Below are positions 1 to 64,000 of a stretch of DNA of 64,000 bases, piece by piece. This DNA comes from Acrocarpospora phusangensis (GTDB taxonomy: Bacteria; Actinomycetota; Actinomycetes; Streptosporangiales; Streptosporangiaceae). Every line of letters begins with the position of its first letter. Positions within the stretch are counted from its first letter, which is position 1. The notes under the pieces were generated by a model. The model was given only the letters and a program-made list of their open reading frames with translations, did no database searches and was not told the origin of the DNA. The stretch spans positions 1 through 64,000 of the forward strand of contig NZ_BOOA01000018.1 in the NCBI RefSeq assembly GCF_016862995.1, in the 5' to 3' direction. The position numbers and the translations under genes are program-made.

Positions 1-867
1 CGGCAGCGCCGAGGCCGAGTGCAGGATGGTGCCCAGAGTGTCCAGGACCTCCGGACGCCGGCGGACCTCCTCGATGAAGGCAGGCACGAGCGGGCTGGGC
101 GCATAAGTGAAATTCGAACCCTCGCGGATCATGGCGTCCACCCAGGCATCGGGATCGCGCCCGGCCATGAACGAGAGTGTGCCGCCCAGGTAGAGGTGAG
201 GCAGGATCACCCCCCAGAGCCCGGCCACGAACGAGAACGTCCCGGTGAACGCGCACCGACTCCCGGCGGAGAGCCGGTAGTGGAACGGAATGTGCCGGAT
301 GATCCGCGTGAGGGTGGCGTCGGAGAACACCACCCCTTTGGGCGTTCCGGTCGTGCCGCTGGTGTAGCCGATGACGGCGGGATGCCCGCCGGGGGCGGGA
401 TCAGGCAGCCGGTCGGACGCCTGGCGGAGCAGATCCGTGTAGCGGGTTCCCACGATCGGGTCGTCGCCGATCGTGACCACGACCCCGAGGTCGTACAGGC
501 CCGGGAGCTCCGAGACCACCCCGGCCCGGCCCGACGTGACGACGAAAGCGCGCACATCGGCGTCGGCCAGGATCTCGGCCACCTCGGGAGCCGTCAGCCG
601 GTCGTTCACGTGCACCGCCGTGAAGCCGCCGAAAGCGCAGGCCAGGTACGCCTCCAGCGTCTCCACCCGGTCCTCGGCCATGAGGGCCACCCGATCGCCG
701 GGCCGTACGCCATGGGCGTGCAGCGCGTTCGCGAACCGGGCAGCCGATCGGCCCAGTTCGGTGTAGCTGCGGCGCTCGCCGCGGACGGCGATCGCGGTCC
801 GGTCGCCGAAGCGCCGGACCGCGTTGGCCAGCAGCCCGCCCCAGGTGTCCGGGGAGCGTGCGGTCAC
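1..867 (-). CDS. AMP-dependent acyl-CoA synthetase/ligase (3' part beyond window)
   Basis: Adenylate-forming ligase, expected to activate a carboxylic acid to an acyl-adenylate and then an acyl-CoA thioester. I translated the reverse strand from a GTG at 867, whose GTGA overlaps the stop of the upstream SnoaL-like gene. The frame stays open for all 289 visible codons. The N-terminal motif TWGGLLANAVRRFGDRTAI is typical of the family, and the P-loop-like motif YTSGTTGTPKG starts at residue 168. The A8 hinge and catalytic C-terminal lysine lie off the window. It is the last visible gene of a leftward operon that also carries a second ligase and a LIV-type importer, which suggests activation of an imported acid. 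The substrate cannot be read from the sequence. Confidence 0.85.
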   Translation of the reverse strand, partial: MTARSPDTWGGLLANAVRRFGDRTAIAVRGERRSYTELGRSAARFANALHAHGVRPGDRVALMAEDRVETLEAYLACAFGGFTAVHVNDRLTAPEVAEILADADVRAFVVTSGRAGVVSELPGLYDLGVVVTIGDDPIVGTRYTDLLRQASDRLPDPAPGGHPAVIGYTSGTTGTPKGVVFSDATLTRIIRHIPFHYRLSAGSRCAFTGTFSFVAGLWGVILPHLYLGGTLSFMAGRDPDAWVDAMIREGSNFTYAPSPLVPAFIEEVRRRPEVLDTLGTILHSASALP

Positions 868-1259
868 GCCGCGAAGTCCTGGGCCAGGCCCATGCCGCGC
901 AGCAGCGTGGCCCGGTCGTAGTATTCGAGCCACTCGGTGACCAGCCCGTCCCGGATGGTCAGCACGCCCACCACCGGCACTTCGCCGTGGCTGCCGCGCA
1001 CGTCGAAGACATCCAGGCGCTCCATGAAGACCCGGCCGCCGATCACGCCCATCGCGCGGATCTGCAGGCTGAGCCGTTCCAGGCCGTCGGTCAGCACCGT
1101 CAGCCGGTTCCTGATCGCCTCCCGCCCGGTCAGCGGCTCCTGCATCACGCTGTGCAGGACCCCGTCGGGCGCGAACAGGCCGACCACCCGCTCCCAGTCG
1201 AGCGTGTTCCACGCCTCGACCATGTCCCTGGCCACGGCCAGCCGCTCCTCGTCGTTCAC
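864..1259 (-). CDS. SnoaL/NTF2-like small protein (limonene-epoxide-hydrolase type)
   Basis: 131 residues with the cone-shaped NTF2-like pattern: helical N-terminus (ARDMVEAWNTLDWERVVGLF), then APDGVLHS and strands ending in WLEYYDRATLLRGMGL. Members of this fold are small isomerases, dehydratases and epoxide hydrolases, or non-catalytic binding proteins, so the reaction is unknown. The ATG at 1259 overlaps the stop of the upstream ligase (ATGA), and its own stop overlaps the GTG of the downstream ligase, so it is embedded in the operon and probably acts on the same pathway. The length is normal for the fold. Confidence 0.75.
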   Translation of the reverse strand: MNDEERLAVARDMVEAWNTLDWERVVGLFAPDGVLHSVMQEPLTGREAIRNRLTVLTDGLERLSLQIRAMGVIGGRVFMERLDVFDVRGSHGEVPVVGVLTIRDGLVTEWLEYYDRATLLRGMGLAQDFAA

Positions 1260-2938
1260 GCGTCCCCCTCCGCGATCTCCTGGCGGAGCTCGCGCTTGAG
1301 AATCTTGCCGACCGGGTTGCGGGGCAGCGCGCCCCGCACCTCCAGCCGTTCCGGCAGCTTGTACGAGGCGATCTTCGCCTCACGGAGAAACGCGACCAGG
1401 TCGTCGAGGGAGACCTCGGCGCCCGGCGCGGGAACCACGACGGCGCAGACCTTCTCGCCCAGCACCTCGTCGGGGTAGCCCACCACGGCCACCTCGGCGA
1501 CCGCCGGATGCCCGGCGAGCAGGCCCTCCAGCTCGGCGGGGGCGATGTTCATGCCGCCTCTGATGATCAGGTCCTTGGCGCGGTCGACGTAGCGGAGGAA
1601 CTCGCCGCGCTCGCCGTCGATCACGAAGACGTCGCCGGTGCGCAGGTAGCCCTGCTCGTCGAACGGGTCGGGGAGCCGGGCGCCGTTCAGGTACCCGGCG
1701 AAGACGGTCGGGCCCTTGATGCGGAGTTCGCCGGGCACGCCGGGTTCGGTGACCTCCGTACCGGTCTCCGGGTCGACGAGCCGGACCGAGACCTGGCGGG
1801 AGATCCTGCTGGACCAGGTGACGCCGGGCACGCCGTACCGGGGGAAGAAGCGGGCCCGCTGGGCCGGGTCGGGCACGTCGTGGGGGTCGGTGAGCAGGGC
1901 GATGCCCTCGTTGGAGCCGAAGAAGTTGACGATGCCGATGCCGTGGTCCTCCTGCCAGCCGCGCACCATCGACGGGGCCAGCGGCACCGAGCCCGACCCG
2001 ATCAGCCGCAGCGACGAGATGTCCGCCCGGGCGAGCAGTTCGGCCCTCGCCAGCAGCAGCGTGAGCAGCGCGGGCGGAGCGACCGTGTACGTCACCCGCT
2101 CCGCGCTGATCTGCCCCAGGAACGTCGGCAGGTCGAACGGGTGGTGCTGGACCAGCACGCCGCCGACCCGCAGCCACGGCAGGAACATGCCGTTGATCCC
2201 GGCCATGTTGACCATCGGGAACGGGTTCAGCAGCACGTCGTCGCCGGTCAGCCGGGGTGCGTCCACGGTCGCCCAGCTCATCGCCAGCCAGTCGTAGTGG
2301 GTGCGCGGCACGCCCTTCGGGGTGCTCTCGGTGCCGGAGGTCCAGCAGATGGTGACGCAGTCGTTGGGGTCGGCCGGGTTGGCGGCGGCGTACTTCTCGA
2401 CCTCGTCGCGGGCCGCTGTCAGGTCGAGCGCGGCGAGTTCCCGGGCCAGGCCCTCGCCGTACGCGAAGACGGGCACGCCGGACGCCTGCCGCGCCTCGTC
2501 GGCGAGCCGCCGGTCGCCCATCGCGGCAACGGTGAGGAAGGCGGCGAACCCGGCCAGAGCGCCGAGTTCGCGCACCTCGTGCTCCCGGTACTGCACGGGC
2601 AGCGGCGACACGACCACGCGCAGCCGCCAGCAGGCCAGGTAGACGGTCACCAGCTCGACCGTGTTGGGCAGCTGCACGGCCAGCACGTCGCCGGCGCGCA
2701 GGCCGCGCCGCAGCAGCACGGCCGCCAGCCTGCTCACCTCGTCGTCCAGCTCCCGCCAGGTGAGCCGGCGCGGCTCCATGCCGGCCAGCGCGGCCTTGTT
2801 GGCCGGATCGACCAGGGCGAGCCGGTCCGGTTCCGCGGCGACCCTGGCCCGGAACAGCTCGTCCATCGTCTCGTCGGACCACCAGCCGAGGGCGGTGTAC
2901 TCCGCCACCCGGCCGGCGGGGTGCAAACCTCGTGTCAT
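1256..2938 (-). CDS. AMP-dependent acyl-CoA synthetase/ligase
   Basis: 560-residue adenylate-forming enzyme. The ATG at 2938 begins MTRGLHPAGRVAEYTALGWW. The open frame extends further upstream, but that part overlaps the binding-protein gene and is not family-like. Motifs: TSGTESTPKG at 200-209 (slightly unusual, ES in place of TG), FGSNEGIALL in the adenine-binding region, YLRTGDVFVIDG hinge aspartate, and RNPVGKILKRELR with the acylation lysine near the C-terminus. The N-terminal GWWSDETMDELF pattern recalls cyclohexanecarboxylate/benzoate-type CoA ligases, which is a weak hint of an alicyclic or aromatic acid substrate. It starts 8 bp after the binding-protein stop and overlaps the next gene by ATGA. 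Confidence 0.9.
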   Translation of the reverse strand: MTRGLHPAGRVAEYTALGWWSDETMDELFRARVAAEPDRLALVDPANKAALAGMEPRRLTWRELDDEVSRLAAVLLRRGLRAGDVLAVQLPNTVELVTVYLACWRLRVVVSPLPVQYREHEVRELGALAGFAAFLTVAAMGDRRLADEARQASGVPVFAYGEGLARELAALDLTAARDEVEKYAAANPADPNDCVTICWTSGTESTPKGVPRTHYDWLAMSWATVDAPRLTGDDVLLNPFPMVNMAGINGMFLPWLRVGGVLVQHHPFDLPTFLGQISAERVTYTVAPPALLTLLLARAELLARADISSLRLIGSGSVPLAPSMVRGWQEDHGIGIVNFFGSNEGIALLTDPHDVPDPAQRARFFPRYGVPGVTWSSRISRQVSVRLVDPETGTEVTEPGVPGELRIKGPTVFAGYLNGARLPDPFDEQGYLRTGDVFVIDGERGEFLRYVDRAKDLIIRGGMNIAPAELEGLLAGHPAVAEVAVVGYPDEVLGEKVCAVVVPAPGAEVSLDDLVAFLREAKIASYKLPERLEVRGALPRNPVGKILKRELRQEIAEGDA

Positions 2939-2946
2939 CGCCCGGC

Positions 2947-4260
2947 TCACTGGTAGTTCTGCGAGATGTCGATGACGTCGCCCTGCGCCTCGAAGGTCTT
3001 CTTCTCGGCCGACCAGGCGAACGGGCGGAACGCCATGATGCCCAGGGCCTGGGTGGGCGTCACCTTCCAGTCGATGCCGTCGATGAACATCGGCGGGTGG
3101 TAGCTCTGGGTCCTGGCCGCGTTCATGATGCCGAGCCTGCTCAGGCCGTCCGGGGAGGCGGCGGCCTTGGTGAAGGCGTCCACCATCAGGTCGCCGACGA
3201 CCCAGCCGTTGACCGTGTAGTTGTTCAGCGGCAGCTTGTTGCCCTGCGCCTCCAGGTCGGCCAGGTACTGCTTGACGCCGGGGTCGTCGGCGTAGATCGG
3301 GTTGCCCGGGTCCTTCAGCCAGACCATGATCTGCTGACCGTCGGCGGCGTCCCCGGCGGGCTCGTACAGGGTCTTGCCGTCCACGCAGTTGGCGGGCTGG
3401 ATGAACGTCTCCGGCTTCCAGCCGGCCCGGCCGACCGCCATGCTGAGCGCCAGGCAGTCGGTGGTCACCCCGGCGTCCACCAGCACCTTCGCGCCGCTGG
3501 CCTTGAGGGTGGTGGCGGCCGCGTTCGGGTCGGTCAGCGGCGCCTCCTTGACGATCTTGATGTTGCTGCCCTCGATGGCCTTCTTGAAGCCGTTCGCGTA
3601 CCCCTGGCCGGACTCGGTCTGGTTGGCGGCGAGGGCGACGTCGACGCCGTCCGGGTACTTCTGCTTCAGCTGGGCGACCACGACGGCCATCTCCACCTCG
3701 GCGGAGGGCAGGTACTCGGTGGTCCACGGGAAGTTCACGGCGTCCCGGTAGGCGGGCACCGACGCCTGGCCGAACAGCAGCGGCACGCACGCCTCGTTCT
3801 GGTCGTCGGCGATGGCGTTGAGCTGGCCGGAGCCGAACGTGCTGAGCACGTGCACGCCGTCGGCCTGGATCAGCTCGCCCACGTTGGCCTTGGCCTTCTC
3901 CGGGTTGAACGCGTCGTCCCTGGCCACCACCTCCAGCTTCACCCCGCCGATGCCGCCGGCCGCGTTGGCGACCGCGAAGCGGGACTTCATGCCGTCGATG
4001 ACCGCGCCCACCGCCTGGGCCAGCGGCCCGGACAGGGCGGCGCTCCAGCCGACCTTCAGGGTGCCGGTGATCGGCTGGGCGGCGGCGGCCGGGTCGGCGC
4101 AGCCGTCGGTCGGGGTCACGCTCGCGGCCGAGGAGGCGGGGGCGGCGGCCGTGGCGGCGGGATCGGCGGGGGAGGCGGGGGCGGCCGTCTCGCCCCCGCC
4201 GCAGCCCGCGGCGAGCAGGACGGCGGACAGGCCGACGGCGGCCAGGTATCGGTTTCTCAC
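2947..4260 (-). CDS. LIV-type ABC transporter solute-binding lipoprotein
   Basis: 437-residue Peripla_BP_6-type receptor that would deliver ligand to the neighbouring permeases. The GTG at 4260 (GTGA overlap with the permease stop) gives a signal peptide ending in the lipobox LLAAGC, then a Ala/Pro/Thr-rich tether of about 35 residues. The mature part starts KVGWSAALSGPLAQAVG and contains VVARDDAFNPEKAKANVGEL, the typical first lobe of the branched-chain amino acid receptor family. Such receptors bind amino acids, amides, urea or aromatic acids. The linked acyl-CoA ligases argue for a carboxylic acid, which is inference. Confidence 0.9.
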   Translation of the reverse strand: MRNRYLAAVGLSAVLLAAGCGGGETAAPASPADPAATAAAPASSAASVTPTDGCADPAAAAQPITGTLKVGWSAALSGPLAQAVGAVIDGMKSRFAVANAAGGIGGVKLEVVARDDAFNPEKAKANVGELIQADGVHVLSTFGSGQLNAIADDQNEACVPLLFGQASVPAYRDAVNFPWTTEYLPSAEVEMAVVVAQLKQKYPDGVDVALAANQTESGQGYANGFKKAIEGSNIKIVKEAPLTDPNAAATTLKASGAKVLVDAGVTTDCLALSMAVGRAGWKPETFIQPANCVDGKTLYEPAGDAADGQQIMVWLKDPGNPIYADDPGVKQYLADLEAQGNKLPLNNYTVNGWVVGDLMVDAFTKAAASPDGLSRLGIMNAARTQSYHPPMFIDGIDWKVTPTQALGIMAFRPFAWSAEKKTFEAQGDVIDISQNYQ

Positions 4261-5282
4261 GGGCGTTCTCCCTGGTTTTCGTGGGGGGCGATGCGGATGA
4301 AGCGCCCGAGGAAGCGGCCGGCGACCCCGGCGATCCCTTCGGGCATCAGGAAGACGATGGCGATGAGGACCGCCCCGAAGATCACCCCGGACACGTGGCC
4401 GGAGGCCAGGTCGGCGGTGAAGTAGGGCAGGTAGACGACGGCGAACGCGCCGACGACCGGGCCGAACAGGGTGGCCGCGCCGCCCAGGAACAGGCCGGTG
4501 ATGAGCTCGATCGACTTGAGCAGCGTGAACGAGCCGTCGGGGGAGAGGGCGCCGACGTACATGGCGAACAGGCTTCCGGCCAGGCCGGTGACGGCGCCGG
4601 AGAGCCCGAAGACGGTGGTCTTCACGGTCGCCAGCCGGACCCCGGAGGCCGCCGCGGCGATCTCGTTGTCCCGGGTGGCGATCATGGCGATGCCGAGGCG
4701 GCTGCGGGTGAGGTTGCGGACCAGCACCAGCGTGATCAGCAGGGCCGCCGCGCTCACCCAGTAGAGCCAGATGCCGCGCTGCGGCACGGTCAGCCCGGTC
4801 CACTCCGGCGGGGCCAGCTGCCGCGACCGGATCACCAGCCCGGCCGCGCCGCCGGTGAGGTCCTCGAACCTGCGTACCACCTCGGGGAAGGCCACCCCGA
4901 CGGCCAGCGTGACCAGGGCCAGGTAGAGGCCGCGGATGCGGAGCGCGGGCAGGCCGACCACGAAGCCGAGCACGGCGCACAGCAGCACCGCGAGCGGGAT
5001 GGTGGTCATGGGGGCGGCGCCGTACGTGACGACCATGACCCCGGTCGTGTAAGCGCCGAGCCCGAAGAACGCCGAATGCCCGATGGACAGCAGCCCCGTG
5101 TACCCGGTGGCCAGGTTGAGGCCGCTGATCGCGATGGCGAAGATCATCACATTGGTGAGCTGGCCGACCCGGAACGCCTCCATGGTCGCGCCGAGCAGCA
5201 GCGCGCCGGCGGCGGCGGCCAGGCCGGCGATCTGCAGCCCGCGGTGGGCGGCCGATCCGGTGCGCACGTGGATGGGGGTCAC
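4257..5282 (-). CDS. LIV-type ABC transporter permease (LivM-like)
   Basis: 341-residue integral membrane subunit. The GTG at 5282 overlaps the previous stop. It carries about ten hydrophobic segments and the family signature GYTGLLSIGHSAFFGLGAYTTGV near residue 60 (LivM type, where LivH has VNLAHG). The coupling-helix region reads AMIATRDNEIAAAASGVRLATVKTTVFGLSG, and a late GLFLGGAATLFGPVVGAF follows. It pairs with the LivH-like gene upstream in the same operon. The 4-bp overlaps on both sides indicate translational coupling. Confidence 0.92.
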   Translation of the reverse strand: MTPIHVRTGSAAHRGLQIAGLAAAAGALLLGATMEAFRVGQLTNVMIFAIAISGLNLATGYTGLLSIGHSAFFGLGAYTTGVMVVTYGAAPMTTIPLAVLLCAVLGFVVGLPALRIRGLYLALVTLAVGVAFPEVVRRFEDLTGGAAGLVIRSRQLAPPEWTGLTVPQRGIWLYWVSAAALLITLVLVRNLTRSRLGIAMIATRDNEIAAAASGVRLATVKTTVFGLSGAVTGLAGSLFAMYVGALSPDGSFTLLKSIELITGLFLGGAATLFGPVVGAFAVVYLPYFTADLASGHVSGVIFGAVLIAIVFLMPEGIAGVAGRFLGRFIRIAPHENQGERP

Positions 5283-6175
5283 AGGCGCTCCAGCTGCCGG
5301 GTGCCGAACAGGCCGGTCGGCCTGAACAGGAGGATCAGGACGATGACCACCAGCGCCGCCGTCTGCGGCAGGGTGCCGCCGATGAACTCGACGTAGCCGG
5401 TGATGAGGGCCTCCAGCACGCCGATGGCCAGGCCGCCGACGACCGCGCCGACAGGGCTGTCCAGGCCGCCGAAGAGCGCGGCCGCGGAGGCGTAGATGAG
5501 GATCGGGAACATGGTGGTCAGGCTCAGCTGCGTCGCCGAGAGCGGCGTGACCAGCACCCCGGCCAGCGAGCCGACGATCCCGGCCAGGCCCCAGCCGAGC
5601 ATCAGGATGCGCCCGGTGGGCACCCCGCTCAGCGCGGCCGACTCGGCGTTGTCCGCCACCGCCCGCATCTGCAGGCCCAGCCTGGTCCGGTTGAACAGGA
5701 AGAACACGCCCGCGATGAGGGCGAGCACGACCAGCCAGACGCCGAGCGCGTCCCAGTAGAGGCGGGCGCCCGCGACCGGGAAGAAGTCCTCCAGACCGGC
5801 CGGGAACAGGCTGGGCATGGGCTTGGTCTCGGAGTTCCACAGCAGCCCGGCCAGCGCGTTGAACGCGGTGAACAGGCCGAGCGCGACGATCAGCGAGGCC
5901 ATGTCGTTGCGTCTTCGGATCGGCCGGATCAGGGTGCGCTCCACCACCGCCCCGAGCAGGAACCCGGTGGCCCCGGCCGCGAGCGCGCCGGCCCAGATGG
6001 GCAGGCCGACCGTGGTCAGCCACCAGGCCAGGTAGGTGGTGAACAGCGCCATCTCGCCCTGGGCGAAGTTGATCGTCCCGGTGCTCCGGAAGACCACCAC
6101 CAGGGCCAGCGCCATGATCGCGTACACGGCGCCGTTGGTGACGCCGTCGAAGAGCCGTTCAAGGAAGATGTCCAT
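5279..6175 (-). CDS. LIV-type ABC transporter permease (LivH-like)
   Basis: 298-residue membrane subunit beginning MDIFLERLFDGVTNGAVYAIMALALV. It shows the LivH signature GTINFAQGEMAL near residue 35, the cytoplasmic loop MRAVADNAESAALSGVPTGRILMLGW that contacts the ATPases, and a C-terminal VIVLILLFRPTGLFG. Nine bases separate its start from the stop of the LivF-like ATPase gene, and its stop overlaps the LivM-like GTG. Together with the LivM-like protein it would form the transmembrane pore. Confidence 0.92.
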   Translation of the reverse strand: MDIFLERLFDGVTNGAVYAIMALALVVVFRSTGTINFAQGEMALFTTYLAWWLTTVGLPIWAGALAAGATGFLLGAVVERTLIRPIRRRNDMASLIVALGLFTAFNALAGLLWNSETKPMPSLFPAGLEDFFPVAGARLYWDALGVWLVVLALIAGVFFLFNRTRLGLQMRAVADNAESAALSGVPTGRILMLGWGLAGIVGSLAGVLVTPLSATQLSLTTMFPILIYASAAALFGGLDSPVGAVVGGLAIGVLEALITGYVEFIGGTLPQTAALVVIVLILLFRPTGLFGTRQLERL

Positions 6176-6184
6176 GGGTGGTCC

Positions 6185-6895
6185 TCAGTAGCCCAGGTAG
6201 GCGCGCCGGACGGTCTCGTCCTCGCGGAACTCGGCGGCCGTGCCCGACGCGATCACGCGGCCGACCTCCAGCAGGTAGACCCGGCCGGCCAGGGCCAGCG
6301 CCAGCTCCGCGTTCTGCTCCACCAGCAGCAGCGAGACGCCCTGCTCCCGGTTGATCGTCGCCAGGATGCCGAACAGCTCGGCCACGATCTTGGGGGCCAG
6401 GCCCAGGCTGGGCTCGTCGCAGAGCAGCAGGCGGGGGCGGCTCATCAGGGCGCGGGCCACGGCCAGCATCTGCTGCTCGCCGCCGGACAGGGTGCCCGCG
6501 GCCTGGCCGGTCCGCTCCGCCAGCACGGGGAAGACGCCGCACCAGCGCTCGATGTCCTCCTTGATGCCGCGCTTGTCGCGGCGTAACGCGGCGCCGACGT
6601 GCAGGTTCTCCAGGACCGTGAGGTGCGGGAAGGTGCCGCGGCCCTGCGGGACCAGGCTGACGCCGCGGGCCACCACGGCGTCCGGGCGCAGGCCGGCCAG
6701 CGGCGAGCCCTCGAACTCCACCCGGCCGCCGAAGCCGATCAGGCCGGCCAGGGCGCGCATCGTGGTGGTCTTGCCCGCGCCGTTGGCGCCGAGCACGACG
6801 ACGGCCTCGCCTTCCTCGATGGTCAGGTCCACGCCGTGCAGGACGCGGGCCTGGCCGTACCCGGCGGTGAGGTTCTGGACGGAGAGCAGGGTCAT
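6185..6895 (-). CDS. LIV-type ABC transporter ATPase (LivF-like)
   Basis: 236-residue nucleotide-binding subunit. Walker A GANGAGKT at 36-43, signature LSGGEQQM from 136, Walker B LLLCDEP from 156, and switch histidine region replaced by LLVEQNAELAL, as is usual for LivF. The short form without a C-terminal extension, ending in TVRRAYLGY, is typical of LivF. The ATG at 6895 overlaps the upstream LivG-like stop (ATGA). It would power import with the LivG-like partner. Confidence 0.93.
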   Translation of the reverse strand: MTLLSVQNLTAGYGQARVLHGVDLTIEEGEAVVVLGANGAGKTTTMRALAGLIGFGGRVEFEGSPLAGLRPDAVVARGVSLVPQGRGTFPHLTVLENLHVGAALRRDKRGIKEDIERWCGVFPVLAERTGQAAGTLSGGEQQMLAVARALMSRPRLLLCDEPSLGLAPKIVAELFGILATINREQGVSLLLVEQNAELALALAGRVYLLEVGRVIASGTAAEFREDETVRRAYLGY

Positions 6896-7686
6896 GACGC
6901 CTTCCCGAGGTAGGCCTCGATGACGCGGCGTTCTGCGCGCACCTCGTCGGGGGTGCCGTCGGCGATCTTGCGGCCGAACTCCATGGCCACGACGTGATCG
7001 GAGATGCTCATCACCAGGCCCATGTGGTGCTCGACCAGCAGCGCGCCGAGGTCGTGGTCGCGGCGCAGCCGCAGGATCAGGTCGCCGAGGTCGCGCACCT
7101 CCGCGTGGGTGAGCCCGCCGGCGGGCTCGTCGAGCAGCAGCAGCCTCGGCCGCGCGGCCAGCGCGCGGGCCAGTTCCACCCGTTTCAGCGTCCCGTACGG
7201 CAGGCCGTGCGCGGGCCGGTGGGCGACGTCGGTCAGGTCCAGCTCGGCCAGGATGTCCATGGCCTCGCCCTCGATCCTGCGCTGCCGGGACCGGGTGCCA
7301 GGCCAGCCGAGCAGCGCGGCGGCGAAGCCGGCCTGGTGCCGCGCGTGCGCCCCGGCCACGGTGTTCTGCAGCACGGTCAGCGACGGGAACAGGGCCAGGT
7401 TCTGGAAGGTACGGGCGATGCCGAGCCGGACCACGTCGTGCGGGCGGACCCGGGCCAGGTCGGTGTCCCCGAAGCTGACGCCGCCGGAGTCGGGGCGGTA
7501 GATCCGGGTCACGCAGTTGAACAGGGTGGTCTTGCCGGCTCCGTTGGGGCCGATCAGGCCGCAGATCTCGCCGGGGGCGACGGTGAAGCCGACGCCGTCG
7601 AGCGCCGCGACGCCGCCGAAGCGCAGGGTCACGTCGGTCACGGTGAGGGCGGGCCGGTCGGTTCCGGTCGTGCGAACCATCTGCAT
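6892..7686 (-). CDS. LIV-type ABC transporter ATPase (LivG-like), first gene of leftward operon
   Basis: 264-residue nucleotide-binding subunit: Walker A GPNGAGKT near 42-49, LivG-typical long insert with GIARTFQNLALFPSLTVLQN, signature region PYGTLKRVELARAL (degenerate LSGGQ, common in LivG), Walker B LLLLDEPAGGL, and H-loop VEHHMGLVM. The ATG at 7686 lies about 7 bases after a GGAGC ribosome-binding site. As first gene of the operon it faces the divergent SnoaL-like gene across 186 bp that hold an inverted-repeat pair. Confidence 0.93.
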   Translation of the reverse strand: MQMVRTTGTDRPALTVTDVTLRFGGVAALDGVGFTVAPGEICGLIGPNGAGKTTLFNCVTRIYRPDSGGVSFGDTDLARVRPHDVVRLGIARTFQNLALFPSLTVLQNTVAGAHARHQAGFAAALLGWPGTRSRQRRIEGEAMDILAELDLTDVAHRPAHGLPYGTLKRVELARALAARPRLLLLDEPAGGLTHAEVRDLGDLILRLRRDHDLGALLVEHHMGLVMSISDHVVAMEFGRKIADGTPDEVRAERRVIEAYLGKAS

Positions 7687-7748
7687 CTGACGTGCTCCAA
7701 TGCGAGCTTCATACTTCAGTTAGCAGTGTGTTGCTGGTCACAGCCTTA

Positions 7749-7847
7749 CTACAACAAAGAGAGTAAGGCAGTCAACGGTTCGCAATCCGACCGAAACATC
7801 ACTGCAACCAACCCTGACCCTGGTCTTAGTCACTCTCTTAGTTGTAG
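7749..7847. promoter_or_regulatory. Inverted pair of near-identical 18-bp sites in divergent promoter region
   Basis: Site 1 at 7749-7766 reads ctacaacaaagagagtaa. Site 2 at 7830-7847, read on the reverse strand, is ctacaactaagagagtga. They match at 16 of 18 positions and are oppositely oriented in the 186-bp gap between the leftward importer operon and the rightward SnoaL operon. The symmetry and position suggest a shared regulator site or paired promoter elements. A second CTTAG direct repeat overlaps site 2. No regulator gene sits inside the divergon itself; the nearest is the broken MerR gene after 12647. Confidence 0.5.
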
Positions 7848-7872
7848 CGTGCGGGCAGGACGGAGGTTTGCC

Positions 7873-8400
7873 ATGGACGATCGGCTTCAGGCGCTGCTCG
7901 ACAAACAGGAGATCTACGAGGTGCTGGCGCGGTACCTGCGCGCGGTGGACCGGGGAGATCTGGACGGGGTCGCCGCGTGCTACCTGCCGGGGGCGACCGA
8001 GGACCACGGCGGCGTCTTCGCCGGGAGCGCGACCGACTACGTGGCCGGCATCGCGCGGGTGCTCACCCATCCCCGGAGCAGGACCATGCACGCCATGACG
8101 AACGTGCTCATCGAGCTGGACGGGGATTCGGCGGTGGCCGAGTCGTACGTGACGACGTACTCGCGGGTCAAGACACCCGGCGGTCCCGGGGCCTCGTTCG
8201 TGGGGGCGCGGATCGTGGACCGGCTGGAGCGGCGGGACGGCAGGTGGGGGATCGCGCACCGGGCGCTGGTCTGGGAGTGGAGCCACGACGCGCCGGCGGC
8301 CGAGACGTGGATCTTCGGAATGCTCGTCCCCGATCCCGACACGCTCGCCCGTGGCCGGAAATTTCCGGACGACATCGTGTACACGGGGGGTGCGCAGTGA
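7873..8400 (+). CDS. SnoaL-like protein (nuclear-transport-factor-2 fold)
   Basis: 175 residues, starting at an ATG 6 bases after a GGACGGAGG ribosome-binding site. The N-terminus KQEIYEVLARYLRAVDRGDLD, then HGGVFAGSATDYVAGIARVL and HAMTNVLIELDGDSAVAESYV, match the SnoaL_4 subgroup, which includes steroid- and bile-acid-type dehydratases and many uncharacterised proteins. A dehydratase or isomerase role is possible but unproven. It is the first gene of a rightward five-gene operon with 4-bp overlaps throughout. Confidence 0.8.
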   Translation: MDDRLQALLDKQEIYEVLARYLRAVDRGDLDGVAACYLPGATEDHGGVFAGSATDYVAGIARVLTHPRSRTMHAMTNVLIELDGDSAVAESYVTTYSRVKTPGGPGASFVGARIVDRLERRDGRWGIAHRALVWEWSHDAPAAETWIFGMLVPDPDTLARGRKFPDDIVYTGGAQ

Positions 8401-9128
8401 TCAAGGGCTGTACGGCGCTGGTGACCGGCGGCAACCGCGGCATCGGCCAGGCGTTCGTCGAGGAACTCCTCGCCCAGGGCGCCGCCAAGGTCTACGCGGC
8501 CGCCCGCAACCCCGCCGACGTCACCACCGGAATCCCGGTACGGCTCGACATCACCGACCCCGAACAGGCCGCCGAAGCCGCCAGGACCTGCGCGGACGTG
8601 ACCCTGCTGATCAACAACGCGGGTTACTTCGCCAACGAGCGGCTGATCATGACCGACGACCTCACGGCGGCCCGGGAGGAGATGGAGGTCAACTACTTCG
8701 GCACACTCACCATGATCCGGGCCTTCGCGCCGGTGCTCGGGGCCAACGGCGGCGGCGCCATCGCCAACGTGCTGTCGGTCGCCGGGATGGTGCCCAGCCC
8801 GTTCATGGGCGGCTACTCCACCTCCAAGGCCGCCGCGCTCTGGCTCGGCACCATCGCCCGCGCCGAGCTGGCCGCGCAGAACACCCAGGTCACCTCGCTG
8901 ATCGTCGGGTCGGTGGACACCCGGATGGCCGCGCACGTGGACGGCCGCAAGGAGGACCCGCGCGACATCGCCCGCGCCGGGCTGCGCGCGGTCGAACGCG
9001 GCGAACCCGTCGCCGACACCGACTGGATGGCCGTCGACGCCCGCGCCCGCCTGGCCCGCGACCCCGCCCGGTACGAACGCCAGCTCGCCAAGCTCCTCAC
9101 CGTCGAGAATCTCCGGACCGGCCGATGA
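8397..9128 (+). CDS. Short-chain dehydrogenase/reductase
   Basis: 243-residue classical SDR, likely an NAD(P)-dependent alcohol/ketone oxidoreductase. The GTG at 8397 overlaps the previous stop. Cofactor motif TGGNRGIGQ at the N-terminus, NNAGY at the end of strand 4, catalytic Ser in VLSVAG, and YSTSK with Tyr and Lys. There is a short C-terminal tail (RYERQLAKLLTVENL). The predicted acidic residue after strand 2 is absent (AAARNP), which leans toward NADP(H). It belongs to the same catabolic operon as the flanking genes. Confidence 0.9.
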   Translation: MIKGCTALVTGGNRGIGQAFVEELLAQGAAKVYAAARNPADVTTGIPVRLDITDPEQAAEAARTCADVTLLINNAGYFANERLIMTDDLTAAREEMEVNYFGTLTMIRAFAPVLGANGGGAIANVLSVAGMVPSPFMGGYSTSKAAALWLGTIARAELAAQNTQVTSLIVGSVDTRMAAHVDGRKEDPRDIARAGLRAVERGEPVADTDWMAVDARARLARDPARYERQLAKLLTVENLRTGR

Positions 9129-9811
9129 GCACCCTCATCCAGGCGACCGTCGCCGTCCACGACCTGACCACCGCCGGCATCCGCGAACGTCTCTCGCTCG
9201 CCCCCGGCTTCCCCGACCCCGAACTCGCCTCCTGGGGCATCACCAACGAAATCCTCACCCTCGGCGAGACCTACATCGAACTCGTCGCCCCCACCGGCCC
9301 CTCCTCCCGCCTCAACCGTTTCCTCACCGACGGCGAAGGCGGCTACCTGCTCGCCCTGCGCGTCCCCGCCACGGCCACCCTCACCCGGAGGTGCGCCGAG
9401 CGTGGGGTGCGCGTCATCCACCAGCAGGACTTCCACGGCGCCACCATCACCCAGCTCCACCCGGCCGACCTCGGCGTCCTCGTCGAAGCCGACGAGATCC
9501 CACCCGGCCGCGCGTGGCACTACGACACCTGGCCGGCCGCCGGCGTTGACACCTCGCCGCAGGCCGGGGACATTCTCGCGGCGGACGTTGCCGTGGCCGA
9601 TCCAGCCGCCATGGCCGAACTGTGGGCGTACCTGTTCGATGCCGAGGTGCTTCCCGGAGGGGTGGTGCGGGTGGAGTCGAGGGTTGTGCGGTTCGTGCCC
9701 GTCCAGGGGAGGCGGGGGCTGGTGGGTGTGGATTTACGGGCGACGGGGTCCCGTGAGGAGACGGTCGAGTTGGCGGGGTTGCGGATTCGGCTTGTTCCGG
9801 AGGGGTCATGA
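9125..9811 (+). CDS. Glyoxalase/VOC-superfamily protein, two-module
   Basis: 228 residues beginning MSTLIQATVAVHDLTTAGIRERLSL. The N-terminal half has vicinal-oxygen-chelate style strands, including ETYIELVAPTG and VIHQQDFHGATITQLHPADLGVLVEAD. The C-terminal half repeats a weaker VOC module (ADVAVADPAAMAELWAYLF, VGVDLRA). This looks like the Glyoxalase-like domain proteins that accompany acyl-CoA catabolism. Metal ligands are plausible (His and Glu in the first module) but I could not assign them all. ATGA overlaps on both sides. Confidence 0.65.
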   Translation: MSTLIQATVAVHDLTTAGIRERLSLAPGFPDPELASWGITNEILTLGETYIELVAPTGPSSRLNRFLTDGEGGYLLALRVPATATLTRRCAERGVRVIHQQDFHGATITQLHPADLGVLVEADEIPPGRAWHYDTWPAAGVDTSPQAGDILAADVAVADPAAMAELWAYLFDAEVLPGGVVRVESRVVRFVPVQGRRGLVGVDLRATGSREETVELAGLRIRLVPEGS

Positions 9812-10859
9812 CGATCCGGGTCATTCAGTGGGCGACCGGGGCCGTCGGGAAGACCTGTCTGCGCGCGGTGCTCGACTCGCCTGAGCTGGAGCTCGCCGGG
9901 CTGTTCGTCTACGGGGACCGGAAGGTGGGGCGGGACGCCGGGGACATCGCCCGGCGTCCGCTGACCGGGGTGATCGCCACCCGGGATCGGGAGGAGATTC
10001 TGCGGACTCCCGCCGACGTGGTGGTGCACACGCCGCGGTTGCAGGTGCCGTACCAGACGCATGACGCGGACATCTGCGCGTTGCTGCGGTCGGGGAAGAA
10101 CGTGATCACCACGGCGGGGAACCACTTTCCGCGGGCGCACGGCCCTGAGCGGGAGCGGATGTTCCTGGACGCGTGCCTGGAGGGCGGGGCCACGCTCTAC
10201 GGAGTCGGGGTCAGCCCCGGCGTCGTCGGCGAGCGGATCGTGCTCGCGCTCACGGGCGTCTGCCTCGACCTGGAGCGCATCGTCATCGACGAGGTCCTGG
10301 ACGCCAGCCGGGTGCCCGACCCGGACTTCGCCTTCACCGTGATGGGCATGGGCTCCGACCCCGCCGCGATCGACCTCGTTAACGGCGACCTGCCCGTCCT
10401 GTACGGCCACCTGTACAAGGAGACCCTCGCCTTCATGGCGGAACGTCTGGGTCTGACGGTCGACGCGTACGAGCCGGACCACCACGTCGAACTGGCCGAC
10501 CGCGAACTCCAGGTCGCGGCCGGGACGATCGCCAAGGGCACGGTCGCCGCCACCGAATGGCGCTGGCACGCGATGTCCGCCGGCCGCCCGGTGCTCACCC
10601 TCTCGATCATCTGGACCATGGACCCCGCCATGCCCCGGTACGCCGGTCGCGACCACTGGACCGTCACCGTCACCGGCAAACCCGGCCTGACCATGACCCT
10701 CAACCTGATCGAGCCCGACGACCCCGCCAGCCGCACCACCGCCGGCCAGTACGTCACGGCCGGCCCCGCGATCCGGGCCATCCCCGAGGTCGTCGCCGCC
10801 CCGCCCGGCCTCTTCGAACCCCCGGTCTTCGCCCCCTACCCCTTCCCCCGGAGGACGGC

Positions 10860-10863
<4 letters not shown>
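9808..10863 (+). CDS. Dihydrodipicolinate-reductase-like NAD(P)-dependent oxidoreductase
   Basis: 351 residues with an N-terminal Rossmann motif, WATGAVGKTCLRAVLDSPELELAGL, of the DapB / 2,4-diaminopentanoate dehydrogenase superfamily. Then come ADVVVHTPRL and a long C-terminal domain (HVELADRELQVAAGTIAKGT, EWRWHAM). Similar proteins occur near lipid or steroid catabolism genes in actinomycetes and lack DapB's lysine-pathway context, so lysine synthesis is unlikely. The start overlaps the VOC gene, and the stop overlaps the next ligase (ATGA). Substrate unknown. Confidence 0.8.
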
Positions 10864-12647
<1,784 letters not shown>

Positions 12648-12695
12648 CCTCCCGGGTTTGACTCTCGGGTAGCTCGAAGGTGCAGCGTTGGGGTC

Positions 12696-13102
12696 GTGAG
12701 TGACGACGCGGAGCTTTTCACGGTCGGCCGGCTGGCCCGGCGCACCGGACTGCCGGTCCACACCATCCGGTTCTGGGCCGACAGCGGCGTGGTGGCGGAG
12801 GCGCGCCGGTCAGCGGGCGGCTACCGCCTGTTCGACGCGGCGGCCGTCGCCCGCTTCGAGCTGGTAAAGACCCTGCGCGAGCTCGGCATCGGACTGGAGG
12901 ACATCCAGCGGATCCTGACCCGGCGGGTCACGGTCGCGCCGCCGAACGCGCCCGGCTCGCGACCCGGCTGGCCATCCTGGCCGACGCCCAGGTCGAGCGC
13001 TACTGGCACCTCCTGGCGACCCTGAACGACCACCCGCCCGGCCCTTCCGTCATCCCGCCCTTCACCTGGCTGATCGAAGCCCTGGGCGCCGATCGCGATA
13101 AC
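12696..13102 (+). pseudogene. MerR-family regulator, apparently frameshifted
   Basis: The first part (GTG 12696) is a clear MerR DNA-binding domain: LFTVGRLARRTGLPVHTIRFWADSGVV, GGYRLFDAAAVARFELVKTLRELG and GLEDIQRILTRR. After about residue 80 the frame becomes Pro/Ser/Arg-rich and stops at 13025. A different frame from about 12933 onward reads AERARLATRLAILADAQVE, then a RYWHLLATLN and PPFTWLIEA tail, which resembles the normal MerR effector domain and ends at 13102. A one-base indel, and probably loss of mid-region codons, best explains this. A sequencing error is possible. If the short form is made it would be a truncated DNA-binding protein. Confidence 0.6.
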
Positions 13103-13164
13103 TGATCTCCGTCACCCCGGCCGTCTGGCAGAGTTGGGCCAGGCGGCCGGGTGCGGAGGTGGGC

Positions 13165-13620
13165 GTGAACGCGTTGCTGGCGAGGGTGTGGCGGCTGGCC
13201 AAGCCGCTTCAGTGGCGGTTTCTGTGGACGGTGAACGCGAAGTTCATGTGCGGCATCACCGGAGTCGTACGGACCGAGGACGGGCAGGTGCTGCTGCTGC
13301 GGCACCGGCTGTGGCCCACCGAGCGGCCGTGGGGGTTCCCGACCGGGTACGCGCACAAAGGCGAACGCCACGAGGACACGATCGCGCGGGAGGTCCGGGA
13401 GGAGACCGGGCTGACCGTCGAAGTCGGACGGCTGCTCAAGGTGAACAGCGGCTTCAAACTGCGCATCGAGGTGTACTACGAAGCCACCCTGGTGGGCGGG
13501 CTCGAAGGGCTGCGGCTCGACCCGCGTGAGGTCCTGGAGGCGCGCCTGTTCGCCCCGGATGAGTTGCCCGCCGGGATGCCCGACGGGCACAAGGAGCTGC
13601 TCCGGCTGGTCAGCCGCTGA
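13165..13620 (+). CDS. Nudix hydrolase
   Basis: 151 residues. A perfect Nudix box is present: G-x5-E-x7-REVREETGL within the segment beginning GYAHKGERHED. It is preceded by WGFPTGY and followed by strands typical of small pyrophosphohydrolases. The N-terminus NALLARVWRLAKPLQWRFLW precedes the usual first strand GITGVVRTEDGQVLLLRH, as in ADP-ribose or NDP-choline type enzymes. Substrate unassigned. GGAGG at 13155-13159 favours the GTG at 13165 over the in-frame GTG at 13159. Convergent with the MetE-like gene. Confidence 0.9.
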   Translation: MNALLARVWRLAKPLQWRFLWTVNAKFMCGITGVVRTEDGQVLLLRHRLWPTERPWGFPTGYAHKGERHEDTIAREVREETGLTVEVGRLLKVNSGFKLRIEVYYEATLVGGLEGLRLDPREVLEARLFAPDELPAGMPDGHKELLRLVSR

Positions 13621-13669
13621 AACTGGAGCGCCTGACAGAATGACCCGCGGCGGGGCCGGCGACGAGTGT

Positions 13670-14734
13670 TCAGGTGCCGAGAGCGGCGGAGGCCAGGGCG
13701 GTTCCTTCCAGGCGGGCGCTGATTTTGGCGAAGGCCAGGTCGCGGGAGGTGGAGGTGTCGTCGGCGAAGGGGGAGAAGCCGCAGTCGTCGCAGGTGCCCA
13801 GCTGGGCCGGGGGGATGTGGCGGGCGGCGGCCAGGACTCGGTCGCGTACCTGTTCGGGGGTTTCGAGGACGGGGTCGATCGGGTCGGTCACGCCGACGAA
13901 GACGCGGGCGTCCGGCGGGAGGTGGGTGGCGACGATGGCCAGGACGCGGTCCGGGTCGGGTTCGCTGGCCAGCTGCACGTAGAAGTTGCCCGCCTTCAGC
14001 TGGAACAGCTTCGGGAGCAAGCCCGCGTAGTCGATGTCCAGGCTGTGGGTGGAGTCCTGGTCGCCACCCGGACAGGTGTGCACCCCGATCCTGGCCCGCT
14101 CCTCGGCGGTGAAACGTTCGAGGACCTGGTTGTTCAGGCCGATGAAGGCGTCGAGCACGCCCCCGCTGGGGTCGAGCTTGAGTGACAGGCGGCCCTCGGT
14201 GAAGTCGAGCTGCACCACGTGCGCGCCCGCGTCCAGGCAGCCGCGGATGTCGGCCTCCGCCGCGTCCACCAGGTCCGCGATGAAACGTTCACGCGGGTAG
14301 CCGGGAATGCCGTCCGCCGGATACAGCAGGCTCAGCGCGGAGGGCGCGATCACGGCCTGCTTGACCGGCAGGCTCGTGTGGCGCTGGGCGGCCTTGAGAT
14401 AGGTGTCCGCGTGCGTCTGGTAACTGAAGGGACCGCTGGTCAGATGGGGCAGCTGCCGGGTGTGGCCGTCCGCGAACGGGATGACCGCGCCGTCCGGGCT
14501 GAGCCCGGCGAAGCCGCTGATCGGGTAGGTGGCGAAGCTCGGCTTGGACTGCTCCCCGTCGACCAGCACGGGACAGCCCAGCTCGGCCAGCCGCCCGATC
14601 GTGTCGGCGACGGCCACGTCCTGCCGTTCGGCCAGCTCACCTGCGCTGATCCGGCCCGCCGCATGATCGGAGAGTGCGGCGAGCAGTTCGGGGGGTCGGG
14701 GGATACTACCGATTGGTTCAGTCGGAATTCCCAT
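13670..14734 (-). CDS. Cobalamin-independent methionine synthase C-terminal-domain-like protein
   Basis: 354 residues of the UROD/MetE-like barrel. It lacks the N-terminal half of true MetE (about 750 residues), so it is a stand-alone catalytic-domain paralogue. Zinc-ligand style motifs are visible: IGVHTCPGGD (His and Cys) and LGTCDDCGFSPF (Cys). IPTEPIGSIPRPPEL at the N-terminus matches this subgroup. It may move methyl groups from a substrate to a thiol; the acceptor is unknown. The ATG at 14734 is chosen because a good promoter ends 7 bases upstream and the in-frame ATG at 14770 would overlap its -35 box. Confidence 0.8.
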   Translation of the reverse strand: MGIPTEPIGSIPRPPELLAALSDHAAGRISAGELAERQDVAVADTIGRLAELGCPVLVDGEQSKPSFATYPISGFAGLSPDGAVIPFADGHTRQLPHLTSGPFSYQTHADTYLKAAQRHTSLPVKQAVIAPSALSLLYPADGIPGYPRERFIADLVDAAEADIRGCLDAGAHVVQLDFTEGRLSLKLDPSGGVLDAFIGLNNQVLERFTAEERARIGVHTCPGGDQDSTHSLDIDYAGLLPKLFQLKAGNFYVQLASEPDPDRVLAIVATHLPPDARVFVGVTDPIDPVLETPEQVRDRVLAAARHIPPAQLGTCDDCGFSPFADDTSTSRDLAFAKISARLEGTALASAALGT

Positions 14735-14741
14735 GAGCGTG

Positions 14742-14770
14742 ATCGTAGATATCGAACCTACGGTAATCAA
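14742..14770 (-). promoter_or_regulatory. Sigma-70-type promoter giving a probable leaderless mRNA
   Basis: On the reverse strand TTGATT (14770-14765), 17 bases, then TACGAT (14747-14742). The expected start point is about 7 bases later, at or next to the ATG at 14734, so the MetE-like message is predicted to have essentially no 5' leader. Leaderless messages are common in actinomycetes. Confidence 0.5.
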
Positions 14771-14878
14771 TCGATCACCAGAACGAGCGCGCCCGGTCGC
14801 CGGACGCCCTCACGGTGAGCGGAATCTCCCGGTCTTCGCGGACGAGCAGGTCGACGGTTCGCGGGGCGAGGACCGGAA

Positions 14879-14931
14879 CCCGGCGGCGAATACGGCGCAT
14901 GCACGTCTCATGGCTCGTATTCACCGCCGGG
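14879..14931 (-). terminator. Hairpin terminator after the rifampin-phosphotransferase-like gene
   Basis: Arms 14879-14894 and 14916-14931 pair over 16 bases with one mismatch (CGAATACG against CGTATTC at the inner end), around a 21-base loop. It begins 12 bases past the stop at 14943. No T tract follows, as is usual in actinomycetes. It also lies upstream of the MetE-like promoter on the same strand and would insulate it. Confidence 0.5.
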
Positions 14932-14942
14932 CCCCGGAAGGT

Positions 14943-17465
14943 TCACTCGGCGAAGGTCACCGCTCCCGACGTTCCGTCCACCGTGATCCGCTGACCGGTC
15001 TCGATGGACTCGGTGGCCCGGGGGACGCCCACGACGGCCGGGATGCCGTACTCGCGGGCGACGACGGCGCCGTGGGAGTTGGCGCCGCCCATCTCCATGA
15101 CCAGCCCGGCGGCGGTCAGGAAGAGCGGCGTCCAGCCGGGGTCGGTGGAGGGGCAGACGAGGATCTCGCCCGGCTCCAGATGCGCGCCGACCGGGTCCAG
15201 GACGACGCGGGCGACGCCGGTGACCACGCCGGAGGAGGCGGGCGTGCCGGTCAGCGCGCCGTCGGCGGCGGGAGCAGCGGTGGCGACGGCCTCGGGTTCC
15301 GTGCCGTCGGAGAGCAGGACGCGCGGGATGTGGCGGCGGCGCATCTCGCGGTCGTACTCGTCGCGGCGGCGGGCGACGGTCGCGCGCAGGTCGCCGGCGT
15401 CGCGCGCCTCGGGCAGTGTGATGAAGAAGACGTCCTCGGCCTTCTCGATCGAACCGCGCTCCGCCAGTTCCGCGCCGACCTGCCACAGCAGCTCGCGGAT
15501 GGTCGCCAAGGCCACCACCAGGTAGTACTTGGGAAGTTCGCGCAGCCCGGCCAGTGCCCGCGCACGCCCGAGGGCGAACCGTACGAAGCGCCCGCGCAGA
15601 CCCCCCGCCCGGCGGCCCAGCTCGGCGATCATCGCCTCGGCCTCGGCCGCGCCCTTCGCGAACAGGGCGTCCGGAGCCATGGACGCGTCCTCCAGCCGCA
15701 GGTAGTTGGCGAGCACGCCCACCACATGCGACGGATCCTCACGCCAGCGCGGCAGGCCGAGGTCGATCTCGGCGACGGCGCGGTCGCCGTACCGGGCGAG
15801 GAAGTCGTCGAGGCCGGGCGGGCGGGCACCGGAGCGGTCGTCGCGCAGGGCCCGGGCCGCGGCCGGATCCTTCCTGATGCGCTCGGCGAGGTGCCAGAGC
15901 TCCAGGTCCATCTCGGTGGTGACGTTGTGCGGGAGGCCGCGGAGCACGGTCTGCACCTCACCGGGCCCGGCCTTCCCGCCGAGCAGCTTGGTGGCCAGGC
16001 CGAGCAGGATGAAGCCGGGCGCGGCGGCGGGCAGGATCAACGGGAGGACCGGGATCATCTGCGTGGCCAGCAGCCGTTCGACATGGTCGAGCGGGCTGAC
16101 GCCGGCGGGCAGCGGGAGCCGGGCCCGCAGGCTCGCGCCGACCTGGTCGACCCGCTTGCGGGCCTTCTCCGGGTTGGCGACGGCCTGCACGGCGAGCACC
16201 GGGATGCGGTACCTCCGCGCCAGCCGCAGCCCACGCCTGATCGCGGGCCACTTGGAGCGCTGGGTGAGGCTGAACTCCGGCTCGCCGAACAGGCCGCGCA
16301 TGACGGTCGCCGAACGCGCCTCCATCACGTCGAAGACGCGTGGCACGATCGCCCGCCCGAGGCTGCTGCGCAGGACCGGCGTCAGGTCGATGAACACCCG
16401 GCCGCCCGCCTCGTGGAACGCGGTGCCGCCGGCGCGCGGGTCGGCGACCGGCGCGCCGAACACGGTCGCGGAGATCGACGCCGACAGCACGCGGAACGCC
16501 GACAGGCCCATCGGCGTGATCGGGCGGGTCAGGCCCTGCGCCAGGCTGAAGCAGAAGTAGGCCCGCAGTCCGGGCGGCCCGTCCGGCACCGGGTGGAGCG
16601 TGGTGATCGGCCGCGCCTGGGTCAGCCACAGCTCCCCGCCGGCGTCGATCGCCCACTCGGTGTCCTGCGGCGCGCCGTAGTGGTCCTCCACCCGGTTCCC
16701 GAGCGCGGCCAGCGCCAGGACCTGCGCGTCCGTGAGGCACGCCGCGTCCTGCGCGGTCGTGACATGCTCGACCCCGCCTCCGGCCAGGGACCGTACGGCC
16801 AGGCGTTTGTCGCCCAGTCGCCGCTCCAGGATCCGCCCGTCCCGCACGGTGAAGTGGTCGGGGTTGACCGCGCCGGACACGACGGCCTCGCCGAGGCCCG
16901 GGCTGGCGTCGATGACCGCCTCGCGGCGGCGCCCGGTCACCGGGTTGGCCGTGAACATGACCCCCGCGACCTCGGACTGCACCATCTCCTGGATGACGAC
17001 CGCCAGGCTGACCGCCCGGTGGTCGATCCCGTTGGCCGTCCGGTACGCGACCGCCCGGTCCGTCCACAGCGACGCCCAGCAGCGGTGCACGGCGTCGAGC
17101 ACGGCGTCGCCGCCGACGACATTGAGGTAGGTGTCCTGCTGCCCGGCGAAGCTCGCGTACGGCAGGTCCTCCGCCGTGGCCGAGGAACGCACCGCCACCG
17201 GCACGTCCCCGAACTGCCGTACGGCCTTGGCGATGTCGTCCGGGATCGGGGCGCTCATCACCATCGCCCTGGCCCGGGCCGGGTCGGACGCGGCGGCGGC
17301 CAGGTCGAGCGAGCCCGCCACCCGGTCGTACGCCTCGGTGGTCACCACCACGCCCGGCGGCACCGGCAGCCCCGCGGCGGTGAGAATCCCCAGGTTGAGC
17401 GCCTTCCCGCCGGCGAGCCCGAGATCCTCTAACCCGATGTCCTGAAATTTCAGGATGTACGACAT
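14943..17465 (-). CDS. PEP-synthase-like phosphotransferase, rifampin phosphotransferase (Rph) type
   Basis: 840 residues in the Rph arrangement: ATP-binding domain first, central variable domain, swivelling His domain last. The N-terminus has GGKALNLGILTAAGLPVPPG (ATP lysine), VAVRSSATAEDLPYASFAGQ and VAGVMFTANPVTG. The C-terminus has GGANSHGAVVAREYGIPAVV with the phospho-accepting histidine near residue 798. PEP synthase carries Cys and a C-terminal barrel, both absent here. Known Rph enzymes phosphorylate rifamycins using ATP (AMP plus phosphate released). Another small-molecule acceptor is equally possible: the central domain differs visibly from what I recall of Rph. It lies downstream of the LIV operon with its own 122-bp upstream region. 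Confidence 0.65.
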   Translation of the reverse strand: MSYILKFQDIGLEDLGLAGGKALNLGILTAAGLPVPPGVVVTTEAYDRVAGSLDLAAAASDPARARAMVMSAPIPDDIAKAVRQFGDVPVAVRSSATAEDLPYASFAGQQDTYLNVVGGDAVLDAVHRCWASLWTDRAVAYRTANGIDHRAVSLAVVIQEMVQSEVAGVMFTANPVTGRRREAVIDASPGLGEAVVSGAVNPDHFTVRDGRILERRLGDKRLAVRSLAGGGVEHVTTAQDAACLTDAQVLALAALGNRVEDHYGAPQDTEWAIDAGGELWLTQARPITTLHPVPDGPPGLRAYFCFSLAQGLTRPITPMGLSAFRVLSASISATVFGAPVADPRAGGTAFHEAGGRVFIDLTPVLRSSLGRAIVPRVFDVMEARSATVMRGLFGEPEFSLTQRSKWPAIRRGLRLARRYRIPVLAVQAVANPEKARKRVDQVGASLRARLPLPAGVSPLDHVERLLATQMIPVLPLILPAAAPGFILLGLATKLLGGKAGPGEVQTVLRGLPHNVTTEMDLELWHLAERIRKDPAAARALRDDRSGARPPGLDDFLARYGDRAVAEIDLGLPRWREDPSHVVGVLANYLRLEDASMAPDALFAKGAAEAEAMIAELGRRAGGLRGRFVRFALGRARALAGLRELPKYYLVVALATIRELLWQVGAELAERGSIEKAEDVFFITLPEARDAGDLRATVARRRDEYDREMRRRHIPRVLLSDGTEPEAVATAAPAADGALTGTPASSGVVTGVARVVLDPVGAHLEPGEILVCPSTDPGWTPLFLTAAGLVMEMGGANSHGAVVAREYGIPAVVGVPRATESIETGQRITVDGTSGAVTFAE

Positions 17466-17505
17466 ACGACCGCCTCCTTGCGGCCAGGTTATGACCAGGC
17501 CAAGA

Positions 17506-17530
17506 GTAAATCAACAGCTGATGAATTTAC
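17506..17530. promoter_or_regulatory. Imperfect palindrome upstream of the Rph-like gene
   Basis: GTAAA (17506-17510) and TTTAC (17526-17530) enclose tcaacagctgatga, itself nearly symmetric around CAGCTG. A further GATTTAC at 17551-17557 is the exact inverse of GTAAATC at 17506-17512, and CGATG-tc-CATCG lies at 17540-17551. The cluster of dyads in the 122-bp gap is probably an operator or control region for the Rph-like gene. I did not recognise the rifamycin-associated element here. Confidence 0.4.
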
Positions 17531-17587
17531 GCTAGCACGCGATGTCCATCGATTTACCGAAGCGGTCACGGAGGTGACGAAGGCGTG

Positions 17588-19471
17588 TCAGCCGGGCAAG
17601 CCCGCCCAGCGGTCGAGGACCAGGCCCCGCAGTCCCCGCGGCGCCCAGATGGCCACCGCCGTCGCGAGGACGCCCAGAATGATCAGATACCAGGCGCCGT
17701 ACCCGGCCAGCGCCTGCTGGAGCACGAAGTAGAGCGCCGTCCCGATGATCGGCCCCTCCACCGACCCGAGCCCGCCGATCACCGTCACGAAGATCATTTG
17801 TGCCGTCCACTGCACCGCGAAGGCCGAGGCCGGCTCCACGTGGAGCTGACTCACCGCCAGCAGCGCCCCCGCCGCCCCGCAGCCGAAGGCGGCCAGCACG
17901 TACACGATCCGCCGCGTCCGCGCGACCCGCACGCCCAGGCTCCGGGCCCCGATCTCGTCGTCCCTGATGGCGGTCAGCGCCAGGCCCAGCCGGGTCCGCA
18001 GCGCCAGCCAGATCCCGCCGACCGTGACCACCGCGACGGCCAGCGCCGCCCAGTACGTCATCGCCCCGAGCAGCGCCGGACCGATCCCGCCGAGACCGGG
18101 CACGCTCGCCCCCGTCCCGCCGCCCAGCTCGGGGAACCGGCTGACGACCAGCTGGCAGACATCCGCCACCACCCAGGTGGCGATGGCGAAATACCCCCCG
18201 CGCAGCCGGAACACCAGCAGCGAGATCAGCAGGGCCGCCGCCCCGCACCCGAGCACCACCAGCGGCAGGGCGGCGAACGGATCGGCCCCCCGCTGCGCCA
18301 GCATCAGCGTGCCGTACGCCCCCAGCCCGACGAACGCCTGCTGCCCCACGGACACCAGCCCGCCGTACCCGGCCAGCAGATTCCACGCGCTGGCCATGGT
18401 CAGCAGGATGAACAGGTTCACCAGCGTGTCCGTGGTCCCCGAATACACGACGTACGGCAGGCAGGCCAGCCCCGCCACGACTGCGGCGGCGACCGCCAGG
18501 CCCGTGACGGGCGGCCGGGCCGTACTCTCCAGGAGGCGTCCCCGGGGAGCGGGCGGAGCCGGCCTCGCCCGCCATACGTCGAGAAACCGGCGCGCCCGCC
18601 GCAGAGGGGAAAACCGCGCGCGAGGCACGCCGGCGCCGGTGAGGCCCTGCGGCCGCAGCGCCAGAACCACCAGAAAGGCCAAATGTCCGGCGATAACCGC
18701 ATAACTCAGATTGATCTGCGCCCCGATCGCCTGAGAAAGCCCGAGCACCACCCCGCCGAGCAGCGTCCCCCAGAGCGATCCGAGCCCGCCGATTACCACG
18801 GCCTCGAACGCGAACAACAACCGCGAAGTCCCCGACGACGGCGCGAACGAGGAATACATCCCGAACGCCAGCCCCGCCAGCGCGACCGACGCGAAGGCGA
18901 TCGCCGCCGCGATCCCGAACACGTGCCGGTGCCGCACCCCCGACAGGCGGGCCGCCTCCGGATCGTCGGCGACCGCTCTGATCAGCCGTCCGGTCCCCGT
19001 CCGCCGCAGGAACCCCTGCAACCCGGCCAGCACGGCCACCGCGGCCGCGAACACCGCGACCGACAGGTACCCGACGGAGAGCCCGGGCACGATCTCGACG
19101 GAACCGGAGCCGAACGCGCCCGTGCCGAAGGAGTGGCTGTCCGCCGTGAACACCTCGAGCAGCGCGTTGGCGATCACGACGGAGAGCCCGAACGTGACCA
19201 GCAGCGTGGTCAGCGGCCCCCGGTCGATGCCCGCCTGGATGAGCGACCGCTGGAGCAGATATCCCAATGCCCCGAAAAGCGGAATGACGACGGCGAATGA
19301 CCAGGGCGCCGGCCCCATCGCGATGACGATATATGCGGCGGCGACCGCTAAATCGCCATGGGCGAGGTTTATTACGCGCATCACGCCGAACATCAGGGAA
19401 AGCCCGCACGCGAACAGCGCGTAAAGCCCGCCCAGCAGAATGCCCTGCACAATCGCGTTAACCCAGTTCAC
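17588..19471 (-). CDS. Fused LivH-LivM ABC permease
   Basis: 627 residues joining two permeases. Residues 1 to about 285 are LivH-like: QGILLGGLYALFACGLSLMF, VINLAHGDLAV, ADDPEAARLSGVR and VVIGGLGSLWGTLLGG. After a basic, Pro-rich linker (about 290-330) comes a LivM-like half: AWNLLAGYGGLVSVGQQAFVG, AIRDDEIGARSLGVRVARTR and VIGGLGSVEGPIIG. Both coupling loops are intact, so one chain could form the whole pore. It is the last gene of the seven-gene operon, 12 bases after the LivF-like stop. The frame is continuous with no sign of readthrough. Confidence 0.9.
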   Translation of the reverse strand: MNWVNAIVQGILLGGLYALFACGLSLMFGVMRVINLAHGDLAVAAAYIVIAMGPAPWSFAVVIPLFGALGYLLQRSLIQAGIDRGPLTTLLVTFGLSVVIANALLEVFTADSHSFGTGAFGSGSVEIVPGLSVGYLSVAVFAAAVAVLAGLQGFLRRTGTGRLIRAVADDPEAARLSGVRHRHVFGIAAAIAFASVALAGLAFGMYSSFAPSSGTSRLLFAFEAVVIGGLGSLWGTLLGGVVLGLSQAIGAQINLSYAVIAGHLAFLVVLALRPQGLTGAGVPRARFSPLRRARRFLDVWRARPAPPAPRGRLLESTARPPVTGLAVAAAVVAGLACLPYVVYSGTTDTLVNLFILLTMASAWNLLAGYGGLVSVGQQAFVGLGAYGTLMLAQRGADPFAALPLVVLGCGAAALLISLLVFRLRGGYFAIATWVVADVCQLVVSRFPELGGGTGASVPGLGGIGPALLGAMTYWAALAVAVVTVGGIWLALRTRLGLALTAIRDDEIGARSLGVRVARTRRIVYVLAAFGCGAAGALLAVSQLHVEPASAFAVQWTAQMIFVTVIGGLGSVEGPIIGTALYFVLQQALAGYGAWYLIILGVLATAVAIWAPRGLRGLVLDRWAGLPG

Positions 19472-19483
19472 CGATACCCCAGC

Positions 19484-20191
19484 TCATTCCTTTTCCGTCC
19501 GTAATCCGAAATAGGCGGCCTCGATCTGGGCCGGGGTGAAGTCGCGCGGCCGTCCCTCCAGCGTGGTCCGCCCCTCCAGCAGGCACTGCACCCGCGACGC
19601 GACCCGCATCGCCTGGCTGACGTCCTGCTCCACCAGCAGCACCGCCATCCCGGTTTCGAGCAGGCGCGGCAGCAGCTCGTACAGCTGGCGGACGATCTTC
19701 GGCGCGAGCCCGAGCGACAGTTCGTCCAGGAGCAGCACGCGCGGGTTGGCCACCAGCGCGCGCCCGATGGCGACCGCCTGCTGCTCCCCGCCGGACAGCT
19801 GGGAGGCCGGCTGGCGGCGGCGCTCCCGCAGCCACGGGAACAGCTCGTAGACCCTGCCGGGCTCCCACGGCCCCTTCGCCGCCCGATGCCGCCCGACCAG
19901 CAGGTTCTCCTCCACCGTGAGCGAGGCGAACAGCCGGCGGCCCTCCGGGACCAGGCAGATCCCGCGGGTCACCCGCAGCTCCGGCGGCTCCCGGGTGATG
20001 TCCTCGCCGTCCAGCAGGACCGAGCCGGAGGAGGGCGGGTGCAGCCCGGCGATGGCCCGCAGCAGGGTGGACTTGCCCGCGCCGTTCGCGCCGATGACGG
20101 CGTGCGCCCGGCCGGCTTCCAGCGACAGGCTGAGCTCGTGCACCGCGCGCAGCTGACCGTGATCGGCGCTCAGCCTCCTGACCTCAAGCAT
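19484..20191 (-). CDS. LIV-type ABC transporter ATPase (LivF-like)
   Basis: 235 residues: Walker A GANGAGKS near 34-41, signature LSGGEQQAVAIGRAL, Walker B VLLLDELSLGLAP and LLVEQDVSQAM. The Walker B glutamate is followed by L in place of the usual P. The start overlaps the LivG-like stop by 8 bases. It is the only LivF in an operon that encodes permeases for two systems, so it probably serves both. Confidence 0.92.
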   Translation of the reverse strand: MLEVRRLSADHGQLRAVHELSLSLEAGRAHAVIGANGAGKSTLLRAIAGLHPPSSGSVLLDGEDITREPPELRVTRGICLVPEGRRLFASLTVEENLLVGRHRAAKGPWEPGRVYELFPWLRERRRQPASQLSGGEQQAVAIGRALVANPRVLLLDELSLGLAPKIVRQLYELLPRLLETGMAVLLVEQDVSQAMRVASRVQCLLEGRTTLEGRPRDFTPAQIEAAYFGLRTEKE

Positions 20192-20936
20192 CCCGTTCCA
20201 CCTCCGTGAGCGCGTCGGCGCTCGCTTCGGTCCCCAGGAAGACCTCCCTGACCGCCGGAGTGGCGAGCACCTCCAGCGGCCGTCCGTCGCCGACGACGCG
20301 GCCGCCGGCCAGGCAGATCAGCCGGTCCACCGTGGCGGTCAGCGCGCGGACGACGTGCTCGATCCAGATGACGGCCAGCCCGTCCCGCGCGCGGGCGGCG
20401 GTGATCAGGGCGACCAGTTCGGCCACCTCCGGATCGGTGAGCCCGCCCGCGACCTCGTCGAGCAGCAGCAGCCGGGGCCGGGTGGCCAGCGCGCGGGCCA
20501 GTTCCAGCCGTTTGCGCTGGAGCAGGCCGAGCCGCCCCGCCGGCCGCCCCGCCAGATCGGCGAGGCCGGTCCCGGCCAGCACCTCGGCGGCCAGCGCGTA
20601 ACTGGCCCGCCCCCGCGTCCCGGCCCCCTGCTGCGCGGCGACCAGGACGTTCTCGAAGACGCTCAGCCCGGTGAAGGGCCTGGGCACCTGATAGGTACGG
20701 CCGATGCCCAGCCGGCACCGGACCGACGCGTCCAGCGCCGTGACCCGACGCCCGTCGAAGCGCACCTCGCCCGCGTCCGGCGCCAGATCCCCGGAGATCA
20801 TCCCGAACAGGCTGGTCTTGCCGGCGCCGTTGGGGCCGACCACGCCGACCGCGTCGCCGTGCCGTACCGACAGGGAGAGCTCCTCGGCCACCGTGACCCG
20901 GCCGAACCGTTTGCTGATCCGGTCGAGTTCGAGCAT
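20184..20936 (-). CDS. LIV-type ABC transporter ATPase (LivG-like)
   Basis: 250 residues starting MLELDRISKRFGRVTVAEEL. Walker A GPNGAGKT, TYQVPRPFTGLSVFEN in the LivG insert, LLQRKRLELARAL in the degenerate signature region, Walker B LLLLDEVAGGLTDPE and IEHVVRAL. An in-frame GTG at 20942, whose GTGA would overlap the binding-protein stop at 20939, is an alternative start and fits the operon's overlap habit. Neither has a strong ribosome-binding site. Confidence 0.9.
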   Translation of the reverse strand: MLELDRISKRFGRVTVAEELSLSVRHGDAVGVVGPNGAGKTSLFGMISGDLAPDAGEVRFDGRRVTALDASVRCRLGIGRTYQVPRPFTGLSVFENVLVAAQQGAGTRGRASYALAAEVLAGTGLADLAGRPAGRLGLLQRKRLELARALATRPRLLLLDEVAGGLTDPEVAELVALITAARARDGLAVIWIEHVVRALTATVDRLICLAGGRVVGDGRPLEVLATPAVREVFLGTEASADALTEVERDA

Positions 20937-20938
20937 GT

Positions 20939-22216
20939 TCACGGGTTCGTCGGGGTGAGGTCGGCGCCGACCGGGACGGCGGGGTTGAGGGTGTTGTCGA
21001 CCACCACCATCTCGTACGGGAAGTCCTTGCCCTTCTTCCACTGCACCCCGACCGGCTGCTGGATCGCCACCCCGGGCACCGGGCCCTTCGTCCAGTCCAG
21101 CGGCCCCGAGATGCCCGTGTAGCTCAGCCGCCGCAGCTGCGCCGCCACGGCCTTGCGGTCGTGCGGCGCGTCCACGGCCGTGAACGCCTGGTGCGCCACC
21201 TCGAACAGCGAGTACGTCGAGCCCAGCGTCTGCAGCCACTGCTTCCCGCTGGCCGCCTGGTACGCCTCCGCCAGCGCCTTCGCCGTACTCCCGTCCAGCG
21301 AGGACGTGTACGGCATGTACGGCCCCCACCACGAATCCGTGGCGATGTTGTTCACCAGATCGCCCAGGGCCTCGGTGTCGGCCGGGAACAGCAGCACCTT
21401 GGCGACCGTGGCCAGCTTCGGCCGGAAGCCCTGCTGCGCGGCCTGCTTCCACATGGTGTTGAAGTCCGGCGGGATGGGCGCGTTGATGAAGATCTCGCAG
21501 TCCGCCTCCCTGAACGCCGAGATCATCGAGCTGTAGTCGGTGGTGCCGTTGGTGTAGGAGCCGCCGTCCACCCAGCGGTACCCGGCGTCCTCGATGATGT
21601 CCGGCCAGGCGCTCCGGAAGGCGTTGCCGTCCGCGTCGTTGGGGAACATCCCCGCCACGGCCTTGCTGCTGGGCACGCGCTCCCACATCGGGACGAAGCA
21701 CCCGCCGAACTGCTCCACCCCGAAGAAGAACATCGTCGTGTACGTGAACGGCTGCGGCTTCGCCGGATCGGCCTGCCGGGCGAAGTACCAGGCCTGCCAG
21801 GGCACCACCGCCGACACGCACGGCACCCCCTGCGTCTCGCACACGGTGGCGACCGGGTTGGTCGTCTCCGGGGTGGAGCTGGTGACGATCAGGTCGGCGC
21901 GGTCCTGCAGGATCAGCTCGCGGGCGACCTGGGAGGCCCGGTTCGGATCGGACTGGGTGTCCTTCACCACGATCTCCACCGGGTACTTCCGGCCGCCGGA
22001 GGTGATGCCTCCCGCGAACGCCTGAGTGCGGCGGACGGTGTCCACGATGAACGAGTCGCCGGAGGCGAAACCGGCCAGCGGCCCGGTCCGCGGGCTGACG
22101 AACCCGATCACGATCCTGTCCTCGCCGGTCGGCCCGGACCCGCGGATCGAGGTGCCGCACCCGGTGGCGGCCAGGGCGGACAGGCCCAGGCCCTTCAGTA
22201 ACGTTCGGCGTCGCAT
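20939..22216 (-). CDS. LIV-type solute-binding lipoprotein (second of operon)
   Basis: 425 residues. Twin-arginine-like start MRRRTLLKGLGLSALAATGC, with a lipobox cysteine at residue 20, so probably Tat- or Sec-exported and lipid-anchored. The mature protein has IGFVSPRTGPLAGFASGDSF, VEIVVKDTQSDPNRASQVAR and FINAPIPPDFNTMWKQAAQQ. It is clearly paralogous to the product of the first gene of the operon (VSPRTGPLA, VKDTQS, TTNPV and PIPPD are shared). Ligand unknown; the two paralogues could give one operon two specificities. Confidence 0.9.
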   Translation of the reverse strand: MRRRTLLKGLGLSALAATGCGTSIRGSGPTGEDRIVIGFVSPRTGPLAGFASGDSFIVDTVRRTQAFAGGITSGGRKYPVEIVVKDTQSDPNRASQVARELILQDRADLIVTSSTPETTNPVATVCETQGVPCVSAVVPWQAWYFARQADPAKPQPFTYTTMFFFGVEQFGGCFVPMWERVPSSKAVAGMFPNDADGNAFRSAWPDIIEDAGYRWVDGGSYTNGTTDYSSMISAFREADCEIFINAPIPPDFNTMWKQAAQQGFRPKLATVAKVLLFPADTEALGDLVNNIATDSWWGPYMPYTSSLDGSTAKALAEAYQAASGKQWLQTLGSTYSLFEVAHQAFTAVDAPHDRKAVAAQLRRLSYTGISGPLDWTKGPVPGVAIQQPVGVQWKKGKDFPYEMVVVDNTLNPAVPVGADLTPTNP

Positions 22217-23137
22217 CTAGGTCTCCCGGAGGTGGGCGATGGGGAAGAGGGGGCGTCCCAGGTGGCCCCAGAGGCCGCGCGGGGCGAAGAGCGTGACGGC
22301 GACGCCGACGGCGCCGAGCAGGACCAGATACCAGGGGCCGTGGGCGGAGAGTGCCTGCTGCAGGACGAAGAAGATCAGCGCTCCGGCCACCGGGCCCTCG
22401 ACCGTGCCGAGGCCGCCGGTCAGGACCATGAACATCATCAGCACGCTGTACTGCACGTTGAAGATCGATCCCGGCTGCACGTACAGCGTGTGGGTGAACA
22501 GCAGCGCGCCGACCGCGCCGGCGCCCGCGGCGGCCAGGCAGTACGCCACGCGCCGGATCCTCGCCACCCGGACCCCGGAGGCCGCCGCCGCGTCCGGGTC
22601 CGCGCTCACCGCGCGGGCGGCCAGGCCGTACCGGCCGCGGGCCAGGAGCCAGACGGCGAGCACCGAGCCGGCCGCGAGCCCGAGCGCGCACCAGTAGACC
22701 AGTGCCTGCCGCAATAGCGGCATATATCCGGAAATGCCGGGGAGGGAGACGCCGGTGTCGCCCCCGGGGGAGAGGGTCACCGCGAGCCGGAAGATCTCGG
22801 CCAGCACCCAGGTCGCGACCGCGAACTGTCCCCCCGACAGCCGCAGCACCGCGACCGACACCGGCAGCGCCACGACCCCCGCCAGCGCCGCCGCGAGCGG
22901 GATCGCGGCGAACGGATCGACCCCGGCCAGGGCCAGGACATACAGCCCGTACGCCCCCACCCCCAGGTACGCCTGCTGCCCGAACGAGGTCAGCCCCGCG
23001 AACCCCGCCAGCAGGTTCCACCAGGTCGCCATGGCCACCAGCGAGAACAGCGTCACCAGCGACTGCTCCACCCCGGGCCCCAGCGTGTACGGCACGCTCG
23101 CCAGCAGCACCAGGACGAACACGGCGAAATACCTCAT
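22217..23137 (-). CDS. LIV-type ABC permease (LivM-like)
   Basis: 306 residues from the ATG at 23137, which overlaps the LivH-like stop (ATGA). MRYFAVFVLVLLASVPYTLG leads into WWNLLAGFAGLTSFGQQAYLGVG (LivM signature), then AVSADPDAAAASGVRVARIRR and LTGGLGTVEGPVAG. The longer open frame upstream is out of context because it overlaps the LivH-like gene. The stop directly abuts the second binding-protein gene. Confidence 0.9.
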   Translation of the reverse strand: MRYFAVFVLVLLASVPYTLGPGVEQSLVTLFSLVAMATWWNLLAGFAGLTSFGQQAYLGVGAYGLYVLALAGVDPFAAIPLAAALAGVVALPVSVAVLRLSGGQFAVATWVLAEIFRLAVTLSPGGDTGVSLPGISGYMPLLRQALVYWCALGLAAGSVLAVWLLARGRYGLAARAVSADPDAAAASGVRVARIRRVAYCLAAAGAGAVGALLFTHTLYVQPGSIFNVQYSVLMMFMVLTGGLGTVEGPVAGALIFFVLQQALSAHGPWYLVLLGAVGVAVTLFAPRGLWGHLGRPLFPIAHLRET

Positions 23138-23973
23138 GCGCGCACCGGCCGGACCACCAGCACCCCGAAGAACAGCACGTGCACCGCGAGCACCGCGAAC
23201 CGCACATCCCAGAGCGCGACCAGCTGCTGCGTGACCCCCAGCACGATCCCCCCGGCGAGCGTGCCCCACAGGGACCCGAGCCCGCCGATCACCACCGCCT
23301 CGAACGCGAAGATCAGTATCAGCCCGCCCGAGTACGGATCGAACGTCGACATCAGCCCGAGGAACATCCCGGCCAGCGCCGCCGTCGCCACGGAGATCCC
23401 CGCCACGCACGCGAACACCGGCCGCACCCGGACGCCGGACAGCCGCGCCGCCTCCGGATCGTCCGCCGTGGCCCGCACCCGCCGCCCGAACCCCGTCCTC
23501 GCCAGCAGCAGGTGCAGCGACCCCAGCACCACGACGGCGGTGGCGAACCCCGCCGTCCGCAGCCACGACAGCGTCAGCCCGCCGACCTCGAACCCGGCCA
23601 GCGCGAACGCGCCCCCGTCCAGCGACCGCGGATTCGCCGAGGCGCCCGTCACCAGCAGGTTCTGGATCACCACCGACAGGCCGAAGGTGACCAGCACCGG
23701 CGCCAGTTCCCCGCCGCGCAGCGCCCGCTCGAACAGGGTCAGCTGCAGCAGCGCGCCCACCCCGAACGCCAGCGGCAGGACCAGGACCAGCGCCAGGACC
23801 GGCGGCGCCCCGAACCCGGCCGCCGCCATCAATGCCAGGTAGGCCCCGCACACGGCCAGGTCGCCGTGCGCGATGTTGACCAGCCGCATCACCCCGAACG
23901 CGAGCGAGAGCCCGCAGGCCACCAGCGCGTACGTGCCGCCGACCAGGACACCCTGCACGATGGCCGCGATCAT
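23134..23973 (-). CDS. LIV-type ABC permease (LivH-like)
   Basis: 279 residues from the ATG at 23973, overlapping the stop of the first binding-protein gene. MIAAIVQGVLVGGTYALVAC, RLVNIAHGDLAVCGAY (LivH signature), TADDPEAARLSGVRVRPVFA and VVIGGLGSLWGTLAGG. The sequence is close to the LivH half of the fused permease (the same ADDPEAARLSGVR and GGLGSLWGTL motifs), so the operon carries two divergent copies of each permease type. Confidence 0.9.
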   Translation of the reverse strand: MIAAIVQGVLVGGTYALVACGLSLAFGVMRLVNIAHGDLAVCGAYLALMAAAGFGAPPVLALVLVLPLAFGVGALLQLTLFERALRGGELAPVLVTFGLSVVIQNLLVTGASANPRSLDGGAFALAGFEVGGLTLSWLRTAGFATAVVVLGSLHLLLARTGFGRRVRATADDPEAARLSGVRVRPVFACVAGISVATAALAGMFLGLMSTFDPYSGGLILIFAFEAVVIGGLGSLWGTLAGGIVLGVTQQLVALWDVRFAVLAVHVLFFGVLVVRPVRA

Positions 23974-25217
23974 CGGAGCGGGGTGAACTCGCCCTGCAGG
24001 GGGATGGCGGGGTCGAGCGTGTTGTCCACGATGACCAGGTCGTACTCGCCGGCGGGGTTCCTGCGCCACTGGCCGAGCAGGTCGGGCGCCATCGACACGT
24101 TCTTGCTGGGGCCGGCGGTGAAGTCGTACCGGCCGCTGATGGCCTCCCCTTTGAGGGTGCCGATGGCGGCCGCGACGGCGGCGTGGTCCTTGGGGTCGGC
24201 GGCGGCCCTGAAGGCGGCGACGGCGATCTCGAACAGGGCGTGGTTGAAGCCCATCGGGGGCGTCCAGGGCCGGCCGTACCCGTCGGCGAAGGCCTTGGCG
24301 GTGGTCCCGTCCAGCGACGACCGGTACGGGAACGCGGCCGACCACCAGACCGGCGCGACCAGCCCTTCGGCCAGCTCGCCGAGGGTCTTCGCGACGGTCG
24401 GGAAGAGCATGGCCTTGGCCACCGACACGATCTTCGGCCGGAACCCGTGCTGCGCGGCCTGCCGCCAGAAGGTGACCCAGTCCGGCGGGATCGGGGCGGC
24501 CTGCAGGATCTCCACGTCGTCGCGGGCGAACGCGGCCAGGATCGAGGTGTAGTCCTGGGTGCCGTCCTCGTACGCGCCGGGATCGCTCACCCGCCACCCG
24601 GGCTCGGCGGTGACGAAGCGCCGGTACAGCTCGCCGTCGGTGTCGTTCGGCCACAGCCCGCCGACGACCTTGTTGGTGTCCGCCTTCGACCAGAGGCCCG
24701 CGAACACCCCCACCTCCTGCTCGGTGCCGATGAAGTGCAGGTAGGAGTAGGTCGGCGCGGGCCGGCCCGCCGCCCAGATCTCCCACGGGCAGACGGTCGC
24801 CACGCACGGCACCCGGGCCGCCTCGCACTGGTCGGAGACCGGGTTGGTGGTGTCCGGCGTCGAGGTGGCCAGCACGATGTCCACCCGGTCCCGCTGGATC
24901 AGCTCGCCCGCCACCTCGGCGGCGCGGGCCGCGCTGGACTGGGTGTCCTTGACGACGATCTCCACCGGGTAGCCGCGCCCGCCGATCGACAGGCCCTTGG
25001 CCAGGGCCGCCCTGACCCTGCCGAGCACGTAGTCGTCGGATTCGCCGAACACCGCGAGCGGGCCGGTCCGCGGGCTGACATAGCCGATCTTCAGGCTCCG
25101 GCCCGTGCCGCCGGAGCTCTCGCGCAGACCGGACGAGCAGCCCGCGACGGCGGCCGTGCCGAGCGCGCCCAGGAAGGTCCTTCGGGTCGGGTAGGTGGAC
25201 GTCGGGTAGGTGGACAA
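23970..25217 (-). CDS. LIV-type solute-binding lipoprotein, first gene of seven-gene operon
   Basis: 415 residues using a TTG start at 25217, 7 bases after a GGAGG site. The in-frame ATG at 25316 has no comparable site. The N-terminus STYPTSTYPTRRTFLGALGT carries a 15-bp direct repeat encoding STYPT twice, then a Tat-like RRTFLG and lipobox AVAGC. The mature part has IGYVSPRTGPLAVFGESDDY, VKDTQSSAARAAEVAGEL and IPPDWVTFWRQAAQHGFRP. Paralogue of the second binding protein. Divergent from the AraC-type gene, which is a natural candidate regulator. Confidence 0.9.
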   Translation of the reverse strand: MSTYPTSTYPTRRTFLGALGTAAVAGCSSGLRESSGGTGRSLKIGYVSPRTGPLAVFGESDDYVLGRVRAALAKGLSIGGRGYPVEIVVKDTQSSAARAAEVAGELIQRDRVDIVLATSTPDTTNPVSDQCEAARVPCVATVCPWEIWAAGRPAPTYSYLHFIGTEQEVGVFAGLWSKADTNKVVGGLWPNDTDGELYRRFVTAEPGWRVSDPGAYEDGTQDYTSILAAFARDDVEILQAAPIPPDWVTFWRQAAQHGFRPKIVSVAKAMLFPTVAKTLGELAEGLVAPVWWSAAFPYRSSLDGTTAKAFADGYGRPWTPPMGFNHALFEIAVAAFRAAADPKDHAAVAAAIGTLKGEAISGRYDFTAGPSKNVSMAPDLLGQWRRNPAGEYDLVIVDNTLDPAIPLQGEFTPLR

Positions 25218-25333
25218 TGTGGCGCCTCCGCTCGGGACAGGCGATCGGCCCCCGGCACCTGTGTGCTGGCCATTGTCAAAGTTCCTGTTCACCAGGTCTT
25301 GTCTGACAGGGAACATCCCTTGACTGCCAGTGC

Positions 25334-26344
25334 ATGGGCTCGCAGTCTGGCTGCATGCCGTACCTGGCCGACACCGGGAGCGTGTCCAGCGCGGAACGCC
25401 GCGACTACTGGCGCCATGTGGTCTCCCACGCGTTCGTCCCGCTCGACGCGTCGTTCCCGCGCGCGGAGGACGGGTTCGAGGGGCGCCTGCGCGGGGCCAG
25501 GCTGGGCGCGCTCGGCGTCTACGACGTGGACACCGGCGCGCACGTCGCCCACCGCACCGCCAAGCTGACCACGGCCGCGCCCGCCGAGTGCTACAAGCTC
25601 GGCCTGGTCGTCAGCGGGCGCGGGCTGCTCTGCCAGGACGGCCGCCAGGCCGTGCTGGACCCGGGCGAGTTCGCCGTGTACGACACCGACCGGCCGTACA
25701 CGCTGGTCTTCGAGGAGCACTCCCGGCTGCTGGTGCTGATCTTCCCGAGAGCCATGCTGGGCCTGCCGCCGGACCGGATCTCCGGGCTCACGGCGACGGC
25801 CATCTCCGGCGACTCCGGGCTGGGCGCGCTGATCGGCCCGTTCCTGCTGCGGATCGGCACGCTGCTGGACGAGGTGGAGGCGCACGGCGGGGCCAGGCTG
25901 GCCGGGAACGTCATCGACCTGGTCGCCACCACGCTGGCCGGGCGGCTGGACCTGCCCGCCGACCCCGCCCGCAACGCGCTGTTCCCGCGCATCACCTCCT
26001 ACATCGAGGCCCACCTCGGCGATCCCGGGCTCGGGCCCGCCGAGATCGCGCTGGCCCACCACATCTCCACCCGTTACCTGCACAAACTCTTCCAGTCCGA
26101 GGGCACCACCGTGCTCGCCTGGATCCGGGAACGCCGCCTGGACCGGTGCGGGCGGGACCTGCGCGACCCGCTGCTGGGCGGCCGTCCCGTCAGCGCCATC
26201 GGCCTCAAATGGGGCTACCCCGACGCCTCGCACTTCAGCCGGGCCTTCAAGGCCGCCTTCGGGCTGTCGCCCCGGGAGTACCGTCACGGTCAAGCGCTGT
26301 GCGCTCGCGGGCAAGACGGGGATTCCCCGCTGCCCCGACCATGA
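25334..26344 (+). CDS. AraC-family transcriptional regulator
   Basis: 336 residues. The N-terminal AraC-binding-like sensor region (YWRHVVSHAFVPLDASFPRA, CYKLGLVVSGRGLLCQDGRQ) is followed by a C-terminal double helix-turn-helix with HHISTRYLHKLFQSEGTTV, IGLKWGYPDASHFSRAFKAA and FGLSPREYRHG. ATG 25334 is used; ATG 25355 is an alternative, and neither has a clear ribosome site. It diverges from the LIV operon across 116 bp. That gap holds an imperfect dyad (GTTCCTGTTCA against TGACAGGGAAC, about 25278-25314) that may be its operator. Probably activates the operon and the following SDR gene. Confidence 0.9.
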   Translation: MGSQSGCMPYLADTGSVSSAERRDYWRHVVSHAFVPLDASFPRAEDGFEGRLRGARLGALGVYDVDTGAHVAHRTAKLTTAAPAECYKLGLVVSGRGLLCQDGRQAVLDPGEFAVYDTDRPYTLVFEEHSRLLVLIFPRAMLGLPPDRISGLTATAISGDSGLGALIGPFLLRIGTLLDEVEAHGGARLAGNVIDLVATTLAGRLDLPADPARNALFPRITSYIEAHLGDPGLGPAEIALAHHISTRYLHKLFQSEGTTVLAWIRERRLDRCGRDLRDPLLGGRPVSAIGLKWGYPDASHFSRAFKAAFGLSPREYRHGQALCARGQDGDSPLPRP

Positions 26345-26348
26345 CCCC

Positions 26349-27098
26349 ATGGGACGTCTGGACGGCAAGGTCGCTCTGATCACCGGCGGCGAGGGCAGCC
26401 TGGGCATGGCCACGGCCCGGCTCTTCACCGCCGAGGGCGCCGCGGTCATGCTCGTGGGGGTGGACGAGCCCGCGCTGGCCGCGGGCGCCGCCGAACTCGG
26501 CTGCGCCCACCACCTGGCCGACGTCTCCGACGCCGCGCAGGTCCGCGCCGCCGTCGACGCCGTCATCGGCCGGTACGGCGGGCTGGACGTCGTCTTCAGC
26601 AACGCCGGCATCCCCGGCGTGGTCGCCCCGGTGGTCCACTATCCGGACGAGGTGTTCGACCGGGTGCTGGCCGTACACGTGCGGGGGTCGTTCCTGGTCT
26701 GCAAGCACGCGCTGCCGGTCATGTCGGACGGCGGCAGCGTGATCATCACCTCCAGCGTGGTGGGGCTGACCTCGGACGCGGGGGTCAGCGCGTACGCGAC
26801 GGCCAAGCACGCGCTGGTCGGGCTGATGCGCACGCTCGCCAAGGAGGTCGCGCCGCGCCGCATCCGGGTCAACACCGTGCATCCCGGCCCGGTCGCCAAC
26901 GACTTCCAGCGCGCCATCGAGACCGCGGTCACCGGCGCGCCCCCCGAGGAGGCGGCCCGGCTGTTCGACGCGCACATCCCGCTGGCCCGGCACGCGGACC
27001 CGGACGAGGTGGCCCGGGTGGTGCTCTTCCTGGCCAGCGACGACAGCTCGTTCATGACCGGCAGCCCGGTACGGGTGGACGGCGGCATGAGCATCTGA
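26349..27098 (+). CDS. Short-chain dehydrogenase/reductase
   Basis: 249-residue classical SDR: TGGEGSLGMATARLF cofactor loop (GxxxGxG variant with Glu), NAGIPG, catalytic Ser in ITSSVVG, and YATAKHALVGL with Tyr and Lys. The C-terminal motif MTGSPVRVDGGMSI is typical of FabG-like enzymes. It begins 4 bases after the AraC stop and is likely co-transcribed with it. Substrate unknown; the context ties it to whatever the LIV operon imports. Confidence 0.92.
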   Translation: MGRLDGKVALITGGEGSLGMATARLFTAEGAAVMLVGVDEPALAAGAAELGCAHHLADVSDAAQVRAAVDAVIGRYGGLDVVFSNAGIPGVVAPVVHYPDEVFDRVLAVHVRGSFLVCKHALPVMSDGGSVIITSSVVGLTSDAGVSAYATAKHALVGLMRTLAKEVAPRRIRVNTVHPGPVANDFQRAIETAVTGAPPEEAARLFDAHIPLARHADPDEVARVVLFLASDDSSFMTGSPVRVDGGMSI

Positions 27099-27221
27099 CC
27101 GGCTGATCGGGCGTTTGGTTTATTTACCGGCTACGCAATATCGATTGATTTCGAAAGACCCGGCAATTCAGGAGATGCGACTCCTCGGGGACGGGACCTA
27201 CCGTTCCATTCGAGGAGGGTC

Positions 27222-28382
27222 ATGGAAACTCTACAGAAACCGGAATTGGCGGAGCGTGCCGGAAGAATCGTGCCGTTGTTGCGCGGAAACGCGTACTGGT
27301 CCGAGGGGCACCGCCGCCTGCATCCGCTGTCCATCGAGGCGATGGCCGACGCGGGCGTCTTCAAGCTCAGGGTCCCCGAACGGTACGGGGGATTCGCGTG
27401 CGACAGCCGTACCCTCACCAAGGTGCTCGGGGTGCTGGGGCAGGGCGACGGCTCGGCCGCCTGGACGACCGCCGTGTGGTCGATCGCGGCCTGGATGACC
27501 TGCCTGTTCCCCGACGAGGTGCAGGACGAGGTGTTCGCCACCCCGGACGTACGGATCTGCGCCACGCTCAGCCCCACGGCGGTCGCCACGCCGAAGGACT
27601 CGGGCTACTCGATCACCGGCCAGTGGGCCTTCATGAGCGGCGCCCTGCACAGCCAGTGGCAGGTGGCCGTGGCCGCCACCGAGAACGCGGGGCCGATCCT
27701 GGCGCTGGTCCCGATGGCCGAGCTGGGCGTCATGGACGACTGGTACACGACCGGGCTCAAGGGCTCCGGCAGCGTCACCACGATCGCCACCGGCGTGTAC
27801 GTCCCGGCCACCCGCGTGCTCTCCCTCGGCGCGGTCCTGAACGAGCAGTACGCGTCCGTGCTCAACGCCGACAATCCCGTCTACCGTTCCCCGCTGCTGC
27901 CCACCGCGTCCGCCTCGTCGGTCGGCACCCTGCTCGGCCTGGCCAGAGGGGCGATGGGCGCGTTCCTGCACCGGCTGCCCAACCGCGGCATCACCTACAC
28001 CGGCTACACCAGCCAGCGTGAGGCCCCGGTCACCCACCTGCAGGTCGCCGCCGCCGCCATGAAGATCGACGAGGCCGAGTTCCACGCCGAGCGGCTGGCC
28101 ACGCAGGTGGACGCCAAGGCCATGGCCAAGGCGGAGTGGACGACGGAGGAGCGGGCCCGCGCCCGCGCCGACATGGGGGCGGTCTGTCAGCTCGTGAAGG
28201 AGGCCGTGGACATCCTGAACACGGCCAGCGGCGGCACCTCCATCTACGACACCGTGCCGATCCAGCAGATCGAGCGGGACGTGCTGGCGATCAACCTGCA
28301 CGCGCTCATGCATCCCAACACGAACCTGGAGCTCTACGGCCGGGTCCTGTGCGGGCTCGACCCGAACACGTACTACCTGTGA
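27222..28382 (+). CDS. Acyl-CoA-dehydrogenase-fold flavin monooxygenase (group D)
   Basis: 386 residues with the ACAD fold but without a clear catalytic glutamate base of true dehydrogenases. The C-terminal half (YTGYTSQREAPVTHLQVAAA, then EAVDILNTASGGTSIYDTVP and RDVLAINLHALMHPN) is diagnostic of flavin-dependent two-component hydroxylases such as HpaB/HsaA types and amino-sugar N-oxygenases. It probably takes reduced flavin from a separate reductase. A strong GAGGAGG site precedes the ATG. First gene of a four-gene group with two glycosyltransferases and a nucleotide-sugar enzyme, so sugar or aglycone hydroxylation in a natural-product pathway is a fair guess. Confidence 0.8.
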   Translation: METLQKPELAERAGRIVPLLRGNAYWSEGHRRLHPLSIEAMADAGVFKLRVPERYGGFACDSRTLTKVLGVLGQGDGSAAWTTAVWSIAAWMTCLFPDEVQDEVFATPDVRICATLSPTAVATPKDSGYSITGQWAFMSGALHSQWQVAVAATENAGPILALVPMAELGVMDDWYTTGLKGSGSVTTIATGVYVPATRVLSLGAVLNEQYASVLNADNPVYRSPLLPTASASSVGTLLGLARGAMGAFLHRLPNRGITYTGYTSQREAPVTHLQVAAAAMKIDEAEFHAERLATQVDAKAMAKAEWTTEERARARADMGAVCQLVKEAVDILNTASGGTSIYDTVPIQQIERDVLAINLHALMHPNTNLELYGRVLCGLDPNTYYL

Positions 28383-28400
28383 GCTACCTGTGAGGCACCC

Positions 28401-29357
28401 ATGCTCAAGTGCAGTGTCGTCATCCCGACCTACAACCGGGCCGAACTCCTGGGCCACACCCTCCACGCCCTCACCCGGCAGACGCTGCCGCGTGAGGAGT
28501 TCGAGGTCATCGTCGTGGACGACGGCTCCGACGACGGCACCGACGCGGTCGCGCGTTCCTTCCAGGACCGGCTGAACCTGCGGTACTTCTTCCGGGAGCG
28601 CGAGGGCTACCGGGCCGCCAAGACCCGCAACGTGGGGATCTTCAAGGCCGAGGCCGAGGTGTGCGTGCTGTTCGACTGCGGCGTGCTGCCCGGCTCCGGC
28701 TGCCTGCGCGCCCACCTGGACAGCCACGCCGCCGGCGGCGACCGGCCGGTCGCGGTGACCGGCTACGTGTTCTGCTACAACTTCGACGGCGGCGACGCCG
28801 ACCTGATGCGCGAGACGATCGACGTCGCCGACCCCGACGCCACGATCGCCATGCTGGACGCCAACCGCCAGTGGGTCGACATGCGCGAGGACTTCTACAC
28901 CAAGTACGGCGAGGACTACGACGTCCTCCCCGCGCCCTGGATGAACTACTGGACCTGCAACGTCTCGGCCAGGACCGACCAGCTGCGCGCGGTCGGCGGG
29001 TTCGACGAGGACTTCGTCGCGTGGGGCGGCGAGGACATCGACCTCGGCTACCGCCTGTACCGCGACGGCGCCAGGTTCGTGCTCAACCGGGAGGCGGTGG
29101 CCATCCACTGCCCGCACCCGAAGAGCGAGCAGGTCAACAACTCCGAGGCGGACGCCAACTACCGCCGGATGGCCGACAAGTACCGCACGCCCATCACCCG
29201 GCTGCTGCTGTCCATCCCGGACGTGCACTTCTTCAACCTCAACGACATCATCACGCTGCGCGGCATGCCCGACTGCGCGGACTACCTGGCCGCCAACGAC
29301 GCGGTCGCCAGGACCGCGTGGGCACCCAGGGCGCCCAGGCCCGCGAACTCCAGGTAA
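28401..29357 (+). CDS. Family 2 glycosyltransferase (first copy)
   Basis: 318-residue GT-A enzyme. CSVVIPTYNRAELLGHTLHA and VIVVDDGSDDGTD form the nucleotide-binding N-terminus. A metal-binding DxD counterpart appears at VLFDCG. The acceptor-side motif WGGEDIDLGYRLYRDGARF resembles the C-terminal galactosyltransferase-type domain. NYWTCNVSARTDQLRAVGG is shared almost exactly with the second copy at 30364. Cytoplasmic, with no membrane segment. It starts 18 bases after the flavoenzyme stop. Confidence 0.9.
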   Translation: MLKCSVVIPTYNRAELLGHTLHALTRQTLPREEFEVIVVDDGSDDGTDAVARSFQDRLNLRYFFREREGYRAAKTRNVGIFKAEAEVCVLFDCGVLPGSGCLRAHLDSHAAGGDRPVAVTGYVFCYNFDGGDADLMRETIDVADPDATIAMLDANRQWVDMREDFYTKYGEDYDVLPAPWMNYWTCNVSARTDQLRAVGGFDEDFVAWGGEDIDLGYRLYRDGARFVLNREAVAIHCPHPKSEQVNNSEADANYRRMADKYRTPITRLLLSIPDVHFFNLNDIITLRGMPDCADYLAANDAVARTAWAPRAPRPANSR

Positions 29358-29410
29358 CGCCTGATCTCACACCCGAGCGCCGACGGGTTTTCACGAGAGG
29401 ACTCCGTTAT

Positions 29411-30367
29411 ATGCGCTTGGACTCGACCCGCGTGCTCGTCACCGGCGGCGCCGGTTTCATCGGATCGGCCCTCTGCGAGCGCCTGCTCGGGGACGGCCAC
29501 CGCGTCGTCTGCGCCGACAACTTCTCGACCGGCCGCCAGGCGAACATCGCGCACCTGCTGACCGAGCCCGGCTTCCAGCTGCTCACCCAGGACGTCGTCG
29601 AGCCGTTCGACGTGCCGGGACCGCTCGACCAGATCTTCCACCTGGCCTCCCCGGCCTCCCCGGTGGACTACCAGCGCCTGCCGCTGGAGACGCTGCGCAC
29701 CGGCTCGGCCGGCACCGACAACGTGCTCGCCCTGGCCCGCGCCAAGAACGCCCGCTTCCTGCTCGCCTCCACCTCCGAGGTGTACGGCGACCCGCTGGAA
29801 CACCCCCAGCCGGAGACGTACCTGGGCAACGTCAACACGGTCGGCCCGCGTTCGGTCTACGACGAGGCGAAGCGGTACGCGGAGGCCGTCACCTTCGCCT
29901 ACCACCGCGCGTACGGGACCGACGTCGCGATCGCCCGGATCTTCAACACCTTCGGCCCGAGGATGCGGCTCAACGACGGCCGGGTGGTGCCCAACTTCAT
30001 CGCGCAGGCCCTCGACGGCAGGCCGTTCTCGATCAACGGGACCGGCAAGCAGACCCGCTCCCTCTGCTACGTCGACGACATGGTGGACGCCCTGGTGCTG
30101 CTCATGCGCTCGCCGCACCGCGGCCCCGTCAACCTGGGCAGCACCGACGAGATGGCCGTCCTGGACATCGCCGGGCTGATCGCCGACCAGACCGGCAACC
30201 CGCTCCGGTTCACGTACGCGCCGCTCGGCCAGGACGACCCGGAGAGACGCCGCCCCGACACCCGTCTGGCCCAACGGCTGCTCGGCTGGTCTCCGGCCAC
30301 CGGCATCCCGGAGGGCATCGCCGCAACGATCAGCTGGTTCCGTACCGACCTGGGGAGTTCCCGATGA
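29411..30367 (+). CDS. UDP-glucuronate decarboxylase-like SDR (UDP-xylose synthase type)
   Basis: 318 residues of the extended SDR family. VLVTGGAGFIGSALCERLL binds NAD. LASTSEVYGDPLEHPQPETY with YDEAKRYAEA supplies the Ser/Tyr/Lys set. NTFGPRMRLNDGRVVPNF and FSINGTGKQTRSLCYVDDMV are hallmarks of UDP-glucuronate decarboxylase (Uxs), which makes UDP-xylose. These hallmarks are well kept, but 4,6-dehydratases share some of them. It lies between two glycosyltransferases and overlaps the second by ATGA, so a donor-sugar role is likely. Confidence 0.82.
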   Translation: MRLDSTRVLVTGGAGFIGSALCERLLGDGHRVVCADNFSTGRQANIAHLLTEPGFQLLTQDVVEPFDVPGPLDQIFHLASPASPVDYQRLPLETLRTGSAGTDNVLALARAKNARFLLASTSEVYGDPLEHPQPETYLGNVNTVGPRSVYDEAKRYAEAVTFAYHRAYGTDVAIARIFNTFGPRMRLNDGRVVPNFIAQALDGRPFSINGTGKQTRSLCYVDDMVDALVLLMRSPHRGPVNLGSTDEMAVLDIAGLIADQTGNPLRFTYAPLGQDDPERRRPDTRLAQRLLGWSPATGIPEGIAATISWFRTDLGSSR

Positions 30368-31290
30368 GATGCAGCGTGGTGATCCCGACCTACAACCGGG
30401 AGGATCTGCTCCGGCACACCCTCGACTCGCTCGCCCGGCAGACCCTGCCCGCCGACCAGTTCGAGGTGCTGATCGGCGACGACGGATCCAGCGACGGCAC
30501 CAAGGCCATGGTGGACGGCTTCCGCGACCGGCTCAACCTCCGCTACTTCTTCCAGGAGGACCTCGGCCACCGGGCGGCCCAGGCCCGCAACCTGGGCATC
30601 GCCAAGGCGTCCGCCGAGATCACCGTGCTGATGGACGCCGGCGTGCTGGCCCACTCCCGCTTCCTGACCGAGCACCTGGCCACCCACGCGTCCGCGGACG
30701 TGCCGCTCGCCGTCTGCGGCTACGTCTACTGCTTCAACCTCGACAACGAGGACGCGATCCTCATCATGAAGGCCATCGACTTCGACGACCCGGACGGCAC
30801 CATCGCCAAGCTCAAGCGCACCGGCCAGTACCTGGACGTCCGCGAGATCTTCTACGGCCTGTACGGCGACGACTTCGCCGACCTGCCCGCGCCCTGGCTC
30901 AACTACTGGACCTGCAACGTCTCGGCGCGGACCGAGCAGCTGCGCGCGGTCGGCATGTTCGACGAGAACTTCCGGCGCTGGGGCGGTGAGGACCTCGACC
31001 TCGGCTACCGCCTGCACCGCGACGGCGCCCGCTTCGTGCTCAACCGGGACGCCGCCGCCATCCACGTGCCGCACCCGAAGAGCTTCGACGGCAACAACGA
31101 CCAGGCGGCCGAGAACTACCGGTACATGGCCCGCAAGTACGGCACGCCCATCATCGACCTGCTGCCCCGGATCGGCGAGCTCAACTTCTTCGAGCTGAAC
31201 AACATCATCCGGGAGCTGGGGCTGCCGCAGTGCAACGACTTCGTGGCCGCTCAGGGGTATCAGCGGCATCAGGGGCAGATGTCGGGGTAG
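30364..31290 (+). CDS. Family 2 glycosyltransferase (second copy)
   Basis: 308 residues, paralogue of the gene at 28401. Shared motifs: CSVVIPTYNRE, QTLPADQFEVLIGDDGSSDG, LPAPWLNYWTCNVSARTEQL, WGGEDLDLGYRLHRDGARF and HPKSF. Differences concentrate in the middle (YVYCFNLDNEDAILIMKAID), which may change acceptor or donor preference. ATGA overlap with the decarboxylase-like gene. The last 22 bases overlap the convergent WD40 gene. Confidence 0.9.
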   Translation: MRCSVVIPTYNREDLLRHTLDSLARQTLPADQFEVLIGDDGSSDGTKAMVDGFRDRLNLRYFFQEDLGHRAAQARNLGIAKASAEITVLMDAGVLAHSRFLTEHLATHASADVPLAVCGYVYCFNLDNEDAILIMKAIDFDDPDGTIAKLKRTGQYLDVREIFYGLYGDDFADLPAPWLNYWTCNVSARTEQLRAVGMFDENFRRWGGEDLDLGYRLHRDGARFVLNRDAAAIHVPHPKSFDGNNDQAAENYRYMARKYGTPIIDLLPRIGELNFFELNNIIRELGLPQCNDFVAAQGYQRHQGQMSG

Positions 31291-33134
31291 TCCCGGTCCG
31301 GCAGGTAGGACCTCAGATCGGGCGGCGGCGGGAAACGCCTGGCCAGGGCGCAGGCCTCGGCGGCCGGGTCGGGGGTCAGCGCGGGGTTCCACAGCCGCCT
31401 GGTCCCGGCCGGGCCGCCGCCGACCAGTTCGCGGCCGCCGTTGGCGAACTCGACCGTACTCAGGTTGCGGCCGAGTGGGGAGCCCAGTTGCCGGTGCGTA
31501 TCCAGATCCCATAGGCGGATATTTCCGGCGGCGGTCGCGAGGAGGGAGCCGCTGAACGCGATCGAGGTCACCGCGGCCGTGTGGCCGAGGAAGGGCGGGC
31601 CGACCGGGAGCCGCTCGGTGAGGTCCCAGAGGCGCACCGTGCCGTTCTCGGTGCCCGTGGCCAGGCGGTTCGGGTCGCGGGGGTCGAAGGCGAGGGCGGA
31701 GATGCCGCTCGCCTGGGCCAGGTTGAGATCGCCCGGCTCTCCGGTGGCGGTGTCCCACGAGCGGATCGTGTGGTCGTCGCCGCCGGACAGCAGCCGCCTG
31801 CCGTCCGGGCTGTAGACGAGGGTGTTCACCCTGCCCGTGTGGCCGGTGAGCGGTTCGCGCAGCCGGCGGCGGGTGGCGGCGTCCCAGAGGCAGATGGCGC
31901 CCGCGCTCGCGGTGGCGAACTGGCGGCCGTCCGGGCTGGTCGCGACCGCGTCGACGGTCGCGGCCCGGCACGGCGGGGTGCCCGCGAGCGCCGTCCACGG
32001 CCCCGGCGTGCCGGACGTTGGCTCGCCGCTCAGCCGCCGGGTGAGCGCGATGTCCCACACGCGGACGATCTCGTCGTCGCCCGCGGTGGCCAGCCAGTTC
32101 CCGTCCGGGCTGAAGGCCATGGCCCGTACGGCGCCGGCCTGGAACGGCTCGGTCAGCGGCACGCCGTTCTCCAGCACGTGAACCGCGCCGTTGCGCTGGG
32201 CGGTCGCCAGCAGGTCACCCTCCGCCGCGTACGTCAGCGCGACGAAGTCGCCCGTGACGGGCCGGTTGCTCTGCCGCCGGGTGGCCAGATCCAGCCGGCG
32301 CAGCGTCCCCCGCAGCGTCAGCGCCACCCGCTCCCGGTTCAGCGTGACCGGGCCCGGCCCGCCCGCGATCCGGCCGGCGGGGCGGCGGGTGCGCGCGTCC
32401 CACCGGCGCAGCACGCCCGCGCCGTCGTACGTGGTCAGGGTCGTGCCGTCGAAGCTCAGGTGGCGCAGGCCGGCCGGATGGCGCGGGAACGGCTGGCCGG
32501 ACGGGCGGCGGGTGAGCAGGTTGACCAGGCGCGGCACCCCGTTCTGGTCGCCCAGCGCGAGGAACCGGCCGGGCGGGTCCGCCGCGAACACCGTCCCCGG
32601 GATCGGCCGGCCGACCTGCTTACCGGTCTCCTCCTCGTCGGCGATCTCCCAGACCCGGATCGTCCGGTCCTGGCCCGCGGTGATCACCCAGCCGTTCTTG
32701 GCGAACGTCACCTGCGTGATCGCCCCCCGATGCCCCTTGATCGGCAGCCCGATCGGCCGGTACGAGCGCGCGTCCCAGATCCGCAGCGTGCCGTCCACGC
32801 CGCCGGTGGCCAGCCTGGTCCCCTCCCGGTCGTACGCCACCGCGTTCACGCCGTTGCGATGGCCGCGCAGCACGGCCGTGAGCGGCCGGGTGAGGGTCGC
32901 GATCAGGCCGCGCCGGGCCTCCGGGGTCGGCGCGGCGCGCCAGGCGGCCACGGCCAGCAGCCGGGACATCGCGGGATCGATCGTGGCGACGCTCTCGCTC
33001 TGCGCGGCCAGCCGCACCGACTCCACGCCGTCGCGCGCGCTCACCACCTCACGGGCGGCCACCACCGCGCCGGATCCGGTCGCGAGCAGGAGCACCGCCA
33101 GAAGCGACGCCCGGAGCACGTTCACCAGGCCCAT
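31269..33134 (-). CDS. Membrane-anchored WD40-repeat protein
   Basis: 621 residues. One N-terminal membrane segment (about 8-27, RASLLAVLLLATGSGAVVAA), a short helical region (SRLLAVAAWRAAPTPEARRG) common before WD40 domains in actinomycete signalling proteins, then about eleven WD40-like blades with GH and WD ends (HRNGVNAVAYDREGTRLATG, LRIWDA, IRVWEI, VRVWDI, ICLWDA, IRSWDT, VRLWDL, IRLWDL). The tail CALARRFPPPPDLRSYLPDR, ending DICP, is a recurrent end of such proteins. A scaffold outside or at the membrane is likely. Kinase or NACHT partners are not in the window. Confidence 0.88.
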   Translation of the reverse strand: MGLVNVLRASLLAVLLLATGSGAVVAAREVVSARDGVESVRLAAQSESVATIDPAMSRLLAVAAWRAAPTPEARRGLIATLTRPLTAVLRGHRNGVNAVAYDREGTRLATGGVDGTLRIWDARSYRPIGLPIKGHRGAITQVTFAKNGWVITAGQDRTIRVWEIADEEETGKQVGRPIPGTVFAADPPGRFLALGDQNGVPRLVNLLTRRPSGQPFPRHPAGLRHLSFDGTTLTTYDGAGVLRRWDARTRRPAGRIAGGPGPVTLNRERVALTLRGTLRRLDLATRRQSNRPVTGDFVALTYAAEGDLLATAQRNGAVHVLENGVPLTEPFQAGAVRAMAFSPDGNWLATAGDDEIVRVWDIALTRRLSGEPTSGTPGPWTALAGTPPCRAATVDAVATSPDGRQFATASAGAICLWDAATRRRLREPLTGHTGRVNTLVYSPDGRRLLSGGDDHTIRSWDTATGEPGDLNLAQASGISALAFDPRDPNRLATGTENGTVRLWDLTERLPVGPPFLGHTAAVTSIAFSGSLLATAAGNIRLWDLDTHRQLGSPLGRNLSTVEFANGGRELVGGGPAGTRRLWNPALTPDPAAEACALARRFPPPPDLRSYLPDRDYPDICP

Positions 33135-33243
33135 GATGGTCGCAGGGTCACGTATTCATCAAGGCGGCGGCCGCCTCATGGAAAGTCATGAATTCGCGGG
33201 CGACTTCTGTCGTGCCCGCCGGAACTGATGGACCATCGGGCTT

Positions 33244-34782
33244 GTGGACGTCGGCGCGCTCAGGCGTGATCGGGATTGGGCGCCCGTCCTGCTCGGCCTC
33301 GGCCTGGCAGAGGCGGTGCTGCTGACGCTGGGCACCTTCGCGTGGGGCCCGCCGTTCAGCACGTGGCTCGTGTACTCGATCGCGTGGAGCGTGCTCTGGC
33401 TGGTGTCGGGCTGGCTGGCGCGCCGGGTCAGGTTCGGCTACCTGATGATGATCTTCGCCCTGGCCGACATGCTCGGCACGGCGGGCAACATCTGGTACGG
33501 CACCGGCTTCGCCTTCGAGGCCCTGCACACGCTCGCCGGCCTGATCACCAACCTCCAGGTCCCGTTCGTGTTCCACCTGGGCCTGACCTACCCCACCGGC
33601 CGGATCGCGGATCGCCCGGCCCGATGGCTCATCCGCGCCGGCTGGCTGCTCGGCTCCCTCTACGCGGCCGGCATCGTGTCCACGGTCAGGCCGCGCGACT
33701 GCGACCGCTGCACGCGGATGATCGTCTACCTGGTCGACGACCCCGCGGTCCGGGAGGCCGTACGGACCTTCGGCGGCTACGGCTGGACCCTGCTGCTTGC
33801 GGCCGGCGCCGTCCTCCTCGTGCGCCGCCTCCTGCGCGCGGGCCCGCGCGAGCGCCGCCTGCACGCCCTGCCCATCGGCCTGTCCGTCCTCGCGGGCGTG
33901 TTCGGCTCCGCCGTCCTGCTGCAGTCGGTGCTCACTCCGCTGACCACCGCGGTCTTCGCCTTCTCCCCGATGTTCCCCCTCCTGCACGTGACCCTCGCGG
34001 TCGCGCTCCCGATCTCGTACGCGGTCGGCCTGCTCAGGGAGCGTCTCGACCTCGCCCAGACGGCCGCCGCGCTGGCCCGGGACAACCTCCGGCTCCAGGC
34101 CCAGGTCGTCGAACAGCTCGCCCAGGTCAAGGCGTCCAGGGCGCGCCTGGTCGAAGCCGGGGACACCGCGCGGCGCAAGCTCGAACGCGACCTGCACGAC
34201 GGCGCCCAGCAGCGCCTCGTCGGCCTCGGCCTGGCGCTGCGGCTGCTCGCCGAACGGCTGCCCGCGGGGGAGCACCGGCTGCTCGACGAGATCCACGCGG
34301 AGCTCCAGGCCGCCATCGACGAGCTCCGGCGGCTGGCCGGCGGCATCCACCCGGTCGTGCTCACCGACCACGGCCTCGGCGCGGCCATCCGGCTGCTCGG
34401 CGACCGCGCCCAGGTACGCGTCCTGGTCGCCGACGACCTCACCCACCGGCCGCCCCCGCCGATCGAGTCGGCCGCCTACTTCGCCGCCAGCGAAGCCCTC
34501 ACCAACGCCATCAAACACGCCCGCGCCGGCACCGTACGCGTCGAACTGTCCTGCGCCGGCGGCTCCCTCCTCCTGCGGGTACGCGACGACGGCGTCGGGG
34601 GAGCCGACCCCGGCCGGGGCTCCGGGCTGCGCGGCCTGGCCGACCGGGTCGCCGCCATCGACGGGACGTTCACCCTCGCCAGCCCGCCCCGCCAGGGCAC
34701 CGACCTCCGAGTGGAGCTGCCATGCGCGTGCTCGTCGTCGAAGACCACGCCTTCTTCCTCCTCGGGCTCGTCACCGCCCTGA
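33244..34782 (+). CDS. NarL-type sensor histidine kinase
   Basis: 512 residues from a GTG. About eight hydrophobic segments occupy residues 10-260 with no large extracellular domain, so it probably senses a membrane-linked or cytoplasmic cue. A coiled segment (QTAAALARDNLRLQAQVVEQ) leads to the HisKA_3 box RKLERDLHDGAQQRLVGLGL with phospho-His 318, then a HATPase with EALTNAIKHA and DDGVGG. The reading frame runs 61 bases into the response-regulator gene, giving a Ser-rich tail. Confidence 0.92.
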   Translation: MDVGALRRDRDWAPVLLGLGLAEAVLLTLGTFAWGPPFSTWLVYSIAWSVLWLVSGWLARRVRFGYLMMIFALADMLGTAGNIWYGTGFAFEALHTLAGLITNLQVPFVFHLGLTYPTGRIADRPARWLIRAGWLLGSLYAAGIVSTVRPRDCDRCTRMIVYLVDDPAVREAVRTFGGYGWTLLLAAGAVLLVRRLLRAGPRERRLHALPIGLSVLAGVFGSAVLLQSVLTPLTTAVFAFSPMFPLLHVTLAVALPISYAVGLLRERLDLAQTAAALARDNLRLQAQVVEQLAQVKASRARLVEAGDTARRKLERDLHDGAQQRLVGLGLALRLLAERLPAGEHRLLDEIHAELQAAIDELRRLAGGIHPVVLTDHGLGAAIRLLGDRAQVRVLVADDLTHRPPPPIESAAYFAASEALTNAIKHARAGTVRVELSCAGGSLLLRVRDDGVGGADPGRGSGLRGLADRVAAIDGTFTLASPPRQGTDLRVELPCACSSSKTTPSSSSGSSPP

Positions 34783-35360
34783 CCGGGCACGGGCACGAGG
34801 TGGTGACCGCGGGGGAGCCGTACCAGGCGGAGAAGCTCCTCGGCGAGCGGCGGCCCGACGTCGCCGTCGTCGACATCAAGCTGCCGCCCACCCACTCCGA
34901 CGAGGGACTCCGCCTGGCCGCCCTGCTCCGCTCCCACGAGGTGCCCGTCCTCGTGCTCTCCCAGTACGCCGTGCCCGAGTACGCGATCAGCCTGCTGGGC
35001 GCCGACCCCCGCGGCCGGGGCTACCTGCTCAAGGAGCGCGTGGCCGGCGTCGCCCAGTTCATGGGCGCGCTCGACCGGGTCGCGGCGGGCGGCACCGTGA
35101 TCGACACGGAACTGGCCGCCATGGTCACCCGGGCCGCGGCCCGGCGCGCCGTGCTGTCGCCCCTGTCGGAGCGGGAACTGGAGATCCTGGCCCTCGTCAC
35201 CGAGGGACTCACCGACCGGGGAATCGCCGAACGGCTGGTCATCTCGGTGCACACGGTCGTCACCCACGTGCAGAGCGTCTTCCGCAAGCTGGACCTGCCG
35301 AAGACGCCCGCGGACAACCGTCGCGTGCTCGCGGCCCTCGCCTACCTCAGGAACGGCTGA
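34722..35360 (+). CDS. NarL/LuxR-type response regulator
   Basis: 212 residues. Receiver domain with acidic pocket VVEDH, phospho-acceptor Asp51 in VVDIKLP and Lys in YLLKERV, and a C-terminal LuxR helix-turn-helix LSERELEILALVTEGLTDRG, IAERLVISVHTVVTHVQSVF. The start lies inside the kinase gene, an unusually long 61-bp overlap for such pairs, so translation is tightly coupled. Targets cannot be read from the sequence. Convergent and one base apart from the SpoU gene. Confidence 0.93.
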   Translation: MRVLVVEDHAFFLLGLVTALTGHGHEVVTAGEPYQAEKLLGERRPDVAVVDIKLPPTHSDEGLRLAALLRSHEVPVLVLSQYAVPEYAISLLGADPRGRGYLLKERVAGVAQFMGALDRVAAGGTVIDTELAAMVTRAAARRAVLSPLSERELEILALVTEGLTDRGIAERLVISVHTVVTHVQSVFRKLDLPKTPADNRRVLAALAYLRNG

Positions 35361-35361
35361 C

Positions 35362-35877
35362 CTACACGAACCCCGCCAGCTTGTAGAGCACCAGCGACCC
35401 GGCGACGGCGACGTTGAGACTGGCCCCGACACCGATCATGGGGATCTCCACGACGGCGTCGAGCAAGTCGAGGCACTCCGGCGGGATGCCCTCGCGCTCA
35501 TGACCCAGCACCGCCACGGTCGGCCGCCGGGCCATCGGCAGGTCGGCCAGCCGGATCGCGTTCTCGGCCAGTTCCACGCCGAGCACCGCGGCGCCCGCCT
35601 CCCGCCGTCCGGCCAGCCAGTGCGCCGGATCGCGCACCCAGTGCACGCAGGCCGGCCGCCGCAGCGTGTTCCCCCGAGCGAGCGCCTCGGGAATCCACGG
35701 GTAGCGGGGCACGGCCAGGCAGGCCCCGACCGCGTCGCAGGTGCGGAGCAAGGTGCCCAGATTGACCCCGTGCAGTGGCCACAGCGGAGCCACGTACAGA
35801 TGATCGAGACACTGCGGCGGCCGGGTGCGGCGCTGGCGGCGCAGGTCTTTCGGCGTACGGACGCGGACGGCGCTCAT
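35362..35877 (-). CDS. SpoU/TrmH-type RNA 2'-O-methyltransferase
   Basis: 171 residues of the SPOUT fold: LYVAPLWPLHGVNLGTLLRT at the N-terminus, VAVLGHEREGIPPECLD (motif 2) and IPMIGVGASLNVAVAGSLVL (motif 3) forming the knotted AdoMet site. Motif 1 has GVNLGTLLRTCD in place of the common N-x-G-A-I-x-R. A frame continuing upstream to 36042 adds an unlike, basic sequence, so the ATG at 35877 is preferred. Target RNA unknown. Confidence 0.85.
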   Translation of the reverse strand: MSAVRVRTPKDLRRQRRTRPPQCLDHLYVAPLWPLHGVNLGTLLRTCDAVGACLAVPRYPWIPEALARGNTLRRPACVHWVRDPAHWLAGRREAGAAVLGVELAENAIRLADLPMARRPTVAVLGHEREGIPPECLDLLDAVVEIPMIGVGASLNVAVAGSLVLYKLAGFV

Positions 35878-36042
35878 ACGCGGCCGCGGCACGCTCCCGC
35901 GAGAAGACTCATGTGGAAGGCGTTTCAGCGGCACGCCCGGGCCATCGACGAGGATTCGACTACACGCCGAGGATAGCAAGATCAGCACGGTCTGTCCGGG
36001 TTCAGGTCGGCGTTCCTCGAGCCTGGATCTCGCGGGCTTCAC

Positions 36043-37158
36043 TCAGGTCAGTCCGGTGGACTTGCAGGCCGGGCGTACCTCCTTCGGGGCGCAGATCTCG
36101 CGGACCGTCCAGAAGCCGTCCCGGACCACCGTGTCCTTGATGTTGTCCCTGGTCACCACCATGGGTGCGGTGATCATCGCCGGGATGGCGTGGACCGTGG
36201 TGTTGCGCACGGTGCTCGGCGCGGTGGGCGTCCTGCCGCTCGCGAGGTCGATGGCCATGCGGACGGCGCTCTCGGCCTCCGGTTCGATGGGCTTGTAGAT
36301 GGTCATGGTCTGGGTGCCGAGCAGGATGCGCTGGATCGCGGCCAGGTCGGCGTCCTGGCCGGTCAGGGGGGTGCCCTTCGGGATGCCCGCGCTCCGCATG
36401 GCCTTCGCGATGCCTCCCGCCATGCCGTCGTTGGCGGAGTACACCCCGATGACGTTGCCCGCGCCGAGGGCGGTGAACGCGGCGAGCGCCTGGATCCGGG
36501 CCTGCTCGGCGCTCCAGTCGGGGATGTCGAACTCCTTGCCGATCACCACCCGGCTGTCCAGGACCTGGTGGGCGCCCTTCTTGAACTCGCCCGCGTTGGG
36601 GTCGGCCGGCGGGCCGTTGACCATGACGATGGGGCCGCGCGCCGGGTTCCCGCCCATCTTCAGGGCGTCGATCAGGGCTTGGCCCTGCATCTTGCCGACC
36701 TCGATGTTGTCGATGGAGCTGTAGGCGTGGATCGGGCCCTCGGCCAGCCGGTCGTACGCGACGATCTTCACGCCCTTGCCCGCGGCCTTCTCGACCGAGG
36801 GCGCGACGGCCTTGGCGTCCACGGCGTCGAGGATGAGCACCTGGACGCCCTGCGCGAGCATGGCGTCGATCTGCTGCCGCTGGCGGGCGGGGTCCTGCTG
36901 GGCGTTGGCGTAGAGGAGCGTGCAGGCGGGGCAGAGCTCCTTGACGTACTTGCTGACGTAGGGGCGGTCGAACTTCTCGTACCGGGCGGTGCCGGACTCG
37001 GGGAGCAGGAGGCCGATCTTGAAGCCGTCCTCGACGACGGGCGGCGGCGTGCTCTTCCGGATCACGTCGTATCCGCCGGCGGAGTCACGAGGTTCGGTGG
37101 CGCAGCCGGTGACGGTCGCGATCAGAAAGGCGACTGTCACCCTCCGCCATAGTTTCAC
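36043..37158 (-). CDS. Orphan sugar-type ABC solute-binding lipoprotein
   Basis: 371 residues of the Peripla_BP_4 class (xylose- or ribose-binding type). The GTG at 37158 follows GAGGGG by 6 bases, giving the signal VKLWRRVTVAFLIATVTGC with a lipobox cysteine. Mature motifs: FKIGLLLPESGTARYEKFDR, ANAQQDPARQRQQIDAMLAQ, VLILDAVDAKAVAPSVEKAA, ANDGMAGGIAKAMRSAGIPK and GQDADLAAIQRILLGTQTMT, close to XylF. No permease or ATPase lies nearby, so it must use a distant transporter or act as a sensor. Divergent from the LysR gene. Confidence 0.88.
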   Translation of the reverse strand: MKLWRRVTVAFLIATVTGCATEPRDSAGGYDVIRKSTPPPVVEDGFKIGLLLPESGTARYEKFDRPYVSKYVKELCPACTLLYANAQQDPARQRQQIDAMLAQGVQVLILDAVDAKAVAPSVEKAAGKGVKIVAYDRLAEGPIHAYSSIDNIEVGKMQGQALIDALKMGGNPARGPIVMVNGPPADPNAGEFKKGAHQVLDSRVVIGKEFDIPDWSAEQARIQALAAFTALGAGNVIGVYSANDGMAGGIAKAMRSAGIPKGTPLTGQDADLAAIQRILLGTQTMTIYKPIEPEAESAVRMAIDLASGRTPTAPSTVRNTTVHAIPAMITAPMVVTRDNIKDTVVRDGFWTVREICAPKEVRPACKSTGLT

Positions 37159-37303
37159 ATCGATCCCCTCGAACGGCAGCACGCCCGTGCCCCGCCCATA
37201 CCCGGAGAATTCCCAGGTTGTACCCCCTGCGGCCGAGTCTTGACCGCCAGTTTCCGACTTGACTAGTCAGAATGTGTGACAAATCATCATTGCTGGAGTT
37301 ATG

Positions 37304-37317
37304 CCGTAGTCATACGG
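37304..37317. promoter_or_regulatory. Perfect dyad CCGTA-gtca-TACGG ahead of the LysR gene
   Basis: CCGTA (37304-37308) and TACGG (37313-37317) with 4-base spacing end 9 bases before the LysR ATG at 37326. GACTAGTC at 37261-37268 is a second dyad in the same 167-bp divergent gap. Likely autoregulatory sites, although LysR boxes (T-N11-A) cannot be assigned with confidence. Confidence 0.4.
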
Positions 37318-37325
37318 TCTCCGGT

Positions 37326-38288
37326 ATGGACTTGGAGCTCCGCCACCTCCGCATTGTGCGCGCGATCGCCGAGACCGGCAGCGTCAGCAAAGCGGCCACC
37401 GTGCTCGGGCTCGCGCAGCCCGCGCTGACCGCGCAGCTCAAACGCATCGAAAGGACCCTCGGGGGCGCCCTGTTCCAGCGCGACCACACCGGGTCGCGGC
37501 CCACCCCCCTGGGCGAACTCGTGCTGGCCCGCGCGCAGGTGCTGCTGCCGGCCGTACGGCAACTGCAGGAAGAGGCGGCGCGGCTGGCCAACGGCGGCGG
37601 CGAGCCCGGGCGGCGCTACCGGATCGGGGCGGCCAACGGGCCGATCCTGGGCGGCCTGGTGGACCGGCTGGCGCAGGCCGAGCCGGACGCGGTGATCACC
37701 ACCTCCACCTCGTGGTCCACCGGCGAACTGGCCACCAAGGTGATGCTCGGACGCCTCGACTACGCCCTCATCGGCGTCTGCGGCGACACCCGCGCCCCCG
37801 GCGACGAGGCCGTGGCGTGGACGCTGGTAGCCATGGACCCCGTCTTCGTGCTGGTCTCCGCCGAGCACCCGCTGGCCGGGGAACGCGAGGTCGAGCTGGG
37901 GGAACTGGCCGAGGAGCAGTGGGCGGTCACGCCCGGGGACGGCTGCTTCGGCGAATGCTTCGCGGTCGCCGCCGCCAAGGCCGGATTCACGCCCGCCACC
38001 ATCTACGAGACGGATGTGGCGACCTGCGTGCATCTGGTCAGAGTGGGCCGCGCCGTGGCACTCTGCCAGGGCACGTTCCGGCTCAGCGAAGGACTGGTCG
38101 CCCTGCCGATCGCCGGCACACCCCTGCGCTGGCGGCAACTGCTCGGCTGGCACCCCGAGACACCCGCCGGTGAGAACGCCGCGCAGATCGTCGGCCACGC
38201 CAAGGCCGCCCACCTGGACGCGGCCCGCCAGAGCCCGGCCTACTCCCATTGGCTGGACCGGAACCAGGGTTATGGCACGGTGCCATAA
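37326..38288 (+). CDS. LysR-family transcriptional regulator
   Basis: 320 residues from the ATG at 37326 (MDLELRHLRIVRAIAETGSV). An upstream ATG at 37272 would add 18 residues not seen in the family. Winged helix-turn-helix with ETGSVSKAATVLGLAQPALT and AQLKRIERTLGGALFQRDHT, then a two-lobe effector domain. It diverges from the sugar-binding lipoprotein gene and precedes the secreted protease gene by 85 bp; it could control either. Confidence 0.92.
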   Translation: MDLELRHLRIVRAIAETGSVSKAATVLGLAQPALTAQLKRIERTLGGALFQRDHTGSRPTPLGELVLARAQVLLPAVRQLQEEAARLANGGGEPGRRYRIGAANGPILGGLVDRLAQAEPDAVITTSTSWSTGELATKVMLGRLDYALIGVCGDTRAPGDEAVAWTLVAMDPVFVLVSAEHPLAGEREVELGELAEEQWAVTPGDGCFGECFAVAAAKAGFTPATIYETDVATCVHLVRVGRAVALCQGTFRLSEGLVALPIAGTPLRWRQLLGWHPETPAGENAAQIVGHAKAAHLDAARQSPAYSHWLDRNQGYGTVP

Positions 38289-38373
38289 CACCGTGGTGGG
38301 GGACAACTGGTAGGTCCTCGCGGGGGGCGCACGCCGTTACGTTGACGGCACTCCAACCCCCCAAGGAGACCCG

Positions 38374-39828
38374 ATGCGCAGCAGGCACATCCTGAGCGCG
38401 GCGACAGCCCTCACCCTCGGCCTCGCCCTCATCCTCACCTCCGCCCCCGCCTCCGCCACCTCGGAGAAACCCGCGCCCACCATGCTCCAGGCCCTCCAGC
38501 GGGACCTGAACCTGACCGCGGAACAGGCGGAGACCCGGCTGCTGAACGAGAAGCGGCTCGGCAAAGTGGAAGGCAAGATCCGCAACACCCTCGGGGACCG
38601 GTTCGCCGGCTCCTGGCTCAGCGGCGACGCCGCCACCCTCACGGTCGCCGTGACCGACGCCGCCGCGGCCTCCGACGTCACCGCGTCCGGCGCCAAAGCG
38701 CAGGTCGTCACCCGTACGCTGGCCGACCTCGACGCCGTGAAGGCCCGCCTCGACGCGGTCGCCGCGCCCGCCACCGTGCCCGGGTACTACGTCGACGTCC
38801 GCGCCAACGCGGTCGTCGTGCTCGCCCGCGACCAGGCCGCCGCCGACGCCTTCGTCGCGTCCGCCGGCGTCGACGCGGGAGCCGTACGCGTCGAGGCGTC
38901 GCAGGAGCAGCCGCAGCCGTACTACGACCTGCGCGGCGGCGAGGCGTACTACATCAACAACAGCGGCCGCTGCTCCATCGGGTTCTCCATCACCCGCGGC
39001 AGCACCAACGGCTTCGTCACCGCCGGCCACTGCGGCACCGCCGGAGCCTCCACCCAGGGCTTCAACCGGGTCGCCCAGGGCACCTTCCAGGGTTCCTCGT
39101 TCCCCGGCAACGACTACGCCTGGGTAGCCGTCAACGCCAACTGGACCCCGCGCCCCGTCGTCATCGGCTCCGGCGGCAGCACCGTGAACGTGGCCGGCTC
39201 CAGCGCCCAGGTCGTCGGCGGCTCCATCTGCCGCTCCGGCTCCACCACCGGCTGGCGCTGCGGCGTCGTCCAGCAGCTCAACGCCACCGTCACCTACCCG
39301 CAGGGCACCGTCACCGGCCTGACCCGCACCAACGCCTGCGCCGAACCCGGCGACTCCGGCGGCTCCTGGATCTCCGGCGACCAGGCCCAGGGCGTCACCT
39401 CCGGCGGCTCCGGCAACTGCACCACCGGCGGAACCACCTACTTCCAGCCCGTCAACGAGATCCTCTCCACGTACGGACTGACCCTCGTCACCCAGGGCGG
39501 CGGAGGCGGCGGCACCACCTGCTCCGGCTACGCCAACACCTACACCGGCTCCCTGACCAGCGGCGCCAACGTCTACCTCCCCAACAACTCCTACTACCAG
39601 TCCACCGTCTCCGGCACCCACCGCGCCTGCCTCGACGGCCCGAACGGCACCGACTTCGACCTCTACCTCCAGCGCTGGAACGGCAGCGCCTGGGCGAACG
39701 TCGCCAGCGGCACCAGCTCAGGCCCCGACGAGACCGTCACCTACAACGGCACCGCGGGTTACTACCGCCTCCGCGTCCACGCGTACAGCGGCTCCGGCGC
39801 CTACTCGGTCGGCTCCACTCGCCCCTGA
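38374..39828 (+). CDS. Secreted S1-family serine protease (streptogrisin/alpha-lytic type) with C-terminal PPC-like domain
   Basis: 484-residue preproenzyme. Signal peptide RHILSAATALTLGLALILTS to about residue 28, an N-terminal prodomain to about 185 (foldase, removed on maturation), and a chymotrypsin-fold domain with His in FVTAGHCG, Asp in NDYAWV and Ser in PGDSGGSW. Cysteine pairs (CSIGFSITRG with GHCG; CRSG with WRCG; NACAEPGDSGG with GNC) fit the family. After a Gly-rich linker comes a beta-sandwich domain (FDLYLQRWNGSAWANVA, ETVTYNGTAGYYRLRVHAYS) like bacterial pre-peptidase C-terminal domains, probably for substrate binding. Confidence 0.95.
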   Translation: MRSRHILSAATALTLGLALILTSAPASATSEKPAPTMLQALQRDLNLTAEQAETRLLNEKRLGKVEGKIRNTLGDRFAGSWLSGDAATLTVAVTDAAAASDVTASGAKAQVVTRTLADLDAVKARLDAVAAPATVPGYYVDVRANAVVVLARDQAAADAFVASAGVDAGAVRVEASQEQPQPYYDLRGGEAYYINNSGRCSIGFSITRGSTNGFVTAGHCGTAGASTQGFNRVAQGTFQGSSFPGNDYAWVAVNANWTPRPVVIGSGGSTVNVAGSSAQVVGGSICRSGSTTGWRCGVVQQLNATVTYPQGTVTGLTRTNACAEPGDSGGSWISGDQAQGVTSGGSGNCTTGGTTYFQPVNEILSTYGLTLVTQGGGGGGTTCSGYANTYTGSLTSGANVYLPNNSYYQSTVSGTHRACLDGPNGTDFDLYLQRWNGSAWANVASGTSSGPDETVTYNGTAGYYRLRVHAYSGSGAYSVGSTRP

Positions 39829-39843
39829 CAACCGGCCATCACC

Positions 39844-39875
39844 ACGCCGCCGCCCTCCCCCGAGGGCGGCGGCGT
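39844..39875 (+). terminator. Strong hairpin terminator after the protease gene
   Basis: Perfect 14-bp stem: ACGCCGCCGCCCTC (39844-39857), loop CCCC, and its exact complement (39862-39875), followed by a short pyrimidine run. It lies 16 bases after the stop codon. Confidence 0.85.
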
Positions 39876-39904
39876 CCGCTTTCCGGCTCCTGGCTCGCCG
39901 TGCC

Positions 39905-40165
39905 TCAGTGCTGGCTCTTCCTGGCCTTCATCCGGCTGACGACCGCCACGCAGCCGACGGCGAGAGCGAGCTGGAGGACGAGTGCCAGAAAGGTGTTGCT
40001 GGACAGGTCCAGCAGGTAGGCGATCCCGGAGCCGAGGAGGGCGGCTACCACGCCCGCGAGGATGGTGGCGGGCAAGCCGATGTCCTGGCGCCCGGGCAGC
40101 AGAAGCCGGCCGAGTCCGCCGACGATGACACCGGTGATCACAGCCGCGACCAAGATAGTGAGCAT
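39905..40165 (-). CDS. GlsB/YeaQ/YmgE-type stress membrane protein
   Basis: 86 residues with three hydrophobic segments: TILVAAVITGVIVGGLGRLL, ATILAGVVAALLGSGIAYLL and ALVLQLALAVGCVAVVSRM. Gly-rich first helix followed by LPGRQD is the transglycosylase-associated (Tag) family pattern. Function is poorly defined; members are stress-induced membrane proteins. It sits downstream of the hemerythrin gene on the same strand. Confidence 0.85.
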   Translation of the reverse strand: MLTILVAAVITGVIVGGLGRLLLPGRQDIGLPATILAGVVAALLGSGIAYLLDLSSNTFLALVLQLALAVGCVAVVSRMKARKSQH

Positions 40166-40270
40166 GTTTCTTCCTGTCTGGATGTTGTGATGGGGGGTCC
40201 GGGCATACGGACGCTTTGAACGGAGGCGTCCGGTGCCTCGGTCGAAGACCGCGCGCCGTGCGAGCGGGAC

Positions 40271-40951
40271 CTATCGGTTCCACCGCGGCGGGGTCGCGGT
40301 GCCGTGCACCCGTTCGGCGTGCGCGGCGAAGATACGCGGCGCGATACGCGGTATCAGGAGGCGGGCCGGGAAGGGCGCGTGCGCCAGCACTCCCTTGATG
40401 ACGTCGGGATCGGCCTCGTACATCACGAGACCGAACGCCAGGGCGAGTTCCTTCTTCGAGAAGGAGTTCATGCCGTGTTCGCCGAGACCCTTCCATTCGG
40501 CGGCGGTGATGAACCTCGCGGCGAGCGGAAGGATCTCCTTCTCTTCCAGCGCCATGTGTTCGGCGAGGAGGATATTCAGGTCGTCGCACGTTTCGGCGAC
40601 CTGCGCTCCGCCCCGTGCCGTCGCCCGCCAGCCGGGCAACACCACGCCCAGGCGCTCGAGTGTCTTTTCGACGGCGTGGTGCTGCCACTCCATCGTGAGG
40701 ACGATCTCGGCAGCCGCATGGCCGCCTCGCTCATGGAGCTTGGGCCACACGATGATGTCCTCGCCCTCGTGGTGGGCGTGGAGTATCCGGCACAGCAGGT
40801 CGAGGTGGGCGCCCACGATCTCCGAGCGTTCCCCGTCGCCTTCGGCCACTCTGCGGACGAGTCCCGGGACCAGGCCGAACTCCCGCCGGAACATGGTGTG
40901 GGCCATATACATGTCACGAACGTCGGCCATGGGCTCGGGACGCGTCGTCAT
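40271..40951 (-). CDS. Hemerythrin (HHE) domain protein
   Basis: 226 residues. Four-helix di-iron domain in the first two thirds: His in VGAHLDLLCR, HAHHEGEDIIVWP, WQHHAVEKTL and AEHMALEEKEILP supply the expected five His and two acidic ligands. The C-terminal third (SFSKKELALAFGLVMYEADP, PFPARLLIPRIAPRIFAAHA) is a helical tail common in actinomycete members. Such proteins bind oxygen or nitric oxide or respond to oxidative stress. It is next to cupin and DUF1330 genes on the same strand. Confidence 0.88.
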   Translation of the reverse strand: MTTRPEPMADVRDMYMAHTMFRREFGLVPGLVRRVAEGDGERSEIVGAHLDLLCRILHAHHEGEDIIVWPKLHERGGHAAAEIVLTMEWQHHAVEKTLERLGVVLPGWRATARGGAQVAETCDDLNILLAEHMALEEKEILPLAARFITAAEWKGLGEHGMNSFSKKELALAFGLVMYEADPDVIKGVLAHAPFPARLLIPRIAPRIFAAHAERVHGTATPPRWNR

Positions 40952-41027
40952 GGTCGTCTCTCCAAACGGTTGGGAGCCACCCGAGACGGCCCGCCGGGAA
41001 TGCGACGGCCGCGGGCGGCCGGTGATC

Positions 41028-41552
41028 CTAAGAGTCGGTCTCGACGAGCAGGACGGAGTCGTATCGGGTGGCCAGTTCGATCAGCGTCCCGAACCGCTCG
41101 GGGCCCCACGGGGCCGGCTGCTCACCGGGGAGCGGCTCGTCCCCACCCTCGATGAAGGTCTGCTCCGGGCCGCCCGGGGTGAACATGAAGATCATCCGGG
41201 CGGGGTGCACGCCGACGTTCCTGAAACGGTGCCGGTGCCCACGCGGAATGTAGATGAAATCCCCTGTCCGGCCGATGAACGTGCGGTCGCCGTCGAGGAA
41301 TTCCAGCTCTCCGGCGAGCAGATAGAACGCCTCGTCGGAGTTGTTGTGCATATGCGGCACCGGTCCGGCGCCCACCGGGATCGAAGCCTCGATGAAACCG
41401 AGCGCGCCGGAGCCTTGGGTCGCGGTCAATTTCATTGTGTAGACGTCTCCGGACATCCATTTGGTGATGCCCTCGCCAGCGGGCACATGGATCGCGCCAC
41501 GCTGGACATACTGCGGGTCGTCCTGGCCGGAAATCTGAGGGGGGAGACTCAT
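41028..41552 (-). CDS. Cupin-domain protein
   Basis: 174 residues forming a single cupin barrel. First motif VPHMHNNSDEAFYLLAGELE supplies His, His and Glu ligands; second motif IYIPRGHRHRFRN supplies the third His. LHAEP-type quercetinase-like cupins look similar, so dioxygenase activity is possible but unproven. The ATG at 41552 is supported by QISGQDDPQYVQRG following. Located 58 bp after the DUF1330 gene and 76 bp before the hemerythrin gene. Confidence 0.88.
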   Translation of the reverse strand: MSLPPQISGQDDPQYVQRGAIHVPAGEGITKWMSGDVYTMKLTATQGSGALGFIEASIPVGAGPVPHMHNNSDEAFYLLAGELEFLDGDRTFIGRTGDFIYIPRGHRHRFRNVGVHPARMIFMFTPGGPEQTFIEGGDEPLPGEQPAPWGPERFGTLIELATRYDSVLLVETDS

Positions 41553-41610
41553 GGAAACGTTTCCTTGTCCTGCGCGATGCAGTTGAATAAGAGGAAAAGG
41601 TGCCGGTGCC

Positions 41611-41910
41611 CTAAGCCGCCGGCAGGCCGTCGACGACCACCACGTCGGAGATTGCGTTCTCCAGGCGCAGCGACACGACGCGCTGGTACTCGGGAGAGGC
41701 GGCCCACCGGTCGATGGCGGCGAGGTCGGGGAACTCCAGCAGGACGACCCGCCCTGGCCAGACCCCTTCCACGGCGGTGCCCTCGCCGTTGGCGAGCCAC
41801 TTGCCCCCGTAACTCGTGACGATGCCCTCCACCTGCTGCAGATAGGACCGCAACTGGTCGTTCGGGACATCACCGGGTATACGCAGGTGATTGATCAGGT
41901 ACGCGCTCAC
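41611..41910 (-). CDS. DUF1330-family small protein
   Basis: 99 residues from a GTG at 41910, 7 bases after GGAGG. The pattern AYLINHLRIPGDVPNDQLRS, GGKWLANGEG and VVLLEFPDLAAIDRWAASPE matches the ferredoxin-like DUF1330 fold (dimeric alpha/beta barrel). Function unknown. A 17-bp TetR-type site (42075-42091) lies 165 bp upstream, so this is probably the first gene of a TetR-controlled leftward unit. Confidence 0.85.
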   Translation of the reverse strand: MSAYLINHLRIPGDVPNDQLRSYLQQVEGIVTSYGGKWLANGEGTAVEGVWPGRVVLLEFPDLAAIDRWAASPEYQRVVSLRLENAISDVVVVDGLPAA

Positions 41911-42074
41911 GTCAAGCCCTCCGGTCTGAAGGAATGGTGGAAACACCTCAATGGCGAGAGCGGGAGAACACAGATGAGTAAGCGGGAACAGCGAAAGCGG
42001 ATTGCCCGGCCGACATCTGAGATGACATCACAGTCATTTAGACGGCACTCCCGACCCCCGAGGCAGGACTACCG

Positions 42075-42091
42075 TACACCGATCTGTTTCC
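42075..42091 (-). promoter_or_regulatory. 17-bp TetR-type operator, copy 1 (upstream of DUF1330 gene)
   Basis: On the reverse strand this is GGAAACAGATCGGTGTA, identical over all 17 bases to the copies at 42800 and 42838. With copy 3 the identity extends to 20 bases (AGGAAACAGATCGGTGTACG). The core AC-n-GATC-n-GT is symmetric. It lies between the TetR stop and the DUF1330 start, in the 257-bp gap, which otherwise shows no gene. Confidence 0.75.
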
Positions 42092-42167
42092 TATGCCAAG
42101 CCGATCTTTTCGGCCTGGCCGGCAGGCAACTTCGATGCCTTTGTTCAGCGGCGAATACCGGCGTTCG

Positions 42168-42773
42168 TCAGTGCTCGTTCACCTGCGCGGGAACGGCGAC
42201 GGCCTGGGCTGCCAGAAGGGTGCGGACGGTGACGTCGACGGTGTCCGGGAGAGGCTCGTTCCGGACGGCGGCGTAGCTCATCGCGCCGTCGAAGAGCATG
42301 GTCAGCTGAACGGCGAGCAGCGCCGGATCGGCTGCCCCGGCGGCTTCGGCCTGCCGGGTGAAGTAGCCCTCCATGCGCTCCTTGTACGAGGTGGCGATCT
42401 CACGCATGGGGTGGCCGGTGTCGGTGATCTCGGCGGCGGCGTTGAGCACCGGGCAGCCGCGGAAGTCGGGTTCGGCCGACTTGCGGCACGTGGCGGAGAA
42501 GACCTCCAGGATGCTCTCGACCGGTGACAGACCCTGGTCCTCCGACGGGATCAGGTCTGCCAGGAACCGGTCGGTGGCCCGCGGCAGATAGGCCGCGATG
42601 AGGTGGTCCTTACTGGGGAAGCGCTGATAGAGGCTGCGCTTGGACACCCCGGCCGTCTCCGACACCAGGTCCACGCCGGTGGCGTTGATCCCCCGGCCGG
42701 CGAACAGCTTGCACGCGGCCTCGAGCACCCGCTCGCGCACCGCGTCCACCCTCACGTCGGTCTTCATGACCAT
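42168..42773 (-). CDS. TetR/AcrR-family repressor
   Basis: 201 residues. N-terminal helix-turn-helix: RERVLEAACKLFAGRGINAT, TAGVSKRSLYQRFPSKDHLI. The C-terminal ligand domain carries SATCRKSAEPDFRGCPVLNA, a pattern seen in repressors of small oxidative or solvent-response units. Two cysteines (CRKS and GCPV) could sense thiol-reactive agents, which is inference. ATG 42773 is used (ATG 42767 is also possible). Two 17-bp sites lie 27 and 65 bases upstream and a third beyond its stop, so autoregulation and control of both neighbours are likely. Confidence 0.93.
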   Translation of the reverse strand: MVMKTDVRVDAVRERVLEAACKLFAGRGINATGVDLVSETAGVSKRSLYQRFPSKDHLIAAYLPRATDRFLADLIPSEDQGLSPVESILEVFSATCRKSAEPDFRGCPVLNAAAEITDTGHPMREIATSYKERMEGYFTRQAEAAGAADPALLAVQLTMLFDGAMSYAAVRNEPLPDTVDVTVRTLLAAQAVAVPAQVNEH

Positions 42774-42799
42774 CAATGTACCGGCGAGGGTGAACAGCC

Positions 42800-42816
42800 G
42801 GAAACAGATCGGTGTA
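42800..42816 (+). promoter_or_regulatory. 17-bp TetR-type operator, copy 2
   Basis: GGAAACAGATCGGTGTA, 27 bases upstream of the TetR ATG and 38 bases from copy 3 in the same orientation (between three and four helical turns). Confidence 0.75.
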
Positions 42817-42837
42817 GGGCGAGCGCCGTTAGACACA

Positions 42838-42854
42838 GGAAACAGATCGGTGTA
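42838..42854 (+). promoter_or_regulatory. 17-bp TetR-type operator, copy 3
   Basis: GGAAACAGATCGGTGTA again, in the 341-bp gap between the TetR and OsmC genes. The rest of that gap (42855-43114) shows no convincing gene on either strand and probably holds the rightward promoter and leader of the OsmC gene. Confidence 0.75.
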
Positions 42855-43114
42855 CGTTGGGCGGCGTTCCGCGGGGGCGTGGGGTGCCCCAGCGGACATC
42901 GGAACCGCGCGTAGAGGGGCCGCGACCGCCATCAGGCGAGCCCGATGGAATTCCCTCCTCATGCCTGCCTGGCCACTGTTGGCGGCTCTGTTTCGCGCAG
43001 CGTCAGCAGACCCCGCCGCACCCCGACCAGGCGGTCGCAGGGATCGATCGGGACACGCGGCGGTCGCGAACACGGGTTCCCGCCTAATCACGCCAAGTAT
43101 CGAAGGAGCACAGC

Positions 43115-43540
43115 ATGTCCACAGTCCGTACCGCGCACACCATCTGGGCCGGCAATCTGGTCGAGGGCAGCGGCGTCGTCGCGTTCGACTCCTCCGGCAT
43201 CCATGAGCAGCCGGTGTCGTGGCCGTCGCGCGCCGAGGAGGCGAACGGCAAGACCAGCCCGGAGGAACTGATCGCCGCCGCGCACTCCAGCTGCTTTTCC
43301 ATGGCACTGACGCACGGCCTGTCCGGCGCGGGCACCCCTCCCGCCCAGCTCATCAGCGGGGCTGAGGTGACCTTCCAGCCTGGTGAGGGCATCACGGGCA
43401 TCCATCTGACCGTCGAGGGCATCGTCCCCGGCATCGACAACGACACGTTCGCCGCCGCCGCCGAGGACGCCAAGAAGAACTGCCCGGTCAGCCAGGCGCT
43501 GGCCGGCACGACGATCACCCTGACGGCCAGACTCGCCTGA
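43115..43540 (+). CDS. OsmC/Ohr-superfamily peroxiredoxin
   Basis: 141 residues. Two conserved cysteines, Cys60 in AAAHSSCFSMAL and Cys123 in KKNCPVSQAL, are the peroxidatic/resolving pair of OsmC-like peroxidases that reduce organic hydroperoxides. VRTAHTIWAGNLVEGSG at the N-terminus and SPEELIAAAHSSC are diagnostic. AAGGAG lies about 7 bases before the ATG. Predicted member of the neighbouring TetR regulon. Confidence 0.93.
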   Translation: MSTVRTAHTIWAGNLVEGSGVVAFDSSGIHEQPVSWPSRAEEANGKTSPEELIAAAHSSCFSMALTHGLSGAGTPPAQLISGAEVTFQPGEGITGIHLTVEGIVPGIDNDTFAAAAEDAKKNCPVSQALAGTTITLTARLA

Positions 43541-43658
43541 TCAGGCCGGCGAACTCCGCACCCGTGCCGGATCTCGATCTCCTGGTTCGGCACGGCCTTC
43601 TGGCAGCGGTGAAAGCCGCCGTCTTGCGCCGCAGAACGTAACCTTCATCCCGATTGGC

Positions 43659-43676
43659 GATCATATGTACATGATC
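43659..43676. promoter_or_regulatory. Dyad GATCAT-atgtac-ATGATC overlapping the hydrolase start
   Basis: Six-base perfect arms (43659-43664 and 43671-43676) around a 6-base centre. The structure includes both candidate start codons (43665 and 43671) of the alpha/beta hydrolase gene, so protein binding or RNA folding here would affect initiation. Confidence 0.35.
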
Positions 43677-44495
43677 AATGTCAGTGCCGACACCGTGCTT
43701 GACGTCCACGTTCACGGGGACGAGGCCGGTTGGCCGCTGCTGCTCATCAACCCCACCGCGCAGAACCAACTCGTCTGGACCGCGCTGACGCCTGCTCTCC
43801 GCGACGCCGGCTACCGCATGATCTGCTACGACCACCGAGGGATCGGCGAGTCGCCGCGAGGCCGGGCGGAGATCTCCACGACAGGCCTGGCCCGGGACGC
43901 CGCTTCCCTCCTGGACGCGCTGGGCGTCCAACGCGCTCATGTCGTCGGCTGGTCCCTCGGCTCCGCGGTCGCCCAGGAACTGGCCCTCGCTCGTCCCGAT
44001 CGTGTCGGCTCGCTCGTCCTGTACGGGACGTGGGCGCGCGCCGACGCTTTCCAGCGAGCGGTGTTCACGTCTTTGCGCCATACCTGGGCGACGCGTGACA
44101 TGAACGAGATCATGACCGCCATGGCCGTCGTCTTCTCGCCGGAGCTGATCAACTCTCCCGCGCTGTCTTCGCTCATTGAGCAGGTGCTTCCCGCCATGCC
44201 TGCGACCGAACTGCAGATGGCCACCACGATCGAGCAGTGGGACGCGGATCTGCGCCATGACACCCATGATCGCCTTGGCTCCATCACCGCCCCGACGCTG
44301 GTCATCGCCGGTGAACAGGATTTGCTGACGCCGCCTTGGCAGGCGAAGGCCGTGGCCGACGCGATTCCCGGCGCCGAGCTCGAAATCCTGGACGGCCCCG
44401 GATCCAGCCACGCCCTGGCGTTCGAGCGTCCGGTCGAGTTCCTTTCCCTGGTCCTCGACTTCTTGCTCAGGAACAAGGAGACGTTGCACACGTAA
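43665..44495 (+). CDS. Alpha/beta-fold hydrolase
   Basis: 276 residues. Nucleophile elbow GWSLGS with Ser97, acid GEQDLLTPPW and His in SSHALAFERP complete the triad. The early NPTAQNQLVW and YDHRGIGESP (oxyanion loop) resemble 3-oxoadipate enol-lactonase or haloperoxidase-like enzymes, but the substrate is not readable. Starts at ATG 43665 or 43671; no strong ribosome site. 124 bp after the OsmC gene on the same strand. Confidence 0.88.
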   Translation: MYMINVSADTVLDVHVHGDEAGWPLLLINPTAQNQLVWTALTPALRDAGYRMICYDHRGIGESPRGRAEISTTGLARDAASLLDALGVQRAHVVGWSLGSAVAQELALARPDRVGSLVLYGTWARADAFQRAVFTSLRHTWATRDMNEIMTAMAVVFSPELINSPALSSLIEQVLPAMPATELQMATTIEQWDADLRHDTHDRLGSITAPTLVIAGEQDLLTPPWQAKAVADAIPGAELEILDGPGSSHALAFERPVEFLSLVLDFLLRNKETLHT

Positions 44496-44561
44496 CGTTC
44501 GCGTGTGGCGTGGTGAGTCGCCATAGATGCCATCCACGTGCGGACACCAGCGGATCAAGAT

Positions 44562-45539
44562 CTATATTCGATCGCCGGGGGAGAGGCGCGCATGGGCTTG
44601 CCAGGCTCGGCGGTCGGCGGCCGACCTGCCGTATCTCCCCACCATCTGCAGGGAGGACCAGCCTGCGATCCGCATCAGGTCGTGAGCCGAACCTCCGGCG
44701 TCGAGCCAGTCGTCGGCGAATGTGTGCCGGAACCGGTGGGCGTGCACATTCAGCACGCCGGCCCGCTTGCCGCGCCGCTCCAGCATCTGGCGCACGCCCG
44801 ACTGGGTGAGTCGGCCCTTGGGGCCGAGCCACAGCCAGTCGGAGTCGGATTCGGGGTGCTCTGCCCGCGCACGCAGATAGCGATCCAGGTCTCGGGCGGC
44901 CTTCTTGCCGATCGGCACCAAGAGCGTGTCACCGCCCTTCTGTCGTATTCGCAGTAGTTTCTTGCCGAGCTGGATGTCGGATCTCTCGGGGTCGGTGCTG
45001 TAGCAGAGCCCAGACAGGGACGAGGCGCGCATTCCCGTGTCCATGAAGATCCGCATTATCGCCGTGTCCCGCAGGTCGGTAAAGGTCCTCCCCGAGGCAT
45101 CCTTGAGCAGGCGGGCGAGCTCGTCGGCACTGAAGGTCTCCTCGGCCTCGTCGGGCACGGTGGGCTCGGCGACGTTGGCCATCGGGTGGGGAGGGGTACG
45201 AACTTCCTCGCGGATCAGCCAGCCGAAGTAGGCGCGCAGGTTGCGGTAGTGCTTGTGGACGTTGCCGGCGCTGGAGGACTGAAGGCCGCAGTCGCAGCCG
45301 TTGATATCGCATCCGAGGCGGGCGGCGAGAAGGAAGGCGCGAAACTCTTCGCCGCTCACTTCGTTGATCGTGTCCGGCATGCCATGCTCGGTGAGGAACA
45401 AGCAGAACTTGCGGAGCGTGAGGAGGTAGGAGTCGATGGTGCCGGCCGATCTGTTCGCTGAATCCAGGTCAAGAACGTACGAATCCAGCAGCGCGGCCAC
45501 GCGTGGTGATCTACTCTGGTTGCGCTTTGCCACGGCCAT
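44562..45539 (-). CDS. Tyrosine recombinase (site-specific integrase)
   Basis: 325 residues from ATG 45539; a longer frame starts at 45608. N-terminal SAM-like core-binding domain ([20 protein letters not shown]) and catalytic domain with Arg in [31 protein letters not shown] (His-x-x-Arg) and [16 protein letters not shown] (Tyr, with Trp in the usual His position). [10 protein letters not shown] insert is unusual. The gene starts 82 bp from a CAU tRNA gene and points away from it. No excisionase, replication gene or second attachment copy is visible, so it may be a relic or a resident recombinase. Confidence 0.92.
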
Positions 45540-45621
45540 AATCCTACGCTGTCGCCTAGGTGTGCGCTTGTGGTACGGTCGCACAGGTTTTAAGTAATGG
45601 CAGGCCAATAGCCTGTTTTGC

Positions 45622-45695
45622 GGGGCGGTAGCTCAGCCGGTCAGAGCATCGGACTCATAATCCGTGGGTCGTGGGTTCAAGTCCCACCCGCCCTA
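45622..45695 (+). tRNA. tRNA with CAU anticodon (Met or Ile2)
   Basis: 74-nt cloverleaf. The acceptor stem pairs 45622-45628 with 45688-45694 (one G-U at the end), discriminator A 45695. D-stem GCTC/GAGC, anticodon loop C-T-CAT-A-A with CAT at 45656-45658, T-stem GTGGG/CCCAC around TTCAAGT. One U-U opposition sits at the top of the anticodon stem. CCA is not encoded. Elongator or initiator Met and lysidine-modified Ile2 cannot be told apart by eye, though the A in place of the 1-72 mismatch argues against initiator. The 201 bp that follow to 45896 show no gene. Confidence 0.92.
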
Positions 45696-45896
45696 CTCCG
45701 CCACACTCGGCCTGACCTGGGGTTTCTCGGTTCTCCTTGGCCTTGCGTCGAGAAGCTGATCCGCACCTGAGCCACTCCACCCGCGACGACGCCGCCTCGA
45801 AGGCACGCTCAGCGAAGTGATCCTTCTTGAGGACCGGAAGTCAGCCGGCAGCCCCGGTGAGACCCCGGCGGGGCGTGCTCATGAACGTCGTCTCTG

Positions 45897-47051
45897 TCAG
45901 GAGGCTACGAGAGCCTGGATGCTGACGGTGGCCGCCCCGCGCGCCCACTCCTCGAAGGGCAGGGGGCGGATGGAGAGCGGGCAGTCGGCGGCGGCGCCGA
46001 ACGCCTGCCGCTGGAAGCCGGCCCGGATGTGCGGCTCGAACAGGTCGTAGGCCGCCAAGCCCTCGCCGGAGACCACTATCCGGGCCGGGCCGACCAGGTT
46101 CGCGACCGCGGCGATGCCGGAGCCGATCGCGTCGCCAGCCCGAGCGAAGACGGCGCCGACCGGGGCGTCGCCAGCTCGGGCCAGCGTCACCGCGTCCTCG
46201 AAAGTAAGCTCCGGCCGTCCGGCGGCCGCCCGGGCCTGCCGGACGATGGCGTCGGCGCCGGCGATCGCCTCGACGCAGCCGCGGCTCCCGCAGTGGCAGG
46301 CCGGGCCGTTCACGTCGATGCCGATATGGCCGATCTCGCCGGCCACGCCGTGTGAGCCGGAGACGAGGCTGCCGCCGACGACCAGGCCGCAGCCGATGCC
46401 CGCGCCGACGGTCACGAGGGCGAACGACTCAGCGCCGACGCCCTCGCCGAACCAGTGCTCGGCGGTGGTCAGTGCCTTCACGTCGTTCTCCACGGTGACG
46501 GCGAGGCCGGTGATCTTCTCCGCCCGTTCCCGCAGGGGCAGGTCGTGCCAGCGCAGGAACGGCGAGTACCGCACCAGACCGGTGGAGCGGTCGACGTCGC
46601 CGGAGACGGCCAGCCCAAGCCGGCGGGTGCGGGCCCGGTAATCGCTGGGACTGTCAAGTAATTCGTCGACGAGCTCGCCCAGCTGGGTGAGGACGTGGTC
46701 GACGTCGGGCGCCGAGAGTCGCCGGTGGGCCGCGGTGCGGACCCCGGCGCGAAGGTCGCAGACCACGCCGATCAGCTCGTCACCGGTGATCTTCACGCCC
46801 ACGAAGAACTCGCGGTCGGCCCGGATGGCCAGCGGGCTGGCCGGCCGCCCGGCGCCCGGCCCGGTCCGCTCGGTCGCGGCCAGCTCCTCCAGGTAGCCCA
46901 TCTCGATGAGCGGACGCGCCGCTTTGGTGACGGCGGCGGAGGACAGGCCGAGCCGACGGGCGAGGGCGACGCGGCTGATCGGGCCCTCGGTCAACACGGT
47001 GGTGAACACCGCCGTGACTGCGGGCGCTACGGCGTCAGCCTCGGGAAACAT
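45897..47051 (-). CDS. ROK-family transcriptional repressor
   Basis: 384 residues. N-terminal winged helix (ISRVALARRLGLSSAAVTKA, ARPLIEMGYLEEL), then a sugar-kinase-like ROK domain: VGVKITGDELIGVVCDL, VTVGAGIGCGLVVGGSLVSG, HGVAGEIGHIGIDVNGPACH and the zinc motif CHCGSRGCVEAIAG. Such proteins (NagC/XylR type) bind a sugar and release DNA. It diverges from the alpha-galactosidase operon, with a 30-bp site between them that is repeated exactly 11 kb away ahead of the transporter/GH27 pair, so it very likely controls both. Confidence 0.93.
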   Translation of the reverse strand: MFPEADAVAPAVTAVFTTVLTEGPISRVALARRLGLSSAAVTKAARPLIEMGYLEELAATERTGPGAGRPASPLAIRADREFFVGVKITGDELIGVVCDLRAGVRTAAHRRLSAPDVDHVLTQLGELVDELLDSPSDYRARTRRLGLAVSGDVDRSTGLVRYSPFLRWHDLPLRERAEKITGLAVTVENDVKALTTAEHWFGEGVGAESFALVTVGAGIGCGLVVGGSLVSGSHGVAGEIGHIGIDVNGPACHCGSRGCVEAIAGADAIVRQARAAAGRPELTFEDAVTLARAGDAPVGAVFARAGDAIGSGIAAVANLVGPARIVVSGEGLAAYDLFEPHIRAGFQRQAFGAAADCPLSIRPLPFEEWARGAATVSIQALVAS

Positions 47052-47067
47052 GACCGAAATCTAAGCT

Positions 47068-47097
47068 CAATAATTTCCTTCGTCAAGTATTGATTTG
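47068..47097. promoter_or_regulatory. ROK operator, copy 1
   Basis: 30 bases identical to 58196-58225. Its first 25 bases form an interrupted palindrome: CAATA (47068-47072) and TATTG (47088-47092), with TT/AA and C/G matches inside. Identity weakens but persists outward: AAACATG-n-CCGAAA on the left, including the ROK start codon region, and CCTACGCTCG on the right. It covers the -35 box of the rightward promoter, consistent with repression. Confidence 0.8.
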
Positions 47098-47119
47098 GCC
47101 GCGAGCGCGGACCTACGCT
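47090..47119 (+). promoter_or_regulatory. Promoter of the alpha-galactosidase operon
   Basis: TTGATT (47090-47095), 18-base spacer, TACGCT (47114-47119). The same boxes and spacing occur at 58218-58247. The -35 box lies inside the ROK site. Confidence 0.55.
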
Positions 47120-47166
47120 CGCTGCACTCACCGCCCACGCTCTCACGATCACGACCGAGGAACCAG

Positions 47167-49263
47167 ATGTCCCCCCTGCTGTTCGATCCCCGCCGGCGCC
47201 TGTGGCTGCTGCGTACCCCGTCCACGTCGTACGCCGTACGGATCGACGAGGACGACACCGTGCGGCACGTGCACTGGGGCGGGGCCCTGACCCTGGCGCA
47301 GGCTCGGGAGCTGGCCGAGCGCACCCCGGCGGCGGGCAGCAGCTTCGACGCCGTGGGCGGGGCGGAGGAGCTGGCCGTGGAGGGCGGCGCGCGCTTCGGG
47401 CCGCCCGGCCTTCAGGTGCGCTTCGCCGACGGCACTCGCGCCGTCGAGTGGCGCTACGCCGGCCACGACGCCGCGGACGGCCGGCTGAGCATCCACCTGG
47501 ACGACCGGCACTACCCGCTGCGTGTCACCCTGCATTACCGGGTGCACGAGGACAGCGACATGATCGAGCGGTGGACCACCGTCGAGAACCGCGACGAGCG
47601 GCTCCCGATCACCGTGCAGCGCTGCGACAGCGCGGCGTGGACCCTGCCGTGCCGGGGCGGCTACCGGGTGAGCCACCTGGTCGGCGGCTGGAACAGCGAG
47701 TTCCGGCTGCGCCGGGCCGAGGTCGCCACCGCCGAGACGGTTTTCACCAGCCGGCGCGGCATGACCAGCCACCAGGCCAACCCCTGGCTGGCCTTCGACG
47801 ACGGCACGGCCGGCGAGGAGCACGGTGAGGTGTGGAGCACCGCGCTGGCCTGGAGCGGCAGCTGGCGGATCACCCTGCACCGCGACCCGGCCGGCCGTAC
47901 GACGTGGACCGGCGGCCACGGTCACGAGGGGCTCACCTGGTCGCTCGCGCCCGGCGAGACCCTCAGCACGCCGGTCTTCGCCGGCCTGTTCACCGCCGGC
48001 GGGTTCGGCGCGGCCAGCCGGGCCTGGCACGCGTACGTCGCCAGGCACGTGCTCCCGCACCCCGAGGAGCTGCGGCCGGTGCTCTACAACTCGTGGGAGG
48101 CGACGGGTTTCGACGTCGACGAGGCGGGCCAGCGGGCGCTGGCCGCGCTGGCCGCGCGGATCGGCGTCGAGCTGTTCGTGGTGGATGACGGCTGGTTCGG
48201 CGGCCGCGTCAGCGACCACGCCGGCCTCGGCGACTGGACGCCCAACCCGGACCGCTTCCCCCGCGGCCTGCGGCCGCTCTCCGCCGAGGTGCACCGGCTC
48301 GGTATGCGATTCGGGCTGTGGGTCGAGCCGGAGATGGTCAACCCCGACAGCGACCTCTACCGGGCGCATCCGGACTGGGTGCTGCACATGGCCAACCGCG
48401 AACGTACCGAGATGCGGCACCAGCTCGTGCTCAACCTCGCCCGGCCGGACACCGCCGCCTGGGCCCACGCCTGGCTCGACCGGCTGGTGGCGGAACACGA
48501 CATCGACTTTCTCAAATGGGACGCCAACCGGCCGTTCACCGAGGCCGGCTGGCCTGGCGACGCCGACCCCGACCGATTGTGGATCGAGCACACGCGGTCG
48601 GTCTACCGGATCATGGATCGGCTGCGCGCCGATCACCCCGGTCTGCGGATCGAGGCGTGCGCCGGCGGCGGCGGGCGTGCCGATCTGGGCATCCTCGCCC
48701 GCACCGACCAGATCTGGACCTCGGACAACACCGACCCCGTCGACCGGATCGCCATCCAGCACGGCTTCAGCCAGCTCTTCCCGGCCCAGGTCATGGGCGC
48801 GTGGGTGACCGACAGCCCAAACGTGGCCACCGGCAGGAAGACCCCGTTGCGTTTCCGGTTCCATGTCGCCATGGCCGGGGCGCTGGGTGTCGGCGGCGAC
48901 CTCACCACGTGGACCGAGGACGAGCTCAAGGAGGCCGCCGGGCTGATCGCCACCTACAAGCGCATCCGGCCGGCGGTCCAGCACGGCACGGCGTACCGGC
49001 TTACCGGGGAGGGCGCCCTGACGGCGGTGGGATTCGCGCACGAGAACCAGTTCGTGGTGCTCGCCTGGTGCCCGTCGCGCCCGTACGGCCGTCAACCCGC
49101 CCCGCTGCGGCTGACCGCGCTCGACCCCGGCGCCACCTACCGGGATCCGGACACCGGCGCCACCTACTCCGGAGCCGTCCTGCTGCAGTCCGGCCTTCCC
49201 CTCCACCTGCCCGAGGGCGACCATGCCAGCGCCCTCGTCCAGCTCATCCGCATCGAGGACTGA
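47167..49263 (+). CDS. GH36 alpha-galactosidase, cytoplasmic
   Basis: 698 residues from ATG 47167 (MSPLLFDPRRRLWLLRTPST). N-terminal beta-supersandwich to about residue 310, then the catalytic barrel with YNSWEATGFDVDEAGQ, VDDGWFGGR, LKWDANR (nucleophile Asp452) and WTSDNTDP (acid/base Asp520), and a C-terminal sandwich. The GH36 family releases terminal alpha-galactose from oligosaccharides such as melibiose and raffinose. No signal peptide, so it acts on imported sugars. First gene of a four-enzyme operon; 3 bases before the esterase gene. Confidence 0.93.
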   Translation: MSPLLFDPRRRLWLLRTPSTSYAVRIDEDDTVRHVHWGGALTLAQARELAERTPAAGSSFDAVGGAEELAVEGGARFGPPGLQVRFADGTRAVEWRYAGHDAADGRLSIHLDDRHYPLRVTLHYRVHEDSDMIERWTTVENRDERLPITVQRCDSAAWTLPCRGGYRVSHLVGGWNSEFRLRRAEVATAETVFTSRRGMTSHQANPWLAFDDGTAGEEHGEVWSTALAWSGSWRITLHRDPAGRTTWTGGHGHEGLTWSLAPGETLSTPVFAGLFTAGGFGAASRAWHAYVARHVLPHPEELRPVLYNSWEATGFDVDEAGQRALAALAARIGVELFVVDDGWFGGRVSDHAGLGDWTPNPDRFPRGLRPLSAEVHRLGMRFGLWVEPEMVNPDSDLYRAHPDWVLHMANRERTEMRHQLVLNLARPDTAAWAHAWLDRLVAEHDIDFLKWDANRPFTEAGWPGDADPDRLWIEHTRSVYRIMDRLRADHPGLRIEACAGGGGRADLGILARTDQIWTSDNTDPVDRIAIQHGFSQLFPAQVMGAWVTDSPNVATGRKTPLRFRFHVAMAGALGVGGDLTTWTEDELKEAAGLIATYKRIRPAVQHGTAYRLTGEGALTAVGFAHENQFVVLAWCPSRPYGRQPAPLRLTALDPGATYRDPDTGATYSGAVLLQSGLPLHLPEGDHASALVQLIRIED

Positions 49264-49266
49264 CCC

Positions 49267-50223
49267 ATGGCCTTCTTCGACCTTCCCCTCGCCCAGCTGC
49301 GCGACTACCGCCCGGCCCTCGACCAGCCGGACGACTTCGACGCCTTCTGGTCGCGCACGCTCACCGCCGCCCGCAAGCACGACCTGGCGGCCGAGGTGAC
49401 GCCCTACGACGCGCTGCTGCCCGGGGTGCGCGTCTCCGACGTGCGGTTCAGCGGGTACGACGGGCAGCGGGTGGCCGCCTGGCTCGTCGAGCCCGCCATC
49501 GGCGACCGGCCGCTGCCGTGCGTCGTGCAGTTCATCGGGTACGGCGGCGGGCGCGGGCGGCCGCACGAATGGCTGCTGTGGCCGGCCGCGGGCTATGCCG
49601 TGCTCGTGGTGGACTCGCGCGGCCAGGGCGACGGCGACACCCCCGACCTGCCCGGCGACAACACGCCACACCATAACGGCCTGATGACGCGCGGCGTGCT
49701 CGACCCCGAGACGTACTACTACCGCCGGCTGTTCACCGACGCGGTACGGGCGGTGGACCTGGCGTCCACCCTCCCCGCTGTGGACCCCGGCCGCATCGTG
49801 GTGGCCGGCGCGAGCCAGGGCGGCGGCATCGCGCAGGCGGTGGCCGGCCTGCACCGCCAGGTCCGGGCCGCGCTGATCGACGTGCCGTTCCTGACCTGCT
49901 TCCGGCGGGCCACCGAGATCACCGACTCGTACCCGTACCAGGAGCTGTCGAACTTCTGCGCGGCCAACCGCGACCGCGTCGAGCAGGTCTTCCACACTCT
50001 GGGGTACTTCGACGGCGGGCACTTCGCCGCCCGGGCCACCGCGCCGGCGTTGTACTCCGTCGGTCTCATGGACGACGTGTGCCCGCCGTCCACGGTCTTC
50101 GCCGCCTACAACCACTACGCGGGGCCGAAGCGGATGCAGGTCTGGCCGTACAACCGGCACGAGGGCGGCGGGTCGTTCCAGACGCCGGTCCAGCTGCCGT
50201 GGCTTCGCGATCAGCTGGCCTGA
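49267..50223 (+). CDS. CE7 acetyl-xylan esterase / cephalosporin C deacetylase-like
   Basis: 318 residues. DDFDAFWSRTLTAARKHDLA and the late Ser183 in GASQGGG, Asp in GLMDDVCPPST and His in NRHEGGG are the CE7 triad. DSRGQGDGDT and the hexamer-forming beta-interface segment (HNGLMTRGVLDPETYYYRRL) are diagnostic. Members remove acetyl groups from small acetylated sugars inside the cell. Within this operon it probably de-acetylates imported oligosaccharides before the glycosidases act. Confidence 0.93.
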   Translation: MAFFDLPLAQLRDYRPALDQPDDFDAFWSRTLTAARKHDLAAEVTPYDALLPGVRVSDVRFSGYDGQRVAAWLVEPAIGDRPLPCVVQFIGYGGGRGRPHEWLLWPAAGYAVLVVDSRGQGDGDTPDLPGDNTPHHNGLMTRGVLDPETYYYRRLFTDAVRAVDLASTLPAVDPGRIVVAGASQGGGIAQAVAGLHRQVRAALIDVPFLTCFRRATEITDSYPYQELSNFCAANRDRVEQVFHTLGYFDGGHFAARATAPALYSVGLMDDVCPPSTVFAAYNHYAGPKRMQVWPYNRHEGGGSFQTPVQLPWLRDQLA

Positions 50224-50231
50224 GGAGTCCG

Positions 50232-52541
50232 ATGCCTTCCACCGTTCTCTGCTACGACCGGCCCGCCGAGCGCTGGTTCGAAGCGTTGCCGATCGGCAAC
50301 GGCCGGCTCGGCGGCATGGTCTACGGGGGCGTGGGCACCGAGAGCGTCCGGCTGTCCGAGTCGACCGCGTGGTCGGGGGCGCCCTCGGCCACCGACGTGA
50401 GCCCCACGGCGCTCAGCATGTTGCCGGCCGTGCGGCGGCTGCTGTTCGAAGGCCGGCAAGCCGAGGCCCAGCGGCTGGCCGAGGAGCACCTGCTCGGCCG
50501 GCCGACATCGTTCGGCACCAACCTGCCGCTCCCTCGGCTGCGGCTGGATTTCGGCGGCGGCGTGTGCCGCGACTACCGTCGCCGGCTGGACCTCGGCGAC
50601 GGTGTCGTCCGGGTCGAGTTCGAACAGGACGGCATCCATCACCTGCGGGAGGTCCTCGCCTCCCATCCCCACGGGGTCATCGCGCTGCGCCTCACGGCTG
50701 ACCGTCCCGGCGCGGTCAGCTTCACGGCCGGCCTGGACGACAGCGTGCTGCCCGGCGAGGTGACGACCACCGCGTCCGGCGTCGCGTTCAGCGGCCACGC
50801 GGTCGAATCGCTGCACAGCGACGGAAACCGGGGCGCCGCCGTCGAGGTCCGCGTCCGGATCGAGGCCGAGGGCGGAACGCTGCGCCGCGACACCGGCACC
50901 GGCACCGGCACCGGCACCGGCACGGTCGCCGTCACCGGCGCGGACGCGGCCGTCGTGCTGGTCGCGGTCGGCACGGACTGGGCCGGCGACGACCCGGCCG
51001 ACCGGGCGGAGAGGCTGATCGCCTCGGCCGCCGGGGCCGGCTACGACGTGGTGCGCGCCGCGCACGTCGAGGACCACCGCCGCCTGATGGGCCGGGTGTC
51101 GATCGACCTCGGCGAGCCGGTCGACCTGCCCACCGACCTGCGCCGGGAACGCCTCGCCCGCGGCGAGCGCGACGACGACCTGATCGCCCTGTACTTCCAG
51201 TACGGCCGCTACCTCACCATCGCCGGCTCCCGGGAGGACTCACCCCTGCCGCTCGCCTTGCAGGGAGTGTGGAACGACGGGCTCGCCAGCACCTCGGGCT
51301 GGAGCGACGACTTCCACCTCGACATCAACACCCAGCAGAACTACTGGGCCGCCGAACCGGCCAACCTCGCCGAATGCCACACCCCGCTGGTCCGGTTCCT
51401 CCAGCGGCTCGCCGAGCACGGCCGGGACACCGCCGAGCGGATGTACGGCGCGGACGGCTGGGTCGCGCACACGGTCACCAACGCCTGGGGCTACACCGCA
51501 CCGGGTGGCGGCATGGGCTGGGGCATGAACGTCACCGGCGGCTTCTGGCTCGCCCTGCAACTGTGGGAGCACTACGAGTACCAGCCCGACGACGAGTTCC
51601 TCCGCGAGGAGGCCTACCCCGTTCTCCGCGACGCCGCGCTGTTCCTGCTCTCCTACCTGGTGCCTCATCCGGCCCACGGCTGGCTCGTGGCCGGCCCCTC
51701 CGACTCACCGGAGAACTGGTACCTGGCGCCGGACGGCACACCGTGCTCGATCGCGATGGGCAACACCGTCGACCGCGTCTTCGCCGAGGCGATCCTGCGG
51801 ATCTGCCACCAGGCCGCCACCGTCCTGGACCTCGACCCTGACCTTCGCGAGCGCGTCGCCGCCGCCCGGGAAAGGCTGTCGCCGTTCCGGATCGGCCGGC
51901 ACGGTCAGCTGCGGGAGTGGCTGGACGACGCCGAGGAGGCGGTTCCCGAACACCGGCACACCTCACACCTGTGCGCGGTGTTTCCCGAGCGGCAGATCAC
52001 GCCGCGGCGCACGCCTGAGCTCGCCCGTGCCGCCGAGGTCGTCCTGGAACGCCGGCAGGCGGCGCCGGGCTGGGAGCAGACCGAGTGGGTGGAGGCGAGC
52101 TTCGCCGCCTACTACGCCCGTCTGCTCGACGGCGAGAAGGCGCTGGCCCACCTCACCAGGTTGATCACCGACGCCAGCGAGGCGAACCTGCTCAGCTACT
52201 CCGTCGGCGGTGTCGCCGGCGCCGAGCAGAACATCTACTCCTTCGACGGCAACGCCGGCGGCACCGCCGCGATCGCCGAGATGCTGCTGCAGTCCGACGG
52301 TGAGGAGGTCGAGCTGCTGCCGGCGCTGCCGTCCGCCTGGCGCGACGGCTCGGTCCGCGGGCTGCGCGCCCGCGGCGGCTTCACGGTCGACCTGGCCTGG
52401 CGGGACGGGCGACTGCGCCAGGCACGGATCCAGTGCGACAGGGCGGCGCGCACCCGCGTCCGCTATCGCGAGGCCACCATCGAGGTCGCCTGCCATCCGG
52501 CGGAAGGACTCATCCTTGAGGAGCGCCACTTCACGACCTGA
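50232..52541 (+). CDS. GH95 alpha-L-fucosidase/alpha-L-galactosidase
   Basis: 769 residues from ATG 50232, 6 bases after GAGGAG. N-terminal beta domain (WFEALPIGNGRLGGMVYGGV), helical barrel with DINTQQNYWAAEPANLAECH (Asn residues that assist the base), AGPSDSPENWYL (general acid Glu494) and EHRHTSHLCAVFPERQITPR. GH95 enzymes invert alpha-1,2-L-fucosyl or alpha-L-galactosyl linkages. No signal peptide. Residues about 221-230 are a TG dipeptide run from a five-unit microsatellite. The 3' end overlaps the GH110 start. Confidence 0.9.
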   Translation: MPSTVLCYDRPAERWFEALPIGNGRLGGMVYGGVGTESVRLSESTAWSGAPSATDVSPTALSMLPAVRRLLFEGRQAEAQRLAEEHLLGRPTSFGTNLPLPRLRLDFGGGVCRDYRRRLDLGDGVVRVEFEQDGIHHLREVLASHPHGVIALRLTADRPGAVSFTAGLDDSVLPGEVTTTASGVAFSGHAVESLHSDGNRGAAVEVRVRIEAEGGTLRRDTGTGTGTGTGTVAVTGADAAVVLVAVGTDWAGDDPADRAERLIASAAGAGYDVVRAAHVEDHRRLMGRVSIDLGEPVDLPTDLRRERLARGERDDDLIALYFQYGRYLTIAGSREDSPLPLALQGVWNDGLASTSGWSDDFHLDINTQQNYWAAEPANLAECHTPLVRFLQRLAEHGRDTAERMYGADGWVAHTVTNAWGYTAPGGGMGWGMNVTGGFWLALQLWEHYEYQPDDEFLREEAYPVLRDAALFLLSYLVPHPAHGWLVAGPSDSPENWYLAPDGTPCSIAMGNTVDRVFAEAILRICHQAATVLDLDPDLRERVAAARERLSPFRIGRHGQLREWLDDAEEAVPEHRHTSHLCAVFPERQITPRRTPELARAAEVVLERRQAAPGWEQTEWVEASFAAYYARLLDGEKALAHLTRLITDASEANLLSYSVGGVAGAEQNIYSFDGNAGGTAAIAEMLLQSDGEEVELLPALPSAWRDGSVRGLRARGGFTVDLAWRDGRLRQARIQCDRAARTRVRYREATIEVACHPAEGLILEERHFTT
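50892..50921 (+). repeat. ACCGGC microsatellite, 5 units
   Basis: Five perfect hexamers inside the GH95 gene, encoding Thr-Gly five times in a surface loop between beta strands. Hexamer steps keep the frame, so length changes would be tolerated. Confidence 0.9.
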
Positions 52542-54309
52542 ACCGGTGGTGGTGGACGTGACCGCGTTCGGCGCCGACCCGACCGGCCGGGCCGACTCGG
52601 CCCCTGCGGTCGCCGCGGCGCTGCGGTACGCCAGAACCCTCCACCGTCCCGTCGAGATCGTTTTCTCCAGTGGCACGTATCGGCTCTATCCCGAGCGTGC
52701 CGAGCTCCGTGAGCTGTACGTGTCCAACACCGTCGGCGCCGATCAGCGCTACCGGGACAAGCGGATCGGGCTGCTCGTCGAGGACATGCGCGACGTCACG
52801 GTCGACGGCCGCGGCGCCAGGCTGGTCTGTCACGGACCGCAGACGGCGTTCGCGGTGATCCGTTCCGCGAACGTGACGTTCACGAATCTCTCCATCGACT
52901 ACGCCGCCCCGAAGGTGATCGACGCGACGGTCGCCGCGGCCGGCGTCACCGGCGGCCGGGCATGGCGCCGCCTGTCCCTCCCCGCCGGCACCCGCTACCG
53001 CGTCGACGGCGCCCACATCACCTGGCTCGGCGAGACCAGCCCGGCGAGCGGGCAGCCCTACTGGTCGGGCGTGGACGGCCTGGAGTACACGCAGATCCAC
53101 GACCCCGCGGCGCAGCGGACATGGCGTGGGGACAACCCGCTGTTCACCGACGTCGCCGCGGTCGTCGACCTGGGTGCGGGCAGGATCCGCATCGACTACA
53201 CGAGCGCGACGCCACCCGCCGACGCGGGCCTCGTCTACCAGATGCGGCTCATCGAGCGCGTGCACCCGGGCGCGTTCATCTGGGAGTCCCGGAATGTCAC
53301 GATGCGCTCGATGAACGTCCACTACCTTCAGGAGTTCGGCGTCGTGGGGCAGTTCAGCGAGAACATCACGATCGACCGGGTGAACTTCGCACCGGACCCC
53401 GCGTCCGGCCGGACGTCGTCGTCATTCGCGGACCATGTCAACTTGTCGGGCGTCAGGGGCAGAGTCACGATCACCGGCTGCGCCTTCGACGGACCGCACG
53501 ACGATCCGATCAACGTCCACGGGACCTACCTCGAGGTGATCGGCAAGCCGGAGCCGGCCACCCTCAGCCTCGCCTACATGCACCGTGAGACGGCCGGATT
53601 CCCGCAGTTCCATCCCGGTGACCAGGTGCGGTTCATCGACAAGCGCACGATGACTCCGCTCGCCGGCCCGCCCGCGGCCGTCACCGCGGTGGACGGGCCG
53701 AACGGCACGGACCACAGCCGGCCGCTGACCACGATGACGGTGACGTTCGACCGTCCGGTGCCCGACGGCGTCGCAGTCGGCGGCACGGTCACGGAGAACC
53801 TCACGTGGGCGCCGGAGGTGCTCATCTCCGGCAACGTCTTCCGCAACGTACCGACCCGCGGCGTGCTGGTGACCACGCCGAAGCCCGTACTGATCACCGG
53901 CAACCGGTTCGACGGCATGTCGATGGCCGACATCTCCATCTCCGCCGACGCCTCCTCGTGGTACGAGTCCGGCGCGGTCACCGACGTGACCATCAGCGGG
54001 AACACGTTCACCAGGCCCGCCGGTCCGGTCATCTTCGTGGAGCCGACCAACGAGGTCGCCGATTCGTCCCGCCCGGTGCATCACGACATCTCGGTCAAGG
54101 ACAACACGTTCGAGGTCGGCGACGTGACCGTGGCCGACGTCAGGAGCGTCAGCGGATTCCGCTTCACCGGCAACGTCGTGCGCCGCCTGGACGGGCAGGA
54201 CCGGCCGCCGTACGCCTCGCCGCTGTTCGTCTTCCACGGCGGCTCCGGCATCGTGATCGCCGGCAACCACTACGACCCGGGCCTGAACCCGTCGGTGATC
54301 GAGGACTGA
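52516..54309 (+). CDS. GH110-like exo-alpha-1,3-galactosidase (parallel beta-helix)
   Basis: 597 residues. TTG 52516 is preferred: AAGGA lies 7 bases upstream, and this overlaps the GH95 gene by 26 bp. GTG codons at 52546-52558 lack a ribosome site. VDVTAFGADPTGRADSAPAV opens a right-handed beta-helix. HDDPINVHGTYLEVIG (Asp329, Asp330) is the strongest GH110 mark, alongside MRSMNVHYLQEFGVVGQFSE and repeated ISGN/ITGNRF coils. GH110 enzymes cleave terminal alpha-1,3-galactose, including blood-group B types. No signal peptide, unlike the known gut enzymes, so cytoplasmic action on imported sugars is predicted. Confidence 0.8.
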   Translation: MRSATSRPEPVVVDVTAFGADPTGRADSAPAVAAALRYARTLHRPVEIVFSSGTYRLYPERAELRELYVSNTVGADQRYRDKRIGLLVEDMRDVTVDGRGARLVCHGPQTAFAVIRSANVTFTNLSIDYAAPKVIDATVAAAGVTGGRAWRRLSLPAGTRYRVDGAHITWLGETSPASGQPYWSGVDGLEYTQIHDPAAQRTWRGDNPLFTDVAAVVDLGAGRIRIDYTSATPPADAGLVYQMRLIERVHPGAFIWESRNVTMRSMNVHYLQEFGVVGQFSENITIDRVNFAPDPASGRTSSSFADHVNLSGVRGRVTITGCAFDGPHDDPINVHGTYLEVIGKPEPATLSLAYMHRETAGFPQFHPGDQVRFIDKRTMTPLAGPPAAVTAVDGPNGTDHSRPLTTMTVTFDRPVPDGVAVGGTVTENLTWAPEVLISGNVFRNVPTRGVLVTTPKPVLITGNRFDGMSMADISISADASSWYESGAVTDVTISGNTFTRPAGPVIFVEPTNEVADSSRPVHHDISVKDNTFEVGDVTVADVRSVSGFRFTGNVVRRLDGQDRPPYASPLFVFHGGSGIVIAGNHYDPGLNPSVIED

Positions 54310-54315
54310 CCGAAA

Positions 54316-54353
54316 GAGTCCCAGCCGGTCGTTTTACCGACCGGCTGGGACTC
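54316..54353. terminator. Bidirectional terminator between convergent operons
   Basis: Perfect 16-bp stem GAGTCCCAGCCGGTCG (54316-54331) and complement (54338-54353), loop ttttac. It sits 7 bases after the GH110 stop and 7 bases before the binding-protein stop at 54360, serving both. Confidence 0.88.
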
Positions 54354-54359
54354 CTCACG

Positions 54360-56045
54360 TCAGTTGCCGGGCCGAGTCTTGTCGTACGCCTGCTGGTAGA
54401 GCTCGAGGTAGCGCTTCATGCCGAGCCCGTCCAGGCCCTGGACCCAGGCGTCCCACTCGGTGTCGATGTCCTTCGACCCGGTGATGAAGGCCAGCTGGCC
54501 CTGGCTGACGTAGCTGTCGAGGTTGGTCTTCAAGGTGGCCAGCTCGGAGACCACGCTCGGGTCGGCCCAGACCTGCGCCTCCGGGAAGACCTGAGCCTTG
54601 TCCACGTGCGGCTCGTACAGCTTCGTCGCCTCGAACAACCGCCGCTCCAGGCCGGCCTCGGAGTAGATGTCCTTCGGCACCGCCTGAGCGTTGCGCAGCG
54701 CGAGCGTGACGTAGTACTGCCCCATGGACGACCAGGAGAGGTTCTGCGGGACCTCGCTGGCGGGCTTCGGCTTCCAGGTGGGGCTCACCGTCGTGTCGAG
54801 GGCGATGTCGTCGGGGCCGGGCTTGACCCAGCCGACCCCTTCGGGCCCGGAGTTGGCGACGAGCTGTCCCTCATCGGTGTAGATGGAGTCGAGCATCTTG
54901 ATCGCCGCGATACGCGCCTCCATGCTCGACTTGTTGGTCAGCATGAAGGTGTAGCCGATCGAGGTCGGGTTGTTGTACCCGGTGTAGCTCTTGCCCGTGG
55001 GGCCGGTCAGCGGCGGCGCGGCGTCGTACTGCTTGTCCCGGCCGTCCTTGGAGGAGAGCTGGACGAAGATGCCGGGCCACAGCACGGGCACGGAGCCGAG
55101 CCGGACCGCGGCCGGGTCGTTGCCGACGGCCTGCAGCGCCTCGGCGTTCTGGGTGAAGGAGGCCTGGTCGATCAGGCCTTCCTCATAGAGCGACTTGATG
55201 TACTTCAGGCCCTCACGCCACTCGGGCTTGTCGACGGGCGTGGTCACCTTGCCGCCGTCGAGCTTGAGCAGTGACGGGATGCCGTTGCTGGCGCCGTACG
55301 GCGCGTAGGCGAACGCTCCCATCAGGTAGCCGATCAGCGTGCCGTCCTGCGTGTCGGTGGTCATCGGGATCTCGTCGGCCTTGCCGTTGCCGTTCGGATC
55401 CTGGGTCTTGAACGCCCGCAGGACCGTGCGCAGTTCCTCGGTCGTCTTCGGCATCTCCAGGTTGAGCTTCTTCAACCACTCGGAGTTGATCCACAGCTTG
55501 TTGGGGTAGGTGCAGTGGTAGCAGTCGGACCACTGCGGCAGCGCGTAGATGTGACCGTCCGGCGCGGTCGACATCGCCTTGAGCACGCTGTTGGAGTCCA
55601 GCGCCTTCTGGATGTTCGGCGCGTGCTCCTTGATCAGGCCCTCCAGCGGCACCGCGACGCCCTGCTTGCCAAGCTTCTGGAGGTCGGTCTTGGTGAACGC
55701 GTCGACGTAGGGGATCAGCAGGAACATGTCCGGGTAGTCGCCGCTCGAGATCGCGATCTGGCGCTTCTCCTTGGCCGGCCCGCCGTCCATCGTGGTGGCC
55801 TGGAACTCGAACTTGATCTTGAACTTGTCACTGAGCAGACCCGTGACCGTGTTCGTGTCGAGCTTCATCTCGGGATTGGCCGGCGCCATCACCGAGATGA
55901 CGACCTTGTCGCCCTCCATCTTCGCCTTGGGGGCGCTGTCCGTGCTGTTGCTGTTGCTGCTGCCGCCGGAGGTGCAGCCCGCCGCGACCAACGCCGCGGT
56001 GGCCACGACTGCGGCGATTCTGGTTCTGGAATAATGCGGCTTCAT
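54360..56045 (-). CDS. Large sugar-binding lipoprotein of a CUT1 ABC importer (LplA-like)
   Basis: 561 residues. Signal RIAAVVATAALVAAGC with lipobox, Ser/Gly/Asn linker, then an extracellular solute-binding family 1 domain (MAPANPEMKLDTNTVTGLLS, SGDYPDMFLLIPYVDAFTKT, KTQDPNGNGKADEIPMTTDT). The calcium-loop-like DPNGNGKADEIP and large size match the LplA/YtcQ subgroup, whose members bind complex oligosaccharides. Last gene of the transporter operon, 27 bases after the LplC-like stop. Confidence 0.92.
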   Translation of the reverse strand: MKPHYSRTRIAAVVATAALVAAGCTSGGSSNSNSTDSAPKAKMEGDKVVISVMAPANPEMKLDTNTVTGLLSDKFKIKFEFQATTMDGGPAKEKRQIAISSGDYPDMFLLIPYVDAFTKTDLQKLGKQGVAVPLEGLIKEHAPNIQKALDSNSVLKAMSTAPDGHIYALPQWSDCYHCTYPNKLWINSEWLKKLNLEMPKTTEELRTVLRAFKTQDPNGNGKADEIPMTTDTQDGTLIGYLMGAFAYAPYGASNGIPSLLKLDGGKVTTPVDKPEWREGLKYIKSLYEEGLIDQASFTQNAEALQAVGNDPAAVRLGSVPVLWPGIFVQLSSKDGRDKQYDAAPPLTGPTGKSYTGYNNPTSIGYTFMLTNKSSMEARIAAIKMLDSIYTDEGQLVANSGPEGVGWVKPGPDDIALDTTVSPTWKPKPASEVPQNLSWSSMGQYYVTLALRNAQAVPKDIYSEAGLERRLFEATKLYEPHVDKAQVFPEAQVWADPSVVSELATLKTNLDSYVSQGQLAFITGSKDIDTEWDAWVQGLDGLGMKRYLELYQQAYDKTRPGN

Positions 56046-56072
56046 GGCCTTGTTCCTTTTCCTTGGGTTTCC

Positions 56073-57005
56073 TCACCCCTTGACCGCGCCCACCATTGCA
56101 CCCTTGGTGAAGTGCCGCGCGATAAACGGGTACATAATCAATACGGGCAGGCTCGAGACAACAATGAGCGCATACCTGAGGACATTCGCAAGCTGAATCT
56201 GATGCATCTGCTGGGCCAGATCCACGGCGCCGGTTCTGGGTGTGTTGAGAATGAGAATGTTGCGCAACACGATCTGCAGCGGGAACAGGTCGGGATCCTT
56301 GAGATAGACCAGGGCGTCGAAATAGGTGTTCCATTGAAAGACGGTGTACATCAACGCGAGGACGGCCAGCAGCGGCTTCGACAGCGGCAACACCACCGAC
56401 CACAGAGTCCGCAGTCCGCTCGCCCCGTCCAGCATCGACGCCTCATAGAGCTCCTCGGGGATCGAGTTGGCGAAGAACGTACGGGCGATGATCACCTGCC
56501 AGACGCCGATCGCGTTGGGAAGCAGCAGGGCCCAGCGCGTGTCGAGCAGCCCGATGTCCTGGACCACCATGTACGTCGGAATCAGGCCGCCGGAGAACAG
56601 CATCGTGAAGATGAGCAGCGTCATCAGTACGTTGCGTCCGAAAAAGGTCTTGCGGGACAGCGGATATGCGATGGCCACCGTCAGCGTGACACTGATCAGC
56701 GTGCCGGCGACGGCGTAGATCAGCGAGTTGTAGTACCCCTGCAAGATCTCTGAATTGCTCAGGACGGACTGGTAGGCTTCCAGTGAGAATTCGACCGGCC
56801 AGAATCTCACCCGGCCGGAATTGACCGCGGCCGGGCTACTGAGCGAGCTGGCCACGATGTAGATCAGTGGCAGCAGCACCAGCGCCAGCGTCACCGCCAG
56901 CATGAGCTTGACAACGATCAGGACCATCCGGTCGCCGAGCGGTTCGCGGACCTTCGCCGCGGCCGGGCGGGTGCGCCGCGGCTTGGACGCAAGCGTGGTC
57001 GTCAT
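56073..57005 (-). CDS. CUT1 sugar ABC permease (LplC/MalG-like)
   Basis: 310 residues, six membrane segments. SLSSPAAVNSGRVRFWPVEF and EELYEASMLDGASGLRTLWS (EAA loop) mark the MalG-type subunit. ATGA overlap with the other permease. No ATPase is encoded; a shared MsiK-type ATPase elsewhere in the genome is the usual actinomycete solution (family knowledge, not seen here). Confidence 0.93.
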   Translation of the reverse strand: MTTTLASKPRRTRPAAAKVREPLGDRMVLIVVKLMLAVTLALVLLPLIYIVASSLSSPAAVNSGRVRFWPVEFSLEAYQSVLSNSEILQGYYNSLIYAVAGTLISVTLTVAIAYPLSRKTFFGRNVLMTLLIFTMLFSGGLIPTYMVVQDIGLLDTRWALLLPNAIGVWQVIIARTFFANSIPEELYEASMLDGASGLRTLWSVVLPLSKPLLAVLALMYTVFQWNTYFDALVYLKDPDLFPLQIVLRNILILNTPRTGAVDLAQQMHQIQLANVLRYALIVVSSLPVLIMYPFIARHFTKGAMVGAVKG

Positions 57006-58012
57006 CGCCACAGTCCTCTTCCAGTGATTCGCTTGGCCGCGAAGTTGACCACCAGCAGCAGGCAGAGATTGACCACCGAATTGAACAGGCCCACGGCGGA
57101 GGCCATGCTGAAGTCCGCGTTGATCAGGCCGGTCTTGTAGACGTAGGTCGGGATGATCTCCGACTGCGCGAGGTTCAGATTGTTCTGCAACAGGTAAGCC
57201 TTCTCGAACCCGATCGCCATCATGTTGCCCACGGCGAGGATCAGCATGATCACCGCGGTCGGCATGATTCCCGGCAGATCGACGTACCGGATCCGCTGCA
57301 GCCGGGTGGCCCCGTCGATCTTGGCCGCCTCGTGCAGCGCCGGGTCGATGCCGGCGAGCGCGGCCAGGTAGATGACGGCCCCGTAACCGGCGGTCTGCCA
57401 GACGTCGGTCCACACATAGATGTGCCGGAAGAAGTCCTGCTCACCGAGGAAGTCGATCGGGCCGATGCCGAACAGCTTGAGCCCCTCGTTCACGATGCCG
57501 ATCCGGGGCGAGAGCACCAGGATCGTCATCGAGACCACGACCACGGTGGAGATGAAGTACGGCGCGTACGTGACCATCTGCACGGTGCGCTTGAACCAGC
57601 CGTTGCGGATCTCGTTCAACGCCAGCGCCAGCAGGATCGGGATCGGGAAGCTCGCCAGCACCAGGTAGAAGGCCAGGATGAGGGTGTTCTTCAGCAGGTC
57701 GACGAAGACCGGGTTGCTGAATAGCCGCTCGAAGTTCTGCAGCCCCACCCAGTCGCTGGCCCACGGACCCAGCACGGGGCTGTAGTCCTTGAAGGCGATG
57801 ACGTTGAAGGCCATCGGTATGTACTTGAAGATGATGAAATAGGCGATCGGCACGCTCGCCAGCAGGTACAGCTGCCAGTGCAGGCGCCAGGACTTTTTCG
57901 CCTCGGACCAGCGGCTGCGCCGGCGCGCCGCGGCGGCCGGGCGCCGCGGCGGCCTGGCCGGACCCTCGTTCGCGCTCGGCGAGCGAACCGGATGCGGAGT
58001 GGTGGTCGACAT
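57002..58012 (-). CDS. CUT1 sugar ABC permease (LplB/MalF-like)
   Basis: 336 residues from ATG 58012, whose A is the last base of the stop of a small upstream ORF (TGATG). Basic, Pro-rich N-terminus, then six membrane segments and the EAA loop LHEAAKIDGATRLQRIRYVD. YSPVLGPWASDWVGLQNFER is typical of the LplB subgroup. With the LplC-like partner it forms the pore for the lipoprotein receptor. Confidence 0.92.
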   Translation of the reverse strand: MSTTTPHPVRSPSANEGPARPPRRPAAAARRRSRWSEAKKSWRLHWQLYLLASVPIAYFIIFKYIPMAFNVIAFKDYSPVLGPWASDWVGLQNFERLFSNPVFVDLLKNTLILAFYLVLASFPIPILLALALNEIRNGWFKRTVQMVTYAPYFISTVVVVSMTILVLSPRIGIVNEGLKLFGIGPIDFLGEQDFFRHIYVWTDVWQTAGYGAVIYLAALAGIDPALHEAAKIDGATRLQRIRYVDLPGIMPTAVIMLILAVGNMMAIGFEKAYLLQNNLNLAQSEIIPTYVYKTGLINADFSMASAVGLFNSVVNLCLLLVVNFAAKRITGRGLWR

Positions 58013-58179
58013 CAGGCCGCCCGCTTCCGGTCGGATGGACCGGTTCGCGCTGGAACGGCACTCACGCCCAAGACCGCCGCCCGAGCCGCCTGCGGGACGA
58101 CGAGCAGGCCGAGCTGTCGAACCTCCTCCATGCGGGAGAGGGTGGCGGCACCCGGCCGAGCGCCGATTTCTAGAAACAT
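58012..58179 (-). CDS. Small ORF coupled to the permease operon, possible ROK-gene remnant
   Basis: 55 codons from ATG 58179, beginning MFLEIGARPGAATLSRMEEV and ending by TGATG overlap with the permease ATG. The start occupies the same place relative to the 30-bp ROK site as the ROK gene start at 47051, and the shared sequence runs through the start codon (AAACATG). A weak similarity to the ROK N-terminus exists (M-F-x-E start, later RQLGL against RRLGL). Either a leader peptide that couples translation, or the leftover start of a duplicated regulator gene. I do not recognise a family. Confidence 0.4.
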   Translation of the reverse strand: MFLEIGARPGAATLSRMEEVRQLGLLVVPQAARAAVLGVSAVPARTGPSDRKRAA

Positions 58180-58195
58180 GGCCGAAACGTAAGCC

Positions 58196-58225
58196 CAATA
58201 ATTTCCTTCGTCAAGTATTGATTTG
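58196..58225. promoter_or_regulatory. ROK operator, copy 2
   Basis: Identical over 30 bases to 47068-47097, between the leftward transporter operon and the rightward GH27 gene. CAATA and TATTG form the outer dyad. The -35 box of the rightward promoter lies at its right end. Confidence 0.8.
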
Positions 58226-58247
58226 CTGCCGGTATCGGCCCTACGCT
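58218..58247 (+). promoter_or_regulatory. Promoter of the GH27 gene
   Basis: TTGATT (58218-58223), 18 bases, TACGCT (58242-58247), matching the alpha-galactosidase operon promoter. It leaves a leader of about 200 nt before the GTG at 58454; I see no gene in that leader. Confidence 0.5.
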
Positions 58248-58453
58248 CGGCGGCACTCTGTGCTCGTCTCCCACCCAGCGCCGAGGCCTCGCGCCCATGT
58301 CGTTCGATGCCGATCATCGGCCGTCCGCGACCTGCCCGAACCGCACATCCGCACCGGCTTCGAGCGCCGGGCCTCGGGTGCCGCACGCCGGCGGTCGCCG
58401 CCCATTCGACGCCTGCCGTTCGAGGATCGGTACTTCCACCAGGAGGTGTGACC

Positions 58454-60958
58454 GTGAGGTCACCATTACGCGTCGCCGCACATTTATCCGGTCGGCGAAC
58501 CCGCGCCGCCGTCGCCGTACTGTCCGCCGCACTGCTCCTGTCGCCGATCGCCGAGTCGGCGGCCGCCACCGGCCCCAAGCCGAGCCCGCCACTCGACGCG
58601 CGGGCCATCGCGCCCGCACCCGGCTCGTCCAGCGCGGGGGCCAACGGGCCGGCCGCCTCCACCCCCGACCCCTGGGCCGTACGGCCGTACATGGGGTGGA
58701 GCAGCTACAGCATGCAGGTCTACTCCGGAAACGGGAAATGGATCACGGCCGACCAGATCATCAAGCAGTCCGACGCGATGCGCGCCAAGCTCCAGAAGTA
58801 CGGCTACGAGTACATCAACGTCGATGCCGGATGGAACGACGGGATCGACGCCAACGGCCGTCCGAAACCCAGCGCCACGCTCTACCCGCAGGGCCTGCAG
58901 AAGGTCATCGACCACGTCCACGCGAACGGCCAGAAGTTCGGGCTCTACCTGATCCCCGGCGTCGGCCCCGAGGTCTACAACGCGAGCCTGCCGATCGCCG
59001 GCGCGCCCGGCTGCACCACGCACGACATCGCCGCCCAGCCCCTCCGGCCCTCCGACTACTGGCACCTCGGCTATCGGATCGACTTCTCGAATCCGTGCTC
59101 CCAGAAGTACATCGACTCGATCGCCGACCTCCTCGCCGAGTGGGGCGTCGACTTCGTCAAGTTCGACAGCGTCACGCCCGGATCCGGCGTGAGCGACCTG
59201 TCGCTCGACGCCCGCGACGATGTCGCCGCCTGGTCGGCGGCGCTCAAGGCGCGAAAGATCTGGTTCGAGCTGTCCTGGGCGCTCGACCCGAAGTACGCCG
59301 ACTACTGGCGGTCCAAGGCGAACGGCTGGCGGATCGACTGGGACGTCGAGTGCTACTGCACCAACGAGGCGCTCACCCAGTGGCAGAGCATCGCCCGGCT
59401 CTTCCCGCTCGTGTCGACCTGGTGGCGCTACGGCGGCAACGGCGGGTGGAACGACCTCGACTCGCTCAACATCGGCAACGGCACCATGGACGGCCTGACC
59501 CGCGACGAACGGCAGACCGCGATGACGCTGTGGGCGATCTCCGCCGCACCGCTGTACACCGGCAACGACCTGACCAAGCTTGACGCGTACGGCCTGAGCC
59601 TGCTCACCAACCCGGAGGTGATCGCGGTCGACCAGGCCGGCACTCCGGCGCGCCCGGTCTCCACGACGGCGCAGCAGCAGGTCTGGTACTCGCTCAACGC
59701 CGACGGCAGCTACACGGTCGCGCTGTTCAACCTCGGCCGTACCGACAAGGACATCACCGCCAACTGGTCGGACCTCGGGCTGACCGGCGCCGCCACCGTA
59801 CGCGACCTGTGGGCCCGCAGGGACCTCGGCCGCTTCGACGGCAAGTTCACCGCCGCCACGGTCCCGATCCACGGCGTACGCCTGCTCAAGGTGACGCCGC
59901 AGCGCGGCGCCGCGGTCGCCGTCAACGACGACGCCCTGCGCGTCCGGTACGAGGGCGACTGGACCCGCAACGGCGGGAACGAGGTCGCCGCCACCTCCCA
60001 GCCGCTCACCGTGACCGTCACCGACACCGGTACCCCCGCCCCGCCGTCGACGACCGGCCCCGTCCGCACGGTCATCCACGACAACACCGACCCGGGCATC
60101 GCGTACATCGGGAACTGGTCGCAGAGCACCGGCCGGGGGCTCGGCGACTACAACGACAACGTGCACTACGCCGAGCGCGACGGCGACGCGTTCGAGTACA
60201 CGTTCACCGGAACCGGCGTCTCGTACGTCACCGAGATGGACGTCTCCCAGGGCAACGTCGACATCTACCTCGACGGCCAGTTCGTGAAGACCGTGAACAC
60301 CGGACGTGAGCAGGGCCAGCCCCGCCTCGCCCAGCAGGCCGTCTTCACGGTGAACGACCTGCCCAACGGCAGCCACACGCTCCGCGTGGTCAAGAAGTCG
60401 GGCTTCTTCATGCTGCTCGACCGCATCGACGTGTTCCAGCCGAGCCTGATCGACCCGTTCACGGCGTCGTTCGACCGGAAGGCGCCGGCGGACGTGCAGG
60501 TCAAGCTCCTGCGCGACGGCAGCGAGTTCACCGGCGTCTCGCGCGGCGGCACCGCGCTCGAACGGGACCGGGACTACATCCTGTCCGGCTCGACCGTGAC
60601 CCTGCGCTCGGCCTATCTCGCCGGCCTTCCGCTCGGCGCGGCGCAACTGGACTTCGCGTTCCGCGGTGACTACCTGGACGACGTCCACGCCACGACCCGC
60701 AACGGCGACTCCGTCTCGTACGCGTTCACCGGAACCGGCGTCGACTGGATCACCGCCACCGCACCCGACCAGGGGCTGGTCGACGTGTACATCGACGGCA
60801 AGCTCATCCGCCGGGTCGACACCCACAGTGCCGTACGGGCGACGCGACAGACCGTGTTCAGCGTCTCAGGACTGAGGAACCAGCAGCACACCTTCAAGGC
60901 GGTCAAGGCTTCGGGCGACGTGATGCGCACCGACGTCATCCGCTACACCACTCGCTGA
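58454..60958 (+). CDS. Secreted GH27 alpha-galactosidase with C-terminal accessory domains
   Basis: 834 residues. GTG 58454 sits 7 bases after AGGAGG. Signal peptide with RRTRAAVAVLSAALLLSPIA. Catalytic barrel about 75-400: RPYMGWSSYSMQVYSGNGKW, YEYINVDAGWNDG, DFVKFDSV (nucleophile Asp238) and WRIDWDVE (acid/base Asp297), then a beta-sandwich (VALFNLGRTDKDITANW). The tail carries two similar modules (EYTFTGTGVSYVTEMDVSQG, then SYAFTGTGVDWITATAPDQG) flanking an X2/Ig-like insert (about residues 670-740), probably for carbohydrate or surface binding. Releases galactose outside the cell; divergent from the importer. Confidence 0.93.
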   Translation: MRSPLRVAAHLSGRRTRAAVAVLSAALLLSPIAESAAATGPKPSPPLDARAIAPAPGSSSAGANGPAASTPDPWAVRPYMGWSSYSMQVYSGNGKWITADQIIKQSDAMRAKLQKYGYEYINVDAGWNDGIDANGRPKPSATLYPQGLQKVIDHVHANGQKFGLYLIPGVGPEVYNASLPIAGAPGCTTHDIAAQPLRPSDYWHLGYRIDFSNPCSQKYIDSIADLLAEWGVDFVKFDSVTPGSGVSDLSLDARDDVAAWSAALKARKIWFELSWALDPKYADYWRSKANGWRIDWDVECYCTNEALTQWQSIARLFPLVSTWWRYGGNGGWNDLDSLNIGNGTMDGLTRDERQTAMTLWAISAAPLYTGNDLTKLDAYGLSLLTNPEVIAVDQAGTPARPVSTTAQQQVWYSLNADGSYTVALFNLGRTDKDITANWSDLGLTGAATVRDLWARRDLGRFDGKFTAATVPIHGVRLLKVTPQRGAAVAVNDDALRVRYEGDWTRNGGNEVAATSQPLTVTVTDTGTPAPPSTTGPVRTVIHDNTDPGIAYIGNWSQSTGRGLGDYNDNVHYAERDGDAFEYTFTGTGVSYVTEMDVSQGNVDIYLDGQFVKTVNTGREQGQPRLAQQAVFTVNDLPNGSHTLRVVKKSGFFMLLDRIDVFQPSLIDPFTASFDRKAPADVQVKLLRDGSEFTGVSRGGTALERDRDYILSGSTVTLRSAYLAGLPLGAAQLDFAFRGDYLDDVHATTRNGDSVSYAFTGTGVDWITATAPDQGLVDVYIDGKLIRRVDTHSAVRATRQTVFSVSGLRNQQHTFKAVKASGDVMRTDVIRYTTR

Positions 60959-60964
60959 TCACCG

Positions 60965-60999
60965 GGGTGGGCCGGGGCGCTGGTCGCCCCGGCCCACCC
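60965..60999 (+). terminator. Hairpin terminator after the GH27 gene
   Basis: 15-bp stem GGGTGGGCCGGGGCG (60965-60979) and complement (60985-60999), loop ctggt, 6 bases after the stop. Confidence 0.8.
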
Positions 61000-61054
61000 G
61001 GAACGAGACCGCTGGTCCAGGGATGGGTTCCGCCTCACTTCGCCGATCGAAGCC

Positions 61055-61120
61055 TCAGCTGACGGCGGTGTTGGCGATGAACGTCTTTGAGCGTGGTCCA
61101 GATGCGTTCTACCGGAAGGC
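61055..61120 (-). pseudogene. Transposase C-terminal scrap (IS630-like)
   Basis: The reverse strand reads LPVERIWTTLK (from about 61119), and after a frame change KTFIANTAVS to a stop at about 61055. This matches the NPVERIW...LK...(I)ANTA end of IS630-type DDE transposases. No upstream transposase part or terminal repeats are visible, and the RIO-kinase stop at 61123 follows at once. Short, so homology is tentative. Confidence 0.35.
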
Positions 61121-61122
61121 GG

Positions 61123-62043
61123 TCAGAACACCATCGCGAGCAGGTCGGCGAACAGCTCCTGTTCGTCGATCTCGAGCCCGCGGTTCGTGAACCACGTGGC
61201 CATGTTGTGGCAGTCGCGCATCAGGAAGTCCATGCCCTTCGGGTTGCCCACGACGTCGACGACCTGGGGCAGGTCGATCATCACGATCCGCTCGGCCTGC
61301 GCGAGGACGTTGAACGGCGAAAGGTCCCCGTGCGCGAGCCCCGCGCGGGCCAGTTCACGCATGCCGTCGCGAAGCTGCTCGAAGTACACGCCGAGCAGCT
61401 CCTTCGACGGCCGGACCTGGGCGAGCCGGGGCGCGGCACCGCCCTCGCCGTCGTCGATGAACTCCATCAGCAGCTCGGTGCCGTCCACCTGCACGGGATA
61501 CGGCACCGGGACGCCGGCCTTCCACAACCGGTTGAGGGCGTCCCATTCGGCGTACGCCCACTGACCGGCCGCGACGCTGCGGCCGTGCGCGGTCTTCTTC
61601 GCCATCGCCCGGCTGTCGCGGCTGTTGCGGGTACGGCGGCCTTCGACGTACGACGTACTGCGGTGGAAGGACCGGTGTTCCTCGGTGCGGTACCGTTTCG
61701 CGGCCAGCAGCGAGGACTTCGCCGGGTTGTCGCCGATGGCTTCGACGGCCCGTTCGAGCAGGAAGACGTCGGCTTCCTTCCCGGTCTTGAGGATGCCGAG
61801 CTCGGTGTCGATCGCAGCCTGGTCCGTCACGACCCACGAGGGGCGTGGTTCCGGGCCGCGAGAACCGCGCTCGACCTCCAGCCAGGTGGACCACCGCTGA
61901 TCCGGGCCCAGCTCCTCGTCGACCGAATGAAAATCGAAGACGAAGGCGTCGGCCGGATCTGATGAAGACTCGTCACCGGTGAAATCGGACCCGCGGGAAT
62001 CGGGGTCGGAATAGGAATCAGAGAGTTCGTACTCGGAAGACAA
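61123..62043 (-). CDS. RIO-type serine kinase
   Basis: 306 residues from TTG 62043, 8 bases after AGGAG; an ATG at 62085 lacks a site. Acidic N-terminus (about 50 residues). The kinase core lacks the usual Gly-rich loop (GILKTGKEADVFLLER instead), with Lys in LAAKRYRTEEHRSFHRSTSY, catalytic HGDLSPFNVL (Asp, Asn) and metal site IDLPQVVD. The GKEADVF and STSYVEGRR motifs are RIO1 hallmarks. Bacterial RIO kinases have unknown targets. Confidence 0.9.
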   Translation of the reverse strand: MSSEYELSDSYSDPDSRGSDFTGDESSSDPADAFVFDFHSVDEELGPDQRWSTWLEVERGSRGPEPRPSWVVTDQAAIDTELGILKTGKEADVFLLERAVEAIGDNPAKSSLLAAKRYRTEEHRSFHRSTSYVEGRRTRNSRDSRAMAKKTAHGRSVAAGQWAYAEWDALNRLWKAGVPVPYPVQVDGTELLMEFIDDGEGGAAPRLAQVRPSKELLGVYFEQLRDGMRELARAGLAHGDLSPFNVLAQAERIVMIDLPQVVDVVGNPKGMDFLMRDCHNMATWFTNRGLEIDEQELFADLLAMVF

Positions 62044-62215
62044 GGGATGTGCTCCTGAACAAAGAGGTGGGACTGATGCGGACATGCCGCAGCACAGTGA
62101 TGGCCATCCGTCAGCCCTCCTTAGTCCAGGCAGCGCTCACCGCCGCTCGATCAACCCAGCATGCCCGCCCGTCCCAGACCCCGCAACGCATTTACCGAGC
62201 GGGAGCCTGGTCTGC

Positions 62216-63349
62216 TCATGTCCTGCGCCAGGCGCTGAGCAGTTCCCCGGGACCGTACGCCGCCTGGAGCCCGGAACAGCTGGTCCCGTTGCGGGAGACC
62301 GCCACGAGCGGTACCGGTTCGTCGGTGATGGCCGCCCGGTGCTTCTGCAGCACGGCCAGGTCGTGGCTGTCGAACGCGGAGTTCTCCAGCCATTTGATCG
62401 AGCCGAGAAAGAGCAACTGCTTTGCCACCGGTTGCCGGTCCGCGCCCACCAAGTCGATCTCGACGTCATTGCTCCGGGTCCAGTACGCGCCGATCGCCGG
62501 GGCGGCGGGCAGGTGCGCGTCTGGCAGTAGGCGGGCGAGGGATTCCCTGACGAGGGGCTCGATCGCGCGGCCCCGCCAGCTCGTCCACTGCTCCTTGATC
62601 CGGCTCAGAGTGAGATCTCCCCGCATCCGCTCGATCTCCGCCAGGTGCGGATCCAGGAACGTGAGCCAGAAGCGCAGGTAGGAATCGGCCACCCGGTAAC
62701 GGCGTTCCTTCGACGGCCGCAGTGAGAGCGGCAGTTCGGCCGCTACCACCCGTTTCTCGATCAGGACATCCGTGGCTCGAATGAGCGTGGTGTGGGCGAT
62801 GCCGCCGGCGGCGCGTGCGATGTTGGTGAAGGTGCGTTCTCCGGCTCCGATGGCCCGCAGGACCTCCCTGCTCGTCGCCTGCGGTGGGAACTCCGCGGCC
62901 AGCGAGCGCTCGGCGGAGACCAGCAACGCCGAGATGGGGTTGTCCAGCGAGTCGCGAAGGAATTCCCAGACGTCGGCTCCGGTCCGCCACTCGGCGCAGA
63001 TCAGCGGGAGACCGCCTGTGATCAGGGCGGCGTCGAAGGCGGCCGCCGGCGGAAGGTCGAGCATCTCGCCGATGTCAGCCGGGTTCAACGGGCCGATGAC
63101 CATTTCCCGGCCCCGCTGATGGAAAGGGCGGTCGTAGCTGTTCAGCGCTTCCATCAGCGAGAGGTCGGATCCGACCAGAAGAAGGAGTACCGGCTTGCGG
63201 CTGAGCAGGCGGTCCCAGGCCCGCTGGAGTACACCCTCAAAGGCGTCGACGCGGTTCATGAGATACGGAACCTCATCGATGACGACCACACTCGGACGGT
63301 CATCGGGAAGGATCTCCGCAAGCAGCCCGACCCGCCGCCTCCCTCGCAT
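62216..63349 (-). pseudogene. Decayed AAA/DUF234-type ATPase lacking a complete P-loop
   Basis: 377 codons. The first residues MRGRRRVG are the start of this family's P-loop (GRRRVGK[ST]), but the Lys-Ser and about 50 following residues are missing. The sequence jumps to LLAEILPDDRPSVVVIDEVP with the Walker B. The rest is intact: STOP-free winged-helix region, RYRVADSYLRFWLTFLDPHL, and a C-terminal nuclease-like NDVEIDLVGAD. In-frame upstream codons (ARPGQCVL) look like the family N-terminus but have no start codon. Likely an internal deletion; ATP binding should be lost. If translated, the tail could still fold. Confidence 0.65.
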
Positions 63350-63426
63350 GAGAACGCATTGGCCTGGTCTGGCCTGGGTTTCACGCGTCTGTACGAGCCT
63401 CGCCTGAGGCGGTGGAGAAATCTCCG

Positions 63427-63473
63427 GGGACGGGACTTCGAACCGGCATCTTCGATCTGCCGTGCTCCGTCCC
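63427..63473. terminator. Nested hairpin after the kinase gene
   Basis: Outer arms GGGACGG (63427-63433) and CCGTCCC (63467-63473), inner arms CGGCA (63444-63448) and TGCCG (63458-63462). It lies 15 bases beyond the stop at 63489 on the reverse strand, so it may end the kinase transcript. A TTCGAA segment resembles a tRNA T-loop, but no cloverleaf forms. Confidence 0.4.
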
Positions 63474-63488
63474 GAGGGCGGCCGGGGT

Positions 63489-64000
63489 TCAGCGGGAGAG
63501 AAGGGCGTCGGCGATGGCGAGGCGGATGGGGTCCATGGCTGAGTGGCCGTCTTCGAGGTCCCAGAGGGCGTCCTGCAGGATTCGGCCGAGGGTCCAGCCG
63601 ATCGCGCGGGTTCGATCCAGGTCCAGCATTTCGGTCATGAAATCAAAGCGTTTCAGCACACATTTGCGGATGTTTCCGGTGGCTGTTACGTCGTGCCAGC
63701 GATTGTGGAGCGCGGGGAGCAGTTCGAAGCCCGGGTCTCCGGCGAGCGGTTTGGGGTCGATCGCCAGCCACGGCTCGCGGTGCCCGGCGAGGACGTTTCC
63801 GTAGTGGAGGTCCCAGTGCAGGAGGCGGTCGCCCGGCTCCCCGGCCAGGTCCCGTACGGCTCCCGCGCAGGTGTCCAGCCATCGGCGGTCGTCGGATGCG
63901 GTCATGGCGGCGGGTACGTCGGCGAGCATGCCGGTGGCGACGTCCGCCAGGCTTCGCATCCCCGGTGGCGCGGGTACGGCGATCAACCTGGCCATCAATC
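63489..64000 (-). CDS. Streptomycin-6-kinase-like phosphotransferase (5' part beyond window)
   Basis: C-terminal 170 residues of an APH(6)/hydroxyurea-phosphotransferase-type kinase. LIAVPAPPGMRSLADVATGM, the catalytic loop LLHWDLHYGNVLAG (HxDxxxxN) and metal site LAIDPKPLAGDPGFELLPAL are characteristic. The frame is open to the window edge, so about 110-130 N-terminal residues lie outside. It could inactivate streptomycin or phosphorylate another small molecule; resistance is inferred from family only. Confidence 0.85.
   Translation of the reverse strand, partial: LMARLIAVPAPPGMRSLADVATGMLADVPAAMTASDDRRWLDTCAGAVRDLAGEPGDRLLHWDLHYGNVLAGHREPWLAIDPKPLAGDPGFELLPALHNRWHDVTATGNIRKCVLKRFDFMTEMLDLDRTRAIGWTLGRILQDALWDLEDGHSAMDPIRLAIADALLSR

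What the first reader, a model, noticed from the sequence alone, without database searches (positions are those of the whole stretch)
45897..60958. Alpha-galactoside and fucoside utilisation locus combining GH27, GH36, GH95, GH110 and CE7
GH110 is best known from gut bacteria acting on blood-group B and alpha-1,3-galactose epitopes, and GH95 from alpha-1,2-fucose or alpha-L-galactose removal. Here both lack export signals and sit with an intracellular GH36, a small-sugar deacetylase, an LplABC-type importer and a secreted GH27 in an actinomycete. This implies import of acetylated, fucosylated or L-galactosylated alpha-galactosides and stepwise trimming inside the cell. I know of no description of such a system.
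Basis: partly seen in the sequence, partly recalled or inferred. Interest (0 to 1): 0.72.

Follow-up and report, generated by a model that had tools for sequence, protein, structure and literature searches.

The report
Soil-actinomycete cassette for fucosylated alpha-galactosides
This is a real, probably horizontally mobile set of genes with which a soil-type actinomycete likely imports sugar chains decorated with alpha-galactose, fucose and acetyl groups and takes them apart inside the cell, a job that some related enzymes in gut bacteria do outside the cell; its natural food is not yet known.

Summary
The finding holds. Pfam confirms ROK regulator, GH36, CE7, GH95, GH110, two LplBC-type permeases and a secreted GH27. 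GH110 keeps the three catalytic aspartates. A 26-bp operator-like motif occurs only twice in the 9.1-Mb genome, between ROK and GH36 and between lplB and GH27. In eight genomes all 21 motif sites flank ROK/GH36, lplB or GH27, although in six these genes lie apart. The block is 87-95% identical in DNA to one of Nonomuraea fuscirosea and ends abruptly, suggesting transfer as a unit. Signal-less GH110s lie beside ABC permeases in 19 of 30 loci, signal-bearing ones in 2 of 50; a tree-aware test is not significant. Fucose is favoured over L-galactose: a relative's GH110 locus carries an L-fuconate-type pathway, also present in this genome, and related operators flank GH29-like genes. GH110 is not a constant regulon member. 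Substrate undetermined.

The parts
45897..47051 (-). ROK-family transcriptional regulator, probable repressor of the locus
   Evidence: PF00480 160 bits with winged-helix PF13412; the motif begins 16 bp beyond its start codon
47068..47093 (.). operator-like motif, copy 1 (ROK/GH36 divergent intergenic)
   Evidence: exact 26-bp match; only two in the whole genome at up to 3 mismatches, reversed-pattern control 0
47167..49263 (+). GH36 alpha-galactosidase, probably cytoplasmic (the ORF opens at 47095)
   Evidence: PF02065 384 bits; best solved relative AgaB, E 5.5e-118; KWD and SDNTD present (motif roles recalled)
49267..50223 (+). CE7 acetyl esterase, probably cytoplasmic
   Evidence: PF05448 372 bits; 1vlq acetyl xylan esterase/cephalosporin-C deacetylase E 1.4e-122; RGQ, GASQGGG, RHEGG present (motifs recalled)
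50232..52541 (+). GH95 alpha-L-fucosidase (or alpha-L-galactosidase), probably cytoplasmic
   Evidence: PF22124 478 bits; E495 aligns with AfcA E566, N367 with N423, H363 with H419, but D365 stands at AfcA N421 (numbering counts the codon before the ATG)
52546..54309 (+). GH110 alpha-1,3-galactosidase without visible signal peptide (start codon uncertain)
   Evidence: PF23764; 8yk3 E 7.9e-147; D296, D319, D320 and R438 invariant in 25 sequences; spacing 23 and 1 as in D321/D344/D345 of PdGH110B
54360..56045 (-). LplA-type solute-binding lipoprotein
   Evidence: solved relatives 5g5y E 2.4e-52 and AlgQ2; lipobox-like N terminus by eye
56073..57008 (-). LplC-type ABC permease (start approximate)
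   Evidence: PF00528 27.6 bits, cut-off 26.4
57002..58012 (-). LplB-type ABC permease (start approximate)
   Evidence: PF00528 48 bits
58196..58221 (.). operator-like motif, copy 2 (lplB/GH27 divergent intergenic)
   Evidence: exact 26-bp match; about 115 bp around it align with copy 1
58448..60958 (+). secreted GH27 with C-terminal domains (CBM_X2, CE2_N-like)
   Evidence: PF16499 91 bits, PF17801, PF03442; Ala at the specificity position

Best explanation
A regulated, laterally transferred import-then-trim pathway for small acetylated oligosaccharides that carry non-reducing alpha-galactose and alpha-1,2-linked L-fucose. Proposed course: the secreted GH27 and other outside enzymes make oligosaccharides (inferred); LplA binds them and LplBC carries them in, powered by a shared UgpC/MsiK-type ATPase encoded elsewhere (inferred; two such genes present); CE7 removes acetyl groups, GH110 the alpha-1,3-galactose, GH95 then the exposed alpha-1,2-fucose, GH36 remaining alpha-galactose (inferred from families); galactose enters ordinary metabolism and L-fucose the fuconate-type pathway encoded elsewhere in the genome (inferred). 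ROK represses the ROK/GH36 and lplB/GH27 promoters through the shared motif until a sugar product relieves it (inferred). Shown here: gene content, no visible export signals in four enzymes, catalytic residues of GH110, the shared motif and its conservation, sharp ends and high DNA identity of the block. Not shown: any substrate, any binding, any expression.
For: Families. Motif twice in the genome; 21 of 21 sites in 8 genomes lie beside ROK/GH36 (8), lplB (8, two of them shared with GH27) or GH27 alone (5); the other 18 sites found in the order lie beside ROK (15) or a GH29-like gene (3), and the one of those three that was scanned is PF01120 at 295 bits. LplA orthologues at 68% identity or more occur in 9 of 345 genomes and all 9 have GH110, adjacent in 8. 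ROK, motif, GH36 and GH95 recur together in six other regions looked at (L161, L162, L164, L204, L205, L206), with CE7 in three and a second GH27 in four. L-fuconate-type genes in the GH110 locus of Micromonospora sicca with 57-71% identical counterparts in this genome; the dehydratase matches L-fuconate dehydratase 1yey, E 7.8e-192. ATPases over cut-off at C54 and C51. Block transfer: 87-95% DNA identity against 70-86% for stretches holding gyrB-family and recN genes of the same two genomes.
Against: Seven of the 15 GH110 genomes of the order lack the exact motif, and three genomes with the exact motif have no GH110 match, so GH110 is not a fixed part of the regulon. The window's GH110, GH95 and CE7 are not close orthologues of those in the Planotetraspora regulon (about 50, 30-38 and 50% against 70-86% for ROK, GH36, LplABC and GH27). 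CE7 was not found beside GH95 in L205 and L206. No beta-galactosidase in the block, so a Gal-beta core would need another enzyme. GH27 lacks the Asp of alpha-galactosidases and GH95 one of the two catalytic Asn. The tree-aware test of signal loss against importer is not significant. Export calls are heuristic. The fuconate-type genes lie on another contig without the motif, NCBIfam gives no model over cut-off for the three of them scanned, and one resembles an L-rhamnonate-route enzyme.
Confidence: 0.6

Rival explanations
1. Fungal heterogalactan pathway: the food is mushroom (manno)fucogalactan, an alpha-1,6-galactan with fucose on O-2. GH27 cuts or trims it outside, GH95 removes O-2 fucose, GH36 the alpha-1,6-galactose, GH110 occasional alpha-1,3-galactose.
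For: A backbone of alpha-1,6-Gal with O-2 fucose is described for mushroom heterogalactans (PMC6432100 passages; PMC9410249 passages). All residues of such a chain are alpha-linked, which fits a block with four alpha-glycosidases and no beta-galactosidase. Alpha-mannosidase GH38 genes lie beside GH110 in a Planotetraspora and a Microbispora locus. Ala in place of Asp in GH27 might leave room for a 6-substituted galactose (inference).
Against: No alpha-1,3-Gal cap in the passages seen, and acetylated Gal was rejected for Macrolepiota. GH95 enzymes are known to me on Fuc-alpha-1,2-Gal-beta and xyloglucan, not on fucose linked to alpha-Gal (partly recalled).
Confidence: 0.25
2. Blood-group-B-like animal glycans: Gal-alpha-1,3(Fuc-alpha-1,2)Gal from faeces or soil animals is imported and trimmed.
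For: GH110 and GH95 act on these linkages in characterised relatives (PMC7939477 passages and Discussion; PMC10154630 passages). GH110 loci of Runella and Niabella between them carry GH123, GH35, GH20, GH29 and GH101-like genes.
Against: No beta-galactosidase or hexosaminidase in the block, and CE7 has no obvious part. Those O-glycan-like partners were seen in Bacteroidetes with mostly signal-bearing GH110, not in this lineage.
Confidence: 0.2
3. Complex arabinoxylan side chains with L-galactose: GH95 is an alpha-L-galactosidase, GH36/GH110 remove terminal D-galactose, CE7 de-acetylates.
For: GH95 alpha-L-galactosidases act on corn glucuronoarabinoxylan, which also holds some alpha-D-Gal (PMC4491172 and PMC7176698 passages). 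Solved CE7 relatives are mostly called acetyl xylan esterase or cephalosporin-C deacetylase.
Against: No xylanase, xylosidase or arabinofuranosidase in the block. GH95 has His, as in the fucosidase AfcA, at the Thr370 position of the L-galactosidase, though that residue is disputed as a determinant (PMC8245568 passages). Fuconate-type genes and GH29 in related loci favour fucose, though L-galactonate enzymes can be related to these (recalled).
Confidence: 0.12
4. Unrelated catabolic genes that happen to be neighbours.
For: Actinomycete genomes are rich in such genes (recalled); GH110 is not in every genome with the motif.
Against: The same motif joins the same genes in genera where they lie apart, and the block seems to have moved as a unit.
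Confidence: 0.04

Closest known systems
Bifidobacterium infantis/breve use of milk oligosaccharides (import, intracellular GH95)
   Same: Uptake rich in family-1 ABC binding proteins and intracellular GH95, as stated for B. infantis and B. breve in PMC7232152 (passages)
   Different: No GH110, GH36, CE7 and GH27 partnership known to me there; different habitat and regulator (recalled)
Bifidobacterium bifidum mucin/HMO system (cell-surface AfcA GH95 and GH110)
   Same: Same pair of activities, GH110 on blood group B and GH95 on alpha-1,2-fucose (PMC7232152 passages)
   Different: Enzymes at the cell surface; here both lack visible export signals
Pseudoalteromonas lambda-carrageenan GH110 (PdGH110B)
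   Same: Same family, catalytic aspartates at matching spacing
   Different: Proposed target is a sulfated marine galactan; the residues closing its +1' pocket could not be aligned here
Bacteroides ovatus complex-xylan locus with GH95 alpha-L-galactosidase
   Same: GH95 plus a GH97 active on an alpha-D-galactoside in one locus (PMC4491172 passages)
   Different: Locus has xylan backbone enzymes, none of which is in this block

Membership tests
GH110 | three catalytic Asp (D321, D344, D345 of PdGH110B) | tested here: met
   D296, D319, D320 with the same spacing, invariant in 25 sequences, in the stretch aligned to 8yk3
[quoted passage not shown]
   needs enzyme assay
GH110 | right-handed beta-helix fold | tested here: inconclusive
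   sequence match to solved GH110 chains; own structure job not finished at the last poll
GH95 | general acid Glu (AfcA E566) | tested here: met
   aligned Glu
GH95 | paired base-activating Asn421/Asn423 | tested here: not met
   Asp at the 421 position, Asn at 423; the solved chain 8zbv, named alpha-L-fucosidase, also shows Asp there
GH36 | family domains and catalytic Asp motifs (motifs recalled) | tested here: met
GH27 alpha-galactosidase | Asp at the specificity position | tested here: not met
   Ala in the window and in the other 13 aligned rows, some of which repeat one gene; Asp in alpha-galactosidases per PMC4598101 passages
GH27 beta-L-arabinopyranosidase | Ile or Glu at that position | tested here: not met
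   Ala
CE7 | AXE1 domain with RGQ, GxSQG and HE motifs (motifs recalled) | tested here: met
CUT1-type ABC importer with shared ATPase | binding protein and two permeases, ATPase elsewhere | tested here: met
   that either ATPase serves this importer is not shown
ROK repressor regulon | ROK with HTH and a conserved motif beside it | tested here: met
ROK repressor regulon | binding of the protein to the motif | not testable with these tools
   needs a gel shift or footprint

The most novel reading that the evidence does not exclude
A dedicated, laterally spreading pathway by which soil Gram-positive bacteria swallow and dismantle fucosylated alpha-galactans (B-antigen-like or fungal fucogalactan fragments) in the cytoplasm, with GH110 recruited from a secreted Streptomyces-type lineage by losing its signal peptide, and with a GH27 whose missing Asp gives it a new mode of action on substituted galactose outside the cell.
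Probability: 0.25. Interest if true: 0.7.

Novelty: new variant of a known kind. Interest (0 to 1): 0.55.

Why it matters
It would show GH110, a family studied for converting blood group B, at work in an import-based pathway of soil-type bacteria, supply cytoplasmic GH110 and GH95 candidates for glycan engineering, and give a ready regulon (motif, regulator, importer) with which an unknown glycan can be identified by ligand screening.

Tried and rejected
Rejected: chance neighbourhood (shared motif and block transfer); a strict GH110-motif link (7 of 15 GH110 genomes lack the exact motif); the His/Thr residue as proof of fucose over L-galactose (disputed); an element bounded by direct or inverted repeats (no shared 10-mer between 45561-45960 and 60931-61200; no second copy of the tRNA 3' end in the window); a significant tree-aware link of signal loss and importer (6 independent pairs, median p 0.5). 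The idea that each motif copy drags a piece of ROK shrank on recheck: 10 of 13 non-ROK sites beat 100 shuffles, where part of the motif itself was still in the comparison; with that part left out 7 of 13 beat 200 shuffles and the window's own copy does not. The +1' pocket residues of PdGH110B could not be aligned, so fucose tolerance of this GH110 is untested. NCBIfam gave no model over cut-off for the five enzymes. Literature searches for GH95+GH110+locus+soil, GH110+ABC transporter+Streptomyces and GH110+cytoplasmic+transporter listed 3, 1 and 2 papers, none of which describes such a system by title and abstract start; I opened only PMC7232152 of these, and only open-licence PMC papers are held. 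A search for ROK family with fucose and regulon found 0 papers, one for mushroom fucogalactan with acetyl 0.

Method limits: genes in fetched loci were called by a simple script; signal peptides by a hydrophobicity rule; neighbour counts depend on tblastn with representative queries and on the flank held (10 kb or less, some contigs shorter). L030 and L049 have an LplA-like gene but no permease detected, and count as without importer. GH110 relatives came from 80 of the 121 stretches confirmed.
Full report
What is there. The block runs from the stop codon of a ROK regulator (45897, minus strand) to the end of a GH27 gene (60958). In order: ROK (-), GH36 (+), CE7 (+), GH95 (+), GH110 (+), then LplA, LplC, LplB (all -), then GH27 (+). 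Pfam supports each call except the binding protein, and solved structures add alpha-galactosidases AgaA/AgaB for GH36, acetyl xylan esterase/cephalosporin-C deacetylase for CE7, GH95 enzymes, GH110 alpha-galactosidases and binding proteins (5g5y, AlgQ2) for LplA. Large overlapping ORFs on the other strand (1003 and 780 aa) hit nothing in Pfam.

Catalytic residues. It does not: D296, D319 and D320 have the spacing of D321, D344 and D345 of PdGH110B (PMC7939477, passages and Discussion read; spacing) and are invariant in 25 sequences, the window and 24 of the 80 loci. R438 is also invariant; it may be the +1-subsite Arg451, but that correspondence is inferred. GH95 keeps the general acid but has Asp in place of one of the two Asn of AfcA, and His at the AfcA His419 position. 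The weight of that His is disputed (PMC4491172 passages; PMC8245568 passages).

GH27 is odd. At the position that holds Asp in alpha-galactosidases and Ile or Glu in beta-L-arabinopyranosidases (PMC4598101 passages) the window and the other 13 rows aligned, some of them copies of one gene, have Ala. An Ala mutant of another GH27 acts weakly on both substrates. So its specificity is open.

One regulon. The intergenic regions ROK/GH36 and lplB/GH27 share an identical 26-bp motif and align over about 115 bp. It occurs nowhere else in the 9.1-Mb genome at up to three mismatches, and the reversed-pattern control gives none. Of the nine genomes with LplA at 68% identity or more, eight have the motif, 21 sites in all; every site flanks ROK/GH36 (8), lplB (8, of which two also GH27) or GH27 alone (5). 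The exception, Nonomuraea maritima (G162), has LplABC, GH110 and GH95 without it. Across 345 genomes of the order, 25 have the motif within two mismatches, 11 of them exactly, 39 sites in all. The 18 sites beyond the 21 lie beside ROK (15) or a GH29-like gene (3); one of the latter was scanned and is a GH29 alpha-L-fucosidase, with a GH97 on the other side of the motif. Two of the eight genomes, this one and N. fuscirosea, have everything in one block. In the other six the genes lie in separate loci: ROK-GH36 with GH95, LplABC with GH110 (in one, G057, on different contigs), and in those where it was seen a GH27 on its own. In six ROK-GH36 regions looked at more widely (L161, L162, L164, L204, L205, L206), all six have GH95, three CE7 (not found in L205 and L206; the contig of L164 ends there), four a second GH27, and five a different ABC importer.

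Limits of that link. Of the 15 of 345 genomes with GH110, 7 lack the exact motif; three exact-motif genomes (G205, G218, G222) have no GH110 match. Six of the seven carry a different importer with a weakly melibiase-like gene beside GH110. GH110 is thus a frequent but not constant partner.

History. DNA similarity to Nonomuraea fuscirosea covers 45896-60997, but for two short gaps, at 87-95% and stops at both ends, while stretches holding gyrB-family and recN genes of the two genomes give 70-86%; the four other genomes of the window's genus that were searched have no GH110, LplA or motif match. Lateral transfer as a unit is the simplest reading. Against Planotetraspora, ROK, GH36, GH27 and LplABC are 70-86% identical in protein, GH110 about 50%, CE7 50%, GH95 30-38%. 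In a tree of 51 GH110s (quick method) the window and N. fuscirosea fall in a 7-row starred clade in which four of the five others carry a signal peptide and none has an importer, away from a starred 12-row clade without signals, 10 of which have importer permeases. So GH110 here was probably swapped in from a secreted lineage.

Inside the cell. By a simple hydrophobicity rule 30 of 80 GH110 loci lack a signal; 19 of these and 2 of the 50 with a signal have sugar-ABC permeases in the held flank (Fisher p 7e-9; Gram-positive subset 19 of 27 against 2 of 17, p 2e-4). Rows are related, and the tree-aware test found 6 independent pairs, median p 0.5. The pattern is suggestive, not proven.

Fucose. 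The GH110 locus of Micromonospora sicca carries MR/MLE dehydratase, FAA hydrolase, SDR and aldo-keto reductase genes, the set of a non-phosphorylating 6-deoxyhexonate route (pathway recalled). This genome has a matching cluster elsewhere, and its dehydratase matches L-fuconate dehydratase 1yey at E 7.8e-192, although NCBIfam puts no model over cut-off for the three cluster proteins scanned and the FAA hydrolase resembles an L-rhamnonate-route enzyme. A second MR/MLE gene of that locus is nearer other sugar-acid enzymes than fuconate dehydratase. Together with GH95 and with GH29 in the wider motif family, L-fucose is the better supported sugar.

What remains unknown. The polymer. Mushroom heterogalactans (alpha-1,6-Gal with O-2 fucose; PMC6432100 passages) would explain four alpha-glycosidases and the absence of a beta-galactosidase, but not the alpha-1,3-galactose or the acetyl esterase. 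B-antigen-like animal glycans explain GH110 and GH95 but not the rest. Complex arabinoxylan lacks its backbone enzymes here.

Judgement. A real and coherent system, a new variant of the known import-then-trim strategy (as with intracellular GH95 in Bifidobacterium infantis and breve, PMC7232152 passages), with good evidence for co-regulation and mobility and modest evidence for substrate.

Noticed in passing
motif copies beside lplB and GH27 in L140, L144, L145, L146, L155, L157, L159; L030: Seven of 13 motif copies that do not control a full ROK gene, and the one in Micromonospora sicca, still carry sequence resembling the 5' end of ROK above 200 shuffles (the window's own copy does not), as if the regulon grew by copying the regulator's promoter and start to new genes.
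   Followed up: partly
window 44562-45696: Tyrosine integrase gene directly beside a tRNA-Met gene, about 200 bp before the block; the tRNA 3' end has no second copy in the window.
   Followed up: partly
L057, L062, L065, L069, L075, L084 (Dyadobacter): SusC/D-GH110-GH95 loci followed by genes of molybdopterin dehydrogenase type (one member of each of three clusters scanned), an unexpected neighbour of glycan genes.
   Followed up: no
L072, L081, L083 (Runella), L091 (Niabella): GH110 loci that between them hold GH123, GH35, GH95, GH101-like, GH29 and GH20 genes, resembling O-glycan degradation in Bacteroidetes with non-gut names.
   Followed up: no
L132-L138, L024, L034, L036: A second type of importer with a weakly melibiase-like protein (about 400-850 aa as called) beside GH110; family of that protein unclear.
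   Followed up: no
L124-L128: Paralogous LplABC (47-51% to the window's LplA) with GH95 and GH2-type genes but no GH110 hit, perhaps a sister system for Fuc-Gal-beta glycans.
   Followed up: no
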